DNA from: Sabellastarte sp. h YS-2021
Lineage: Eukaryota; Annelida; Polychaeta; Sabellida; Sabellidae
Length of the DNA stretch: 64,000 nucleotides
Direction: 5' to 3'
Assembly: GCA_964017235.1 (NCBI GenBank)
Contig: OZ024936.1
Location: forward strand, 37,594,040 to 37,658,039
How positions within the stretch are numbered: position 1 is the stretch's first letter; every line of letters starts with the position of its first letter. The notes beneath the pieces are model-generated. The model was not told the DNA's origin. It did no database searches and was given only the letters and a program-made list of their open reading frames with translations. The position numbers and the translations under genes are program-made. Positions 1 through 64,000 of the stretch are shown one piece after another.

Positions 1-34
1 ACCTCTGAGGCCGGGGTTCGGTTCCCAGCACAGC
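1..34 (+). repeat. tRNA-derived SINE, left piece (split by Polinton 1)
   Basis: The stretch GGGGTTCGGTTCCC (positions 13-26) is a pol III B-box-like sequence in the same context as the complete SINE at 21319-21555. The rest of this copy continues at 5568-5733, so the SINE was split by the element at 35-5561. The 5' part lies outside the window. Confidence 0.85.
29..34. repeat. 6-bp target site duplication of Polinton 1 (left)
   Basis: CACAGC directly precedes the terminal AGTAGTATAGG and recurs at 5562-5567 directly after the inverted end. Removing the element and one copy of the hexamer restores the SINE at the spacing seen in the uninterrupted copy at 21319-21555. Six-bp duplications are the known Polinton/Maverick insertion signature. 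Confidence 0.93.
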
Positions 35-50
35 AGTAGTATAGGAGGCC

Positions 51-109
51 GTTTGGTCACAAAATCTATATGGCCCCCTTTGGGGCCATATAGATTTTGT
101 GACCAAACA
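51..109. repeat. Near-terminal perfect hairpin in left TIR
   Basis: Arms of 27 bases (GTTTGGTCACAAAATC... at 51-77 and its complement at about 82-108) enclose a loop of about four bases. The right TIR holds only one arm (5488-5515) followed by unrelated sequence, so the two ends of the element differ here. Confidence 0.9.
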
Positions 110-849
110 GCCATCAGAGTTCAAATCACGGACCATCTGTGCAAGGGGGGGATATGACGGGGGAGGTGGGGGTTTACTTAATGCAGGGAGTGTTAATTAT
201 CTGTGAAAATTAGGATGAAATGGAATACATTTATTGGAATGAAGTACATAAAATATTCATAGCATCACCAACAAATAAACAACATTTAAAGCTACATAAA
301 GGCAAATAAAATCATGCAAACAGCTAAAGGTAAATTCAAACCAGCAAACATGTAAAGACCTTTAAAAAACTAGTAAACAACTTTGGAGTATTTAAGCATC
401 TACATATTTATAGCAACAAGGGACATTTAGCTATATACAGATACATCATAACACTAAAGAAATGAAACAACAAGGGTTTAATGATCTGGAAAAAAGTGTG
501 GGGTAATAAATGTATAATTTTCAAATGCTCATAACTTTTTGAGGAATAGTCCGATTTTAAAAATTCAAAAAGGACCTTGATGCATATCTCCAGATGAACA
601 TGTTGATACCAAACACTCTCCTGTTAAGCTGTTAATAAAAAATCGAAAAAAATATTCAGTAATTACGTTAAGAGACACATAATTCGCTTTTTCAAACGGT
701 CTTAACTCTCCGAGGGATAGTCGGATTTTAAAAATTCAAAAAGCGTCTTAATCAGTGAGTCCAGACGAACGTTTTGATATCAAACTTACCATATATGAGC
801 AATAACGGGAATCGAATTTCAACTATACCAAAGCATTCATTATGATATA

Positions 850-1145
850 ACACATGTGACGCATAAAATCGCACGTGTAACACAATGTGACCCTCGCAAA
901 TCGCACGTGTAACACATGTGACCCTCACAAACTGCACATGTAACACAATGTGAACCACACAAATCGCACATGTAACACATGTGACCCTCACAAATCACAC
1001 GTGTAACACATGTGACCCTCACAAACTGCACATGTAACACGTAACACAATGTGCACCACACATAATACAATGTGCACCACACAGACCGCACACATAACAC
1101 AATGTGCGCACACATAACACAATGTGCACCGCACAAACCGCATAT
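850..1145 (-). repeat. GTGTTACATGTG-type tandem array, left TIR copy
   Basis: Degenerate direct repeats of about 20-30 bases built from CACATTGTGTTAC and TGTGCGGTTTGTGAGGGTCAC (read on the minus strand). Reading frames through it (Cys/Val/His-rich) are by-products of the array and are not called as genes. The right TIR copy is longer. Confidence 0.9.
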
Positions 1146-1259
1146 GAGGCCCATCAAACGTAATCAAACGCAGGGTTTCCTGGTCCCCCCTCCTTTTTGA
1201 CAATCGGAAGGTATTATTCGCTCAAAGACGAGGTATCGCCTCGGAACCCCAACCGAGGC

Positions 1260-1466
1260 TCATTGTTGCCAGGATTCTATGACTTTACCGTCTTTTAAGA
1301 CTCTCACGTTTATTAGGTTGTTACCGAATCTGGCTTTCCCGTACTGTAAACCCGCCATGGCGCATTCTCTGGCATCTATGTAATTCTTCTTGCTCGGCAG
1401 TTTTTCCACGTATTCGATCCTATAAGTGTACTTTGAGATACTGGGGTGATATCTCGCATGCTCCAT
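1260..1466 (-). CDS. Small TIR-encoded protein, left copy (68 aa, unknown)
   Basis: A 68-residue open frame starting MEHARYHP and ending KVIESWQQ, present in almost the same form in the right TIR at 4056-4241. Conservation of the frame in both arms suggests a real gene, though gene conversion between arms would also keep them alike. It is read outward, toward the element end. It has no signal peptide, membrane segment or motif I can name; it is rich in Lys/Arg and Tyr. I do not recognise the family. Confidence 0.6.
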   Translation of the reverse strand: MEHARYHPSISKYTYRIEYVEKLPSKKNYIDARECAMAGLQYGKARFGNNLINVRVLKDGKVIESWQQ

Positions 1467-1562
1467 TTTTTGTTTTTATTTATTTTTTTATTTTTGTTTT
1501 GGTTTTTAACCTTTTTATTCATTAAAAATTCGGATGTTCAATAAAATCTATGCAGGAACTGC

Positions 1563-1868
1563 CTAATTGTACTCCATCACGAAAATATATCCTTTCGCAC
1601 CATTTCGACCTCTTGTAGACTTTTTAACTCTCCTGACTGATGTATTTTTACTCCCGGACTTTTTAGTTACGTAGTTATTACTGGTCTTCTTTTTCTTCAC
1701 CATTTTTCTTATACCTTTCTTCTTTTTTTCCGTCGGTTTTCCTATTCCTTTTTTCTGCACCTGTTTTCCTATGCCCCTCTTCCTTTTGATCAACATTTCA
1801 GCCATTTTGGTTTGCTGTTGCACGGGACTGATTAATTTAAACGGATGGTATCCTTTCGGTATCCACAT
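1563..1868 (-). CDS. Small very basic protein (101 aa), possible core/DNA-condensing protein
   Basis: A 101-residue frame with an N-terminal MWIPKGYHPFKLISP followed by Lys/Arg-rich repeats of the form KKKGIxK (residues about 25-90). The extreme basic charge and repeated short units resemble nucleic-acid-condensing core peptides of adenovirus-like elements, but this is inference from composition. Its stop codon lies exactly at the inner edge of the left TIR. It is divergently placed relative to the ATPase region. Confidence 0.5.
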   Translation of the reverse strand: MWIPKGYHPFKLISPVQQQTKMAEMLIKRKRGIGKQVQKKGIGKPTEKKKKGIRKMVKKKKTSNNYVTKKSGSKNTSVRRVKKSTRGRNGAKGYIFVMEYN

Positions 1869-2185
1869 ATTTTTTCCTTAGATACAAGGTACACTCTATA
1901 TCGCTCAGTTAGTAAGGTTCAAAGTTTTTGATAAGGAATATTCAATCTTATACTACGCACCTCGGATTTGTTTGTTTCTACGATCTTTTATAAACTTTTC
2001 AAATATTTATGAGCCACCTAGCCACTCCCTTTTATTAAAGTACAAAAGTTAAGGCTATGGCTTGGCTAAGGCCTTTTTTCAAATCCGGGTATTTAGGTAA
2101 AATACATTGTTTGTTGTGTAATAAATTTAACTAAAAATCCTACGCATCGAGTGGCAAATTTATAAAAGATGGCAGTTACATTTAG
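1869..2185. other. Divergent intergenic region of Polinton 1
   Basis: AT-rich DNA between the minus-strand basic protein gene and the plus-strand zinc-finger/ATPase region. It could hold promoters for both. No motif beyond AT-richness is claimed. Confidence 0.4.
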
Positions 2186-3153
2186 ATGAAGACGTTATAT
2201 GTTTCTAGACACCGAAGAGTCACCATGAATAAAACATGCGAAAATGGCTCAAAGGGTTTTGCTACGCCTTATTCATTCAGGAGACATATGTTTACACGGC
2301 ACAAAACTGGTGCAATGTCGGGTTGGAATGAGAAAAAAATTGTAAATCCATCTTCAGCTGATCTTGCACACGCAATGCTAAATGTTACACACGTCGCAAA
2401 AATAAACCCTAATGTGGCACACGTAGCACCCGATGTCACACACGTGGCACATGTATCACCGCGCAAAGCACGAGAGACATCAGTTATAGTGCCTTATGTA
2501 AATAATGTAATGCCAATTATAACACCCGAGACACCGCAAGAAAAGTTTTTATCATCCGATGCATTATACGGATTGAGACAAATTTCTCTTCCGCGTTTGA
2601 AAGTATCGTCAAAACAGGAGAATGCTTTATGTTTAGGCACCCGTTTATGATGGTATTGGCAGGACCGAGCTCTTGCGGAAAAACAACCTGGATGAAACAT
2701 TTACTGCAACAGGCTGAATCAATGATAACACCTCCTCCTGAAAAGATCTTATGGTTTTACAAAAGATGGGAGCCGGCTTACACTGATTTACAAAAAACTG
2801 TTCCTTGTATCGAATTCGTGCAGGGTATCAGTCAGCGGGATCCCGATGGTCAGCCTACCTTGTACATCTACGATGACCTTATGAAAGATACCACAAAAAA
2901 TGTAGACGTATGCGAAATGTATACCGAAGGCTCTCACCATTGTAACTTGAGCGTAATTTGCGCTGCTACAAAATTTGTACCATCGAGGGAAAAAAACAGA
3001 ACTATAAATTTAAATATGCAATATATTATACTGTTTAAAAATTCGCGTGACCAGCAGCAGGTGGCACATTTGGCAAGGCAGATGTACCCAAATAATTCTC
3101 ACTTGTTTTTAGATGTATTTCGTTATGCCACCAAGGAGCCCTATGGCTATTAA
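2186..3153 (+). pseudogene. Polinton packaging ATPase region with N-terminal zinc finger (fossil)
   Basis: The N-terminal part holds a degenerate C2H2 finger (FATPYSFRRHMFTRH) and short repeats of the AHVAP/VTHVA type. The C-terminal part is a packaging-type P-loop ATPase: Walker A AGPSSCGKTTWMKHLL, Walker B LYIYDDLM, then EGSHHCNLSVICAATKF and a conserved ARQMYP segment. Polinton 2 has the same finger-plus-ATPase layout at 31005-31770, which supports the assignment. In this family the ATPase would drive DNA into capsids, yet no capsid gene is seen in this element. The region looks broken. Confidence 0.85.
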
Positions 3154-3242
3154 CTAGTCGACCTCAAACAAGATACAGCTGATGAAGACAGGCTTAGGAC
3201 TAATATTATAAAAGGGGTTGGAAAGCGTAAGATGCATCACTG

Positions 3243-3958
3243 ATGCATCACTTAACATCTGTTAGTGAGCAGGGAAACAGTGTGAAAAAAAGAGTTGAAG
3301 ATATATATAAAATGGATAAAAGGCAATGGTCTTGCATCGATTGCAGTATTATTTTTGCATCTACAATGGACCTACAGAAGCACGTTAAAAGAGCGTCTCC
3401 TGAAAATGATGACTGTGTGATGAAAATACCGACAAACCCGATGAATCTGGATGGGATAACATAGTGCAAAGAGTGTATAGAAAGTACGATGACCAACACT
3501 CTGAAAAGGTTGAATCCTACGAGAAAGAGGGGTATTCTGAAGTAGAATCGAGAAAAAAGGGCACAGAAGATTTATTTTGGAAGTACAGAAAGGGTATTGT
3601 GAAAAGTTATGCCAATATTTTAACGGTGCATCATTTGAAAAGGAGTACGATACACCAGGAAGTGATGGAAGAGATCCAGACTTTAATGAGTGAAAAACAT
3701 TACCAATTCGTCCAGGTTTTGAAAATAGTACTTCGACGAAACTCATCTTTGTTCGATGAGCTTATTGACAGCGAAGAAGACGATGATGATAGGAGTACGG
3801 ATGAGGAATCCGATTTGCATACAGAGGAAGAAAGCTCTGAAATGGATGGGGAATCCGATCCGCATGCGCAGGATGAAAGCTCTGAAACAGATGGGGAATC
3901 CGATCCTCATGCACAGGATGAAAGCTCTGTAGAAAGTTACAAGACCCCTTACAATTAG
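3243..3958 (+). pseudogene. Zinc-finger plus acidic-tail gene region of Polinton 1 (fossil)
   Basis: A C2H2-like finger (CIDCSIIFASTMDLQKHV) is followed by a charged helical region and a strongly acidic, serine-rich tail with near-perfect repeats of ESDPHAQDESSETDG. The tail ends at the inner edge of the right TIR. I do not know its function; its place after the ATPase suggests an accessory factor of the element. The region looks broken at least once. Confidence 0.55.
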
Positions 3959-4055
3959 GCAGTTCCTGCGTAGATTTTATTGAACATCCGAATTTTTAAT
4001 GAATAAAAAGGTTAAAAACCAAAAATAAATAAAAAAATAAATAAAAACGAAAAAA

Positions 4056-4241
4056 ATGGAGCATGCGAGATATCACCCCAGGATCGAATACGTGGAAAAA
4101 CTGCCGAGCAAGAAGAATTACGTAGATGCCAGAGAATGCGCCATGGCGGGTTTACAGTACGGGAAAGCCAGATTCGGTAATGACCTAATAAACGTGAGAG
4201 TCTTAAAAGACAGTAAAGTCATAGAATCTTGGCAACAATGA
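4056..4241 (+). CDS. Small TIR-encoded protein, right copy (61 aa, unknown)
   Basis: Counterpart of the gene at 1260-1466: same start (MEHARYHP), same middle (LPSKKNY, CAMAGLQYGKARFG) and same end (VIESWQQ). The A/T-rich leader just upstream is shared with the left arm. Unknown function; see the left copy. Confidence 0.6.
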   Translation: MEHARYHPRIEYVEKLPSKKNYVDARECAMAGLQYGKARFGNDLINVRVLKDSKVIESWQQ

Positions 4242-4349
4242 GCCTCGGTTGGGGTCCCGAGGTGATACCCTCGTCTTTGAGCGAATAATGCCTTCCGATT
4301 GTCAAAAAGGAGGGGGGACCAGGAAACCTTGCGATGGATTACATTTGAT

Positions 4350-4765
4350 AGGCCTCATGTGCGGTTTGTGCGGTGCACATTGTGTTACGTGTGCCCACAT
4401 TGTGTTACATGTGTTACGTGTGCGGTTTGTGCACATTGTGTTACACGTGCGATTTGTGTGGTGCAGATTGTGTTACATGTGCGGTTTGTGAAGGTCAAAT
4501 GTGTTACATGTGCGATTTGTGGGGTTCACATTGTGTTACATTTGCGCACATTGTGTTACATGTGTTACATGTGTGGTTTGTGAGGGTCACATGTGTTACA
4601 AGTGTGCACATTGTGTTACATGTGCGGTCTGTGCGCTGCACATTGTATTACGTGTGATGCACATTGTGTTACGTGTGCGCACATTGTGTTACACATGCAG
4701 TTTGTGAGGGTCACAGGTGTTACATGTGCGATTTGCGAGGGTCACATTGTGTTACACGTGTGATT
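4350..4765 (+). repeat. GTGTTACATGTG-type tandem array, right TIR copy
   Basis: The same degenerate repeats as 850-1145, about 120 bases longer. The length difference is the main difference between the two TIRs and points to slippage or unequal exchange after insertion. Confidence 0.9.
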
Positions 4766-5567
4766 TTATGCGTCACACATGTTATATCATAATGAACGCT
4801 TTGGTATAGTTAAAATTCGATTCCCGTTATTGCTCATATATGGTAAATTTGATATCTGGACTCACTGATTAAGACGCTTCTCGAATTTTTAAAATCCGAC
4901 TATCCCGCTTGAAAAAGCGAATTATGTGTCTCTTAATGTAATTACTGAATATTTTTTATTAACGGCTTAACAGGAGAGTGTTTGATATCAACATGTTCAT
5001 CTGGAGATATGCATCAAGGTCCTTTTTGAATTTTTAAAATCGGACTATTCCTCAAAAAGTTATAAGCATTTGAAAATTATACATTTATTACCCCACACTT
5101 TTTTCCAGATCATTAAACCCTTATTGTTTCATTTCTTTAGTGTTATGATGGATCTGTATATAGCTGTAAATGTCCCTTATTTGTTGCTATAAATATGTAG
5201 ATGCTTAAATATTCCAAAGTTGTTTAGTTTACTAGTTTTTTAAAGGTCTTTACATGTTTGCTGGTTTGAATTTACCTGCATAATTTTATTTGCCTTTATG
5301 TAGCTTTAAATGTTGTTTATTTGTTGGTGATGCTATGAATATTTTATGTACTTCATTCCAATAAATGTATTCCATTTCATCCTAATTTTCACAGATAATT
5401 AACACCCCCTGCATTAAGTAAACCCCCACCTCCCCCCCATATCCCCCCTTGCACAGATGGTCCGTGATTTGAACTCTGGTGGCTGTTTGGTCACAAAATC
5501 TATATGGCCCCCAAAGGGGTTGGTATCAACATGTTCATGCTATACAGCCTCCTATACTACTCACAGC

Positions 5568-5733
5568 CTCAAGTGGGAAAGCTGGTACTTGCTTGCTGTT
5601 GGTCGGCAGTTTACAGTATAGAACCCTGATGAACTGTATTTACTGGTTTTCTCTGCCCTTCCAACTACCCCTCGTGTTATGACCTGTACAGTGTTGAAAG
5701 CGACGTAAAACCCCAAATAAATAAATAAATTTC
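5568..5733 (+). repeat. tRNA-derived SINE, right piece
   Basis: It continues the SINE begun at 1-34: AAGTGGGAAAGCTGGTA, TTGGTCGGCAGTTTACAGTA, then GAAAGCGACGTAAAACCCC and a tail of (ATAA)n. It matches the complete copy at 21319-21555. Confidence 0.9.
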
Positions 5734-5758
5734 AAGAGTATGAGTGACTTGTTTATTG

Positions 5759-5788
5759 TCCTAATCTAATCTAATCTAATCTAATCTA
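5759..5788 (-). repeat. (CTAAT)n microsatellite, 3' tail of the LINE
   Basis: Six CTAAT units on the plus strand, i.e. (ATTAG)n at the 3' end of the minus-strand LINE. Confidence 0.93.
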
Positions 5789-5926
5789 CTGCTTTGCAGG
5801 TGCAATATCTTCCCCACAAAGGGGAACTCAGTGTGCTGACTTAACAAAATCATTATCATAAAGAAAGTCAAGGGGCGTTCAAGGTCAGTAATCCAGAGTT
5901 GTGGGTGTGACCAAGAGGGAAGGAAA

Positions 5927-6550
5927 CTAAGTTGGAAAACTAGAATTAAAGAGGTGGGTTTTGAGGTGTTTCCTGAAAGATGTGACAGAGGGGCTATTTC
6001 TTATTTGGAAGGGGAAGGAGTTCCAGAGAACTGGGGCATAGCGACTGAAAGAATTGGAGAAATGTTTGACTGATTTATGAACCTTACGGTCGAAAGTGGG
6101 AGTTTGAAGGAATTTGAGTTTGGGGGTACTTCGCCTTGTGTTCCTGGAAGAAGTGTAGGGATGAATTAATTCTCTAAGGTAAACTGGTTCACCCTGGTTG
6201 AGAGTTTTGTATGTGATGAGACCAATTTTAAATTGCATCCTATATTTGATAGGGAGCCAATGCAGTTTTTTTAATTGATGGGTAATGTGACAGTATTTGG
6301 AGGACTGGGTGACAACCCTACAGAGTGAGTTTTGAACTAACTGCAATCTTCTCAACTCAAAATCTGTAAGTGATAAGAATAAGGAATTGAAGTAGTCCAG
6401 TCTGCTGCTCACCAAAGCATTTCCTAGAAGAACTGATGTGTTAAGGTCTAAGAGGGGACGGATTCTATAGAGGTCTCTCGCATGAACTCTGGTGGACTTT
6501 ATGACCTGTGACACATGGTCTGGGAATGAAAAATTGGAGTCGAACACCAC
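5927..6550 (-). pseudogene. LINE C-terminal domain after RT
   Basis: FDSNFSFPDHV, SSRLDYFNSLF, LHWLPIKYRMQFKIGLITYK and LWNSFPFQIRNS are the conserved blocks found after RT in CR1/L2 elements. It ends at a stop about 140 bases before the (GATTA)n tail. Confidence 0.85.
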
Positions 6551-7757
6551 TCCGAGGAAGGAGTTGTTTACGGTTGTTTTTGGAGCCTATCAGGATAAAC
6601 TCAGTTTTCTCAGGATTGAGTTTTAATTTGTTTGCAGACATGAAATTTTGATTGTCGCTTAGACAGTTTTTTAGCTTTTGTATAGAGTGAGAGAAGTTTG
6701 TTGGTGTTAGTGTTATGTATAGCTGAGTGTCATCGGCGTAGAAATGGTGGTTTATACTACTGTGAGAGTGAATGATTGAGCTAATTGGATTAGTGTAGAG
6801 GGAAAACAGAATTGGACCAAGGACGGAGCCCTGGGGGACCCCATACTGGATGGCAGCAGGATGGGACGGTGTGTTACCTACCTTGACCAAGTGAGTCCTT
6901 CCTGACAGGTATGATTTGAACCAGCCAAGTGCTAGTTCACTGATACCGTAGTGAACATTAAGTCTGTCTAGGAGAATGGTGTGGTCAATGGTATCAAATG
7001 CAGCTGACAGATCCAAGAGGGTGAGGGCTGTGACAGACCCTTTGGCCATATTGAGGAGAATGTCGTTGTGGATATTAAGGAGAGCACTTTCAGTTGAATG
7101 ATGTTTTCTATATGCTGATTGAAAGGCACTCATAAGGCCAGCTTCGTCAAGGTGAGTTTGTAACTGGACTGCCACTACCCTTTTAAGTATCTTTGAAATG
7201 AAGTTCAGATTGGAGACAGGCCTATAGTTTTTAAGAATTTCTTTTTCTAAGGATGATTTTTTGAGGATGGGGGTAACATGGGCCTGCTTGAAGCAATTAG
7301 GGCACTTCCCTTGTTCAAGGGAAGCATTAATTATTGAAGTAATGGGAGTAATGAGAACATCCAAATAATCGAGAACAAGAAAAGTGGGCCAAGGGTCAAG
7401 GGAACATGATTTACATGGAGATTTCATTATGATTTTAGTTACTTGATCCTCAGTAACAGTAGAGAAGGTGGAAAGCACTGGAGGAGGAGAGTCTGGGGCG
7501 ATGTGTTGTGACTTCTGGGAGATAGGAAAAGTTGAACGTATTTTTTCTATTTTTTCTGGGAAGAACTCCACAAATCTGTCGGCCAGGAGCCGAGGGGGAT
7601 TTATTGATGGTAGCATCCTGGCTGGGAGTCTGTGTAACACATCGCCAAGGACTCGCCATAATTTTTTGGGGTCATGATGGATATCCTGAATCTTTGCTTT
7701 AAGAAATTCTGATTTGGCCTGGATGCAGGTTCTGTTGTATTGGTGGACTTTTTGCAT
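6465..7757 (-). pseudogene. LINE reverse transcriptase domain
   Basis: A non-LTR RT: NYRPVSNLNFISKILKRVV, SAFQSAYRKHHSTESALL, LDLSAAFDTIDHTILL, YGVPQGSVLGPILFSLY and the catalytic FYADDTQLYI. The HHSTESALL and AFDTIDH blocks are typical of the CR1/L2 group. It lies between the endonuclease and the C-terminal domain. The frame is lost near 6560-6580, just after ILIGSKNNRK, where the C-terminal part continues one frame over. LINEs do not need this for naming; the clade is moderately sure. Confidence 0.9.
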
Positions 7758-8940
7758 GTATTGAGATCTGTTGAAATGAGTTTATTTCTGCGCCAGATCC
7801 TTTCAAATAGACGCTTGGTCTCTTTTGCCGCAATTACTGCATCGTTGACCCATCCTGGGATGTACTTTGCCTTGGTATGTTTGGTATGAAGTGGTGCGTC
7901 TTTGTCAATAAGGGTGGTCAATGTGGTGTGATATTGTTTGTAGAGAGTATCAGCATCGTTGGACGGGTTGCTGATTAGATCAGAAGATATAAGATCTGTT
8001 TTCATTTTCTCTTTATTGATTTTATGATAATTACAAAAGGAAACAGTAGCATTGATTTGGGATCTAGGAGTTGGTAGATGTAATGTACAAGTAATTGAAA
8101 AATGGTCAGAAAAGGCATCAGTAGCATGGACATTTAAAATGTGGTCATTGTTGGATTTGATTAAGAGGAGGTCAAGAGTGTGTCCGTAAATATGAGTGGG
8201 GAAGTTTACTTTCTGAGTTAAATCAAATGAGTCAATCCATGAATTGAAGGCTTTTGAATTTGAGGATATTGATTCGATGTGAAAATTAAAGTCGCCGATG
8301 ATCACCAGATTTTCAGTGTTGTGATGAATGTCCTCCAGAAGTGACTGAAACTGTTCAAAAAAGGTTGAAATACTGGAGGATGGTGGTCTGTATATATTCA
8401 AAAAGTAAAAAGATTCTTTGTGAAGGGATATCTTGATAAGAAAATTTTCAAAGGTAGTGCAGGTCTTTGTGGGAACAACGGAAGAATCCAAGCCGTCTTT
8501 CACAAAAAACCCAAGTCCTCCGCGACGGCCCTCACGTGGCTGTTGATAAAAATTGTAACCTTGTGGGGTGATTCCGGACAGGTTGGCACTTGTGATGTCA
8601 GGTCTAATCCAGGTCTCGGACATGGCGAAGAGATCAGTGTCGTTGTCAAAAATAAATTTTGCAATGGCAGGGTATTTGTTGTTGATGGATCTGATGTTTG
8701 CGTAAGTGACATTGAGACAGTTGGATGGTCCTGGATTTGGGTTGATATCACCACCAAGGAGGAGTAGGATGAACAGACGGGAAGGTGACAGAGCTGGTGG
8801 GATTGATATTGAAGACTTGATGCTGAAGTGTAGGCAAAAGGTGGTAGTAGGAAGTTTAAACAGACAGAAACTAACAACATCAGGACATTGAATGCTTGAG
8901 TTGGTGTGGTGCTGATATGCAGCAATGAATGGTTGGATTG
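7601..8940 (-). pseudogene. LINE APE-type endonuclease domain with upstream 2A-like motif
   Basis: Visible endonuclease motifs, in order: ANIRSINNKYPAI, MSETWIRPDI, GGLGFFVKDGL, LNIYRPP, VIGDFNFHI, GHTLDLLL, and DAFSDHFSITC. These are the metal-binding and catalytic blocks of the AP-endonuclease family that nicks the target DNA for target-primed reverse transcription. Directly upstream is SRLFILLLLGGDINPNPGP, a hydrophobic run followed by a 2A-like NPGP. The frame is open back to about 8940 without a clear Met start. Downstream it leaves the RT frame near 7760. Confidence 0.88.
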
Positions 8941-8960
8941 CCAGTAGAATATGGAAAAAA

Positions 8961-9449
8961 AATCATTTTGAAAACTGGAAGGTAGGTTATATTTGAAACT
9001 TAACCTAAAATATGGAAAATTGTGTGATTAATGGGTATAAATTGTGAGGTTGATGGTCCCCGATAACGGGGAATGTGGGCGATAAAAGGGGATCAAACGA
9101 TAAAGTGGGCAGTTTTATGTGTAATTATCTTACAAATTATATCGAAAAAGAGACTATTTAGGCTAAAAGTAGCTTGTGGATTGAGCACTAGAAATAGGGA
9201 GACGTGGGAGGGTTTAAATAGTAGATATTGCGTTAACGGTAAATAATTTAGAAAAAAAGGTACTTCCCTAACGGACACACGCCACCAAATATGAACACAA
9301 ATTGTTGTATAAAGTATTGTTTTAAAAATGATGGGGTAATTAAATTATTTGACCATGTAGCCAGATCAGTAATTAATTTGATTAATAAAATTAACTGATC
9401 TAGTTTCACAAACCTACTTATAGCTCTTACCACTGAAATCAGTTTAGGT
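8961..9449. other. No gene recognised
   Basis: AT-rich DNA upstream of the LINE. A short GGTCCCCGATAACGGGGAA stretch near 9054 is a small imperfect palindrome. Nothing else supported. Confidence 0.5.
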
Positions 9450-9745
9450 ATCCAACTTTACATTGGCCTGTCTAACCAATAAAAGTAACCACACTAACCA
9501 ACCAACTTTGTTCCAGTAACTAACTCACTTGGCTGAATAAACTAAGTCATCTGGTAGACCAAACCAATCACTTTAGTTGGAGTAACCAGTATGCTTTGTT
9601 TGAGAAACCAACTTAGTTTGTAAAATCTAACCAATTTTATTTTGTTTGACCAACCAACATACTTGGTTGATTTAACTAGCTTGGTTGGTTAAATTAGACA
9701 TTGTAGGGTCAACCAACTTTTCTTTGTTAGACCAACTAACTTTTG
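9450..9745. repeat. Degenerate CCAAC/TTGGTT array
   Basis: ACCAACTT, TTGGTTGA, AACCAACTTAGTTTG and similar words recur every 25-45 bases in both orientations. It is an old, degenerate simple array that lies between two copies of the same LINE family. Confidence 0.6.
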
Positions 9746-9757
9746 TTTTCAGTTTGG

Positions 9758-10245
9758 TGATTGTCCTGAATTTTTGCTTTAAGGAATTCAGATTTGGCCT
9801 GCATTCAGATTCTATTGTACTGTTGGAATTTCTGCACGTATTAGGATCTATTGAAGGTAGTTTTATTTTTGCACCAAATGTATTCGAACAAATGCTTGGT
9901 CTCTTTTACTGCAATGACAGTTTCTTTAACCCATCCTGGGATGTACTTCACCTTTGTGTGTTTGGTATATGAGGTGGTGCATGTTTGTGAATAAGGGTGG
10001 AAAAGGTAGAATAATATTGTTTGTAGAGAGTACTGGCTTCCTTAGACAAATTAATAGTTCAGAAGCAAGGGGATCTGTTTTCATTTTCTCTTTATCAATT
10101 TTAATGGTATTTACAAAAGGAAACAGTAGCATTAGTTTGGGATCTAGCTAGGGGTTGAGAGATTTAGGGTAAACTAATTGAAAAATGGTCGGGCAAAGTA
10201 TCAGTGGTATGGACATTAGAAATATTGTCATTGCTGGTATTTTGT
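9758..10245 (-). pseudogene. Diverged internal fragment of the same LINE family
   Basis: The stretch aligns base by base, with many changes, to 7685-8160 of the LINE (for example CCATCCTGGGATGTACTT, TTGTTTGTAGAGAGTA, GTTTTCATTTTCTCTTTAT, AATTGAAAAATGGTC). It covers the part between the endonuclease and RT and carries no intact frame. It is an older copy, or one that decayed faster. Confidence 0.85.
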
Positions 10246-11130
10246 GGGGCACCAATGTGATGGATTCTGCCAGAGCCAAAAACTGCACCTTAAGGTGTCA
10301 GATACACCAACCTTTCAGCCTCTAATGAGACCAACTCTTACCCAAGAAGGTTGAAATATATGCAAGACCCTCGCACTATATCAGGCAATTATCCTTACTA
10401 ACACCAGACATTACTTTAAAGTTTATATTAATAGTAAGGATGATAATTGCTAGCAATGTATAAAATATGTTCTAACTTTATTGTACCGTCCACTATATTA
10501 TTTAATGTAATGTACACTGTATGACTAAAAGAAAAAGGATAAAAAAGCATATACCTGGTAACAGTCAATCTGAATGTTTTATTGAGTTTTGTGTCATGTC
10601 TGTAATAAACTCAATATGTTATTAAACTTTGTGTTCTAAAATGGAGATACATATTTTATTACAGATATATAATACTTCAGATTGATTGGCTAATTCATTT
10701 GTACACTTAAGTACTGATTAACACAAGTACCTACTCAGTTGTTCAAGTCAGTAAATGGGACAGTGAAACCGAACTGCAATCTAACAGTCTCTTATAAAAC
10801 TACTTGTCTGCAACTCTGGTATTTTGACATTACTAAAAAAAGTAATTTTTTTAAAATCATAATTATATTTGCTATCCATTTAATGGTAAAAAAGAAAACT
10901 CTTACTCACAAAACTCCCATTCTTAGAATATTCTTAGAATTTGATTTAAATCGAAGACTGGCACAAAACATACTTAACTTAAGAAAAATAGTTAATTTTG
11001 GTGATTATAGTGCAGCAAATGATTGCAAATCAAAATGTTAACATGTTAACTTGTCCATTATGTGTACTGTACTGAAATGCAGCCTCTTTATATTAACTTT
11101 ATATTAACTTTCTAAATTTATGTTTACATA
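10246..11130. other. No gene; two small imperfect inverted repeats
   Basis: Arms CAATTATCCTTACTA / TAGTAAGGATGATAATTG at about 10386-10452, and AGTCAATCTGA / TCAGATTGATT at about 10562-10692, could be MITE relics. Open frames here are short and have no recognisable domain. Confidence 0.4.
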
Positions 11131-11359
11131 TGACAAAATCTGTGTTCACAAAAATTCTTAGAATTTTTCTTAAAATTACATTTAGTCTAAGAAAAATTCT
11201 AAGAATTGCATACATTTCTTTTTACTTCTATTCTTAGAATTATTCTTCGTTAAGAATTCTTTTATGAATAGGTTTTTATTCTAAGAATAAGAAAATTCTA
11301 TTTATTGTATAATTGTAAGAAAAATTCTAAGAATCTTTGTGAATACACACCTTTGTCTT
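11131..11359. mobile_element. Foldback/MITE-like inverted repeat (about 230 bp)
   Basis: Outer arms GTGTTCACAAAAATTCTTAG at 11142-11161 and their near complement at 11330-11350 enclose further internal arms built from AAGAAAAATTCTAAGAAT. Arm matching extends outward with small gaps to GACAAA/TTTGTC. It is non-coding. A related word (ATTCTTAGAATATTCTTAGAA) occurs at 10918. Family unknown. Confidence 0.7.
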
Positions 11360-11539
11360 AATAAAGCACGCCAATGGGCTTTGAAAATATGGGGCTATTA
11401 CTGGTACAATTATATATTTCTTTCATAGCCAATATTTAGTTTCTGGAGAAAATCATTAGCTTTTATAGGCGATTATACTTTTGATTGAATAATCTGTAAC
11501 ATATAGAGAGGAATTTTTAACGCTCGACGGTAGGAGAGG

Positions 11540-11720
11540 GTTATTGTAATCAGTTTGTTTCTGTCTGTCTGTCTGTGCACCGTTTTGCCCTTATAACTCA
11601 AAAACTATAACATCAATCAATCTATCTCAAATTTGGTGGGCAGGTGTTTCATGGGGTACAGATGGATTCTTCCAAATTTGGTGTAATTTGTTTGAAAATT
11701 AAAGTCAGGAGAGAGTTTTC
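11540..11720. repeat. Single unit resembling the 49.4 kb satellite
   Basis: CTGTCTGTCTGTCTGT is followed by CCTTATAACTCAAAAACTATA and CAAATTTGGTG. This is the same layout as the units at 49370-49975 (CTGTCTGT, CTAACTCGAAAACG, AAATTGGTGTAATT), with much lower identity. Confidence 0.5.
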
Positions 11721-12817
11721 TTATTTTTAATTGGGAATACACTGCTTCTCTTCATTACATACATAAAAAAATCAATATTTTGCTTTCTGATGATGTCGTT
11801 ACTTAATGATGTCACAATGTAATTCTCATTGTGAGGTCACAAACCTAGCTTGTGATACTTACTGTCTTTAAGTAAAAATATTTCTTCTCATTTTATGTCT
11901 TGAAATTGAGGGAGGTGGTATATTCATCATTTTTATTAATTATTATTTCTGTTTTTCTTTTCTTTTTTTTTCTTTCAATTCCTTGACAGTCCATCACAAA
12001 AAATTACCGTGCATGATTTTCAACAAGAAGTGACTTTTAAGCAATATTTTACCTCCACCAGCAGTTTATGTTTTTGTGTGCTAATTGTTTGTATATTTGT
12101 CTGGGCTTTTTTGTGTGTATGTTTAGATTACCCCAGAACTAATGAACAGATCTTTATTAAAAATTTGTGGGTAGGACCTGACCGAAGGAAGAAGTTACTA
12201 AAGGAAAGATCTGGATCTTATTTTGGATACAAAGAATCATGAATTTTCAGAGGTCCCATTTCAATGTATTTTAATGACTTTGGCTTTCTACTTGATATTT
12301 CTATGAAGCTTAATTTACATGTTTGGTTTTATTTTATTGTCTTCTTTACAATACTTTATATCACTTGAAATGCATCTTGTTACTTATTGGACTGGTTTCA
12401 AAGGGAGCGAGCACCTCATTTTTAAGTATTCAGGGACACATGGAACATGTATTCACAGTGTTCTATATTTCTCTGTCGTAAGGTAAGATTCCTGGTCGTT
12501 ATTAAGTGAATTTTGTCTGCCACATAAAAAAGCCTATATAAAACCACTTACAGAGTGAAAAATACATTCAAAAGTCGAGGTATTGAATCTTCTACAGCCA
12601 ATTATAAAGACCGGAAGTGTGCAGTGAACCCAAACCCGTCTGTGCGCATAGAATCAGCGGGCGCAAAACATGCGATAACCGTCCTCTTCCGTCACGGAAG
12701 CGGTGTTTCGAATTCCTCGATTGTATGTTGGTAGTAAAATCGTCTGCTTTTACTAGAGCGATCATGCATTCAAAACAATATGGCAGTGTCCTTGTTCACG
12801 TCACCTCATAAAAATAA
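11721..12817. other. No gene recognised
   Basis: Short open frames (for example 12009-12242 and 12617-12811) lack any domain, and I see no coding support. The composition is AT-rich with a somewhat GC-richer stretch near 12620-12700. Confidence 0.5.
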
Positions 12818-14749
12818 CCCAGCAGGCACACGCCTTGAAATGTTGTTGATTTAGAGTTGAAAACAGGTCCTGACATTGAAATCCACATTATCAACTACTA
12901 CAGCTAAGTTAGTTTTCTGACATGAAAAAGTAATGATATTTTGACCAGAAATCATGGTGATTTTTGGTTGAAAATTGACACTGACACAATTTCAACACTA
13001 TTTCAAAGCTGGATTTCTCACTAGAAAAAGTAGTGATACTTCATAAAAAAATCAACACTAAATCAAGTTAGGTTTACTGACATGAAATCTTAGTCATGTT
13101 ATTGAACAGAAAACAGGTTGAATGTTGGGAAATGAATGACCAGTGATCCTTGATTAAAAATTCTTTTTCTAGAGGGAGATATAGTGATGAAATGTAACTT
13201 TTTGAAAGAACTATTGTTGCAATAGTTTTTGAATTTGTAGGTATTTGTAAAGAAAAGACTAATTTTTTAACTTAATCTCATAATGATAATAAAGATTATG
13301 TGTGCATGTACTTATATATTTTTATCTATACTCCTTATTAATTTATAGTAACAACAAAACTTATGCACCCCAAATATAATTTTAATAATTTATAATTATA
13401 TTTTGATTAATGCAATTCCTGATAATTAAAAAAAGGTTTTAAAGTCAAACATATCTTAAATAAAAAAAGATCAATTCAATCTTATTCACCAAAACTTAGT
13501 AATTTGAATTTATTTCTCAAATGCTCCAATTCTCAAATAACTAGTTTTTAGTTTACAAGTTTACACTGAAAACTTATCTATAGAGAGAACCTAAGCTATA
13601 ACTTTTATCACACAGCAGTGTGGTCATGGGTTATCCTGGTTTTCTTATCTGTACCCTGCTACACAGAACATTAGGCCTGTGACTAAAAGTAATTAGATAA
13701 CACAGCAGGGGTGGAGGTGGGGTTTACCCTTGTTCTATTGCATGCATGGTGTTTACTATGGTGATTTTTGTGGTCAGAACTGACAACTAATTAAGGTGGG
13801 GAGTAATGGGTAGAGTTCTACAAATTTGGCTATTCTTGTGGAGTTTTTTTTCAGTTTATATGACAAAGCTGTATGAGACACAGGCATCTGAATTGAGCAT
13901 TGAGGCTGTGCTACATGATGATAGCTTCTTTATAATTACAGTATAATTATAGCCAACTTAATAAAACATTTAAAAGAAACTGATTGGATAAAATACTGAA
14001 GATATAAAAAATGTCACAATTGTTTCTTTTTACAAAGAAAAAAAACAATTTTATTTTAACATTTCAAAAGAATTTCAATATTTCAATTGAAGACATAGTT
14101 CTATAACATTTCTATTATATTATTCTATACCAGTTCTATTAAAAACGTAAACATGGATTTCTAGTTGGAACATATGGATTTACATATCTTGAGCAATACA
14201 TTTGAAAGCTGATGCAAAATTATGTGCCATTACAATATGATCAAGAATTGAATATTGATTATATAATGATTCATGAAGACATATCATCTTGGAAAGAATT
14301 AATTTCTTTGAAGTTTTTTCCAAATTGTAAAATATGTTTATGGGAAGTTATTGTATAACATCATTTAGAAGTTAAAATTATGACACACAAGCTACAATGA
14401 TTCAAATAAAGAAGACAGTGTAAACAACCTGATTTCATCCATTGAATTCAACCCTATTTCCTACATTGGATTCAACCAAAAACAGTTTGCAAAATCCACA
14501 CATATTGCAACCAAATTTCACCCATTGAATTCAACCTGATTTCAACATTGGTTTCAACATGATTTCACTTGTTGGATCCAACCAAAAATGGTTTGCAAAA
14601 TCTACACGTATTTCAACCAGATTTCACCGATTGAATTCAACCTGATTTCAACATTGGTTTCAACATGATTTCACCGGTTGGATCCAACTAAAAATGGTTT
14701 GCAAAATCTACATGTATTTCAACCAGATTTCAGTTGCGTGCCTGCTGGG
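12818..14749. mobile_element. Non-autonomous DNA transposon with CCCAGCAGGCAC ends
   Basis: Short inverted ends: CCCAGCAGGCACACGC at 12818-12833 and GCGTGCCTGCTGGG at 14736-14749. The interior is AT-rich, without a transposase, and is built from variants of TTGAAATCAACA and TTTCAACATGATTTCA. A 106-bp unit is repeated about three times near the right end. No clean target duplication is visible. Its ends resemble those of the element at 33941-35784. Superfamily not assigned. Confidence 0.72.
14430..14730 (+). repeat. 106-bp tandem repeat, about 3 copies
   Basis: GGTTTGCAAAATCTACA recurs at 14485, 14591 and 14697, each time with TTCAACCTGATTTCAACATT and TTGGATCCAACC at fixed offsets. It lies inside the element at 12818-14749. 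Confidence 0.88.
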
Positions 14750-15269
14750 AAAGGGATATTTCTTGAAACCAGTTAGGTCGGTCTTTATAATAGTAATAAA
14801 TACCTCATGCTTGGGTGTTTGTTACAGGATATAAGCCTGGCAAAAATTCCTTAATAATGCCCTCATGCCTGACGGTGCTCTGGCATTATTTGGAATTTTT
14901 ACCGGGCATATATCCTTTAACAAATGCCCGAGCATGAGGTATTTATTCCTACAATAACTGAAAATCATTGATTTCCTTTATACTGGTGGTTTCTAAACCA
15001 CGAAATTCTGTGACGAAAATGAAAATTGCCTAAAAATCGACTAATATACATATGACTTCTGCTATGATGTGCAACATGGAGTACACAGTGTTTTCTAATT
15101 GGGCGACTTTTGCATGGATTTTGTCCCTGAATATCTTAATTTTAAGGTATCTTATGCAAAGTTTCCAGTTATATTATGCATATAGACACTTGAAAATCAC
15201 TTGTGTAGGAAGACAGTTGAGGGGGATATAGTGCATTATTATGTGCAGAATGCTCGTCAATCCACATAT

Positions 15270-16040
15270 AAAAGATAATATCATAAAAAACAACTTAAAA
15301 GTAAGATATTGAACACCAATATCCACAGAAAAAAAATCACTCAATCAAGGGCTTTGTTAAAAATCGCTGTAAAATGCTTAATATTTGCTTGATTTTAACA
15401 GGATAATCACCAAATTGTTCATTATTATCTGTACAATATCCAACTTTACATACCTTAACTAAAAATGGTACACAAGATATCTTAAAAGTGAGTTATTAAA
15501 CACCCAATTGAAAATAACTATTAAATTAAAAGTTCTGTTGAAAAGACTGTTGAATGCTTTATATTTGCTTGACTACAATAAGATAACAAACAAATAGTTC
15601 ATTATAATGTGTAGAATACTCAATTATAGATAATTAAACTGGTAACCTAACATAAGATATCTTAAAAGTAAGATATTAAGGGACAAAATCCACGGAAAAA
15701 ATCGGCCAATTAGAAAACAATGGGAGATCCAATTATGTTAAAGGTTCTGTAAAATGCTAAATATGTGATAGATTTTAATAAGACAACTACCAAACTCTTC
15801 ATTATAATGTTTAAAATGCTCATTTATATATAATTAAACTGGTAAGCTAACCTAAAATATCTTACAAGTAAGATATTGAGGGACAAAATTTACGGAAAAA
15901 TCGCCCCTTTAAGTAACAATGGGAAATCAGAGGTTTTGTTAAAAATCCCTGTAAAAATGCTTAATGTTTGCTTGATTTTAATAAGACAACCACCAAAATC
16001 TCCACAATACTCATGTATGGCATAAAAGTAACAATAATAT
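15270..16040 (+). repeat. About 185-bp tandem repeat, 4 copies
   Basis: CTTAAAAGTAAGATATT-type words recur near 15297, 15482, 15662 and 15852, with TTGCTTGATTTTAA and GTTCATTATAATGTG at matching offsets. Confidence 0.8.
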
Positions 16041-16469
16041 GTTCTAATACTTTTGTAAAATCTGTTGTACTTATGTACATACAATAAATAAGTTTCAATT
16101 TGCTATCTCCAATAACACTGTCTTCATACACAAGTGATTTTCAAGTGTCTATATGCATAACATAACTGGAAACTTTGCATAAGATATATTAAAATTAAGA
16201 TATTCAGGGACAAAATCCATGGAAAAATCGCCCAATTAGAAAACACAATGTGTACTCTGTGTTGCACATCATAGCACTAGTTACATGTATATTAGGCGAT
16301 TTTTAGGCACTTTTCCATTTCCGTCACAGAATTTCATGGTTTAGAAACCACCAGTATAAAGGAAATCGATGATTTTCAGTTATTGTAGGAATAAATACCT
16401 CATGCTCGGGCGTTTGTTACAGGATATATGCCAGGCAAAAATTCCAAACAATGCCAGAGCACCGTCAGG

Positions 16470-16475
16470 CATGAG
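16470..16475. repeat. 6-bp target site duplication of Polinton 2 (left)
   Basis: CATGAG precedes AGTAGTATAAAGG and recurs at 33096-33101 right after the inverted end. The joined flanks match the uninterrupted paralogous hairpin at about 14850-14892 read on the other strand. Confidence 0.95.
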
Positions 16476-16650
16476 AGTAGTATAAAGGCGTGCATTATAG
16501 CAATCTAAACTTAATCTTAGGTGCGGTTTTGAGTTCCTAAAATTGGGGTTTCCAATTAAAATCAAAAGGTTTGGTTAATCTCAGGTTCAGTTATTTAGGA
16601 GCAACCTGAGAATAACCAAGAGTGCGCATGCGCGTGCAAAAGATTAGGGT
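16476..16650 (+). repeat. Left TIR of Polinton 2
   Basis: It matches 32921-33095 inverted: AGTAGTATAAAGG, ATTATAGCAATC, GGTGCGGTTTTGAG, ATTGGGGTTTCCAATTAAAA and AGGAGCAACCTGAGAATAAC are shared. Confidence 0.93.
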
Positions 16651-17460
16651 TGTGCGCATGCGCATGTAAAAGATTAGTTCAGAGCACATGCGCACGCTGT
16701 TGATTATGGTTTGGTAGAATATATGTGTAATTTTATATTTTTAGCCATAACTTCCTTATTTATGGATGGATTTTGATGAAATAAAGACCAAAGGAAGCGT
16801 TATAAATACTCTTTTCACTGATATGTAGTTTTCTGTATGTATCTCTTATAGTTTTTAAGATTATTAATAAAAAGTCAAATTTAATTTTGTGAAATTTAAT
16901 TTAAACTGACATTGCAGGTTAAACTGCAATATCTCGCTTATTTATGGATGGATTTTGATGAAATAAAAACCAAAAGAAGCGCTATGAAATACCGTTTCCA
17001 GCAATATATAGTTTCCCATATGTATCTTTTATAGTTTTGAAGTTTTGATGACAAAGCAAAAAGTAAGCGTTGTGTAATATTCAGAACTTTGAAACCATAT
17101 TTAGACTCTGCAAGATGCAAATAAAGCCCGTGACATTTAATTTTATGTTTGTGTTTGAGTTTCCAAGGTTAAACTGCAATATCTTGCTTATTTCTGGATT
17201 TTGATGAATTAAAGACCAAAAGAAGCGTTGTGAAGTACACTTTTCAGTAATATATAGTTTTCCATATGTAGCTGTTGTAATGAAAAAATTACTGAATTAA
17301 AAACAGAAAGCAAGCGCTGTATAGTTTTGAGCTCCTAAGTGAGGGTTCAAAATTAACAGTGTGGTTAATGTCAGGAACAATAATTTTTTGGAGCTCCTGT
17401 CATTAACCTTGGTGTATGCATGCGCATGCTCTTTAATAGGTTGCGCATGCGCACATTGCT
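16621..17460. repeat. Left subterminal region: NRF1-like palindromes and tandem units
   Basis: TGCGCATGCGC-type palindromes occur at about 16623, 16654, 16686, 17413 and 17442. Between them, a unit beginning CTTATTTATGGATGGATTTTGATGAA recurs near 16751, 16936 and 17185 with AGTTTTCCATATGTA at a matching offset. The matching right end also has GCGCATGCGC words (32859, 32941). Confidence 0.75.
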
Positions 17461-18028
17461 GATTTGGTTTGTTCACATGTGCGTATTGTTTGGTACAGGA
17501 GCACTCATGAGCTCATTTAGGAGCAGTGACTATTAAAATGTACAGGCAGGGTAGTCTCGGGAGCATCAGTTTTAGCAGCACTCATGTAGCTACCCATTTA
17601 AGCATTTTTGGATTGTCACAGGAGCGTTGATGTGGACATTTTTGTGCAATCCCAATTAAAATGTACGGGTTGAATAGTCTCTGTTTTAGGAGAGCTCCTG
17701 TAATTAATCTTTCACACATGCTCACGTTGCGTATGACATTGTGCATGCACACGTTATTAGATTTGTTGCACAGGTGCAATTTTGACAAAGTCTTAAGTGG
17801 AATTCATGACACTTCACCTAATCAGATTGCACTGAAACATTTTTGAAAACACCAATAAATAGATGTCCCTCTCACCAGAAAGGATCATTCAATTGCAAGG
17901 TCACAAAGGAGCATGGATAATTGGTGTGAAAAGTCCTTGGTCAAATATTCCTGTCAGATGATCATACTTGCCATTGTAATTATAGCATCTGTTGTGAATT
18001 TGTCATTAAATCAGGACAATAAGGGTAT
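17461..18028. other. Polinton 2 leader before integrase
   Basis: No domain is recognised. A frame at 17913-18098 carries a hydrophobic stretch (MIILAIVIIASVVNLSL) just before the integrase; it may be the integrase leader or chance. Confidence 0.35.
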
Positions 18029-19145
18029 TTGGCTACCATTGCTGTGTTCATCTTTGGGCTATATATTGCCAAATCCCAGTACAAAAAAGAAAGAATGAAT
18101 AAGCTTTTAAGTTCGATTTTCTTTGATCCGTCACACCCCGCAAGCTTTTCGGGTCCTCAGAAACTCTATGAAGCTGCAGTCAAACAAGACAGCACTGTGA
18201 CCCTCAATGCTGTGAAAAGTTGGTTGAGTGGAGAGGAGACATTTCACAAGCCATCAAAAAAGAAATTTAAAAGAAATAAAGTCATTGTCGGGACGATTGA
18301 TCAGCAGTGGGATGTTGACTTGATGGACATGACAAAAATTGCAAAATACAACGATGGTTATCATTTCATTCTTTTAGCTATAGACATTTTTTCTCGTTAT
18401 GTATGGACGGTGCCACTCAGGGATAAATCTGGAAATGAAGTTGTTCGTGCGTTCACAAAAATTTTTAAAGAAAGAGTACCCGAAGTTGTGCGTTCAGACA
18501 AAGGAACAGAATTTTTAGGACACTAAGTTCAGAATTTATTCAAATCGCACTTGATCCGTCACTTTGTGACCCAAAATGAAGTGAAGGCCAATTATGCTGA
18601 ATGATCTATTAAAACCATCAAAGGAAAAATATACAAGTACTTTACATATAAACAGTCTTACCGATGCACTGCTAGACTTTACTCGGGCTTACAACTCAAG
18701 TGTACACCGATCCATTAAAATGGCACCAGCACAGGTCACAATGAGCAACTTGAATTCAAAAAGAATAAAGAATGAAGAAAGAATGAAAAAAAAAACACTT
18801 TTAAGTTTAAAGTTGGGGACTTTGTCAGGATCTCACGTGCCAGAAAAACGTTCACAAGGGCATATGGTCAGAGGTGGAGTGGTGAACTGTTCCAAATAGT
18901 CAACCGAGATGGGACGCAAAGGTATCCCACATACAAAATCAAAGACTATGCCGGGGAGTCCATTGATGTAACATTTTATGAAAAAGAGCTACAGAAGGTC
19001 ACTCCCAGTGAGTATTATAAGGTGGAAAAATTTTGAAAAGTCGCAAAATTAAAGGTCGCCCCAAAGAGGTCTTGGAGAGGTGGTTACATTGGCCTCCAAA
19101 GTATGATTCTTGGATACCAGCCACAGACATCACCAGTTTTTATAA
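18029..19145 (+). pseudogene. Polinton integrase region with C-terminal chromodomain (fossil)
   Basis: Retrovirus-like DDE integrase core: WDVDLMDMTKIAKYNDGYHF with the first Asp, IDIFSRYVWTVPL, then VVRSDKGTEFLG with the second Asp. Near 19000-19145 a chromodomain-like segment follows (YYKVEKIL ... WPPKYDSWIPATDI). Polinton integrases are known to carry such a chromodomain, thought to steer insertion. This gene lies near the left end, as expected for the family. The region is broken in a few places. Confidence 0.92.
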
Positions 19146-19181
19146 ATAGAAGGTTCCCTAAACCTGTGTTGACATTTCAAC

Positions 19182-19550
19182 GTGAACAGTCATGGTGAAA
19201 ACATGTTTGTCGTTAAAAAGAACGAATACGTGTTAAGAATTTTAGCTGAAGGTGACCCCAAAACCATAAAGTACATCATTCGTGGTGCGGACAGACCACT
19301 CCTTCACTGTTTTGTAGATTGCGCTCACAATATTTTAGAGGGGAATATTCCTCTTGGGCTGAAACAAAAGAAAAGACTGGCAAAGTATAAAGAAGAATTG
19401 CGAGCATTGAGGAAAAAAATACCTCTGACAGAAAAAAGAAACAGATTTTGCAAGAGGGTGGATTCCTGCCTGCGCTATTGGCTCCTATTTTAGGAACTGT
19501 TATTCCTCCACTTGCTAAGAAACTGCTAGGGCTTTTCACTCGGCGATGAA
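19182..19550 (+). pseudogene. Small conserved Polinton protein, basic with hydrophobic tail (fossil)
   Basis: It contains LLHCFVDCAHNILEGNIPL, KQKKRLAKYKEELRALRKK and a hydrophobic tail FLPALLAPIL rich in Gly/Leu/Pro. A Lys/Arg-rich middle with a hydrophobic end is a recurrent short protein in metazoan Polinton-like elements; its role is not established. The region looks broken. Confidence 0.6.
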
Positions 19551-20187
19551 TAAATTTATAGAAAAGATTGTTGTGCCCAAGTCATTGTTGAACGTCAGAC
19601 ACTGTGCACCAGTGGGAAGAGATGCCACAGCTACAGCTATGGCTAGATTAGAAAAGGATATGAGTGGACTGTTAGAAGACCCCGAATTGGAACCAACTGA
19701 AAAAATGAAGCTATACAATCAGTCAATGAATCGTCTGTTGACTTATGACTGAAACCAAGACCCCGAACCTGTGAATCCTTTTCCAGACCCTGTGGTCTCT
19801 GTGGAAGACCCTAAGGAAGATTTAGAAGATGACTTGGCCATCACTCTGCCAACTTCTCTGAGGAGTAAAGGTCAGCACCTGTATCAAAAGTTAAAAGGGA
19901 CTTTACAATGGACTGACAAAGGCGAAATTTTAACAGAAGACAATTGACCCATTAGTGGATCACACATCACAGATTTGATTAACACGGCTATTCGGACACA
20001 GAGAAAAATAAGAAAACTCCTAACTGGTTGGGGTTACTTTAATCAAAAGTTACAAGAGGCTAACATTCCAGAGAGGTTACTGGGTCGTGGTCCCCAGTTT
20101 CAATCACAAGAGGAGGTGTGGAAACCTGAACCAAAATCTGAACCAGATTCTGAACCAGAATCTGAACCTGAACCAGAATCTGAATGA
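19546..20187 (+). pseudogene. Polinton hypothetical protein and acidic linker region (fossil)
   Basis: The first part reads MNKFIEKIVVPKSLLNVRH ... TATAMARLEKDMSGLL ... KMKLYNQSMNRLLTY, a short conserved helical protein type of Polintons. It is followed by an acidic region ending in SEPDSEPESEPEPESE repeats. Function unknown. The region looks broken. Confidence 0.55.
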
Positions 20188-21014
20188 AAACCAAAGATTC
20201 CAAGAAAAAAGTACAAATGGGAGAGTACATAAAAGGGAAAGCATCCTTAGATTTCCTTCAGTATGACGAGAGAGACAGACCAGGAAAAACTTTTATCTCT
20301 ATTTACCAAGCAATAAAAAGCACACGGGTAATACTCCCGGAGAGTTTATTGTACCACTGGCTCAACCTTATGAACTGGTCGGTGAATGGGAAGTGGGACT
20401 GATGGAAATTCAATATGCAAGAATGTGGTATAATGTCCCTTCAGATCAATTTGTTCAAGTTGGGAATACAACCATACTCATTCCTGAGGGTATTTATGCT
20501 GATATAGGGGAATTGATCAAAATCTTAAATAAAAAAATTAAATGGGGCCTTGGTGGAAACCCACCTGTCACTGTCGAATTCAATACCATTGAGACCACAC
20601 AAAAAAACGAGACTTAAAATTGAAACAAATGACTCATCAGATGAGTTAGCACCTGACTTGCATCTTTCCAAGAGATTGAGTGACATGTTAGGATTTGTCA
20701 TGACAGGCCCATTTTCAGCTGGAGATAGAAAATCAAAGTATCCAGTTGACATTGAAGATGGCATACACAACTTGTACGTCTATTGTGATTTAATTGAACC
20801 TGTAGCCGTGGGAAATGCCAAGGTGCCCCTCCTGAGAATTGTACACATCCCAAAGGGACCCATTGTCACCACCTCCTATAGTAAAGTATTCTACTATCCA
20901 GTGATGAGAAAGATTTTTGGAGCTGTTGAAATCAATATAAAGCGGGATACGGGTGAAATTATTCCATTTGTTGGTAGGAAGTCATTTGCAACGCTTCACT
21001 TTCGTCAAAAATGA
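20184..21014 (+). pseudogene. Polinton minor capsid protein, penton-like (fossil)
   Basis: Blocks typical of the Polinton penton-like single-jelly-roll protein: MEIQYARMWYNVP, IPEGIYADIGELIKILN, LSDMLGFVM, IHNLYVYCDLIEPVAVGNA, VPLLRIVHIPKGP, and the C-terminal GEIIPFVGRKSFATLHFR. In virions of this lineage it forms the vertices. It lies directly before the pVI-like gene, the usual neighbourhood. The region looks broken in about two places. Confidence 0.85.
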
Positions 21015-21305
21015 AGCACCAGGATTACTGCTGCGACGATTCTACCCGTGAAGCATACGAGCAGTATTACACGGGTCAAGCAGGAAGTGGATTACCAGGA
21101 TTTCAAGGTTTGCAATATCAAATAGGTCACGGTTTGGGAAGCCTGTTTCGGGGTCTTGTAGGAGTGGCTGCTCCCCTGTTGAAGAAAGGTGCCATTGCAC
21201 TGGGAAAATCCTTGGGACAGAAAGCTCTAAAAGCAGATTTGAACTGGCACAAGATTACTTGGGAGATAATAAAAGGAACAGCAACCAAAGAAAGCGCGTC
21301 ATTTC
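21011..21305 (+). CDS. pVI/pX-like minor virion protein (fossil, interrupted by SINE)
   Basis: YYTGQAGSGLPGFQGLQY followed by IGHGLGSLFRGLVGVAAPLL and KKGAIALGKSLGQKAL is the glycine-rich amphipathic signature of the adenovirus pVI/pX-like proteins of Polintons. It overlaps the end of the penton-like gene by one ATGA. A SINE lies in the gene, and remnants of the basic C-terminus continue at 21569-21605. Confidence 0.8.
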
Positions 21306-21318
21306 ATCGAGAGCAGTC

Positions 21319-21555
21319 GGGGCCACGGTGGCAGAGTGGTAACACTCTCGCCTCCCACCTCTGTGGCCGGGGTTCGATCCCCGTCATGGCCGTAAGTGGG
21401 AAAGCTGGTAGTTGCTTGCCGTTGGTCGGCAGTTTACAGTACAGAACCCTAGCGAACTATATGTACTGGTTTCCTCTGCCCTTCCAACTACCCGTCGTGA
21501 TATGACCTGTACAGTGTTGAAAGCGACGTAAAACCCCAAATAAACAAATAAACAA
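21319..21555 (+). repeat. Complete tRNA-derived SINE
   Basis: The A box (TGGCAGAGTGG) and B box (GGTTCGATCCC) stand at tRNA spacing. A tRNA-unrelated body follows (TTGGTCGGCAGTTTACAGTA ... GAAAGCGACGTAAAACCCC) and an (AAATAAAC)n tail. A 13-bp duplication ATCGAGAGCAGTC flanks it at 21306-21318 and 21556-21568. Inserted into Polinton 2. The copy at 1-34/5568-5733 is the same family. Confidence 0.95.
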
Positions 21556-21614
21556 ATCGAGAGCAGTCAAAAGAGAAGGACCTTCCAGGAAAAAACGAAA
21601 AGATATATACTCTT

Positions 21615-22596
21615 TGTTACGGTCACGGGCAAACGCGGTAGCAATTACCGGTTGTCTTTAAGTTGTAACAGAAAAAGCAAAAAGTTAAACTTAACAAATT
21701 TATTTAATAGTCAACAATAATGATTACAGTCAACTGGTATGCTCTTAACTAAACACACTAATACAATAATAAGATCTAGCTGACCTGACCACAGAGATTA
21801 TGAGTTAAATTTATCCACCGTATCCAGCAATCTGTTCCGTAATCCGTCCTGTAGTATATTCTGTGGTCTGTCCAATGTCCTGTGGTCTGTCCTGTGATCT
21901 GTCCAATGTTCACTCACACAGATATCTATATCTTGTGACCTGTCTCACACTCAACAACACAAAAGGTTCTTGTCCTGCTATTCTTTGTATATCCAGTCAC
22001 ACAGAATGTCTGTCTGGAGATATTTAGAGAGTTAACACAACTGTACTGTCTGCTCCAAGATGTGGACAATGTCCAAAATGCAGTAAATTCACTCTCTGTT
22101 ATATGAATGTACAATATCCAAAATATCCAAAGTACAATAAATCTGTCCAGACAATGTATCTAGTTCACTCCAGTAAAAGTTCACAGCAACACAAGTTATA
22201 TTATATTCCAAAACACAATAGCTCTCTTTATAGCCAGCGAATACAAAGTTCACTTGTGGTCAGATGTACATTCCTTATATACATTCACAGATTTCTCTGG
22301 AATTGTACAGAACCAACTCAAAAAAGCTTGAGCCATCTAGGCCAAAGGAGGAAGTTCTAGAAACTACTGGCAATTGGGTTTCCCCAAATCTATCATAACC
22401 ACTGAGGGGGGGATTTCCCCCAGTCTGTGAACAAATCAATAAACACTAAAACACGTTAACACACAAAAAGAACCAACAACACAATTATCTTTTATGACAA
22501 TGTATAAACATAAAGCTTAAATTAAACAATGCACTAATATAGCGCCCAATATATGTAATATACAATGCACCAATATAGTGTCCAATATATGTAACA
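21615..22596 (-). repeat. 3' LTR of the Gmr1-like Gypsy
   Basis: TGTTACGGTCACGGG at the left, ATATGTAACA at the right. Nearly identical to 27611-28622 apart from a 30-bp length difference near the end and a few single changes. Confidence 0.96.
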
Positions 22597-22612
22597 CCTC
22601 CCCCCCTTAAAG
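22597..22612 (-). other. Polypurine tract of the Gypsy
   Basis: The minus strand reads AAGGGGGGGAGGTG just before the LTR. This is the expected primer site for plus-strand DNA synthesis. Confidence 0.85.
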
Positions 22613-22780
22613 AAAAATTTTGGAAGCCAAGGGGTTACAAAATTTTACAAGAGATTTCTACCATGTATACATACACAGGTAATAACTTTTTACAAAACAT
22701 CTTTATCTAAATACAAAAGTAAAATTAGTACCATGTATAACCTTTATAAACTTGCTAATTACAGGTATATAAATTACAAT

Positions 22781-25700
22781 TTAAATACAGCTTCTGGACA
22801 GGGCGTCCGCACAGATATTATCCTTTCCTTTAACATGTTCTATTTGAAGATTGTGTTCTTGCAACATTAAACTCCAGTTCAATAATCTTCTATTTTTGTT
22901 TTTCATTTTGTGCAAGAAGACTAAAGGATTGTGATCTGTGTATACAACGGTGGGTTTTGACGATGAAGATATGTATATGTCAAAATGCTGGATGGCCAAA
23001 ATGAGTGCTAAAAATTCTTTTTCTATTGTAGAGTAGTTCTTTTGATGAACATTAAATTTTTTTGAAAAGTAGCAGATGGGATGTTCAATATCTTCATTAT
23101 CACATTGCAGTAAAACTGTACCTGCACCCACATCACTGGCGTCTACAGCCAGCTGGAAAGGTTTACTGAAGTCCGGAGCAGTTAGTACGCGCTCTAAACA
23201 GAGAAGGTTCTTTACTTTGTCAAATGATTTTTGACAAGTCTCTGACCAGTGATATTTCACATTCTTTTTCAATAGTTCAGTCAGTGGAGCAGTGACCTCT
23301 GAAAAGTTTTTGCAAAATTTTCTATAATATCCTGCCATTCCAAGGAACCTCATTAAGCTTTTCTTATTTTCAGGAATGGGGTAGTCAATGATGCTTTTGA
23401 CTTTGGCTTTGATCGGTGTCACAACTCCATGACCTACTACATGCCCTAAGTACACAACCTTTGCTTTTACAAAGTCACTCTTTGATAAATTTACAGTGAG
23501 GTTTGCCTCTTTGAGCCGAAACAAGACTTGTCCAAGCCTTTTTAAATGTTCTTCCCAAGTATCACTAAAGATGACAATATCATCCACATACACTTCAACA
23601 CCTTCTAAGTCTTTTAAACATATATTCATTAGTCTTTGAAATGTGGCATGGGAGTTCTTCATGCCAAATGGCATCACCTTGTACTGATATAGACCATCAG
23701 GGGTCACAAAGGCTGATATTTCTTTGGCCCGCTCAGTAAGAGGCACACACCAATATCCTTTCAGTAAATCACACTTTGTGATGTATTTGGCATTGCCAAT
23801 CCGATCAATACAGTCTTCCATCCTTGGGATAGGGAAGGAATCCGTTTTACTCAAAACATTAACCTTTCTGTATTCAGTGCAATATCTGATTGAACCGTCT
23901 GGTTTCGGGACCAAAACACAAGGAGATGCCCAACTACTTTGACTTGGTTCAATTATATCTTTTTCTAGCATATATTGCACTTCCTGCCTTAATTTTTCGA
24001 GCTTGATAGGATTTACCCAATACGGATGCTGTTTGATCGGACGGGCATCGCCAATATCGACATCATGCATGAGTATATTTGTCCTATTAGGGGCATTTGG
24101 GAACACTGACTTGTACTTTAAGAGCAATTCAATGAGTGGAACCCTCTTATCTGGTGGTACATGACTCAGTTTGGTTTCCAAATCATCAAGGATCTCAGAA
24201 TTACTCAACCTAATTTTACATTCAACATCAAGATCAGGAGCGTCGTCCCATATTTCGTGCTCCTGATTACTGTTACTTTCTATATTACAGTCAGTAGCCA
24301 TAACAGGCTTCTTCACACCCCTTTCAAAGTATGGTTTTACCATATTCACATGACATAGTTGGCTTGACTTTCTTCTGTCCGGGGTTTCAATGATATAGTC
24401 CAGGTCACCTACTCTCTTTAACACTTTGTATGGCCCGTGATATCTGGCCTGTAACGTATTTCCCTGGACAGGTAGTAACACTAAAACCTTGTCACCTGGT
24501 TTGAAAGTACGGTTTTGCGACTTCCTATCGTAAAGCATCTTCATTTTTGACTGAGAATTTTTCAAATTTTGTTGCGCCAGCTCACAAGCCTTCTTCAACT
24601 TATCTCTGAACTTTGAAACATAATCTAGCAGATTTAGGCTCTCGGTGTTCTCAGATAACCAATTTTCCTTCAACAGCTTGAGAGGACCACGGACTGAATG
24701 GCCAAAGACCAACTCGAAGGGACTAAAGCCTAAAGACTCTTGAACAGACTCTCTAACTGCAAACAATAATAAGCTGATGCCTTCATCCCAGTCTTTTTCA
24801 TTGTCTAAACAATATGTCCTAATCATATTCTTCAAAGTGGAATGGAACCTTTCAAGTGCACCTTGGGATTCTGGGTGATAAGCACTAGATTTGATCTGTT
24901 TGGCACCTAACTGAAATACAACCTGTTGAAATAGTCCTGACATGAAATTTGACCCTTGATCTGACTGGATTTCTTTTGGTAAGCCAACTAGAGTAAAGAA
25001 ATTAACCAGAGCTTTTGAGATTTTGGGAGCTGTTATGTTGGTCAAAGGTATGGCTTCGGGAAATCTGGTTGAAGCACACATAATTGTCAAAAGATATTGG
25101 TTTCTGGATTTAGTTTTTGGTAAGGGACCTACACAGTCAATTATCACTTTGCTAAATGGTTCCTCAAACGCTGGAATGTGTTTGAGAGGAGCTACAGGAA
25201 TTTTTTGGTTCGGCTTCCCTACCATTTGACAAATGTGACAAGTCTTGCAAAATTCTGCCACACAGTGCCGAATTTGAGGCCAATAGAAATGTTTGGTTAT
25301 CTTGTTGTAAGTTTTGTTGATGCCTAAATGGCCACCCATCGGAGACTCATGGGCCAATTTCAGTATCTCACTTTGGTACACTTTTGGCACAACAATCTGG
25401 TGTACTACTGACCATTCTTCAGATGCAGGGATATTTGGTGGCCTCCACTTTCGCATAAGCACACCATTTCTGACATAATAGCCTACAGGGACCTTATCTA
25501 GCTCTACTGGTGGCAACACCAACTTGAATAAAGGAGCTAATTCAGGGTCATTTTCCTGCTCTGAAATCAATTTTGATTTTGAAAGCGATACATCTTGACA
25601 GTCAATTGAGTCTTGTTTTTCAGAATTTACCCTAACCTTGGGATTAGTATCACTAGAATTCTGCACATCATGGTCATAGTTGTTTAAGAAGGTATCTGAC

Positions 25701-27499
25701 AAATCAACTAAGACATCTGTAGATTGTTTACAATCTTTTGGTTCTTCTTGGGCCTTTTTGGCCATAGCTCGAGTCACAGCACAGGAGGGAAAAATACCAG
25801 GAATAACCTCTTCTAATTTCTCAGTGCTAACCAAAGTGATCGGCTTAGAAGTAACCTTAGGATCAGCAACTACCTTTCCACCTGCAAGATCATTTCCCAA
25901 CAACAAAGATACCCCTTTAATGGGTAAAGTGGGCCTGGTACCCACAACAACAGAACCAGTAACTAAGTCTGATACTAACTTGACCTTATGCAAGGGAACG
26001 TTCACACAGCCTCCTTCAATACCTTGAGCAATGACACTCTCACCAGTAGATATGCTTACACTCAATGGCAATACACCTTCTAAAAGTAAGGACTGAGTAG
26101 CTCCAGTGTCTCTTAATATCTTAATGGGGACCTGACTGGAACTACTTTCCAAGGATACAAAACCCTCAGACACAAAAGGTTTGAACTCTTCCCTAATAAT
26201 CTCAGACTTGTCTAAACCAATACTAGACTCTGCTCTATTGGGATTTGAACGCCAGTTAGACTTGCTAGACACAAAGGCATTGGGCGTTGCCTCCTTTTCT
26301 CTTCTCTTCTTTAAGAGCCAACAGTCAGACATAACATGCCCAGGTTTCTTACAATAATGGCACACAGGAGCAAAGGATCTGGGTTTCCTATCCTTACTCA
26401 TAGTCTGATTTGAGGTTTGACCCTTATCTGAACTCTTTTCTGGAGCTACATTTTCAGATTTCTTTCCTATTTCTGGATAAGACTTTTTAGCAGGACCAAA
26501 GGACTTATTCTTGTTGAAAGTGGACTTGTGAGTTAGCGCATAATCATCAGCATAAGCTGCTGCTTTTGCCAAATTTTCAACTTTCTGTTCATCTAGATAG
26601 GTTTTAATGTCATCACGAAAACACCTTTTGAACTCTTCAATCAAAATAACTTGCCTAAGTTTCTCAAAGTCTGTACCTACTTCCCTAGAATTGCACCATC
26701 TGTCAAAGTACACTTCTTTCTCATGGGCAAATTCAACATGAGTTTGACTTTCTTGTTTACGATAATTTCTGAATTTTTGACGATATGCTTCTGGTACCAA
26801 CTCATATGCTTTCAAAATAGCATTTTTGACAGAGTTATAGTCCACACATTCAGAAATTGGCAAAGCCGTGTATGCCTCCTGGGCCTTTCCCCTCAAAACA
26901 CTTTGCAGCAATAAAGGCCACTGGTCTATAGGCCATTTCAAATTTTGAGCTACTCTTTCAAAGTGTTGAAAGTACTTATCGACCTCCGACTCATTAAAAG
27001 GTGGTACCAGTCGCACATTTTTCCCCAGATCAAATTTAGTAGCAATGGACTCTTCATGGGCAATTCGACGAGCATTTAATTCTAAAGCTTTCATTTCTCT
27101 TTCATGTTTAAGCTCAAGTTCTTTTTCATATTTTTGAGCTTCAAGCTCTTCTTTTCGAGCCTCAAGCTCTTCTTTTCTTTGTCGAGCTTCAAGCTCTCTT
27201 TCTCTAGCCTCAAATTCTCTGAGTTTTAGCTCTCTCTCAATTTCTAATCGCCTGATCTCGTATTGCCCAGAAGGTTCCATTGGTAGAGGCTTATACACTT
27301 CTAAACAACTATCAGGTAAAACATCTTCATCAACTAACTGTTCAACAATAAGCCTTTTAAGTTCATGTTTACGTGTTGACCTTTTCACCTCTAACTGTAA
27401 CTCTTGTGCTATCTGCATTAACATATCTTTTTTAAAAGTTTCTAGAACTTCCATAGATGGTGACTGTACAAACTCTTTAGCACTAGCCATTTTGAGCAC
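22781..27499 (-). CDS. Gypsy Gag-Pol polyprotein, 1572 aa (PR-INT-RT-RNase H order)
   Basis: Domains in order: an N-terminal Glu/Lys/Arg-rich coiled coil (residues about 75-150), a SCAN-like capsid region (about 165-290), a CCHC knuckle CHYCKKPGHVMSDC (near 26340), an aspartic protease with RDTGATQSLL (near 26110), an integrase zinc domain GHLGINKTYNK...CHIC (near 25290), an integrase core with VIIDCVGPLP, SDQGSNF and PESQGALERFH (25150-24850), a GPY/F-type module HGPYKVLKRVGDLDYI (near 24420), RT with MPFGMKNSHATFQRLM and YVDDIVIFSD (23680-23570), and RNase H with LAVDASDVGAGTVLL (near 23130). Placing integrase ahead of RT is the Copia-like order known in Gmr1-like Gypsy elements. The frame is open throughout; the Met at 27499 is about 90 nt after the PBS. 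Confidence 0.95.
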   Translation of the reverse strand: MLKMASAKEFVQSPSMEVLETFKKDMLMQIAQELQLEVKRSTRKHELKRLIVEQLVDEDVLPDSCLEVYKPLPMEPSGQYEIRRLEIERELKLREFEARERELEARQRKEELEARKEELEAQKYEKELELKHEREMKALELNARRIAHEESIATKFDLGKNVRLVPPFNESEVDKYFQHFERVAQNLKWPIDQWPLLLQSVLRGKAQEAYTALPISECVDYNSVKNAILKAYELVPEAYRQKFRNYRKQESQTHVEFAHEKEVYFDRWCNSREVGTDFEKLRQVILIEEFKRCFRDDIKTYLDEQKVENLAKAAAYADDYALTHKSTFNKNKSFGPAKKSYPEIGKKSENVAPEKSSDKGQTSNQTMSKDRKPRSFAPVCHYCKKPGHVMSDCWLLKKRREKEATPNAFVSSKSNWRSNPNRAESSIGLDKSEIIREEFKPFVSEGFVSLESSSSQVPIKILRDTGATQSLLLEGVLPLSVSISTGESVIAQGIEGGCVNVPLHKVKLVSDLVTGSVVVGTRPTLPIKGVSLLLGNDLAGGKVVADPKVTSKPITLVSTEKLEEVIPGIFPSCAVTRAMAKKAQEEPKDCKQSTDVLVDLSDTFLNNYDHDVQNSSDTNPKVRVNSEKQDSIDCQDVSLSKSKLISEQENDPELAPLFKLVLPPVELDKVPVGYYVRNGVLMRKWRPPNIPASEEWSVVHQIVVPKVYQSEILKLAHESPMGGHLGINKTYNKITKHFYWPQIRHCVAEFCKTCHICQMVGKPNQKIPVAPLKHIPAFEEPFSKVIIDCVGPLPKTKSRNQYLLTIMCASTRFPEAIPLTNITAPKISKALVNFFTLVGLPKEIQSDQGSNFMSGLFQQVVFQLGAKQIKSSAYHPESQGALERFHSTLKNMIRTYCLDNEKDWDEGISLLLFAVRESVQESLGFSPFELVFGHSVRGPLKLLKENWLSENTESLNLLDYVSKFRDKLKKACELAQQNLKNSQSKMKMLYDRKSQNRTFKPGDKVLVLLPVQGNTLQARYHGPYKVLKRVGDLDYIIETPDRRKSSQLCHVNMVKPYFERGVKKPVMATDCNIESNSNQEHEIWDDAPDLDVECKIRLSNSEILDDLETKLSHVPPDKRVPLIELLLKYKSVFPNAPNRTNILMHDVDIGDARPIKQHPYWVNPIKLEKLRQEVQYMLEKDIIEPSQSSWASPCVLVPKPDGSIRYCTEYRKVNVLSKTDSFPIPRMEDCIDRIGNAKYITKCDLLKGYWCVPLTERAKEISAFVTPDGLYQYKVMPFGMKNSHATFQRLMNICLKDLEGVEVYVDDIVIFSDTWEEHLKRLGQVLFRLKEANLTVNLSKSDFVKAKVVYLGHVVGHGVVTPIKAKVKSIIDYPIPENKKSLMRFLGMAGYYRKFCKNFSEVTAPLTELLKKNVKYHWSETCQKSFDKVKNLLCLERVLTAPDFSKPFQLAVDASDVGAGTVLLQCDNEDIEHPICYFSKKFNVHQKNYSTIEKEFLALILAIQHFDIYISSSSKPTVVYTDHNPLVFLHKMKNKNRRLLNWSLMLQEHNLQIEHVKGKDNICADALSRSCI

Positions 27500-27585
27500 T
27501 GTTGACTGTAACCAATTACTAGATCAAATGGATTTTCAAAATGTTAATTGAACGGTTGATCAAATAGTTGTAATCAAATGGTTGG

Positions 27586-27603
27586 ATCCCGGACGAGCCC
27601 CCA
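27586..27603 (-). other. Primer binding site matching tRNA-Pro
   Basis: The minus strand reads TGGGGGCTCGTCCGGGAT, seven bases inside the 5' LTR. This 18-mer is the same as the classical tRNA-Pro primer site of murine leukaemia virus. Confidence 0.88.
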
Positions 27604-27610
27604 ATTTTCC

Positions 27611-28622
27611 TGTTACGGTCACGGGCAAGCGCGGTAGCAATTACCGGTTGTCTTTAAGTTGTAACAGAAAAAGCAAAAAGTTAAACTTAACAAATTTATT
27701 TAATAGTCAACAATAATGATTACAGTTAACTGGTATGCTCTTAACTAAACACACTAATACAATAATAAGATCTAGCTGACCTGACCACAGAGATTATGAG
27801 TTAAATTTATCCACCGTATCCAGCAATCTGTTCCGTAATCCGTCCTGTAGTATATTCTGTGGTCTGTCCAATGTCCTGTGGTCTGTCCTGTGATCTGTCC
27901 AATGTTCACTCACACACAGATATCTATATCTTGTGACCTGTCTCACACTCAACAACACAAAAGGTTCTTGTCCTGCTATTCTTTGTATATCCAGTCACAC
28001 AGAATGTCTGTCTGGAGATATTTAGAGAGTTAACACAACTGTACTGTCTGCTCCAAGATGTGGACAATGTCCAAAATGCAGTAAATTCACTCTCTGTTAT
28101 ATGAATGTACAATATCCAAAATATCCAAAGTACAATAAATCTGTCCAGACAATGTATCTAGTTCACTCCAGTAAAAGTTCACAGCAACACAAGTTATATT
28201 ATATTCCAAAACACAATAGCTCTCTTTATAGCCAGCGAATACAAAGTTCACTTGTGGTCAGATGTACATTCCTTATATACATTCACAGATTTCTCTGGAA
28301 TTGTACAGAACCAACTCAAAAAAGCTTGAGCCATCTAGGCCAAAGGAGGAAGTTCTAGAAACTACTGGCAATTGGGTTTCCCCAAATCTATCATAACCAC
28401 TGAGAGGGGGATTTCCCCCAGTCTGTGAACAAATCAATAAACACTAAAACACAAAAATCAATAACTCCCTTACTTTAAATGTTAACACACAAAAAGAACC
28501 AACAACACAATTATCTTTTATGACAATGTATAAACATAAAGCTTAAATTAAACAATGCACTAATATAGCGCCCAATATATGTAATATACAATGCACCAAT
28601 ATAATGTCCAATATATGTAACA
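27611..28622 (-). repeat. 5' LTR of the Gmr1-like Gypsy
   Basis: Counterpart of 21615-22596, 1012 bp against 982. Ends TG...CA on the coding strand. Confidence 0.96.
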
Positions 28623-29918
28623 TCTTAAACATGCCTCTGATTCACCCACTGTCATGCGAGTGCGTTAAAAGTGAATTGGATTTATTTGGTGTGCCACTCA
28701 CTCAAACCAGTGTTGAAGAAGGGAGATGGGTAGAATATGGACCAATTACAGCAGTCAAGGACAGTGATGACACCATTGAATTTAAAATTGCTGAGACTAA
28801 TTCAGAGTACATAGATTTGAAAAACAGCTTCATTCGAGTCAAGGCTAAAATTGTGAATGCTGTCGGAGAGCTATTGGATGCCACTGCAGAAGTCGCCCCG
28901 GTAAATTTTTGGCTGCATGCTTCGTTTAGTCAGATAGACATGACCCTGAAAGTCACTTTAGTCACCACCTCCAATAACACCTATCCTTACAAAGCATACA
29001 TAGAAACACTCCTCAGTTTTGTGACTGAGAGCAAACAAAGTCAACTCACGGCATCGATGTGGTACAAAGACACGAATAACTTTTCTCTTGACCAACACAA
29101 TAAGGGATATACCAAAAGAAAGGAGCTTGCCCGTGAAAGTCACTTGATAGATATGATGGGAAAACTGCACCTGGACCTCATGTTCCAAGATCGCTACATA
29201 CTCAATCACACACCCATCAAGTTGCGTCTAACCAGAAGCAAGGATAAGTTCGCCATAGTCAGCCCAACGGATAATACCGTATTTAAAGTGAAGCTGGATA
29301 GTGTTAAGATGATGATCAGAAAAGTTCAAGTAAATTCAGTCATCCAGGAAGCTCACGCAAAGGCCTTAGAAATGGGAACAGCCAAGTACCCCATCACCCG
29401 AGGTGAATGTAAGACGTACACAGTCAGTTCAGGCACAAGAAGTCATGCAGAAGAAAATTTTGGGTCAAATTCCAAAACGTATGGTCATAGGTTTTGTCAG
29501 AAACAGTGGTATCAATGGAATGTACCAAACTAACCCGTTCCAGTTTGAACATTTTGATATGGACCATATCGCACTGAGTGTGGGTGGCACATCCGTTCCT
29601 GGTAAGGCACTTCAACCTGATTTTGAGACTGGAGACTACATGAATTGCTACATGACTCTCTTCTCTGGCATGGGATCCATGTATCAAGATGAAGGGAACC
29701 ACATAGATAGGGAGGAGTATAAAAAGGGATATACCCTGATCTGCTTTGATTTGTGAATTTTGGGATATGTGAATTTGAGAAAGACTGGCACAGTGTCACT
29801 CGAGGTGCACTTCAAAAAAGAATTGACAGAAACTGTGAACATTGTCGTGTATGGAGAATTTGAAAATACCATTGAAATTGATCAGTACAGATCTGTTGTG
29901 ACTGACTTTACCCTGTAG
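28604..29918 (+). pseudogene. Polinton major capsid protein, double jelly-roll (fossil)
   Basis: Opening blocks HPLSCECVKSELDLFGVPLTQTS and WVEYGPI are diagnostic of the Polinton major capsid protein, followed by YIDLKNSFIRVKAKI, LTASMWYKDT, and further on MVIGFVRN, NPFQFEHFDM, YMTLFSGMG and the end VVTDFTL. The Gypsy lies just upstream of its true start, and the first residues of the open frame come from LTR sequence. The region looks broken in about two places. This protein would form the capsid shell. Confidence 0.92.
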
Positions 29919-29930
29919 AGTTCTGAACTG

Positions 29931-30341
29931 ATGAATACATTTGAATTGGAAAAAGTGTTAAATACCTTCAAGCCACCGGAATGGGACACCAGAGTTTTTG
30001 CCAGAAATGAGCTGAGAAGTCCAACAGAAAAATGTGTCTTTATTTGCAACACAGACTGCTCTCATAATGATGGAAACCACTAGGTGGCACTCAGCATCAA
30101 TGGCCAAGGTGAGGGTCTGTACTTTGACTCTTATGGATTACCACCTGTCTTCAAAGAATTCAGCACATTTTTTGAAGGTCATATTTGCACCTACAATGAT
30201 GTTCAACTGCAAAGACCTTTCTCACTGGCCTGTGGACATTACTGTGCATTATTTGCTCTCCACACCTTTGCTGGCTGCAGCATGGAGACGACTGTCAACA
30301 GGATGGAGAAATACAGTGATGACCAGATTGAAACTTTGTAG
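29931..30341 (+). pseudogene. Polinton adenain-like cysteine protease (fossil)
   Basis: GNHWVALSINGQGEGLYFDSYG carries the catalytic His and the acidic partner region; QLQRPFSLACGHYCALFAL carries the Gln and the catalytic Cys. This is the Ulp1/adenain fold protease that matures virion proteins in Polintons and adenoviruses. It follows the capsid gene directly. The region looks broken about once. Confidence 0.88.
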
Positions 30342-30342
30342 A

Positions 30343-30630
30343 ACAAATACTGATGAAATGATGAATGGTCTTGATGAAATGATAAATGGTTTTGATGAAA
30401 ATGATAAATGGTCTTGATGAAATGATGCATGATGATAAATGATCAAAATAAATAATAAAAATGATAATAAATAATAAAATGATAAATAATAAATGATAAA
30501 AATAAATGATAAATAATAAAAATAATAAATAAATAATAATAGTAAATAAATAATAAATGATAAAATGATTATAAATGATACATGGTCTTGATGAAATGAT
30601 AAATGGTCTTCTACTGATGAATCATAAATA
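30343..30630 (+). repeat. AT-rich minisatellite (GATGAAATGATAAATGGT)n
   Basis: Variants of TGATGAAATGATAAATGGTCT and AAATAATAAATGATAAA fill the stretch after the protease region. Confidence 0.9.
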
Positions 30631-30817
30631 AATTATTTCAATTGGTTTAAATTTTGTTACGCATTAAAATTAGCTGTCCCAAACCATTATATTGTCTTGT
30701 TCATTTATAAAATTAATATTCAAGCTAATCAATAAGTATTGTACCTATATTTTTAGTCAAGGCATTATTGTTAGACAATAAATATGTTTATACAGTAAAA
30801 GTGTTTTATTTATGCAG

Positions 30818-30932
30818 CGGGAGGAGGAGGAGGAGGGGATGGAGTGAGAATGAGGGTCAAGGGTAATATTAGGAGGAGGAGGAGGAGGAAAAATGAGTGA
30901 GAATGAGGGTGAGGATCAGGAGGAGGGATAGA
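30818..30932 (+). repeat. Purine-rich (GAGGAG)n tract
   Basis: GGGAGGAGGAGGAGGAGGGG followed by GAGTGAGAATGAGGGTCAAGG-type words. A homopurine run lies immediately upstream of the ATPase gene. Confidence 0.9.
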
Positions 30933-31004
30933 TGAGGAAGAAAAATATAAATAGCAGAAAATTTTAAACAAATTCATTTCCCAATAAGACACTGATATGA
31001 AAAG

Positions 31005-31770
31005 ATGTCTCAGTGTCCTGACTGTGGCAAGTCCTTTTCTCGCAGAGATAATTTGAAAAGACACATAAAAAGTGTCCATGAGAAGATACCACCTGAAATG
31101 CCAGTGCATCATCCAAAGCCTATGCACCACCAAGATGGTCCCTGCATCACTGTTGCCCTACCTAAGCTGATTCATCCATTTACTTGTCTAGTGGCTGGGC
31201 CGACAGGAAGTGGAAAAACATCATTTCTGAAAAAGCTACTAGAACTGAAACATGTAAAGATATATCAATGCCCACAAAGAATAGTGTGGTGCTATTCCCA
31301 ATGGCAACCTCTTTATACCACAATGAAATATGTAGAATTCCAACAAGGCTTACCAGATGTTGAAGAACTGGAATCTTGCCTTCTGGTGTTAGATGACATG
31401 ATGGACAGCTTGGAGAGTGGAGTGGCTGAGCTCTTTACCAAAGGGAGTCATCATAAAAATATAAAAATATATCCGTCATTACAGTGACCCAGAATGTGTT
31501 TCACCAAAGTAGATTCCAGAGGACTATCAGTTTGAACACACTACATGGTGCTGTTTAAGAATCCTAGAGATGCCAGCCAGATTCAATATTTAGCAAGACA
31601 GGTGTACCCCAAAGATCCAGAATACCTTGTACAGGTGTATGAACGAGTGATGACCCTGGGACCATATAGCTATCTGTTCATTGATTTCAGGCAGGAAACA
31701 CCGGATAACATGAGACTGAGAGCAAATATATTAGAAGATGAAGAACGATATTATTGTCAAAGAAAATAAT
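31005..31770 (+). pseudogene. Polinton packaging ATPase with N-terminal C2H2 finger (fossil)
   Basis: The N-terminal finger CPDCGKSFSRRDNLKRHIKSVH is canonical C2H2. The ATPase has Walker A VAGPTGSGKTSFLKKL, Walker B CLLVLDDMMD, a KGSHHKNI block and a C-terminal YLARQVYPKDPEYL block. It is the A32/FtsK-type genome-packaging ATPase of Polintons. The finger plus ATPase layout is shared with Polinton 1 (2186-3153), whose sequence is clearly related but not close. The region looks broken about once. Confidence 0.92.
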
Positions 31771-32920
31771 AATAAACTTTAAACTTTTTAATGTTTTCTT
31801 TCTTTTTAATGAGCTGGATAAAACGAAAATAACTAGGTTCACTTTGCACTTCTTTCTGCACACAAATTTTACATTTCAATGCACTTTCTTGAATAAGAAT
31901 TTATGTGTATTTATGGTAAGGCACTATATGTACAGAATATCAAGCCAAAAATGTACAAAAGATATTACTTTAGTTTCAACACATGCCCATAATATCAGAT
32001 GTAAAACTACAAGTTTACTACAAGTTTACAAAGTCTATTGACCCTTTAAATCTTACGTCACAATGTTACGCGTCATCATTTGGATGGCAAAACATCACGC
32101 TTGAATGAACATGTCTGTGTAAAACAGACAGGATATATTGGAAGAGATACCTTTTTTCAAAAATGAATTATAAAATAAATATGCATCTTATTGACTTTAA
32201 AATTGCACATATAAAAGTACAAGCACCAGTCTATCTGGTACTGTTTCAAGAATAACATTAGAATGCAGAATTGTCGAGATATAGAGCATTAAACTTGTAG
32301 TAAAATGCAAAATATCTGTTTTTCTGTAATGCGTGTCCTAAGTAAAGGCAAATATAAAAATGTTAGGGCATAGAAGAATTCCTTATTTTCATTTTACCAA
32401 ATTGTTGATTTCCTTCCCATCAATATACTTTTTACAGAACAAAAAAGGACAAATGTAAGAGAAATAAGAATTTAAAAGTTGTGTATTTTTGATGAAAATG
32501 TTCAGTGTAAGTGTTTTTTGTTCACAAGGAAAAACTGACAAAAGTTCCTATAAAATATCAAAATAATAATTAAAGACAAAATAATATATTTTTAAAAGCT
32601 GTGCCTTAATTAAGGAAATATGTTTAGAATTATTTCTCTTTTTACTGAACTCAAATATATGATTTTAAAAGGCGTAAGTTTAATTTTTTGTCAAAGTACA
32701 GCACCAATAATCTGTGTTTTGCCGTCCAAAATGGACATTGTTCACTGAAAACGTCATCCTAATGTCATATAGTGACATTGATGCAAAAGGTCAATTAAAC
32801 AAGTCGTGCATGCACAAGGTCATGCACAACACACACATGTGCACCTTAATAAACAGCACGCGCATGCGCACTCCCTAAAATTTAAACTCTCAACTCAGTT
32901 TTTGCACTGGCATGCTCACT
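31771..32920. other. Right non-coding region of Polinton 2
   Basis: AT-rich sequence without a recognisable gene. This is where many Polintons carry the DNA polymerase gene; none is seen on either strand. GCGCATGCGC-like words appear toward the end. Confidence 0.6.
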
Positions 32921-33095
32921 CCCCTAATTTTTTGCACGTGCATGCGCACTCTTGGTTATTCTCAGGTTGCTCCTAAATAACTGAACCTGAGATTACCCAA
33001 ACCTGTTGATTTTAATTGGAAACCCCAATTTTAGGAGCTCAAAACCGCACCTCAGATTAACTTTGGATTGCTATAATGCGCACCTTTATACTACT
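32921..33095 (-). repeat. Right TIR of Polinton 2
   Basis: Inverted counterpart of 16476-16650, ending TATACTACT directly before the CATGAG duplication. Confidence 0.93.
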
Positions 33096-33232
33096 CATGA
33101 GGTCATTATTAAGGAAATTTTGCCAGGCGTATATCCTGTAACAAATGCCCGAGCATGAGGTATTTATTCCTACAATAACTGAAAATCATCGATTTCCTTT
33201 ATACTGGTGGTTTCTAAACCATGAAATTCCGT
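33096..33232. repeat. Remainder of the hairpin element split by Polinton 2, plus a partial arm
   Basis: 33102-33168 completes the hairpin begun at 16388-16475 (AAATGCCCGAGCATGAGGTATTT). 33169-33232 repeats the beginning of the arm seen at 14948-15010 (ACAATAACTGAAAATCAT, GGTGGTTTCTAAACCA). Confidence 0.9.
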
Positions 33233-33940
33233 CTCAGATTTGAGACTTAATACCTTTCATGAATCCGGCCCCTGGCCAACTTCCCTTCTTCATTGCCACC
33301 CAGCTCCCCCTCCCCATTTTCAAGTTGTACAGGAAAGCCATCACTGCATGCTACATCATTGTTAATGAGGAAATACGAGGCTCCAGACAGGGGTTTTCTT
33401 GCTTTATTTGATAAACTTTTTTTTGCTTTATTTTATAAACTTTTTAAAAATTTTATAAACAGAGATTATATTGTGGTTTTGTAGGCCCAATATGCTGAAT
33501 GGTATTGAGGCAACATGAGGCTCCAGACGGGGGCTTTCTAGCAATGTTGTGAATATTATAAACATCAATAAATACAGGATAAAATAAAAATCACTTTATC
33601 TTTGATTTAAGGAAATATTTTATCTTTCAAAGGTGTCCTGAGTTAAAAATAGAGTGAAAATCCCAGGAATAAATATTTCTTGTTGTTTAGTTGATAAGGA
33701 GGCATTTTATACAGGATAATTTTCAGTGACTGCTAGCCAGCCACTGCTATTCTCATATGACAAGGATAAGCAGATATTGTATTATTCTTTGTTGTGTATT
33801 TACACTATTTGTTCAAAAAGTGTACACGGGTGTACTTTTTAATAAAAAGACATCCTGGCCATAGCTGCCCCCACACATACCCCCTCCCCATTTCTAAGTT
33901 GGACAGAAATAAAGGCAATCACCGCTTGTGTCATAGTTAA
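33233..33940. other. No gene; short dispersed repeat pieces
   Basis: The word GAGGCTCCAGACxGGGGxTTT occurs at about 33380 and 33516 and again near 35843, each time after a short AATGAGGAAA or similar context. No coding support. Confidence 0.5.
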
Positions 33941-35784
33941 CCCAGCCAGCACTACATATGAGACCAACAAGGGTCCCAAATGGGTTCTTATATGGGGCCT
34001 TTGTGGGTTCCCTATATGGGCCCCAGTCAGTTTTTGCAAACGGTTTTCTGATGGGACCAATATGGTTTGTCAATAGGTCCCATATGGGGCCTTTATTGTG
34101 AAATGAATGGGTCCCACATGGGCCCAACTTGTAATTTGAAAATGGGGCCCAGATGGTTTTTGCAAATGGTTTGGTGATGGGACCAGTATCGGCTCTGTAT
34201 ATGGGTCATATATGGGTCTGACAAGGGTACTATATGGTAAACTGCATCCAGGTCCTTATTGGTCCTACATATAGGTTCAGATGTATGAATCGGCTCAGTT
34301 TTTAAATGTTGACTACCAACACAAGGTCCATTTGCAGTTCAGCTCGCATGTAATAGAAACTCAAAAATGAGTTGATCTGTGTGAACAGTCCGGAATTTCC
34401 TTCACACTTTGCCCACATATTCTGTCTAATATTTCACCTGGAAGTATTTTTAATACACTTTAATGAAACCTTTGTAAATAATGCACAATACAATCTTGAT
34501 TCATACTATACTATTATCCATTTTCCAGAATGTAATTCAAATCATTTCAAGTTCAAAATCTTATGATGTACCACATTTGTGTCTAAGCTTGTCTTATACA
34601 GAATACAGAAATGTATATCAGAAACTCATCACTTAATGATTCACCCAAACCCTTTTTCCAGATGGCCCAAGCTAAAACAGCTACATAGCCTTGTCAAGAC
34701 ACAAGTGAAACACATGATGAAATCCTCAGTTAATTGATATAATTAAGCACATGCAATATTTGATTAATAAAGATTTTTTTCATTATGAATCCCCACCAAC
34801 AATATCATAGCTTATTATTTTAGCCTTATTTACACAATTTTTACAAATTGCATAGATTTCTCACACATATTTATAATCTTTAAATTGTACTGTAATTTAC
34901 ATCCTAGTGAAGAAAGGCTACCCTGTTTCACACCATGGTGTGTTTTGCCTTTTTCCTGGCACTGCCTCAAAATACTATCTGTGGGAAAAGATAAATATAT
35001 GAGATAGGGGGTTGACCTATAAATGACCCCTTGAGTTAAACTAAGAGAAACTAAAATTTTACAGAATTTCCACCACAACTGTAGACTTAGGATTTCTGTA
35101 CTCTTATACATGAAAAAGGTGTTTGTGGTACATTAAGGTAATATATAAACCACTAGATTATTACTTAGTGAGATATACAACAAATTTAATTTTAATACAT
35201 TATTCACAAATACTTGGCAATACATATAGAGTTATAACATGGCTATTGTATAATGAGGGTCCAATGTGGGAATATTATACCCATTTTTGACCTTCACAGG
35301 TCCAACCAATATGCATGTAAACTTTTATTTAAAAAGCTTTTGTGGCGAGTTGTGTTTCTCAAATAGGACCTTTATTATTTTTGGATTTGTTTTCATTCAA
35401 AATCAGAAGTTAATAAAGAACACTTGTTATACATATTTATATTTACCTCTAGAATTTATATATGGGACCTATCTGGGACCCTTATACCAGTAAATCACCC
35501 ATAAAAGTCCATTGTGGGACCCATATTAAACATTGTGATAATAAATCTTTTGTTTACCACTCTTTACGAAGTCCAAATCAACATGATGTCAAATGAATCT
35601 AGTATTAAATCTGTTTTTTTTCCTCATTTTGGGCTATTTAGGGAACATTACGTATTTTTATATAAATGGGACCAATATGGGCCCCCTTTGGACCTTCTGT
35701 GCCCAAATATAGCCTTTATAGGACCCATATTGCTATTTGCCCACCTATAGCCCACATAGGCCCCATATGATCATGCTTGCTGGG
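33941..35784. mobile_element. Non-autonomous DNA transposon with CCCAGC(C/A)AGCA ends
   Basis: Left end CCCAGCCAGCACTACATATG, right end CATATGATCATGCTTGCTGGG. Both terminal regions are rich in TATGGGACC/GGTCCCATAT words in opposite orientation; the middle is AT-rich and without a transposase. The ends are like those of the 12818-14749 element, which suggests a common group. The left flank TTAA is not matched on the right, so no target duplication is claimed. Confidence 0.7.
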
Positions 35785-36525
35785 AATTTAGGACAGAGAT
35801 CCTATCGTGGAGTTGTACATCATATGTTAATGAGGAAAGATGAGGCTCCAGGCGGGGGTTTCCTGTAATATTTTACAATTAAAAAGACATCTCACCCATC
35901 GCCATATGCTTTGGACAATAAACTGCTGGCCAACTACCCTTACACCCCCCCCCACCCCCACCCCCCACCCCCATCGCCGCTGTCTCCGCTTTGCTTGGAT
36001 TGTCGCCGCTGGCCATCTGCCCCTCATCACCGCTTTGGTCCGTGCGGTGATCGAATTGCCGCTTTTGTCCAACTTTTAGGAAGCACCGCATTTGACAACT
36101 GTGGTTTGTGATGGCTGGATATCAGTTTCGAAAATATATATTTCATTTTGCCAATGAACACATAAATTTTAAAATTCCTGTGAGTTACAAAATTTTACGG
36201 TAAAAATTCTGGCTATGACACTATATAGATAGTGCTTCATTTTATAATTTTACACAATAATATGGCATTATCGCTCACTGTTTTCAGCGTGTTTTTTTTT
36301 CTTTTTGGCTCATTTTTTACTTTAAAAAATTATTTTCACTTTTTAAAAGGATATCATTGCAATTTGTGTTGCTTGTTATTTAAACAAAATTGTGGGGTGT
36401 TGGCAAATAAATTTGTAAAGTACTGTATAAACATTATGAATTACATGTTGAAAACGATTTTTTTAATGAAATAACATACCTTCATAAATACCAAAGTAAA
36501 AATGTGATATTTATGCGATTGTGTA
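35785..36525. other. No gene; C-rich tract and repeat piece
   Basis: A CCCCCACCCCC tract at about 35945-35973 and a third copy of the GAGGCTCCAGGCGGGGG word. Open frames across the C-rich tract are low-complexity and rejected. Confidence 0.5.
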
Positions 36526-36768
36526 CTGCTTCCCTGCATAAGTTGGCCGCGGGTCGTAAGTTGGCCGCCACTCATTTAAATGTATCAAACAGACGAATGT
36601 GTATTTGCACAGGTTTTAAAAGTGGTAGTTGTAATAAATCTTATTGATTTTCCATCTTATTATAATAGACCATTCAAGAATGATACAGGCCTTTAGATTT
36701 ATAGAAATTTCAAAATATGATGATGGCGGCCAACTTACGACCCGCGGCCAACTTATGCAGGGAAGCAG
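36526..36768. mobile_element. 243-bp MITE with perfect 45-bp TIRs and TA duplication
   Basis: The TIR starts CTGCTTCCCTGCATAAGTTG and matches its partner without a mismatch over about 45 bp, including GGCCGCGGGTCG. It is flanked by TA on both sides, as in Tc1/mariner-type MITEs. The interior of about 150 bp is non-coding. Perfect TIRs suggest a recent insertion. Confidence 0.93.
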
Positions 36769-38068
36769 TATACTTTTCATTGTAAAGTTTACTTCAGTTT
36801 AAGGAAATTACTTTTGTATGATGAGATATACATTTTTTTTGTACACCAGAGCAAAGAAAGGTATTATGGAACCAAAGAAAAAAAATTTTTTTAAACTTTT
36901 TTATTTTCTTTAGTCACTACGCGTTTTCTATATGTGTGGCTTTTGATACAACAAAATAAGCAGAGGCACTGTTAAAATCCCTTTGCAATAATGTATGGTA
37001 GTTTTTAGAATATTTTTCCAAGATGAGCACCTGTTAACACCCGAAACATTTTGCCAAGTTTAAACTAAAATGTATTTTTAAAATAAGTATATATTTTATC
37101 ATATGACAGTTGAAAATTTAATATCATTTTTAAAAGATAGTCTGATAGTCTTAAATTGAAACTGTTTGGTTGTATATTTGTAATTTTGTATATTTTTTTG
37201 TAATCATGGCCAAGGACCTGCATAGAACGTTCCTGGCCAATTTGCAAGAAATTTTCGAAGTGCCATACATTATCAAAGCACCCAAGATCTATATATATAT
37301 GTACCTAAGCTGTCATTCACTTCAATATTGCTTGTATCAAAGCCTGTCAGGGCAAATTATTAAATGGTTTTGACTGGTGACTGTCCGCCCCCACACTTTC
37401 TTAGCTACCTTTGATTTTGAAAGTGGCCACAAGAAATAAATGACCTTTTTACATGGTATGAGGGAGGATAGTCCCCAGTAAAACAGTAACTGTGATCCAT
37501 TGGGTGTTTGTAAATAGAGGTCACAATGCCATGTCAGCTTTATAAAATATATTCATAATTCTCTTTTTAAATGGCTTATCTTACTTGAGCATTATTTTAT
37601 TCAGTGCCATTAATTTTATTTTAAAGTAAATTTTAGATTAAATCATTCTACGCTATTCTGTTTGTACTAAACTATATATATATATATATATATGAAATAG
37701 TATGAATTCATCTACATTCTTGGAGAATCATTTTATGAGAGGAAACCATTTATCACCTATGCCTATTTTTAAAATTGTGTCTTCATGTTTCCTATTTTTT
37801 GTGACTTTGTTTAATAATATGTAACAATAAATATAACTCTAATAATATGACTATTTGCTTTGTATTGGTGAAAATATAAAAATTAGTTTATATGGGAAAT
37901 AATACTGTCAAAATATTTAGATCATAAAATTATTGGCATAATTCAATAAAAATAGTGTGGATAACTCTGTGACCTTTGCACATCTCTTGACCTTTTAAAA
38001 TTTATATTTATATGTTTACAATTATAATTTATACATGTAGGCTTAAGTTGGCCAAACTTGTAAAATAA
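36769..38068. other. No gene; AT-rich with a (TA)n run
   Basis: A (TA)n microsatellite lies at 37673-37692. No open frame with a domain was found. Confidence 0.55.
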
Positions 38069-38261
38069 AATTTTATTGCGTTAATACATCCTATCCAATG
38101 GACAATTGCTAATCCGGTCGGCGCAGACCGGCCCGCCAAACGCCAGAAAAAGACGTCCTGTGTTACCACTGGCTGGCCAGTCCGTAGTACTGTGCACTCC
38201 CCAGATGGCGCCTCGTACTTCCTTCCTGTCTAGACAACCTGACGTCATAGCATCTTTTTCG
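38069..38261 (+). repeat. Left inverted terminal repeat of DIRS
   Basis: It matches 44027-44179 inverted, with about 60 additional bases (CGGCGCAGACCGG...) in the left copy. Shared: CAGTACTACGGAC, GAGGCGCCATCTGGGG, GACAGGAAGGAAGTAC. Confidence 0.88.
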
Positions 38262-38769
38262 TTTGGCGCGTGTACTGTGCAAACGTGTTTTCAACATCTC
38301 CAGAGTTTTTAAAGGAAAAAGTGTGCATTATGACGGATTTTCAACCTTATTTGGGAATATTTTAGTGTAGAAATGTTATCTTCATATCAAGCACGGATAT
38401 ACCTTAAGAAATCTGCTGGAAACGATCCCTAGCTGACTCAATTTAGTGTTGATGATAGGGCAGTAATCGACGAGAAATATGAAGGCAGCCATTTTTCTAG
38501 TTTCCTCCCATTAAACCATGGTGTTGTTAGGGGCAGATCGACAATATTGAGGAAATAATGGATATACTACTTACAGGTATTTTTATCCATGTCTTTTGTT
38601 GAATGTACCTTCTGTAACTTTCCAGTTCAATCACCATAGAAACGTCTTTTCTAGTACTACGAATAGAAATCACGGACAACTTCAATCTACGTAGTTTTGA
38701 ACACTGCAAATAGAAGGAATTCCCCAAGAGGTGCATTCTTCAGAGCGCACTGGTACCGACTTCTCTGCT

Positions 38770-39690
38770 GTAAAGCATCAGTCACACCAGCCTAGCTCGA
38801 GTATTTAGTGTTTTTTCATCAGAAGCAAGAGATGAATTCTTCAGATTTCTTCAGAGCGCACTGGTCCAGACATCTTTGCTGTAAAGCATTAGTCGACCGG
38901 CAAGCTCACGTTCAGCCGACCTCACCTAGTATTTACATAGAAGGAACTTCATCTTTAATCACTCTCAGTCCCTCCCTTGTGGACCCGACTCTTGTGTCGG
39001 TAATAAGGGCAGTGGATGGCCAGGACACTGGTTTGAGTGCACAGCCGGCTGAGCAACCGACTTCAGACCGGCATCGACCAGGACTTTCATCTTCAGAGCG
39101 CACTGGTCCAGACTTCTCTGCTTTTAAAGCATCAGCCGACCGGCCAGCTCAAAAGAACGCGACCTCTGACGTCATATCCAGTCAGCCAATCGCGTGTCCT
39201 TCCGACCAATCACGAAGCAGGTCACATGTTTTCACCGACCAGGAAGGTCGGAAGTGCGTTCTTTAGAACTCACGTCTACTGTGACTACAGTCTCTGCTTT
39301 GCAGACCCGGCCTGGTTGTCGGTAGTGGGGTTTTGTGGACTGTAAAGTTGCCGGTAAAGCATCACACAAAGAACGCGAATACTGACGTCATCTCCAGTCA
39401 GCCAATCGTGTGTCCTTCTGAACAATCACGAAGCAGGTCACGTGTTTTCACCGACCAGGAAGGTCGGAAGTGCGTTCTTCAGAACTCACGTCTTCTGTGA
39501 TTCCAGTCCCTGCCTTGCAGACCCGGCTTCGTTGTCGGTAGTGGGGTTTGCGGATGTGCAGAATACTGCGCATTTGCATGTTTAAGTATCACAAAAGAAT
39601 GCCACAACTGACGAGCTCCAATCAGCCAATCGCGTGTCTTCCGACCAGCAAGGTGTTCACGTGACACACCGAACACCAAGTGTTTCTAAA
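38770..39690 (+). repeat. About 220-bp direct repeats in the DIRS leader
   Basis: TCAGCCAATCGCGTGTCCTT with ACCAATCACGAAGCAGGTCA recurs near 39180, 39400 and, shortened, 39617. CTTCAGAGCGCACTGGTCCAG recurs near 38735, 38850 and 39093. These fill the region before the RT where a gag-like gene might be expected; none is recognised. Confidence 0.8.
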
Positions 39691-39819
39691 ATAGTTCACA
39701 AGGGCTTTCCCAGCAACTGTCAAATCTACAAATAAGACGTGCGATTAAAGAAATACTTTAATTAATGGAGGAAACCTACAGTAAGCTGAATTCAACACAC
39801 AAGATAGTTGTAACAATGC

Positions 39820-40085
39820 TTCAACAACTGGTTACAGAGTGTGCCGGGCTGGTACTGGCTACACAGCCTTGTACACTTGCTTCAACAACTGGTTACAGAG
39901 TGTACCAGCTGGTACTGACTGCACAGCCTAGTACACTTGCTTTAACAACTGGTTACAGAGTGTACCGACTAGTACTGGCTACACAGTCCTGTAGACTTGC
40001 TTCAACCTACTGGTTACAAAGTCTACTAACAGGGTGTTGGCTACACAGTCCTTACTGTACAGTGCTTCAACCCAACTGGTTACAT
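39820..40085 (+). repeat. 60-bp tandem repeat, 4 copies
   Basis: CAACAACTGGTTACAGAGTGT begins units near 39823, 39884 and 39944 and, diverged, 40006. GGTACTGGCTACACAG lies at a fixed offset. An A-run follows at 40088-40103. Confidence 0.9.
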
Positions 40086-40716
40086 ACAAAAAAAAAAAAA
40101 AAAGCTGGCTAAATATAGACCAGTAGCTGTCAAAATTCATTGATGACCCCAGCCTGCTAGTTTTTTGTTACAGAGAATTACTAGTTACAGTAAAGTACCG
40201 AGTATGGAGTCCGGGTACCGGACAGAGTTGCCTCAGGTTTATTTGGTTACAGAGAATTCTTAGACCGGTCAGTGGTCTTGGTGATATGACAGGGATATGA
40301 CAGTGTCCCAAGCTACTGCCAGGCAACCTTCCCTTATCACACCTCTCAACAACCTGTTATCGGTGCTGGACTTGACTGGAGAGATAATAAATTTTGTCAT
40401 CATGTCCGGCCAGGGGTCAGACATCTCACAAATGACAATTGCTCTGTAAATGCTGCACCTTGCAGGCTGCTGGCCCGGGGCGAAGAGTCTATTAATGTGA
40501 AAAGTTGTGTCAGCCCCACCGGACCACAATAAGAACAGAGAAACTGTTAACCTGGATCATTGTCACCAGACCGGACCAGTGTCCGGAGGGACAGCAAATG
40601 TTTGTCAGAATACCAAATGTCCCAAATGTGGCACACAGTCTGCCTATAGGTTCCAGACTAAGCCCTTTTTGGGAACGTAGGAAGCCTTGGGGGCTGGACC
40701 CTAGGTAGTACAACTG

Positions 40717-41820
40717 TTGAAGGAGGGATACCTATGTCCATATACCTATACAAGAACAATCCAGGAAATGCCTGAGATTTCACATCCAAGGTCGGGCATA
40801 CCAGTTCAAGGCCCTGCCATTCAGTTTGTCCACAGCACCTTTGGAGTTCACCGTGATACCAAAGCAGGTGAAATTGATGGCCATACACAAGGATTTAAGA
40901 AGCCACCAGTACCTAGACGACTGGTTGGTGAGAGCCAGATCCCACCAGGCTTGTCTCCAACATACACAGGAACTAGTAAATAATGTGTCAGCAACTGGGT
41001 TGGCTGATGAACTTAGAGAAATCAGAGCTGGAGCCCAAACAAGACTTTGATTTTGTAGGCTACCAGTTCGACTTCAGGTCTGATCAGTTCCGACCGACTC
41101 TGGACTGGTGACAGAACCTTCAAGAGACTGTTAAAACTGCTATCCCTACCGGCTTGCCCGGTCCGGGAATTCATGTCCTTGATAGGTTACTAACATCTAC
41201 AGAAAAGCATGTTAATCTAGGCATCATATGAGACCCATACAGTGGCATCTCAAAAACAACTGGAGGGTACCAGAATCACTGGAAAAGGTGATCCAAGTCC
41301 CCAGGTCCCTGCACCCCCATTTACAATGGTGGCTGAAGGAAGACAATGCACTTACAGGCCAACCATTACACCCAATAAAACATGCTCTGCAAATATTTAC
41401 AGACGCATCAATAGAAGGGTGGGGCGCTCACTTAGATGAGCACTTTGCAAGAGCAACCTGGTCCCCTCCGGGAAGCAAGTTGTATATAAACTATCTAGAA
41501 CTTTAAGCAGTTTTTCTGACTTTAAAGAGTTCTAAGACCTTTGCTCAAACAAGATAGTACTTGTAGCAACTGACAACACCACAGTAGTGTCATACATAAA
41601 GGAAGGAGGAATGAGGTCGGGCCCACTTTGTGCCCTACTATGGAGAATCTTGACCTGGTGTACCAGGAAACAAGTGACTCTAAAGCACGACACATTCCAG
41701 GCCGGCCTAATGTGGTAGCAGACAGGCTGTCCAGGCTAGGTCAGACCATCCAAACAGTGGTTTCTCCCTCCAGAGGTCTTCCACTCTATGCAGTAGGTGG
41801 CACCGGCCCAAAATAGACTT
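40717..41820 (+). pseudogene. DIRS reverse transcriptase / RNase H region (fossil)
   Basis: RT blocks: FSLSTAPLEFTVIPKQVK-like segment and SHQYLDDWLVRA with the catalytic aspartates. RNase H blocks: QIFTDASIEGWGAHLDE, TDNTTVVSYIKEGG and ARHIPGRPNVVADRLSR. The LDDWL and VADRLSR forms are typical of DIRS. The region is broken in several places. Confidence 0.87.
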
Positions 41821-42257
41821 ATTTGCCACGAGGTTCAACAACAAGTCGCCTCTGTTTTTGTGTCACCGGTACCAGATCCCCTGGCCACAGCAGTGGATGT
41901 GCTCAGTCGGCCATGGTAGGATCTAAAAGCATACACCTTCTCACCATCAGCCACATTGGGCAAAGTGGTGGAGAAGTTGCAAGACTCCCCATGTAAGAGA
42001 ATCATTCTGATTGCTCCGGGGTGGCCCAACATGTCTTGGTTTTGGGATCTAGTGGCCATGTCCAGCCACATCCCTCTGAGCCTGCCCAATCTGCCCAGCC
42101 TGTTCACAGCCATTCGATCAGATCCCTCACAGAAATCTGACAAATCTTAATCTCCATGCAGGGCTCCTAGAGCCTCAGCAATCGAGGAGCAGGACTTGTC
42201 GGAGGCAGTGGCAGCAAGAATTGAGGCTCCTCAAAGGGGGGTCAATCAGATCAGTCT

Positions 42258-43280
42258 ATGAGGCAAATGGGTCATTTTTACCAAGTGATGTATCATTCAT
42301 CAGGTGGACTTTGGGCACCACCTGTAAAGTCAGTTGCTGACTTCCTTAGGTACCTGTTTCAGGACAGGAAGTTGCAGCCCAGTACCATTGATGGTTACAG
42401 GTCAGCCATTGCTGATAGTCTGGAAAATTTGCCCATCAATGTTAGTAAGGATGAAAATCTCACTCGTCTCCTGGATAGCTTCCACTGAGACAGACCCAAA
42501 GGCCGGAGGGGAACCCCCTCCTGGAACCTCTCCCTGGTTTTTGCACCAGCTGACAAGGTTCATTTTGAACCAATTAAAGGCCTCCTTGAAGCATTTGACC
42601 TTCAAGACAGTTTTCCTCTTGGCCCTGGGTTCGGGCAAGCGTAGAAGTGAGATACATGCTTGGCAAACAGCCCAGCACCATTGATGGTTATAGGTCACCC
42701 ATTGTTGCTAAACTGGGAAATTCACCCTTCAACATCAGTAAGGACGAAAATCTCGCTCGTCTCCTGGATAGTTTCCTCAGAGACAGACCCAAAGGCAGGA
42801 GTGGCATACCCTCCTGGAACTTCTCACTGGCTGTGCACCAGCTAAGACTCCATTTGATCCAATCAAGGAGGCCCCCTTGAAGCATTTGACCTTCAAGACG
42901 GTATTCCTCTTGGCCCTTGGGTCGGGCAAGTGCAAAAGTGAGATTCATGCCTGGCAAAACTGATATATTGGACACCAATCCGATTGGTCAAAGGTGTCCC
43001 TGTATCCATCACCCAGCTTTCTATCCTAGAATCAGCTGGCCATAGAGTGTCCAGTGTGGCCCCTGGGGTTATAACAGCCTGGCCCCGACTCTGGATAGAT
43101 CCCTCAAGTCTGACAGGTCCCTCTGTCCGGTTAGAGCATTGTGCTACTATTTGGACAGGACCTCAGACATCAGGCAGAATAAGGAGGTGGTTTTTGTCTC
43201 CTTTAAGAAAGGTTTCAGCAAAGACATCTCACCTGCCACTATCTCTCTTGGATCAAGCAGACTGTGATCCTATTTTATGA
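42258..43280 (+). pseudogene. DIRS tyrosine recombinase region (fossil)
   Basis: PVKSVADFLRYLFQDRKLQPSTIDGYRSAI is the N-terminal SAM-like core-binding domain of the recombinase; FLLALGSGKRRSEI is the first catalytic-arginine block. DIRS elements use this enzyme instead of a DDE integrase. It follows RNase H directly. Broken in several places. Confidence 0.82.
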
Positions 43281-43868
43281 GCTCTCTGACCAGGAGGCCC
43301 ACATTTAACATCAGGTTAAAGCCCATGATGTCAGGGCCTTTGCTGCTTCTAAGGTCTTCCAGTCGGGAGTCTCCTTAGATCCAATCTTGTCAGCCTGCCA
43401 CTGAAGTCACAATACCTTCACACAGTTCTATATGAAGGGCGGGGCTTGGGCTGATTCAGAGCTTTACCAATTGGGCTCGGTAGTGGCTGCTCAGCAGATC
43501 CACAAGTGGCCCTTAGATTGAGGAGATTTGTATATGTGCATAACAGTTCTTCATGTACATAAGAATTAAGTGTGGCGTGCTTCCTTCGGGAGGTTTATTT
43601 GCATTCTGGGACTGAACTCATCCCTCTCTTCCCCTACCTCAGAGCAGGTCTGCAAAAAAGGGGGGGGGTGACGGCGGTATAGCCCCGGGTAACCGGCTGC
43701 TGGCAACCGACCATGGCCTTGCAGGGTTTCCTGACCTTAAAGTCAACCCAGGCCTGGACCTATAGGTCTCCTGACGAAGTCAGCCTAGACCGTAGGTTAA
43801 AATTTGATATTACTTGTGAGTTCACATAAGACCCTAGTAACTTACCCGCCGACCAAGCGGTAGTTATT

Positions 43869-43975
43869 CAGCAATTGTCCATTGGATAGGATGTATTAAC
43901 GCAATAAAATTGCAAATTAATAAGTAAATTAAATTTTTATAAGTTAATACCCTATCCAATGGACACACAAAACCC
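43869..43975 (-). repeat. DIRS internal complementary region
   Basis: Read on the minus strand this holds the right outer end (ATAGGGTATTAACTTAT...TTTGC) joined to the left outer end (TTTTATTGCGTTAATAC...). The overlap at the junction is about AATTT. This is the template by which DIRS replication is thought to rejoin its ends through a circle. Confidence 0.88.
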
Positions 43976-44026
43976 TCCCACCGACCCCGCTATCATCTTA
44001 CTAGGGGTCTAAGAGGTTTAGACAAT

Positions 44027-44179
44027 GAAAAAGATGCTATGACGTCAGGTTGTCTAGACAGGAAGGAAGTACGAGGCGCCATCTGGGGAGTGCACAGTAC
44101 TACGGACCGGATTAGCAATTGTCCATTGGATAGGGTATTAACTTATAAAAATTTAATTTACTTATTAAATTTGCAATTT
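44027..44179 (-). repeat. Right inverted terminal repeat of DIRS
   Basis: Inverted counterpart of 38069-38261, ending near TTGCAATTT. Confidence 0.87.
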
Positions 44180-44435
44180 AAGCCTAAGACTTGTTAGTTA
44201 ATATTACCTCTGAGTATTTGAAAGCTGGTTTATGAACATCTGGGCATGACAACTCTACAATGATGATTTGATATTTTTCAATTTTTAAAAAGGTTTACTC
44301 ACCAATATATATAAAATAAAATCTGATCTAATTATTTCATTCTTCATTTTCAAAATATATGCAGTTATGCACATATTCAGGCTTTGAATAGAATTTAACA
44401 TTAAAGACTATCCAAAGCATTTAGATTAATTGTAT
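44180..44435. other. Nothing recognised
   Basis: AT-rich spacer between the DIRS element and the first head-plus-array element. Confidence 0.5.
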
Positions 44436-45254
44436 CCACCGGGGGGCATCCGTTGGATACTTTGGCTTAGCGTTTGCTACTCCGCCGCGCGTAGTGAGAT
44501 TTTGGGCGTTAAGTCTCTCAGAGGAAAACTACACCAGCTAGGTTCACCAAATTTACAGGATATCTTCATTGGGGGTAAGCTTCTCTGGGACTGAAATTAG
44601 CCTCATCCTGAAGAACAAGATGGCCGCCGCGGGCATTTCTTTGAAAATTATTTACATTTTTCTACTGGCTGTTTCTCATAAGTAGACGGTCGAATCTCTT
44701 AAAAGTGCTTATAACTCGCTTATTATTGGTCCTAGAGGTTTGCAATGTGAAACCAACTTATTGGAAATCTTATTTGTGACCTTGACCTTCAATTTCAAGG
44801 TCACTGGTGGCCTCTCAAAGGTCAGATTTTGGCCAATTTTTTCCATTTTGGCCCACTTCGCATATACAGAAAGTTAGATCATCCTATGGCTGGTATATAA
44901 TACACATATATGTCCTCTGTAAGCATGCAGAAATTTGACCTTGAAGCTGTTCATTGAAGGCCTTCCACAGACCGCCAAAGTACCTCACTGAGGCCATTTT
45001 TGGCCTTTTTGGAGATATTTTCACACTTAATGCTGACTATATTGCATGGAAACTGTTGAGCTTTGGAGGTTGAGTACATGATGGAGTACTAGCATCCAGT
45101 TTGTTGACCTTGGCTATTGTTTTCAAGGTCACCTTAGGCCTGCTAAAATGACTCAAAATGATACCTTTTACTGCATATATATGCCTATATAAGACTGTGA
45201 GGCCATATACCTCCTTTATTATTGGCTGTATAACTTACTGGCTCATGTTGATTA
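44436..45254 (+). mobile_element. Head-plus-satellite composite element, copy 1
   Basis: It begins with a small hairpin (GTATCCACC ... TTGGATAC). A head of about 260 bases follows (CTCAGAGGAAAACTAC, AGCTAGGTTCACCAAATTT, TTTTTCTACTGGCTGTTTCTC), then one unit of the 145-bp satellite (AAAGTGCTTATAACTCGCTT) and unrelated sequence. The same head recurs at 45255. This layout resembles Helentron-derived (HINE/pearl-type) elements of bivalves; assignment by architecture only. Confidence 0.55.
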
Positions 45255-46245
45255 TCATATCCACCAGAGGCATCCATTGGATACTTTGGTTTAGTGTTCG
45301 CTACGCCGTTGCTGCCGCCGCGCATAGAGAGATTTTTGGCATTAACGCTCTCAGAGGAAAACTACAACAGCTAGGTTCACCAAATTTGCAGGATATCCTC
45401 ATTGGGGGTGGGGGTGGGAGGGGGTGGGGGGGTAAGCTTCTCTGGGACTGAAATTGGCCTCATTCTGAAAACAAGATGGCCGCCACTGGCATTTCTTTGA
45501 AAATAATCTACATTTTTCTACTGGCTGTTTCTCATAGGTAGAAGGTTGAATCTCTTCGAAGGTGATATATATAACAGATATACATATCCTCTACAACCTT
45601 GCAGACATTTGACCTTGAAGCTCTTAATTCAAGGTCATCCACGGAGTGCCAAAGTATCCCACATAGCGGACTTTAAAAGTGCATATATCTCCCTTATTAT
45701 TGGTCCTAGAGGTTTGCAATGCGAAACCAACCTATAGGAAATCATGTGCTGCGAATCTTCTGATGTGGTTAGATTTGACCTTGGACCCCTCCTTCGAGGT
45801 CATACGAATGTAGCCAAACTTAAAAGTGCTTATAACTCGCTTATTTTTGGTCCTGGAGGTTTGGGATGGTCAACCTGTAGGAAATCATGGGCTGGGAATC
45901 TTTTGGTGTGGTCGGATTTGATCTTGGGCCCCTCCTTCAAGGTCAAACGAGGATAGCCAAACTTAAAAGTGCTTATAACTCGCTTATTATTGGTCCTAGA
46001 GGCTTGGGATGGTAAACGAATCTATGGGAAATCATGGACTGGGGATCTTCTGGTGTGGTCGGATTTGAACTTGGGCCCCTCTTTCAAGTCAAACGAGGAT
46101 AGCCAAACTTAAAAGTGCTTATAACTCGCTTATTATTGGTTCTAGATGTTTGAGATGGTTAACCAACCTATAGAAAATCATGGGCTGGAAATCTCTTGGT
46201 GCGGTCGGATTTGACCTTGGGCCCCTCCTTCAAGGAGCTATCTGA
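45255..46245 (+). mobile_element. Head-plus-satellite composite element, copy 2
   Basis: The same head as 44436 (TATCCACC, CATTGGATAC, GGTTCACCAAATTT) with a G-rich run inserted near 45405-45432, followed by four satellite units of 145 bp at 45655-46245. Confidence 0.6.
45655..46245 (+). repeat. 145-bp satellite, 4 copies
   Basis: AAAGTGCTTATAACTCGCTT recurs at about 45677, 45822, 45967 and 46112; TTGGGATGGT, GGAAATCATGGGCTGG and GGTCGGATTTGACCTTGG lie at fixed offsets. The same family forms the array at 60366-61090. Confidence 0.93.
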
Positions 46246-46399
46246 GTATTAGCTGTTTGCTACTTTGAGCCTACTCTGAATTGCATTTCTGTTTTCACTC
46301 TTTTAAAGGAAACATATTTAACTCATCTTTGTAAAATTTGGTGTGAAGGTTTATAGGGTTAATTGCCTGCTTGGTATTTTTGTTGATGGTAATAGCTTT

Positions 46400-47330
46400 A
46401 ACCTCCTGAGTAATAGCTACATAGCAAAAAACATAAATATGTCTATCTCCTAAACCGTGCGAGAAATTTTCAATCCACAGGGTATCTAAAAAATATACTC
46501 TTGCCAATTTTCAAAAAAATATTCCTGTCCCCAAAAATGGCAGCCATTTTGAATTTTCGAATTTTTGTCAAAAATGCAAAAACACAAATTTGCTTCTGTC
46601 TCCTTAACTGTGTGAGATAGAGTGATTTTGTCGGAATTTTCGACCCACAGGGTATTTCAGCAATCTACTCTTGCCAAGTTTCAAAAGATTTTCCCTTCGC
46701 TAAAACTGACGGTCATTTTGAATTTTTGCCGAAAATGGAAAAACACAAATTGGCTGCTGTCTCCTTAACTGTGCGAGATAGATTGATTTCGTTGAAATTT
46801 TCGGCCCCCAAGGTTTCTAAATAATATACTCATGCCAATTTTATAAAAAAAATGTCTTCTCCCCAGAAATGGCGGCCATTTTGAATTTTCTCAAAAATTG
46901 CAAAAACACAAATTTGCTTCTACCGTATTTATCCGTATTAGTCGCCCCCCCCCACACTCCTGTCTACCTTTGCAAAGTTCATATTTCGGGGTTTTAAATC
47001 CCGCTCAACAGCCAGCACCTTTGTGATTCCGGGATTCCGAAAAAAGATGTGTTTTAGTACTTCCCCAATCGAATACCACTTACGAGAAATAAAGAAAGTC
47101 ACAACAAAATGAAGCAATTATGATCACAAATGCAATGAAATCTGGAAAAATACGAGAAAAAACACAAATTTGCTTCTATCTCCTTAACTGTGTGAGATAG
47201 AGTGAGTAAATCGTCAACCCACGGGATATCTAAGCAATCTACTAAATTTTTTTCAAAAAATTTTCTTCTCTCTAAAAATGGCGGTCTTTTGGAATTTTAG
47301 AATCTTTTGCAAAAAACCTATTAATAGCTA
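46400..47330 (+). repeat. About 157-bp array with ATGGCGGCCATTTTGAATTT, 4 units
   Basis: CTCCTTAACTGTGCGAGATAG-type starts near 46448, 46603, 46765 and 47178. The last spacing is stretched by an insert at about 46925-47160 that ends in a CCGTATTTATCCGTATTAG word. Confidence 0.85.
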
Positions 47331-47899
47331 GCACCTATCAGTAGGGCAGTCTTCTAGATTCCAGGACAAAAGCCCCCCTCCCGACACAAGTTATCATAGC
47401 CGTAGTAAATTAGTAACAACAAATTGGCTATTTTGAGTAGCAATTTGGTTTTCATGTTTTAAAAGGAAAATGAATAAAGATATTTGAACAAAATTTTGCA
47501 TGGAAGATTGTTGGATTAAATGCTTGTGTGGTTTTGCTTTTGGGAGTTGTAGCCCTATAGCTAAATGAGTAATAGCCACTTAGCTGTGTAATTAGCTATT
47601 TTCAGTAACACTTAGTTTTCTGCTCACTTAAAAGAAAAGTGTAGGTGATATCGCAACCAGATCTGGTATGGAGGATTCAGCTTAATTAGTATTACTTTGG
47701 AGTGTTCTAGCTCCATAGCTATGTTATTAATAACTAATTAACTATTTTGAGTAAATATCTCATCATTTTTCAGGTTATTGTAAATTAAAGTCACAGACTC
47801 AGCTACTTTACCCAAGCTACAATGTGTTTACTGTTGTACAGATCCATCACTGAAGCTATATGAGTAGAAGCTATTTTGAGTTAAATTAGCTACCAAAGT
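47331..47899. repeat. Degenerate stretch with AGCTAxxTGAGTAATAGC words
   Basis: Words such as ATAGCTAAATGAGTAATAGC recall the large array at 58490-60365 but without clear periodicity. No gene. Confidence 0.45.
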
Positions 47900-48880
47900 G
47901 AGTAATTCGCAAATATTACAGAAACAGCTAGAGATAACCGCTAGAGATAGAGTCATTTTGAGCAAATTTTGGACCCATTCGGTACTAGAGACCTTAGATG
48001 TAGTACCTCTGAAAAAATGTTGAATTTCCCAAATTTCTGCTGCCATCTTGAATTTTGATGGAAATCAAAAATGTTGTTTATCTCAAAAACCATTAAAGAT
48101 AGAGTGATTTTGAGCAAATTTTGGACCCTTTGGTTACTGGAGACCTTAGATGAAGTGCCTCTGAAAAATATCAAATTTGCCAAATTTCAGCCGCCATATT
48201 GAATTTGTGCAGAAATTGAAAATGTCATTTATCACGAAAAGCATTAGAGATAGAGCGATTTTGGATTCTTTAGGTACTTGAAACCTTTGATGAAGTGACT
48301 CTCAAAATGTCTGAATTTCCGAATTTTGGTCACCTTGAATTTTGGCAGAAATGGAGAATTCATTTATCTTGAAAACCATTAGAGATAGAGTGATTTCGAG
48401 CAAATTTTAGATACTAAAGAGCTTACTTGTAGTGCCTATGAAAAAAGTTGAATTTCTTGAATTTTATCAGCCATCTTGAATTTTGGCGGAAATCATAAAT
48501 GTTGTTTATCTTGAAAACCGTTACAGATAGAGCGATTTTGAACAAATTTTGGACCCTTTGGGTACTAGAGATCTTAGTTATAGTGCCTCTGAAAAATGTC
48601 GAATTTACCGAATTTCGCAAGCTATCCAGAATTTTGTTGGAAATTGAAAATGTTGGTTGAATTTCTGGAATTTCGGCTGCCATGTTGAATTTTGGGAGAA
48701 ATTAAAAAATGTATTTATCTCCAAAACTGTTAGAGATAGAACGATTTCAAACAAATTTTTGGAGCCTCTTGGTACTATAAACCCTGGATATAATGCTGCT
48801 GAAAACTTCTGGCAGACATCTTGAATTTTGCCGGAAATTGAAAATGTTGATTATCTCAAAAACCGTTAGATTTTGAGCAA
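47900..48880 (+). repeat. About 145-bp array, 6-7 units
   Basis: TATCTCAAAAACCATTA(A/G)AGATAGAG and TTTTGAGCAAATTTTGGACCC recur near 47934, 48078, 48229, 48368, 48507 and, more diverged, 48715. Related to the array at 46400. Confidence 0.85.
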
Positions 48881-49320
48881 ATTTTGAACCAATGCAAAAA
48901 GGCATAATGCTAAAATAATTTACATGTAATAATTATCTAATCATCCTTGATATGCTTTACAAACAAAACTGAGTCTTTAAAGACTACTGTATGATTGTTG
49001 CAAAACGTTTATGGGGTGGACATTACACATGATAATGTGTTCTCTTCTATGCTATCCTGTTTCTTTTCATATGTTCCAGCCACAGGGTGTCCTATTTCTA
49101 GTTAATGACTATTCTTGTTCACATGTGGCCATTGTTTTTCCACATTCTCAATTGTAAACAGGGTTGCTGCACATGTGCACTCGGAACTCCAATAAGGCTT
49201 ATAAGGCTAAAATAAGGTCGTGATGATCCCAATTATGTCCGGATCATAATTATGTCCCTTAATTTTTTGACAAACCAGAAGGCACTTAATTTGGATGTTT
49301 TGTTCAATTTTTAGGCGGGT
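48881..49320. other. Nothing recognised
   Basis: A unique-looking spacer with no open frame of note. Confidence 0.5.
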
Positions 49321-49975
49321 TGCGTATAACCAACCCACTTATTAGATTGCATGATCTGTCTGACGTCCGTCTGTACGTCAACATTTTCGTTTCCGGACTC
49401 TAACTCGAAAACGGTTTGTCCGATCGAATTCAAACTGGACAGGGAGGTAGATCACCATCATAGCTAGGTTGCTTTCAAAATTGGTGTAATTCCGTCTGTT
49501 CGTTTGTCTGTTTGTCTGTCCGTCAACATTTTTGTTTCCGGACTCTAACTCGAAAACGCTTGGTCCAATCGAATTCAAACTTGACAGGGAGATAGATCAC
49601 CATCATAGCTAGGTTGCTTTCGAATTGGTGTAATTCTGTGCGTTTGTTTGTCCATTTTTTGTCCGTTTGTCTGTTCACCATTATATCCGTTTCCGGACTC
49701 TAACTCAAAAATGCTTTGTCCAATCAAAGTCAAACTTGACAGGGGGATAGATCACCATCATAGCTAAGTTGCTTTCGAAATTAGTGTAATTCGGTCTGTT
49801 CGTTTGTCTGGTTTTGTCTGTTTGTCTGTCTGTCAACATTTCCGTTTCCAGACTCTAACTCGAAAACGCTTTTTCCAATGGAATTCAAACCTGACAGGGA
49901 GATAGATCACCATCACAGCTAAGTTGCTTTCGAAATTGGTGTAATTACGTCCGTTTGTTTGTCCATTTATAGCAT
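49321..49975 (+). repeat. 145-158 bp array, 4 units
   Basis: TTTCCGGACTCTAACTCGAA recurs near 49391, 49536, 49691 and 49849, preceded by (TGTCTGTT)n and followed by CAAACTTGACAGGGAGATAG and ATCACCATCATAGCTA. Confidence 0.92.
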
Positions 49976-50789
49976 AGATACAAGTATGTAACCTAGATTA
50001 CAAGTTTTACATTTCTTAGCACGTCTAACACATTTACCTTAACTGGGTGACCTAACATTTCTTTCCTTGTTTCTAAATTTAATTACAGCAGTGGCTAATC
50101 TTATTGCTGTCTGTGCAACCCACCTTTTGGGGCATTTCTGACCCTCTTGTTAAATTTTACATGAAATAAAATTAATCTCAAAGGGAATAATTTGAAAAAA
50201 ATATATACAAAATTCCAGTTTCAGTATTTTAAAAAATGTGTAATGTGTGCTGGGGTAATGTGTGTACAAGTACTAGAATTTGATATTCTATTTGTAAAAT
50301 ATTGCACAGGTTGTCACAATTCCTTTCATGTCATAATACTGTGTGTTTCTGTAAAGAAACCTATCTAGCAATACATAGGCTATCAACATACCATATTTTA
50401 TTAAGCGTCCTGCTTGTTTGTATTTAGGGGAGAGGGGAGAGAGAGTGGGTCCGCCAGCTCCCGCATTTTCTATTGCTTATAGCTCGCCAACCACGGGGCG
50501 GATTCTCTCCAAATTTAGCATGTTTGCAGTAGCCCTGGGAAAAATTTCTGAATATGGTGTCATGACATTTCAACCAATCAGAGAAGTCACATGACCAAAA
50601 ACATGTTTTTGAAAGGGGCAGTGCTTGTCCAGATGATAACTTAAAAAGCGCTTCACCTATTCACATAAAATTTGGCAAGTGGGCTCGTTATATGGAAGTC
50701 TGGAAATCATTAACTTTTGGAAGTGATCCAGTACAGAATGGCCAACTTATTAACGATTAACTAAACGACATGATTTTTCTTAACGATTA
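49976..50789. other. No gene recognised
   Basis: AT-rich, then a GAGAG run near 50430-50445. TATAGCTCGCCAACCACGGGG near 50475 resembles the start motif of the neighbouring arrays. Confidence 0.45.
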
Positions 50790-51600
50790 AAATGAAATAT
50801 CTTTAATATCTCGGAAATGGTGCGAGATGGAGCGATTTTGATGAAATTTTCGACCCGCAGAGCATCTGCAGAATCTACTGGCGATTTTTCCCAATAATCA
50901 CTTTCCCGCCATTTTTGGGGGCCGTCTTGAATTTCTGCAGAAAATGCAAAAGCGCATTTATCTCATAAATGGTGCAAGATAGAGCGACAAAATTTTTCAC
51001 CCATAGGATATGAGTGTACCGGCGACTTTTCCAAGAAATCGCTTTCCCGCTATTTTTGGCGTCCATCTTGAATTTCTGTGTAAAACGCATTTATCTTGGA
51101 AACAGTGCGAGATAGAGCAATTTCGATGAAATTTTTGACCCACAGGGTTTAAGGAGAGTCTACTGGTGACTTTTCCCAAAAATCACTTTCCCGCCATTTT
51201 TGATGGCCATCTTGAATTTCTGCTTAAAACACAAAAGCGCATTTATCTCAGAAATGGTGCAAGATAAAGAATTTGGATGAAATTTTTGACCCGCAGGGTA
51301 TCTATAGAGTCTACTGGCGACTTTTCGCAAAAACTGTTTTCCTGCCATTATTGGCGGCCATCTTGAACTTCTGCGTAAAACGCAAAAATACATTTATCTC
51401 AGAAACGGTGTGAGCTAGAGTGTTTTCGACAAAATTTTTGATCCTCATGGTATAAGCAGAGTCTGCTGGTGATTTTCTAAAAATCGCTGGCGACTTTTTC
51501 CAAAAATTGCTTTCCCGCCATTTTTGGCGGCCATCTTGAACTTCTGCGTTAAATGCAAAAACATATTTATCTCGTCATCTTGAATTTCTGCGTAAAAAAA
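50790..51600 (+). repeat. About 148-bp array, 5 units
   Basis: TTATCTCAGAAATGGTGC(A/G)AGAT, TTTTTGACCC(A/G)CAGGGTAT and CCCGCCATTTTTGG recur near 50812, 50957, 51090, 51240 and 51390. It shares the GGCGGCCATCTTGAATTT phrase with the arrays at 46.4-48.9 kb. Confidence 0.88.
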
Positions 51601-52547
51601 ATACACATTCATCTATGAAACCTTGTATTTTGGCACAAATGGAAAAATATATTAAACACAGTAAGATGTTCATTTCTACAAAATCATTAATACTCATTGG
51701 ACGCTTTGTTTTTGCTATTCAAAAACAATAATTATTTCTTTTTCTCTTGTGAAGCAATATTGTAGTTAAATTTTCATTTAATTGATTTTTATTTATATGA
51801 CAGTTCTTTATTTTGTGTTACTTGAATCGATAGGTTTCGCAATTAGTTTGTTGAATACTGACGCACAGAATTATGATATGCACGGTATTGTGGCAACCAG
51901 TGTGCTAGTAAAACTTCAGCAGTAGGTATGGTTAGAGTAAAATATTGCTAGACCTATATTTGTGAATTATTGCTAGAAAATTCAACATGTTTTCTTATTT
52001 TCTTAAGTCTGCATACTTGTGTACAAGTACTAGCATTTGATATTTTAGTTGTAACATAATGCTAGATTTTATATTTCTAAAATATAGAAACCCCCATCGT
52101 GACCGCATATTTTCTTCACTCCATGAGATGTTTAGGATACCAGCTTGAACCGCACTCTAGTTATTTACTGGAATACGACAAAGGAATGCTACCATACTGT
52201 AGAATTTCTTCTCGAGTGTGGTGATTAACTGTACTCCAGCCACTTCATTAAAAAAATAAACTCCAATAAAAATCAGACATTATTATGACCCAACACAATT
52301 GTGACCACCCATGTACTGCTTGCCAAGCAGTTATGGTCAGGACATCAATTATCGTCACTCAACATTAGTGTTGTTAACGGTTTTCCGGTATGCGTATTTT
52401 GTTTCGTTTTGGTAGAAAAAACGAAATCTGCAAAGAATATTTGGGAACCGGTTTTTGAAAGCATTATTATTTTAGGCTTTCTAATGGCTGATACTTCATC
52501 AAAAGAACAAAAAATGTACATATTTTGTTAAATATGTCACATTTTAT
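51601..52547. other. No gene recognised
   Basis: AT-rich DNA; short frames lack domains. Confidence 0.5.
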
Positions 52548-53735
52548 GTCGGCTGACTTGTCAGTCAGCTGACATAAAGGTGTCACTCTGCGGCATCTGG
52601 GTACGCATACGCGTCCGCGTGAACAACTTCTTTTCCAAAACCACAAGACCCAGAGACATGCTGTTTTTTTTAAAAGACACCTTAACTATCGAGGATGACA
52701 AAGTGTTCAAAGCATGCAGATCTGTTCGCTCGTCTGTTCCCTAGAGCCATTACAACAGAGTTACCCCCACCTAAAGTGTGAAAATTTCAACACTTTATCA
52801 TAATTTTCTCATTGACTATTGCAGGGATTTTTCTCTTTTCTTGCATATATGTACTATTCCACTAGTAGATGCCGTTGTGTAAGTATCAGGCCTGGATCTT
52901 TCATAATTATTTTTTTTATGATTTTTTTGAAATAATTTTTACCCCACAGCCCTTAAGGGCTGCCGGGGTATTGTTTTCACCCATGGTGTCCGGATGGGCG
53001 GGCGTGCGGGTGGGCGGGAAGAAGATTGTCCGGCCTGTATCTCAGAAACCATAAGGTGTAGAAAGTTAATACTTGGTAGGGACATTGGTTAGGGGGTGTA
53101 GGTGTGCAACGTCATGGTGTGACCTTAATTTGACCTTTGACCTTTCTGTAGTGACCTTGACCTATAAAATCTTGTCCGGGCTATATCTTGGAAACTGTAA
53201 GGTGTTGGAAGTTGATAGTTGGTATGGACATTGATTAGGGGGTGTAGGTGTGCAACGTCATGGTATGACCTTGATTTGACCTTTGACCTTGCCGTAGTGA
53301 CCTTGACCTATAAAATCTTCTCCAGGCTATATCTCGGAAACCGTAAGGTGTAGGAAGTTGATACTTGGTAGGGACATTGGTTAGGGGGTTTAGGTGTGCA
53401 ACGTCATGGTCTGACCTTGATTTAACCTTTGACCTTGCCCTATAAAATCTTGTTTGGGGTATATCTTGGAAAACCGTAAGGTGTAGGAAGTTGATAATTG
53501 GTAGGGACATTGGCTAGGGTGTGTGGATGTAAAACGTCATGGTGTGACTTTGATTTGACCTTTGACCTTGCCGTAGTGACCTTGACCTATAATGCCTTGT
53601 CTGGGCTATATTTGGGAAACCATAAGGTGGTTGGAAGTTGATATTTGGTAGGGACATTGGTCGGGTGTTATATGTGTGCAACGTCATGGTGTGACCTGGA
53701 TTTGACCTTTGATCTTGCATATCTGAAGCTATTTT
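52548..53735 (+). mobile_element. Head-plus-satellite composite element, CAGCTGAC family, copy A
   Basis: It starts with a palindromic word pair (GTCGGCTGAC ... GTCAGCTGAC), then a head of about 370 bases shared with 58100-58460 (CGTCCGCGTGAACAACTTCTT, GTGTGAAAATTTCAACACTT, GCATATATGTACTA). The head is followed by a different tandem array: five units of about 145 bp (ATATCTTGGAAACCGTAAGG, CAACGTCATGGTGTGACCTT). No coding sequence. Confidence 0.65.
53020..53725 (+). repeat. About 145-bp satellite, 5 copies
   Basis: TATCTCGGAAACCGTAAGGT-like starts near 53036, 53182, 53330, 53463 and 53610, with GGTAGGGACATTGGTTAGGG and TTTGACCTTTGACCTTG at fixed offsets. Confidence 0.92.
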
Positions 53736-54136
53736 ATCTCTCTACAGGGATATCTAATACTATTTTATCTCTCTTATATCTCTCTCTTATATCTTTTACT
53801 TGAATCTTGGTTGTTGCACCTTTGGCTGTCTTTTGATGTAGATTAAGCACTGTTAAAGTCACATTAGAATTCATTAACTGTTTTACTTTTGCAACTTCCC
53901 ATTGTAACAGATGGTACAAGAGAGCCACAGGTTTTGGCCGAACTCCACACAAAAGCATGTTTTGCCACATCTGTATGTATGGGTAATATTCAAAACTTGC
54001 AAACCATAATTCGACCATACAAATGAATATCAAAATGGGAGAAGTCTTAAAGCTTCATAATTTTTAGTTAACTGAATTGTCCTGATTTAATACTTAATCT
54101 TTACATGCAGTTTCTTTCTCTTAGATGTTATTTTCT

Positions 54137-54410
54137 CTACTTAAACATTATTTGGACACTGTATAATATAAATACCTCGTAGCAGGCTGTGCTAGGGCTT
54201 CTGGAGAGTTCACTGGTCACTTGCTCACTGTAGTAAGTCAGGTAGATCCGCTGTACAGTAGGAAATATGAAGACTTCTGTTGAGAGGCAACCAAAGATAC
54301 TAACGTAAACGAACACTCTGCGAGTACTAAAATCTTTCACCGGGATATCCGTACGGCCGTCGCGTAAATCCCGGAAATCTCCACGATTTACTACACTGTC
54401 TCCCCTTAAA
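54137..54410 (-). other. Purine tract and probable LTR start
   Basis: The minus strand reads TTTAAGGGGAGACAG followed by TGTAGTAAATCGTGG. Downstream in the presumed LTR lies a TATA-like TATTTATATTATACAG at about 54175-54160. The LTR's far end cannot be fixed because no second copy is present. Confidence 0.5.
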
Positions 54411-55384
54411 TTTTTAGGATATATACTACTTCTAAATACACTCTAAACTCTAGCTAGCATCTAATCTAATAATCTAGATTACTACAAGAAGCCATCTAAG
54501 TTGATATATTTTCACAAAAATTTTGCATCTACAAGAATACCTTTGTAGACATACTAACTCTAAATAACACAACTAATCTATCAAGCATCACTAATCTAAA
54601 TCAGCATAAAGGCTTTCTAAAGTAATACATTTAACACAAAAAATTTGCATATGCAAAAATAAGTTTATAGACCCAAAATGTACTTTACGAATCGACCCTA
54701 TGTAAGTCCCTATGTATTAGAATATGTTAATTCTATCACACTGTCATATATATAAGACATATATAAAGGTTGGATACTCACAGCTTACTTTGTCAGATCC
54801 ATGCAAGTGATATGTCTACTATAAATTACAAAAAATACATATGAATGTACAAGCATACAAATATTAAATAGATAAACACTCTTCCAACAACCATATATAT
54901 TGGAAATCTGCAGTTGCTTGTTGGCTTTAATGATGTTTGTGCCCGGACTAATAGTGTCACAACATCTATGTGAACATTAGCCACTAAACATACAGACTAT
55001 TTGAAAGAATACATCACAATACAATTTAACCTCTAAGACCTTGCATGTTAGAAAATACAATAGCAATACAAAGTACTTTCTAACAACCTTACATGTTAAA
55101 AAGTACAATAAACAATACAATTTACTTTCTGACAACCTTGCATGTTAGAAAATATATACAACTCTATAAAACAACAGTAGTGTTTATTACATTTAACAAT
55201 ATCTAAATATTATTTTTACAAGAAGATACCTATACAAACTGTTGACAAGGCTCAATGGCATCACAACAGATAATAACATAACAGTTTATAATTACTCTTT
55301 GTACAATACATAACCTTATAAATAAAACCAGAATCCTGCCAATTCTGATTCCTAGCTCAAATTTTATACAATGCTACAGTATTT
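54411..55384. other. AT-rich 3' region with short repeats
   Basis: CTTGCATGTTAGAAAATACAA-type units recur three times at about 55035-55150. No gene. Confidence 0.6.
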
Positions 55385-56653
55385 TTAAAAGTTGACTGCA
55401 GGACCCACTGATATGATCTGCCTAGTAATTTTGAAACTTCCACTGCTACTGCTAAAACTAAGCCTGAATGACTTTCTCCCCCATGCTGAACACAGATATG
55501 GAGAATCACTTTCCAACCCAAAACGACTCATTTGAAGAGTTGTTACTAAAGCCCTGGTTGTTCTGTTTCCTATACACTTTGGAGCTAGCCCAAACCTGAC
55601 ATTGGGAAATAATCCTACCCATTCCAGTGCTTCTCCCACATCCCCTTGAAAACAGTGTACATGTATCCTATGATACCTTGGTAAAACTTTACTCAAAATG
55701 TGTCTGCAATCCCTACCAGCTTTCCCATGACCTGCTGCATTCTCTCTACAATGTATCACAACTGCTTTATCATGTATGACTGCCAGAGGTAACAAAGTCT
55801 TTAACACTAACCTTTGGGCTCCCCAAGTGTTCTCTGCATGAGTGTAGTCTAACCCTACCTCTCCTAATCCAACCACCCTGTTACCTTTTAACAACCTATC
55901 CAAAATATGGTAATGTTCACTTTCAAAACTAGTCACTAGTCTAGGATGGAAAACAAATGCCCACCATAATCTTGAGTCTGGAATTTCTGAATGGCACACC
56001 CATTTGTTTGGAAAACACAAATTGCCAATAAGACAACCCATGGTCAGAGGCTCACCTACTTTAGAATCAACTTGTTTTAGATTTGAAACCCTGTATTTCT
56101 TCAAAAGCATCTCTGGATGAAAATGAGAGTCGCAACCCTGAACCTCATTATTTGAACCATCAAACCCAACACCTTCAATCTCCCTAAACAGGATTACCCT
56201 ATCTGGGCTCAGTACCATGAGAATGTTGGTCACAGTTCTCCAATGCAACAATTCCTGCAGATCACTCTGAGAAATACCTTTTATTTCATCCACTAGCTTC
56301 TCAGAAACTAAAGTAACATTTTTGTCAATCACATGAGGTTGCACAGTGCAGAGACTCTTTTCTTTTACATACATGGCTAAAGCTAAACAATCTACCAGTC
56401 CTAATTCCCTACATAGGAAAGACAGAATTTCCCCATAAACACTCAGCAATGCGCTATCTTCTACATCTTTTACATCTAATAATTTTGGGAAATGGTATCT
56501 CATGACATGTCTCTTCACAACTACAGCACGGCCTTGGCACACTGGACAAGAATGCAGTTTTTTATGGCCTACCTTAACAGGTATAGATTGGCCTCCCACA
56601 TTTAGACTATGTCTTTTAGAGGTAGTGGCACATCTTCTTTGATTACATTGCAA
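55385..56653 (-). CDS. TatD-type metal-dependent nuclease with N-terminal zinc finger (422 aa)
   Basis: An open 422-residue frame. The N-terminus holds a C2H2-like finger (HSCPVCQGRAVVVKRHVMRYH, about residues 33-54). The C-terminal half (from about residue 170) has the TatD DNase motifs in order: CDSHFHPEML (metal-binding HxH), VVGLGEVGLDYTH, AVVIHCRENAAG, IHVHCFQGDV and FGLESDSPYL (the Asp near the end). TatD enzymes are TIM-barrel Mg-dependent DNases/exonucleases; TATDN2-like proteins are the closest animal type by motif. It lies downstream of a Gypsy RT on the same strand and upstream of a purine tract and probable LTR, the place of env in retroviruses. It has no intron. Alternative: a host retrocopy next to the element. 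Domain call sure, element membership moderately so. Confidence 0.83.
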   Translation of the reverse strand: MQCNQRRCATTSKRHSLNVGGQSIPVKVGHKKLHSCPVCQGRAVVVKRHVMRYHFPKLLDVKDVEDSALLSVYGEILSFLCRELGLVDCLALAMYVKEKSLCTVQPHVIDKNVTLVSEKLVDEIKGISQSDLQELLHWRTVTNILMVLSPDRVILFREIEGVGFDGSNNEVQGCDSHFHPEMLLKKYRVSNLKQVDSKVGEPLTMGCLIGNLCFPNKWVCHSEIPDSRLWWAFVFHPRLVTSFESEHYHILDRLLKGNRVVGLGEVGLDYTHAENTWGAQRLVLKTLLPLAVIHDKAVVIHCRENAAGHGKAGRDCRHILSKVLPRYHRIHVHCFQGDVGEALEWVGLFPNVRFGLAPKCIGNRTTRALVTTLQMSRFGLESDSPYLCSAWGRKSFRLSFSSSSGSFKITRQIISVGPAVNF

Positions 56654-57067
56654 GGATACCCTTCCTCATAATAGTCCAGCTCTATATCCATGCTAAAACA
56701 TTGCAGAATAATAAGGAATTATAGTAGCTGTTAATGCTAGTTCTCATTACAACATTGTTTGAATGTAAAAATGTCATGGATACAGAGACCTAAAAGAAAA
56801 ATACAAACGATGTGTCATTAATCTAAAGAGCAATATGTTCCAACTGCTTTCAGCCACTGACCTGAAACTGTCTCTTTTTCTACAAGTCAAAAGATTATGA
56901 TTTATTATTAAAATGTTGAACAATAATCTTGAGTTTTACTCCAGTGCAAAACTCAAGATACATATAAAATATTACATTTTCCTTAACATTAACCCCTTAC
57001 ATATTTTAACAATTTAAACAGAACAACCAGCTATATTTAACTATAAATTACCACATTTACAATGACT

Positions 57068-57292
57068 TTACAACTCAAAATCAAGGAGATGGGAGGGTTT
57101 CTTCATTTTCCGCCCCTTTGATGTGGTAACTGTTGCTTCTGCATTTTCAAATAATTCTTTAATACCATCATAACACACATCACTGTCTTTTCCTCTGGGA
57201 TTGGTTCTTTGTTTCTGTACGGTCTTATGATTTGGTTTTGTTTCTGAAGTATTATTCCTTTGTTCAGTATCTCCTTTATCCTCGAACAACAA
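57068..57292 (-). pseudogene. Short Lys/Thr-rich frame after the RT region (fossil)
   Basis: A 74-residue frame with no motif that I recognise, ending SHLLDFEL. It lies between the RT part and the TatD gene and is probably the remnant of the end of pol. Confidence 0.35.
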
Positions 57293-58070
57293 TTTTCTTT
57301 GTCGCCTGACCCAAAAATTGTAGTACCAATGTCATTGCTCGCATAAATGTAGCTGGAGCATTAGTCAGACGAAATGGCATACGCTTGTATTCATATAACC
57401 CATACTTAGTGATGAAAGCAGTCTTGTGTCGATCATTTTCATCCATCTCGATTTGCCAGTAACCAGAGTTTAAATCTACAGTGGACATGTATTTCAGATT
57501 TGAAAATAATTCTGCACACTGTGAAAATGATGGGATTGGCCAAACCTGCTTGACAGACTTCTCATTAACAACTCTGTAGTCTATGCACCAGCGAATTGAT
57601 CCGTCTTTTTTCCACACTAAAACGGGTGCAGATGCCCATTCAGAGATGGAGGGTGTTATTACACCACACTCTAACATGGACTTTAAATGCTTTTCTTCCT
57701 CTTCCTGAAATCCAGTCGGTGTATGGCGCATTCGTTGTTTCACAGGTTTTGAATCTCCAGTGTCAATGGAATGTTTTATGGCCGTAAAACATCCTAAATC
57801 AGTATCACTTTTGGCAAAGACATTCTGGAAATCATTTAGTAAAGATGCAAACTGTTCTGACTCACTGTCAGATATATGTTTACATGATTTCCTGAACATT
57901 TCTTGCAAGTGACATGGAACCCTGCTGCAAAGATATTTCTTTTTATCAGTTTCAGTTTTATTTCTGCCCACTTCAGTGTCTTCATTAACTGAATCAGAAC
58001 ATTCAGCATTCTGTATTGAACGAATCAAACAGGTTGGTGAACATTCTTCAGTCAAAATTTGAGCTTCCAT
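57276..58070 (-). pseudogene. Gypsy RT region (fossil)
   Basis: KHSIDTGDSKPVKQRMRHTP, CGVITPSISEWASAPVLVWKKDGS, RWCIDYRVVNEKS, STVDLNSGYWQIEMDE and YKRMPFRLTNAPATFMRAM are the leading RT blocks of Ty3/Gypsy elements. The catalytic palm with the YxDD block is not seen. Confidence 0.9.
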
Positions 58071-58489
58071 GCAATTGCCTATGACTGATCCTTTTTTATG
58101 TCAGCTGACTTGTCAGTCAGCTGACATTATGTCGTCACTCTGCGGCGTGGGCGTCCGCGTCCGCGTGAACAACTTCTTCTCCAAAACTACAAGGCCTAGA
58201 GACATGCTGTTTTTTTTCAAAAGATACCTGATCTATCGAGGATGAAAAATTGTTTAAGGCATGCAAATCTGTCTGTTCGTCTGTTTGCTAGAGACATTAC
58301 AAGGGAGGTACCCCCACCAAAAGTGTGAAAATTTCAACACTTTATCACAATTTTCTCAGTGACTATTGCAGGGATTTCTCTCATATCTTGCATATATGTA
58401 CTAGGCCAGAGGTAGATTCTCTTGTGTGAGTATGAGACCTGGATCTGTCTTAGTTTTTTTTTAATAAATTTTTTTAATAATTTTTAATG

Positions 58490-60365
58490 CATTAAAATTC
58501 ATGAAATCATGCACTAAATCACTTATAACTTGAAAAGTGTTGCATTTAGAGCATTTTGTTAAAATATGTTATTCAGCTACTTTTTTCATAGCTACAACAT
58601 GGTGAGTAACTTGGGTGTCTGTCTCAATAGCTAAGTGAGTAATAGCTACTTTTGGGCTTTTCAGTAACTACCATCTTGAGTAAAATCACTTGCAACTTGA
58701 AAACTATTGCATTTAGAGAATTTCGTATAAATATGTTATTCAGCTACTTTTGGGTCAGCTATAACATAGTCAAATTTCAGACCTGTAGCTCATGGCATAG
58801 CTGAGTAATAGCTACTTTGAGGTTATCACTGTTGAGTAAATCACTTATAACTTGAAAACTATTGCATTTACAGAAATCTGTGTAAACATGTTATTCAGCT
58901 ACTTTTGGGTCAGCTATAACATAGTAAAATTACAGACCTGTAGCTCATGGCACAACTGAGCAATAGCTATTTTCAGGTACTGTATGTTGAGTAAATCAGT
59001 TGTAACTTGAAAAATATTGCATTTGGAGTATTTTGTTAAAATATGTTGTTCACCTGCTTTTGGGTCAGCTATAACATAGTGAAATTACAGACCTATAGCT
59101 CATGGCATAGGTGAGCAATAGCTATTTTCAGGTTCTCACTATTGAGTAAATCAGTTGTAACTTGAAAACTATTGCATTTACAGTATTTTGCTTAAATATG
59201 TTGTTCAGCTACTTTTGGGTCAGCTATAACATAGTAAAATTTCAGACATGTAGCCCATTGCATAGCTGAGTAATAGCTACTTTTAGGTTATCACTGTTGA
59301 GTAAATCACTTATAACTTGAAAACAATTGCATTTACAGAAATTTGTGTAAATACGTTATTCAGCTACTTTTGGGTCAGCTATAACATAGTGAAATTACAG
59401 ACCTGTAGCTCATGGCACAACTGAGCAATAACTATTTTCAGATACTGACTGTTGAGTAAATCAATTGTAACTTGAAAAATATTGCATTTACAGTATTTTG
59501 CTTAAATATGTTGTTCACCTACTTTTGGGTCAGCTATGACATCGTAAAATTTCAGACATGTAACTCATGGCATAGCTGAGTAATAGCTACTTTTAGGTTA
59601 TCACTGTTGAGTAAATAACTTATAACTTGAAAACTATTGCATTTAGAGTATTTTGTTTCAATGTTATTCACCTATTTTGGGGTCAGCTATAACATAGTAA
59701 AATTTCAGACCTGTAGCTCATGGCATAGCTCAGTAATAGCTACTTTTAGGTCATCACTGTTCAGTAAATCGCTTATAACTTGAAAACTATTGCATTTACA
59801 GAAATTTGTGTAAATACGTTATTCAGCTACTTTGGGGTCAGCTATAACATAGTCAAATTTCAGACCTGTAGCTCATGGCATAGCTGAGTAATAGCTATTT
59901 TCAGGTTATCACTGTTGAGTAAATCATTTATAACTTGAAAACTATTGCATTTACAGAAATTTGTGTAAATATGTTATTCAGCTACTTTTGGGTCAGCTAT
60001 AACATAGTGAAATTACAGACCTGTAGCTCATGGCACAACTGAGCAATAGCTATTTTCAGGTACTGACTGTTGAGTAAATCAATTGTAACTTGAAAAATAT
60101 TGCATTTACAGTATTTTGCTTAAATATGTTGTTCACCTACTTTTGGGTCAGCTATAACATTGTAAAATTTCAGACCTATAGCTCATGGCATAGCTGAGCA
60201 ATAGCTATTTTCAGGTTCTCACTATTGAGTAAATCAGTTGTAACTTGAAAACTATTGCATTTACAGTATTTTGCTTAAATATGTTGTTCACCTACTTTTG
60301 GGTCAGCTATAATATAGTAAAAATTCAGACATGTAGCTCATTGCATAGCTGAGTAATAGCTACTT
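58490..60365 (+). repeat. About 155-bp satellite, 12 copies
   Basis: TTATAACTTGAAAACTATTGC starts recur near 58540, 58700, 58855, 59005, 59160, 59320, 59470, 59630, 59780, 59935, 60085 and 60245. TCAGCTACTTTTGGGTCAGC and CTCATGGCATAGCTGAGTAA lie at fixed offsets. Units alternate between two subtypes (GTGTAAATATGTTATTC and GCTTAAATATGTTGTTC). Confidence 0.94.
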
Positions 60366-61090
60366 TGCTTATAACTCACTTATTATTGGTCCTACAGGTT
60401 TGGGATGGTAAACAGACATATAGGAAATCATGGGCTGGGAATCTGTTGATGTGGTCCGATTTGACCTTGGACCTCTTCTTCAAGGTCAAACGAGGATAGC
60501 CAAACTTAAAAGTGCTTATAACTCGCTTATTATTGGTCTTAGAGGTTTGGGATGGTAAAACAACATATAGGAAATCATGGGCTGGGATTCTTTTGGTGTG
60601 GTCAGATTTGACCTTGGACCCCCCCCCTTCAAGGTCAGTTGAGGATAGCCAAACTTAAAATTGCTTATAACTCACTTGTTATTGGTCCTACAGGTTTGGG
60701 ATGGTAAACCAACCTACAGGAAATCATGGGCTGGGAATCATTTGGTGTGGTCGGATTTGACCTTGGACCCCTCCTTCAAGGTCAAACAAAGATAGCAAAA
60801 CTTAAAAGTGCCTATAAATCGCTTATTATTGGTTCTAGAGGTTTGGGATGGTAAACCATCCTATAGGAAATCATGGGCTGGGAATCTTTTGGTGTGGTCA
60901 GATTTGACCTTTGGACCCCTCCTTCAAGGTCAAATAAGGACAGCCAAACTTAAAAGTGCTTATAACTCGCTTATTATTTGTCCTAGAGGTTTGGGATGGT
61001 AAACCAACCTATAGGAAATCATGGGCTGGGAATATTTTTGTGTGGTTGGATTTGACCGTGGATCCCTTCTTCAAGGTCATACGAGGATAC
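60366..61090 (+). repeat. About 147-bp satellite, 5 copies (same family as 45655-46245)
   Basis: GCTTATAACTCGCTTATTAT recurs near 60368, 60513, 60662, 60810 and 60957 with GGAAATCATGGGCTGGGAAT and TTTGACCTTGGACCCCTCC at fixed offsets. Confidence 0.94.
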
Positions 61091-61331
61091 TGCATTTGTA
61101 GTATTTCTTTAAATATGTTTTAACCTACTCTTTACACTTAAACAGTTACCTTGTTACTTTCCTTCATAATACCATTTGCAGGGCACAACTTTTTTGTCCT
61201 TTTCTTCTGTCAGGTTCAGAATTTCTTTTGAACATGCTGTTCAAGTACCATTTACTGTACTTCTGTACAGCACTTTCCCTGATCATTATGCTTTCCTCTC
61301 ATTATTACCTTCACAAATCAAAAACACTCAG

Positions 61332-62324
61332 TCAGCTGACACAGTGCCCGTTCACGGGCACTCTCCTTTTGTTTAGAGTATGGTACCTGCCAGTAAGATT
61401 CCAAAAATTAATTGGAATTTCTTTGTCACCATTGACTTTCACCAATGCATAAGGTGAGCAATAATTATCTGAGACTACTGGTGAAAAACTGCAAAGGTCT
61501 TCCATTTGATATTCTGATAGGCCTTTCTCAATTTTCATGGTATAAGGTGGTAGTACTACCTTTTTATTTGTGGTAACTCTACTGATTTTAGGCTGAGTCC
61601 CCTGACCATTTTTCTTTAAAATGGCTGGTATAATTTCACCATTGACAGTAACTTGGTTACTTTGCAAGTTCACTATGCCCTTGTTCTCTATCAAGAAATC
61701 AATGCCTAAAATAACCTCATCTGCAAGTGATGCCACATAAATATTCCAGTCATAGAACTGCTTACATAATCTAACAGAAACTGACTTAACAACTTTGGCT
61801 GGAATATTATTTATGGCAGTAGCATCTTTCAAGATTACTTCCTCCACCACCAAAGGCTGAGGTGTCATGTCCTGAAAGATCTTTTCACTTACCACTGTTA
61901 CTTGAGCTGCTGTATCAATGACTGCTTGACACTGAACTCCATTGATTTCGGTGGGAATTACAAGACTCCACCCTTCATTTCTTGCCATATGTATTTCTCT
62001 CATGTCACCAGCTGATTCAGCTTTTCTTTCTTTCTTTCTAACATTTTGCTTCTTTCCTCCTTCATATGCCATATGTCCATTTTGTTGGTTTCTTGTTTTA
62101 ATACCAAAATCAGAAGGATCACCAGATGGAGGCAAAGCTGTATCAATGACAGAAAAGCAACCACCCAATTCACCTGGACTGACTCTAGCATTCTTTTGAC
62201 CAGCTGATTTATTAGGAGATGTCAAAGTTGTATCTAGGGCAAAATTGTCATCACCCAATTTATCGTCACATACCAATGGACTGGCTTTCATTGTAGGATC
62301 AGTAAGTTTACCAGATGACACCAT
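61332..62324 (-). pseudogene. Retroelement aspartic protease region with repeated linker (fossil)
   Basis: QCQAVIDTAAQVTVVSEKIF is the catalytic D-T-A block of a retropepsin, and VILGIDFLIENKGIVNL is the second conserved block. The N-terminal part is a low-complexity linker with about three diverged repeats (LDTTLTSPNKSA, IDTALPPSGDPS). The stretch after the protease (LPPYTMKIEKGL) is typical of the Gypsy protease-RT spacer. Confidence 0.85.
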
Positions 62325-62449
62325 AGCTGTATCACGGACAGAAATGTCATCACCCAGCTTACACTGATCCCCACCCTATGGCCTATCTCGTTAGCTGAGT
62401 GTAGGCCAGCACACTCAGCATCTCCTAGTTTAAATTTTTCCTTGGTGAT

Positions 62450-64000
62450 CTGTTTCTCAGGTTTGGTCTTGGAGACTCAGAAGGCTTGGACTTGTTTGGA
62501 CAGTCTTTTTTACTTATCCAGGCCCTATAGAAGCAGGGGTGGTAGGTGGCTTCCTGTGTTTTTAGGAAGCCTTTGTCCAGTTTTTGCCAGTATACAAGTC
62601 TTCGCTCTTAGAGGACATTTTTTTCAACCAGACTTTTCAGGGACAAAGTTTGCTGGAGGAAGGTGATTGAAAAAAAAGAAAAAAAGATGAGAATCAGAGT
62701 TTTGATAGAAGCTGTTTATGAAATGATTGACAAAAGGGCGATAACACCAGTCAAAGTGTCACATCGCTGGAAGTTTACAGTTTATTTCTTGTGTTAAGCA
62801 AGGAAGAAATGGCAGTCAGTGATAGTTAAGGTCAGGTAAACAAGTTTTGCATGTACCTTACTCAATATGAAAACTGTTGCAATATTCGGCATTCGTTTAT
62901 AGATAGCGAGTGGATGACGTCACTCAAAATTATGGATGTACACATTCTTCACCGATACACCCAGCTAACAAAAGTATCTTCGCTTCATAGGAGGCGACAG
63001 ATTCTACCAGTTCACTGCCTTACCCTTCAGTATTGCTACAGTTTTTCTCGAGTTCACCATGGTAGCAAAAGAGGTGAAGCTGATGGCTCTCGCAGAAGGC
63101 ATCACTATTCACCAGTATATAGACAGTTGGCTAATGAGAACAAACTCAAAACAGCATGGCAAAGAGAACACCCACTGGTTGGTAGGTTGGTAGGTTGGAT
63201 CACAAATTTCTAAAAATCAGATTTATTTCCAACTCAACTAACCTCAAGGTAGGGCTAGTCTTCCCAACTCAAAAGGAAATCGATTGTCTTCTTGGAAAGA
63301 CAGTTACCATGTTAAAAGCCTCTCACTCATCTCCAGGGAAGCTCATGTCACTTTGAATGCATGGCTTCAATGGAGAAGACTATACCATTGGGTTGTCTGC
63401 ACATGAAGTCACTCCAATGGTATCTGGAAACACTGCAGATATCCTCAGTCTCTGGATATCCCACTTCTTGTGTCTCTGGTTCACAGGGATCATCTTCAGT
63501 GGTGGACCAATCGTTCAATGTTGAAGGAGGACTCGCCACTCCTTCAGAAGGAGCACAGTCTCCTTCCTTTCACAGATGCTTCCCTAAAGGGTTGGGGGTG
63601 CTCACTTGAAGCATCCACAGCCAGTGGTCTATGGAATCAGGAAGAGTCAAGGCTCCACATAACATTCTACAGCTAAAAGCAATGTTGTTAGTTTTTAAAA
63701 ATGATTCAGAAATCAGCTTCTCAATCGAAATCTGTTGATTTCCACAGATAATTCATTAGTGGTTGCCTATATGGATAACTGGGGAGGCATCCACTCTCAG
63801 GTAATATGTACCTTAATCTGAAGAATCATGGTTTGGACGAATGCCAGGATGATTCAGATTCAGAAAAAAGTGTATCCAAGGGGGCTATGAATCCTCAGGT
63901 TTTCTATCAAATTAGCCATTGCTGCTATCAATCAGTGGTTGATGTGTTTGCAACAAAGATGAATCACAAACTTCTTATATAGGTCTCCTGTCAGGCTTGG
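62450..64000 (+). mobile_element. Second DIRS-type fragment, runs off the window (fossil)
   Basis: From about 62930 it holds RT pieces (an LPFSLATAP-like region near 63020, HQYIDSWLMRTNS near 63110) and RNase H pieces (FTDASLKGWG near 63575, a TDNSLVVAYMDNWGG-like region near 63745). The sequence is clearly related in plan to the DIRS at 38069-44179 but not close. The left edge abuts the broken Gypsy near 62440. Broken in many places. Confidence 0.75.

Follow-up and report, generated by a model that had tools for sequence, protein, structure and literature searches.

Predicted zinc-finger TatD nucleases encoded between pol and the 3' LTR of Ty3/Gypsy-type retrotransposons in the annelid Sabellastarte

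The stretch of DNA analysed here (the window, 64,000 nucleotides, part of contig C14 of the Sabellastarte assembly) carries on the minus strand, at positions 55385–56653, an open reading frame of 422 amino acids, hereafter ORF3. Residues 175–388 match the PF01026 TatD_DNase profile (8.7e-28, 97.8 bits, cut-off 27 in the Pfam search), and are preceded by a helical region and by a C2H2-like finger (CPVC..HVMRYH), read from the sequence as CxxC-x9-H-x4-H. All six TatD metal ligands are kept. The frame is broken at both the 5' and 3' ends. A 3' splice site (ttttag) adjoins an ATG at 56691, which marks the probable start of ORF3; this segment (56654–56698, minus strand) is separated by a frame break from the TatD frame, and the DNA alignment of the window to L033, a sister-subfamily element, starts at 56697. 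Because this splice site and ATG lie in another frame, the listed TTG is probably not the true start. Other copies are homologous only up to residue ~392–395 of the window ORF3, and the C-terminal frame has therefore been lost too.

Remnants of a pol gene are located upstream on the same strand. The C-terminal end of pol (57068–57275) terminates with ...GRKMKKPSHLLDFEL at ~57068, which resembles by eye the ...GRERRRPRHLQDY motif found in intact copies. It is flanked by a reverse transcriptase (RT) region (57276–58070, minus strand; RVT_1, 2.7e-13), in which the end of the RT, the RNase H (RH) and the integrase (IN) are missing; tblastn queries with RNase H and integrase from the L016 copy gave no match in window positions 50001–64000. 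The window RT is 61% identical to the L016 RT, and 91–96% identical to the RT at 7 other loci. A protease (PR) part of the retroviral aspartyl type, borne by a gag-asp protease ORF, resides at 61332–62324 (minus strand; PF13975, 9.7e-09; 27.6% identity to the L012 pol ORF). RT and protease are set apart by later insertions at 58094–61070, recognized by repeat comparison as a palindrome-headed repeat and tandem arrays of ~155 and 148 bp. On the opposite side, ORF3 is followed by the polypurine tract AAATTTAAGGGGAGACAG (54396–54413, minus strand) and by a 3' LTR (54173–54395, minus strand) which starts with TGTAGTAAATCG at 54395. Tract and LTR start are shared with L033; the far end of the LTR is approximate, being set where similarity to the L033 LTR ceases. 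A 5' LTR was not found in window positions 62000–64000, nor in the following 10 kb. The initial annotation had described a zinc-finger/TatD protein with readable metal-site motifs, preceded on the same strand by a Gypsy RT and followed by a purine tract and an LTR start, and all these features are present. The window copy is nonetheless a relic, degraded from an element of a Ty3/Gypsy lineage, and what is claimed below stands on the other copies.

Additional repeats mark the region. Copies of the repeat with a near-perfect palindrome at its head are found at 52542–52928 and 58094–58475 (83–90% alike), the latter inside the TatD-Gypsy copy. Tandem arrays surround or interrupt the element at 53005–53718 (~146 bp), 58515–60425 (~155 bp) and 60365–61070 (~148 bp). 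Another Gypsy-type pol, ~32% identical to the pols of TatD-Gypsy elements, lies at 22793–25480 on the minus strand. In the adjacent flank (C14:37658040–37668039), ORFs at ~3799–6601 on the plus strand resemble by eye the tyrosine recombinase and RT of a DIRS-like element.

The search for further copies covered the whole assembly, made by 1,785,957,881 bases in 647 contigs. The best 147 of 649 candidates obtained with the PF01026 profile were scored, and all 147 exceeded the cut-off; many of them correspond to intronless open frames of 680–1239 amino acids. Nineteen loci (L010 to L028), selected for ORF length and diversity and thus not a random sample, were fetched. In 14 of the 19, the TatD sequence is preceded by an RT of the same orientation. 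Of the others, L015 retains RNase H and integrase only, L010 and L023 miss RT and integrase, L017 has no RT, RNase H or integrase in the fetched stretch, and in L027 the RT is in opposite direction. Pfam analysis of six ORFs from four loci identified gag (L010), protease, RT, RNase H and integrase (L016 and L022) and TatD (L010, L012 and L022).

Association of RT and ORF3 was also measured starting from the RT. The best 145 of 15182 candidates matching the window RT were scored, and at least 112 of the 145 are followed on the same strand, within 10 kb and mostly at 3.5–7 kb, by an ORF3. Pairs were 62 when RT loci were compared to 178 merged TatD loci, 83 with 216 loci, then 106 and 112 as ORF3 matches of three families were added. 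Random placement of the 216 loci (500 rounds, the size of three contigs being guessed) gave a mean of 0.10 pairs, and a maximum of 2. At this same stage (216 loci, 83 pairs), ORF3 resided within 10 kb in some other arrangement at 4 RT loci. TatD sequences are found downstream of 7 of 8 RTs at least 90% identical to that of the window, the latter included, and of 7 of 10 RTs showing 60–90% identity. For 33 of the 145 RT loci no ORF3 was present among the matches listed, and since ORF3s were counted only among these, the figure is no proof of absence; some of these loci may truly lack ORF3. A sister-subfamily element carrying RT and TatD is repeated four times, every 26.2 kb and with equal TatD scores, at C19:30980601–31064358, either by recent tandem duplication or as a matter of assembly.

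The boundaries of single elements were defined by comparing left and right flanks. L010 is delimited by 204 bp LTRs, L023 by 321 bp LTRs. In both elements the two LTRs are 100% identical and enclose the TatD ORF, and the target duplication is ATAT in L010 and GTAT in L023, or 5 bp in each if one further base is included. L010 and L023 share the primer site TGGTACCAGAAGTG and carry purine tracts. The sequence TGGTACCAGAAGT, which we take to be a primer site of the tRNA-Leu type, is found after the 5' LTR in L010, L023 and L025, and purine tracts precede the 3' LTR. In L025, LTRs 88.8% identical flank PR-RT-RH and ORF3, an assembly gap falling where the integrase is expected; a clear target-site duplication was looked for at the LTR ends, and none was seen. 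L033 is reduced to an ORF3 between two repeats, 85.7% identical over 98 bp, with no detectable PR, RT, RH or IN in between. L033 was also considered as a retrocopy of a spliced message, and this was ruled out, as the left repeat begins at the TG of the LTR; ~100 bases unlike the right LTR, which precede the acceptor, also contradict it.

LTRs of 321 bp, typical of the L022/L023 family, were identified by 43 matches at the best 40 of 236 candidates. Excluding two short ones, 41 matches were sorted into 20 same-strand nearest pairs 5–18 kb apart, one LTR being used in two pairs. Pairing is uncertain for the three overlapping pairs at C7:22.9 Mb and for three spans longer than 15 kb. Among the matches listed, 18 of the 20 pairs enclose an ORF3, which ends 102–114 bp from the 3' LTR; RT is also enclosed in 11 of the 18, not in 7. 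The remaining two pairs hold no ORF3 among the matches listed, and one of them holds an RT. The proposal that the TatD gene is found within both LTRs in other copies is thus borne out by L010, L023, L025 and the 18 family pairs, with L033 carrying the gene between repeats. The pol order PR-RT-RH-IN found by Pfam in L016 and L022 is that of Ty3/Gypsy elements, the window copy lacking RH and IN, and two LTRs with target-site duplication (L010 and L023), primer site and polypurine tract are also as in this group. The L010 gag (ORF 1166–4348) features a CCHC knuckle and an N-terminal helix-hairpin-helix, the latter scored by Pfam below the curated cut-off; to our knowledge, helix-hairpin-helix motifs are not usual in Gypsy gag. 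The order of the complete element would be LTR, tRNA primer site, gag, pol (PR-RT-RH-IN), ORF3, polypurine tract, LTR. The anatomy argues strongly that ORF3 is part of a Ty3/Gypsy LTR retrotransposon lineage, and that the TatD gene belongs to the element.

ORF3 proteins are built in a rather uniform manner. Basic residues exceed acidic residues in the first 200 positions in 17 of 19 proteins, the exceptions being L015 and L028. A finger resembling C-x4-C-x9-H-x4-H occurs in 18 of the 19, L017 having no such pattern, and a 'PPN..HWR' region is located between finger and TatD domain. The residues that we take to bind metal in TatD proteins (H, H, E, H, H, D) are kept in 20 of 20 ORF3 copies. Across 13 aligned relatives the ligands vary little or not at all, a conserved E being replaced by K in the database relative P0011. 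No DEDDy exonuclease or GDSL esterase domain was detected by Pfam in the L010, L012 and L022 ORF3s, in which only PF01026 is found at E 0.01. Ten PDB entries match the sequence of the L010 ORF3, and all are of the TatD type, including YcfH, TatD and TATDN3. The AlphaFold2 model of the relative P0015, obtained from a 13-row alignment, has a mean pLDDT of 70.5; most ten-residue blocks of the TatD part, in which strands and helices alternate, score 80–97, with dips to 58–77, and much of the rest is poor. For most ORF3 proteins the predicted layout is a basic N-terminus, then a C2H2-like finger, with a metal-dependent TatD nuclease at the C-terminal end.

Relatives were found among 5.8 billion proteins, in ENA clusters of 33, 70, 60 and 115 members. 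Others are P0094 and P0095, proteins of the window subfamily, and Mya arenaria LOC128204145 (P0021, in a cluster of 13). The ENA protein P0001 is 99% identical to the L010 ORF3, and P0023 (669 amino acids, ENA) is a finger-TatD protein with a precomputed PF08719 match as well. Two loci on viral contigs encode relatives with 24–26% identity. Partial matches were seen in 26 phage records, and in each of them less than 80% of the query was covered. A tree of TatD domains was made from 51 rows chosen from the sequences collected; P0042 and P0059, in which the cutting rule found no domain start, were omitted. ORF3s and 20 of 21 finger-TatD proteins are split by a 100/100 branch from 16 others, several of which are named as bacterial or archaeal. 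P0105 and P0107, placed beforehand with the rest, group inside, P0106 outside. A single clade of finger-TatD rows (32 versus 19 rows) was rejected (p-AU 0.016). This rejection, and the misplacement of P0105, P0106 and P0107, limit what can be said on origin.

Some families are young. Among the matches listed, the L022 family counts 21 ORF3 copies spanning the full 1039 residues at 96–100% identity, and 18 of the 21 have no internal stop. Identical LTRs and near-identical ORF3 copies point to recent activity of this family. A derivative with deleted pol is marked, among the matches listed, by one breakpoint at ORF3 residue 75 common to 4 loci and to 3 further loci which match in two pieces. Four LTR pairs of ~9.3 kb hold ORF3 and no RT among the matches listed. 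Three are loci with the residue-75 breakpoint, and the fourth (C19:69.36 Mb) has a two-piece ORF3 match broken at this residue as well. The DNA itself was examined in L023, where RT, RH and IN are missing, PR is joined to ORF3, and a 1101-residue ORF occupies the place of gag. The L010 deletion was considered as the origin of an amplified non-autonomous family, and this was ruled out, since its junction occurs at 1 of 40 scored loci.

Within families, dN/dS values of the TatD domain are 0.07–0.39 in 10 of 11 pairs, which are not independent of each other; the value of 0.84 in the one remaining pair rests on 4 changes. Between families, 4 of 6 pairs are saturated, and the other two have values of 0.16. 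Among seven inner families TatD identity is 40–53%, RT identity 80–87%. RT and TatD distances correlate among nine family representatives (r 0.94, p 0.003), a value resting on two outliers, as the correlation is not significant within the seven inner families alone (r 0.19, p 0.17). The correlation over nine representatives fits one old acquisition and common descent. A Ty3/Gypsy lineage would probably have acquired the zinc-finger/TatD gene ahead of its split into the present families, and retained ORF3 afterwards.

How ORF3 may be expressed is suggested by the sequence at its start. Of the 14 copies whose start can be read, 10 (from 7 of the 9 families) have a polypyrimidine tract and YAG 0–8 nt 5' of the ATG, compared to 88 of the 6932 background ATGs (1.3%) at the same loci, the rule having been fixed only after the sequences had been viewed. 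L024, L025, L027 and L028 all miss the rule; L024 and L025 feature CAG|ATG with a weak tract. The acceptor would be located at the ORF3 ATG, and the donor perhaps corresponds to the GTGAGT which L010 and L023 carry ~15–22 nt upstream of the LTR end; other leader sites score similarly. In both elements a long ORF at the gag place lies upstream of ORF3, so that ribosomes simply scanning the genomic RNA would have little chance of arriving at the ORF3 start. As with retroviral env, translation of ORF3 most likely uses a spliced subgenomic mRNA.

Other explanations were weighed against these data. A single locus could be explained by a host TatD gene which lies beside an unrelated Gypsy copy, or was struck by one, and the window copy, taken alone, shows a mere pol remnant and no 5' LTR within the range searched. 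This reading is hardly credible, and refuted for the Sabellastarte genome searched: at least 112 of 145 RT loci are paired in one fixed order where 0.1 pairs are expected, few show another arrangement, and ORF3 is found inside both LTRs. Capture at a single locus is ruled out by the same pairing and by the TatD loci spread genome-wide. Contrary outcomes named in the initial annotation (a single locus, copies without TatD, TatD genes outside the LTRs) were sought and not obtained. ORF3 might instead be a passenger, a host TatD gene or a processed copy of it captured by chance and copied without use. Retrotransposons do transduce host genes, as reported in the available part of PMC7264820, and ORF3 activity is predicted only. 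Retention of the six ligands in all nine family representatives, despite the TatD divergence among the seven inner families, dN/dS values well below 1 in most pairs, and the persistence of ORF3 in the pol-deleted derivative make this improbable. The env position and the probable env-like splicing would agree with ORF3 being a diverged envelope, or some other membrane protein whose fold resembles that of a nuclease. No 19-residue window reaches a mean hydropathy of 1.6 in any of 19 ORF3 proteins, crude as this test for membrane-like segments is, and in four ORF3s Pfam gives no envelope domain, only TatD above cut-off; such a protein is therefore very improbable. The env position claimed in the initial annotation holds for the place, and probably for expression; the protein itself is unlike an envelope.

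Characterized TatD proteins, according to the sections available of PMC12709183, are 3'–5' exonucleases acting on single-stranded DNA and RNA, and abasic-site endonucleases. Since they do such things, nucleic-acid processing in the cycle of the element is the most likely role. ORF3 may well, with roughly even chances, act on intermediates of the element itself; it would trim 3' ends or flaps, strip RNA from RNA:DNA hybrids, or cut cDNA at abasic sites. A target in host nucleic acid or host defence, such as RNA in silencing or R-loop structures, is rather unlikely, albeit not negligible. ORF3 diverges faster than RT among the inner families, and counter-defence proteins often diverge fast; a freely evolving accessory enzyme would fit this divergence equally. 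A host target is also suggested by TATDN2, reported in the available text of PMC12709183 as an RNase which acts on R-loops, resolving them, and which germ cells require. What weight remains falls to other roles, or to none.

Taken together, the data may depict a distinct and mobile clade of zinc-finger TatD nucleases hosted by LTR retrotransposons of Sabellastarte, and probably also of bivalves and other invertebrates. ORF3 would be a spliced accessory gene which the elements need; the pol-deleted derivative would spread keeping the nuclease, and the enzyme would work on reverse-transcription or RNA:DNA-hybrid intermediates. The clade would also be a source from which hosts may have domesticated genes labelled 'uncharacterized' or TATDN2, such as Mya arenaria LOC128204145. 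This combined picture is offered tentatively, as a possibility somewhat short of even. ORF3s are diverse, are found in more than 100 listed copies, and are partly very young, which makes their purpose testable by analyses of selection, splicing and biochemistry. Retrotransposon ORFs may also hide among animal genes annotated as TATDN2-like or 'putative deoxyribonuclease'. In the part available of PMC6962438, the Hox cluster of the giant squid is reported to contain non-Hox genes, one of them labelled TATDN2 and adjacent to a pogo-type gene; that the TATDN2-labelled gene is such a retrotransposon ORF is a guess.

LTR elements with an enzymatic third gene are uncommon. No earlier description of one bearing TatD was found in open-access literature among the matches listed. 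The term 'TatD' is absent from the main texts of PMC6238403, PMC8905726, PMC5408684, PMC9289625, PMC8220671 and PMC7264820, and no such element is described in the accessible portions of PMC6962438 and PMC5408686. ORF3 proteins share with E. coli TatD and YcfH, as with animal TATDN1-3, the PF01026 domain and the HxH, GE.G, HxR, HCF and ETDSP motifs, but are mostly 680–1040 amino acids long, carry a finger, and are encoded by intronless frames within an LTR element. Retroviruses and errantivirus-like Gypsy elements likewise have a third gene, env, which follows pol, precedes the 3' LTR and starts at a 3' splice site. ORF3 shares this position and, as predicted from sequence, this kind of splice site but, in contrast to env, features neither a membrane segment, as judged by hydropathy only, nor an envelope domain. 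In orchids, a Ty3/Gypsy lineage also has a fixed gene for an enzyme acting on nucleic acid, an AlkB m6A RNA demethylase with in vitro activity; as far as the available text of PMC9289625 goes, that lineage differs in encoding a demethylase, in residing in a plant host, and in the 25 kb length of the elements. The closest described kind is represented by the Juno and Vesta LTR elements of bdelloid rotifers, in which, according to the available excerpts of PMC5408684, ORF3 encodes a DEDDy exonuclease or a GDSL esterase, has intact catalytic residues, and is typically expressed from spliced messages. Within the limits of that text, both systems have an enzyme-coding ORF3 which takes the place of env, after pol and before the 3' LTR on the same strand, and the enzyme is a nuclease in one of the Juno/Vesta types; the nuclease is DEDDy (RNase D-like) in rotifers and TatD here, in a different animal group.
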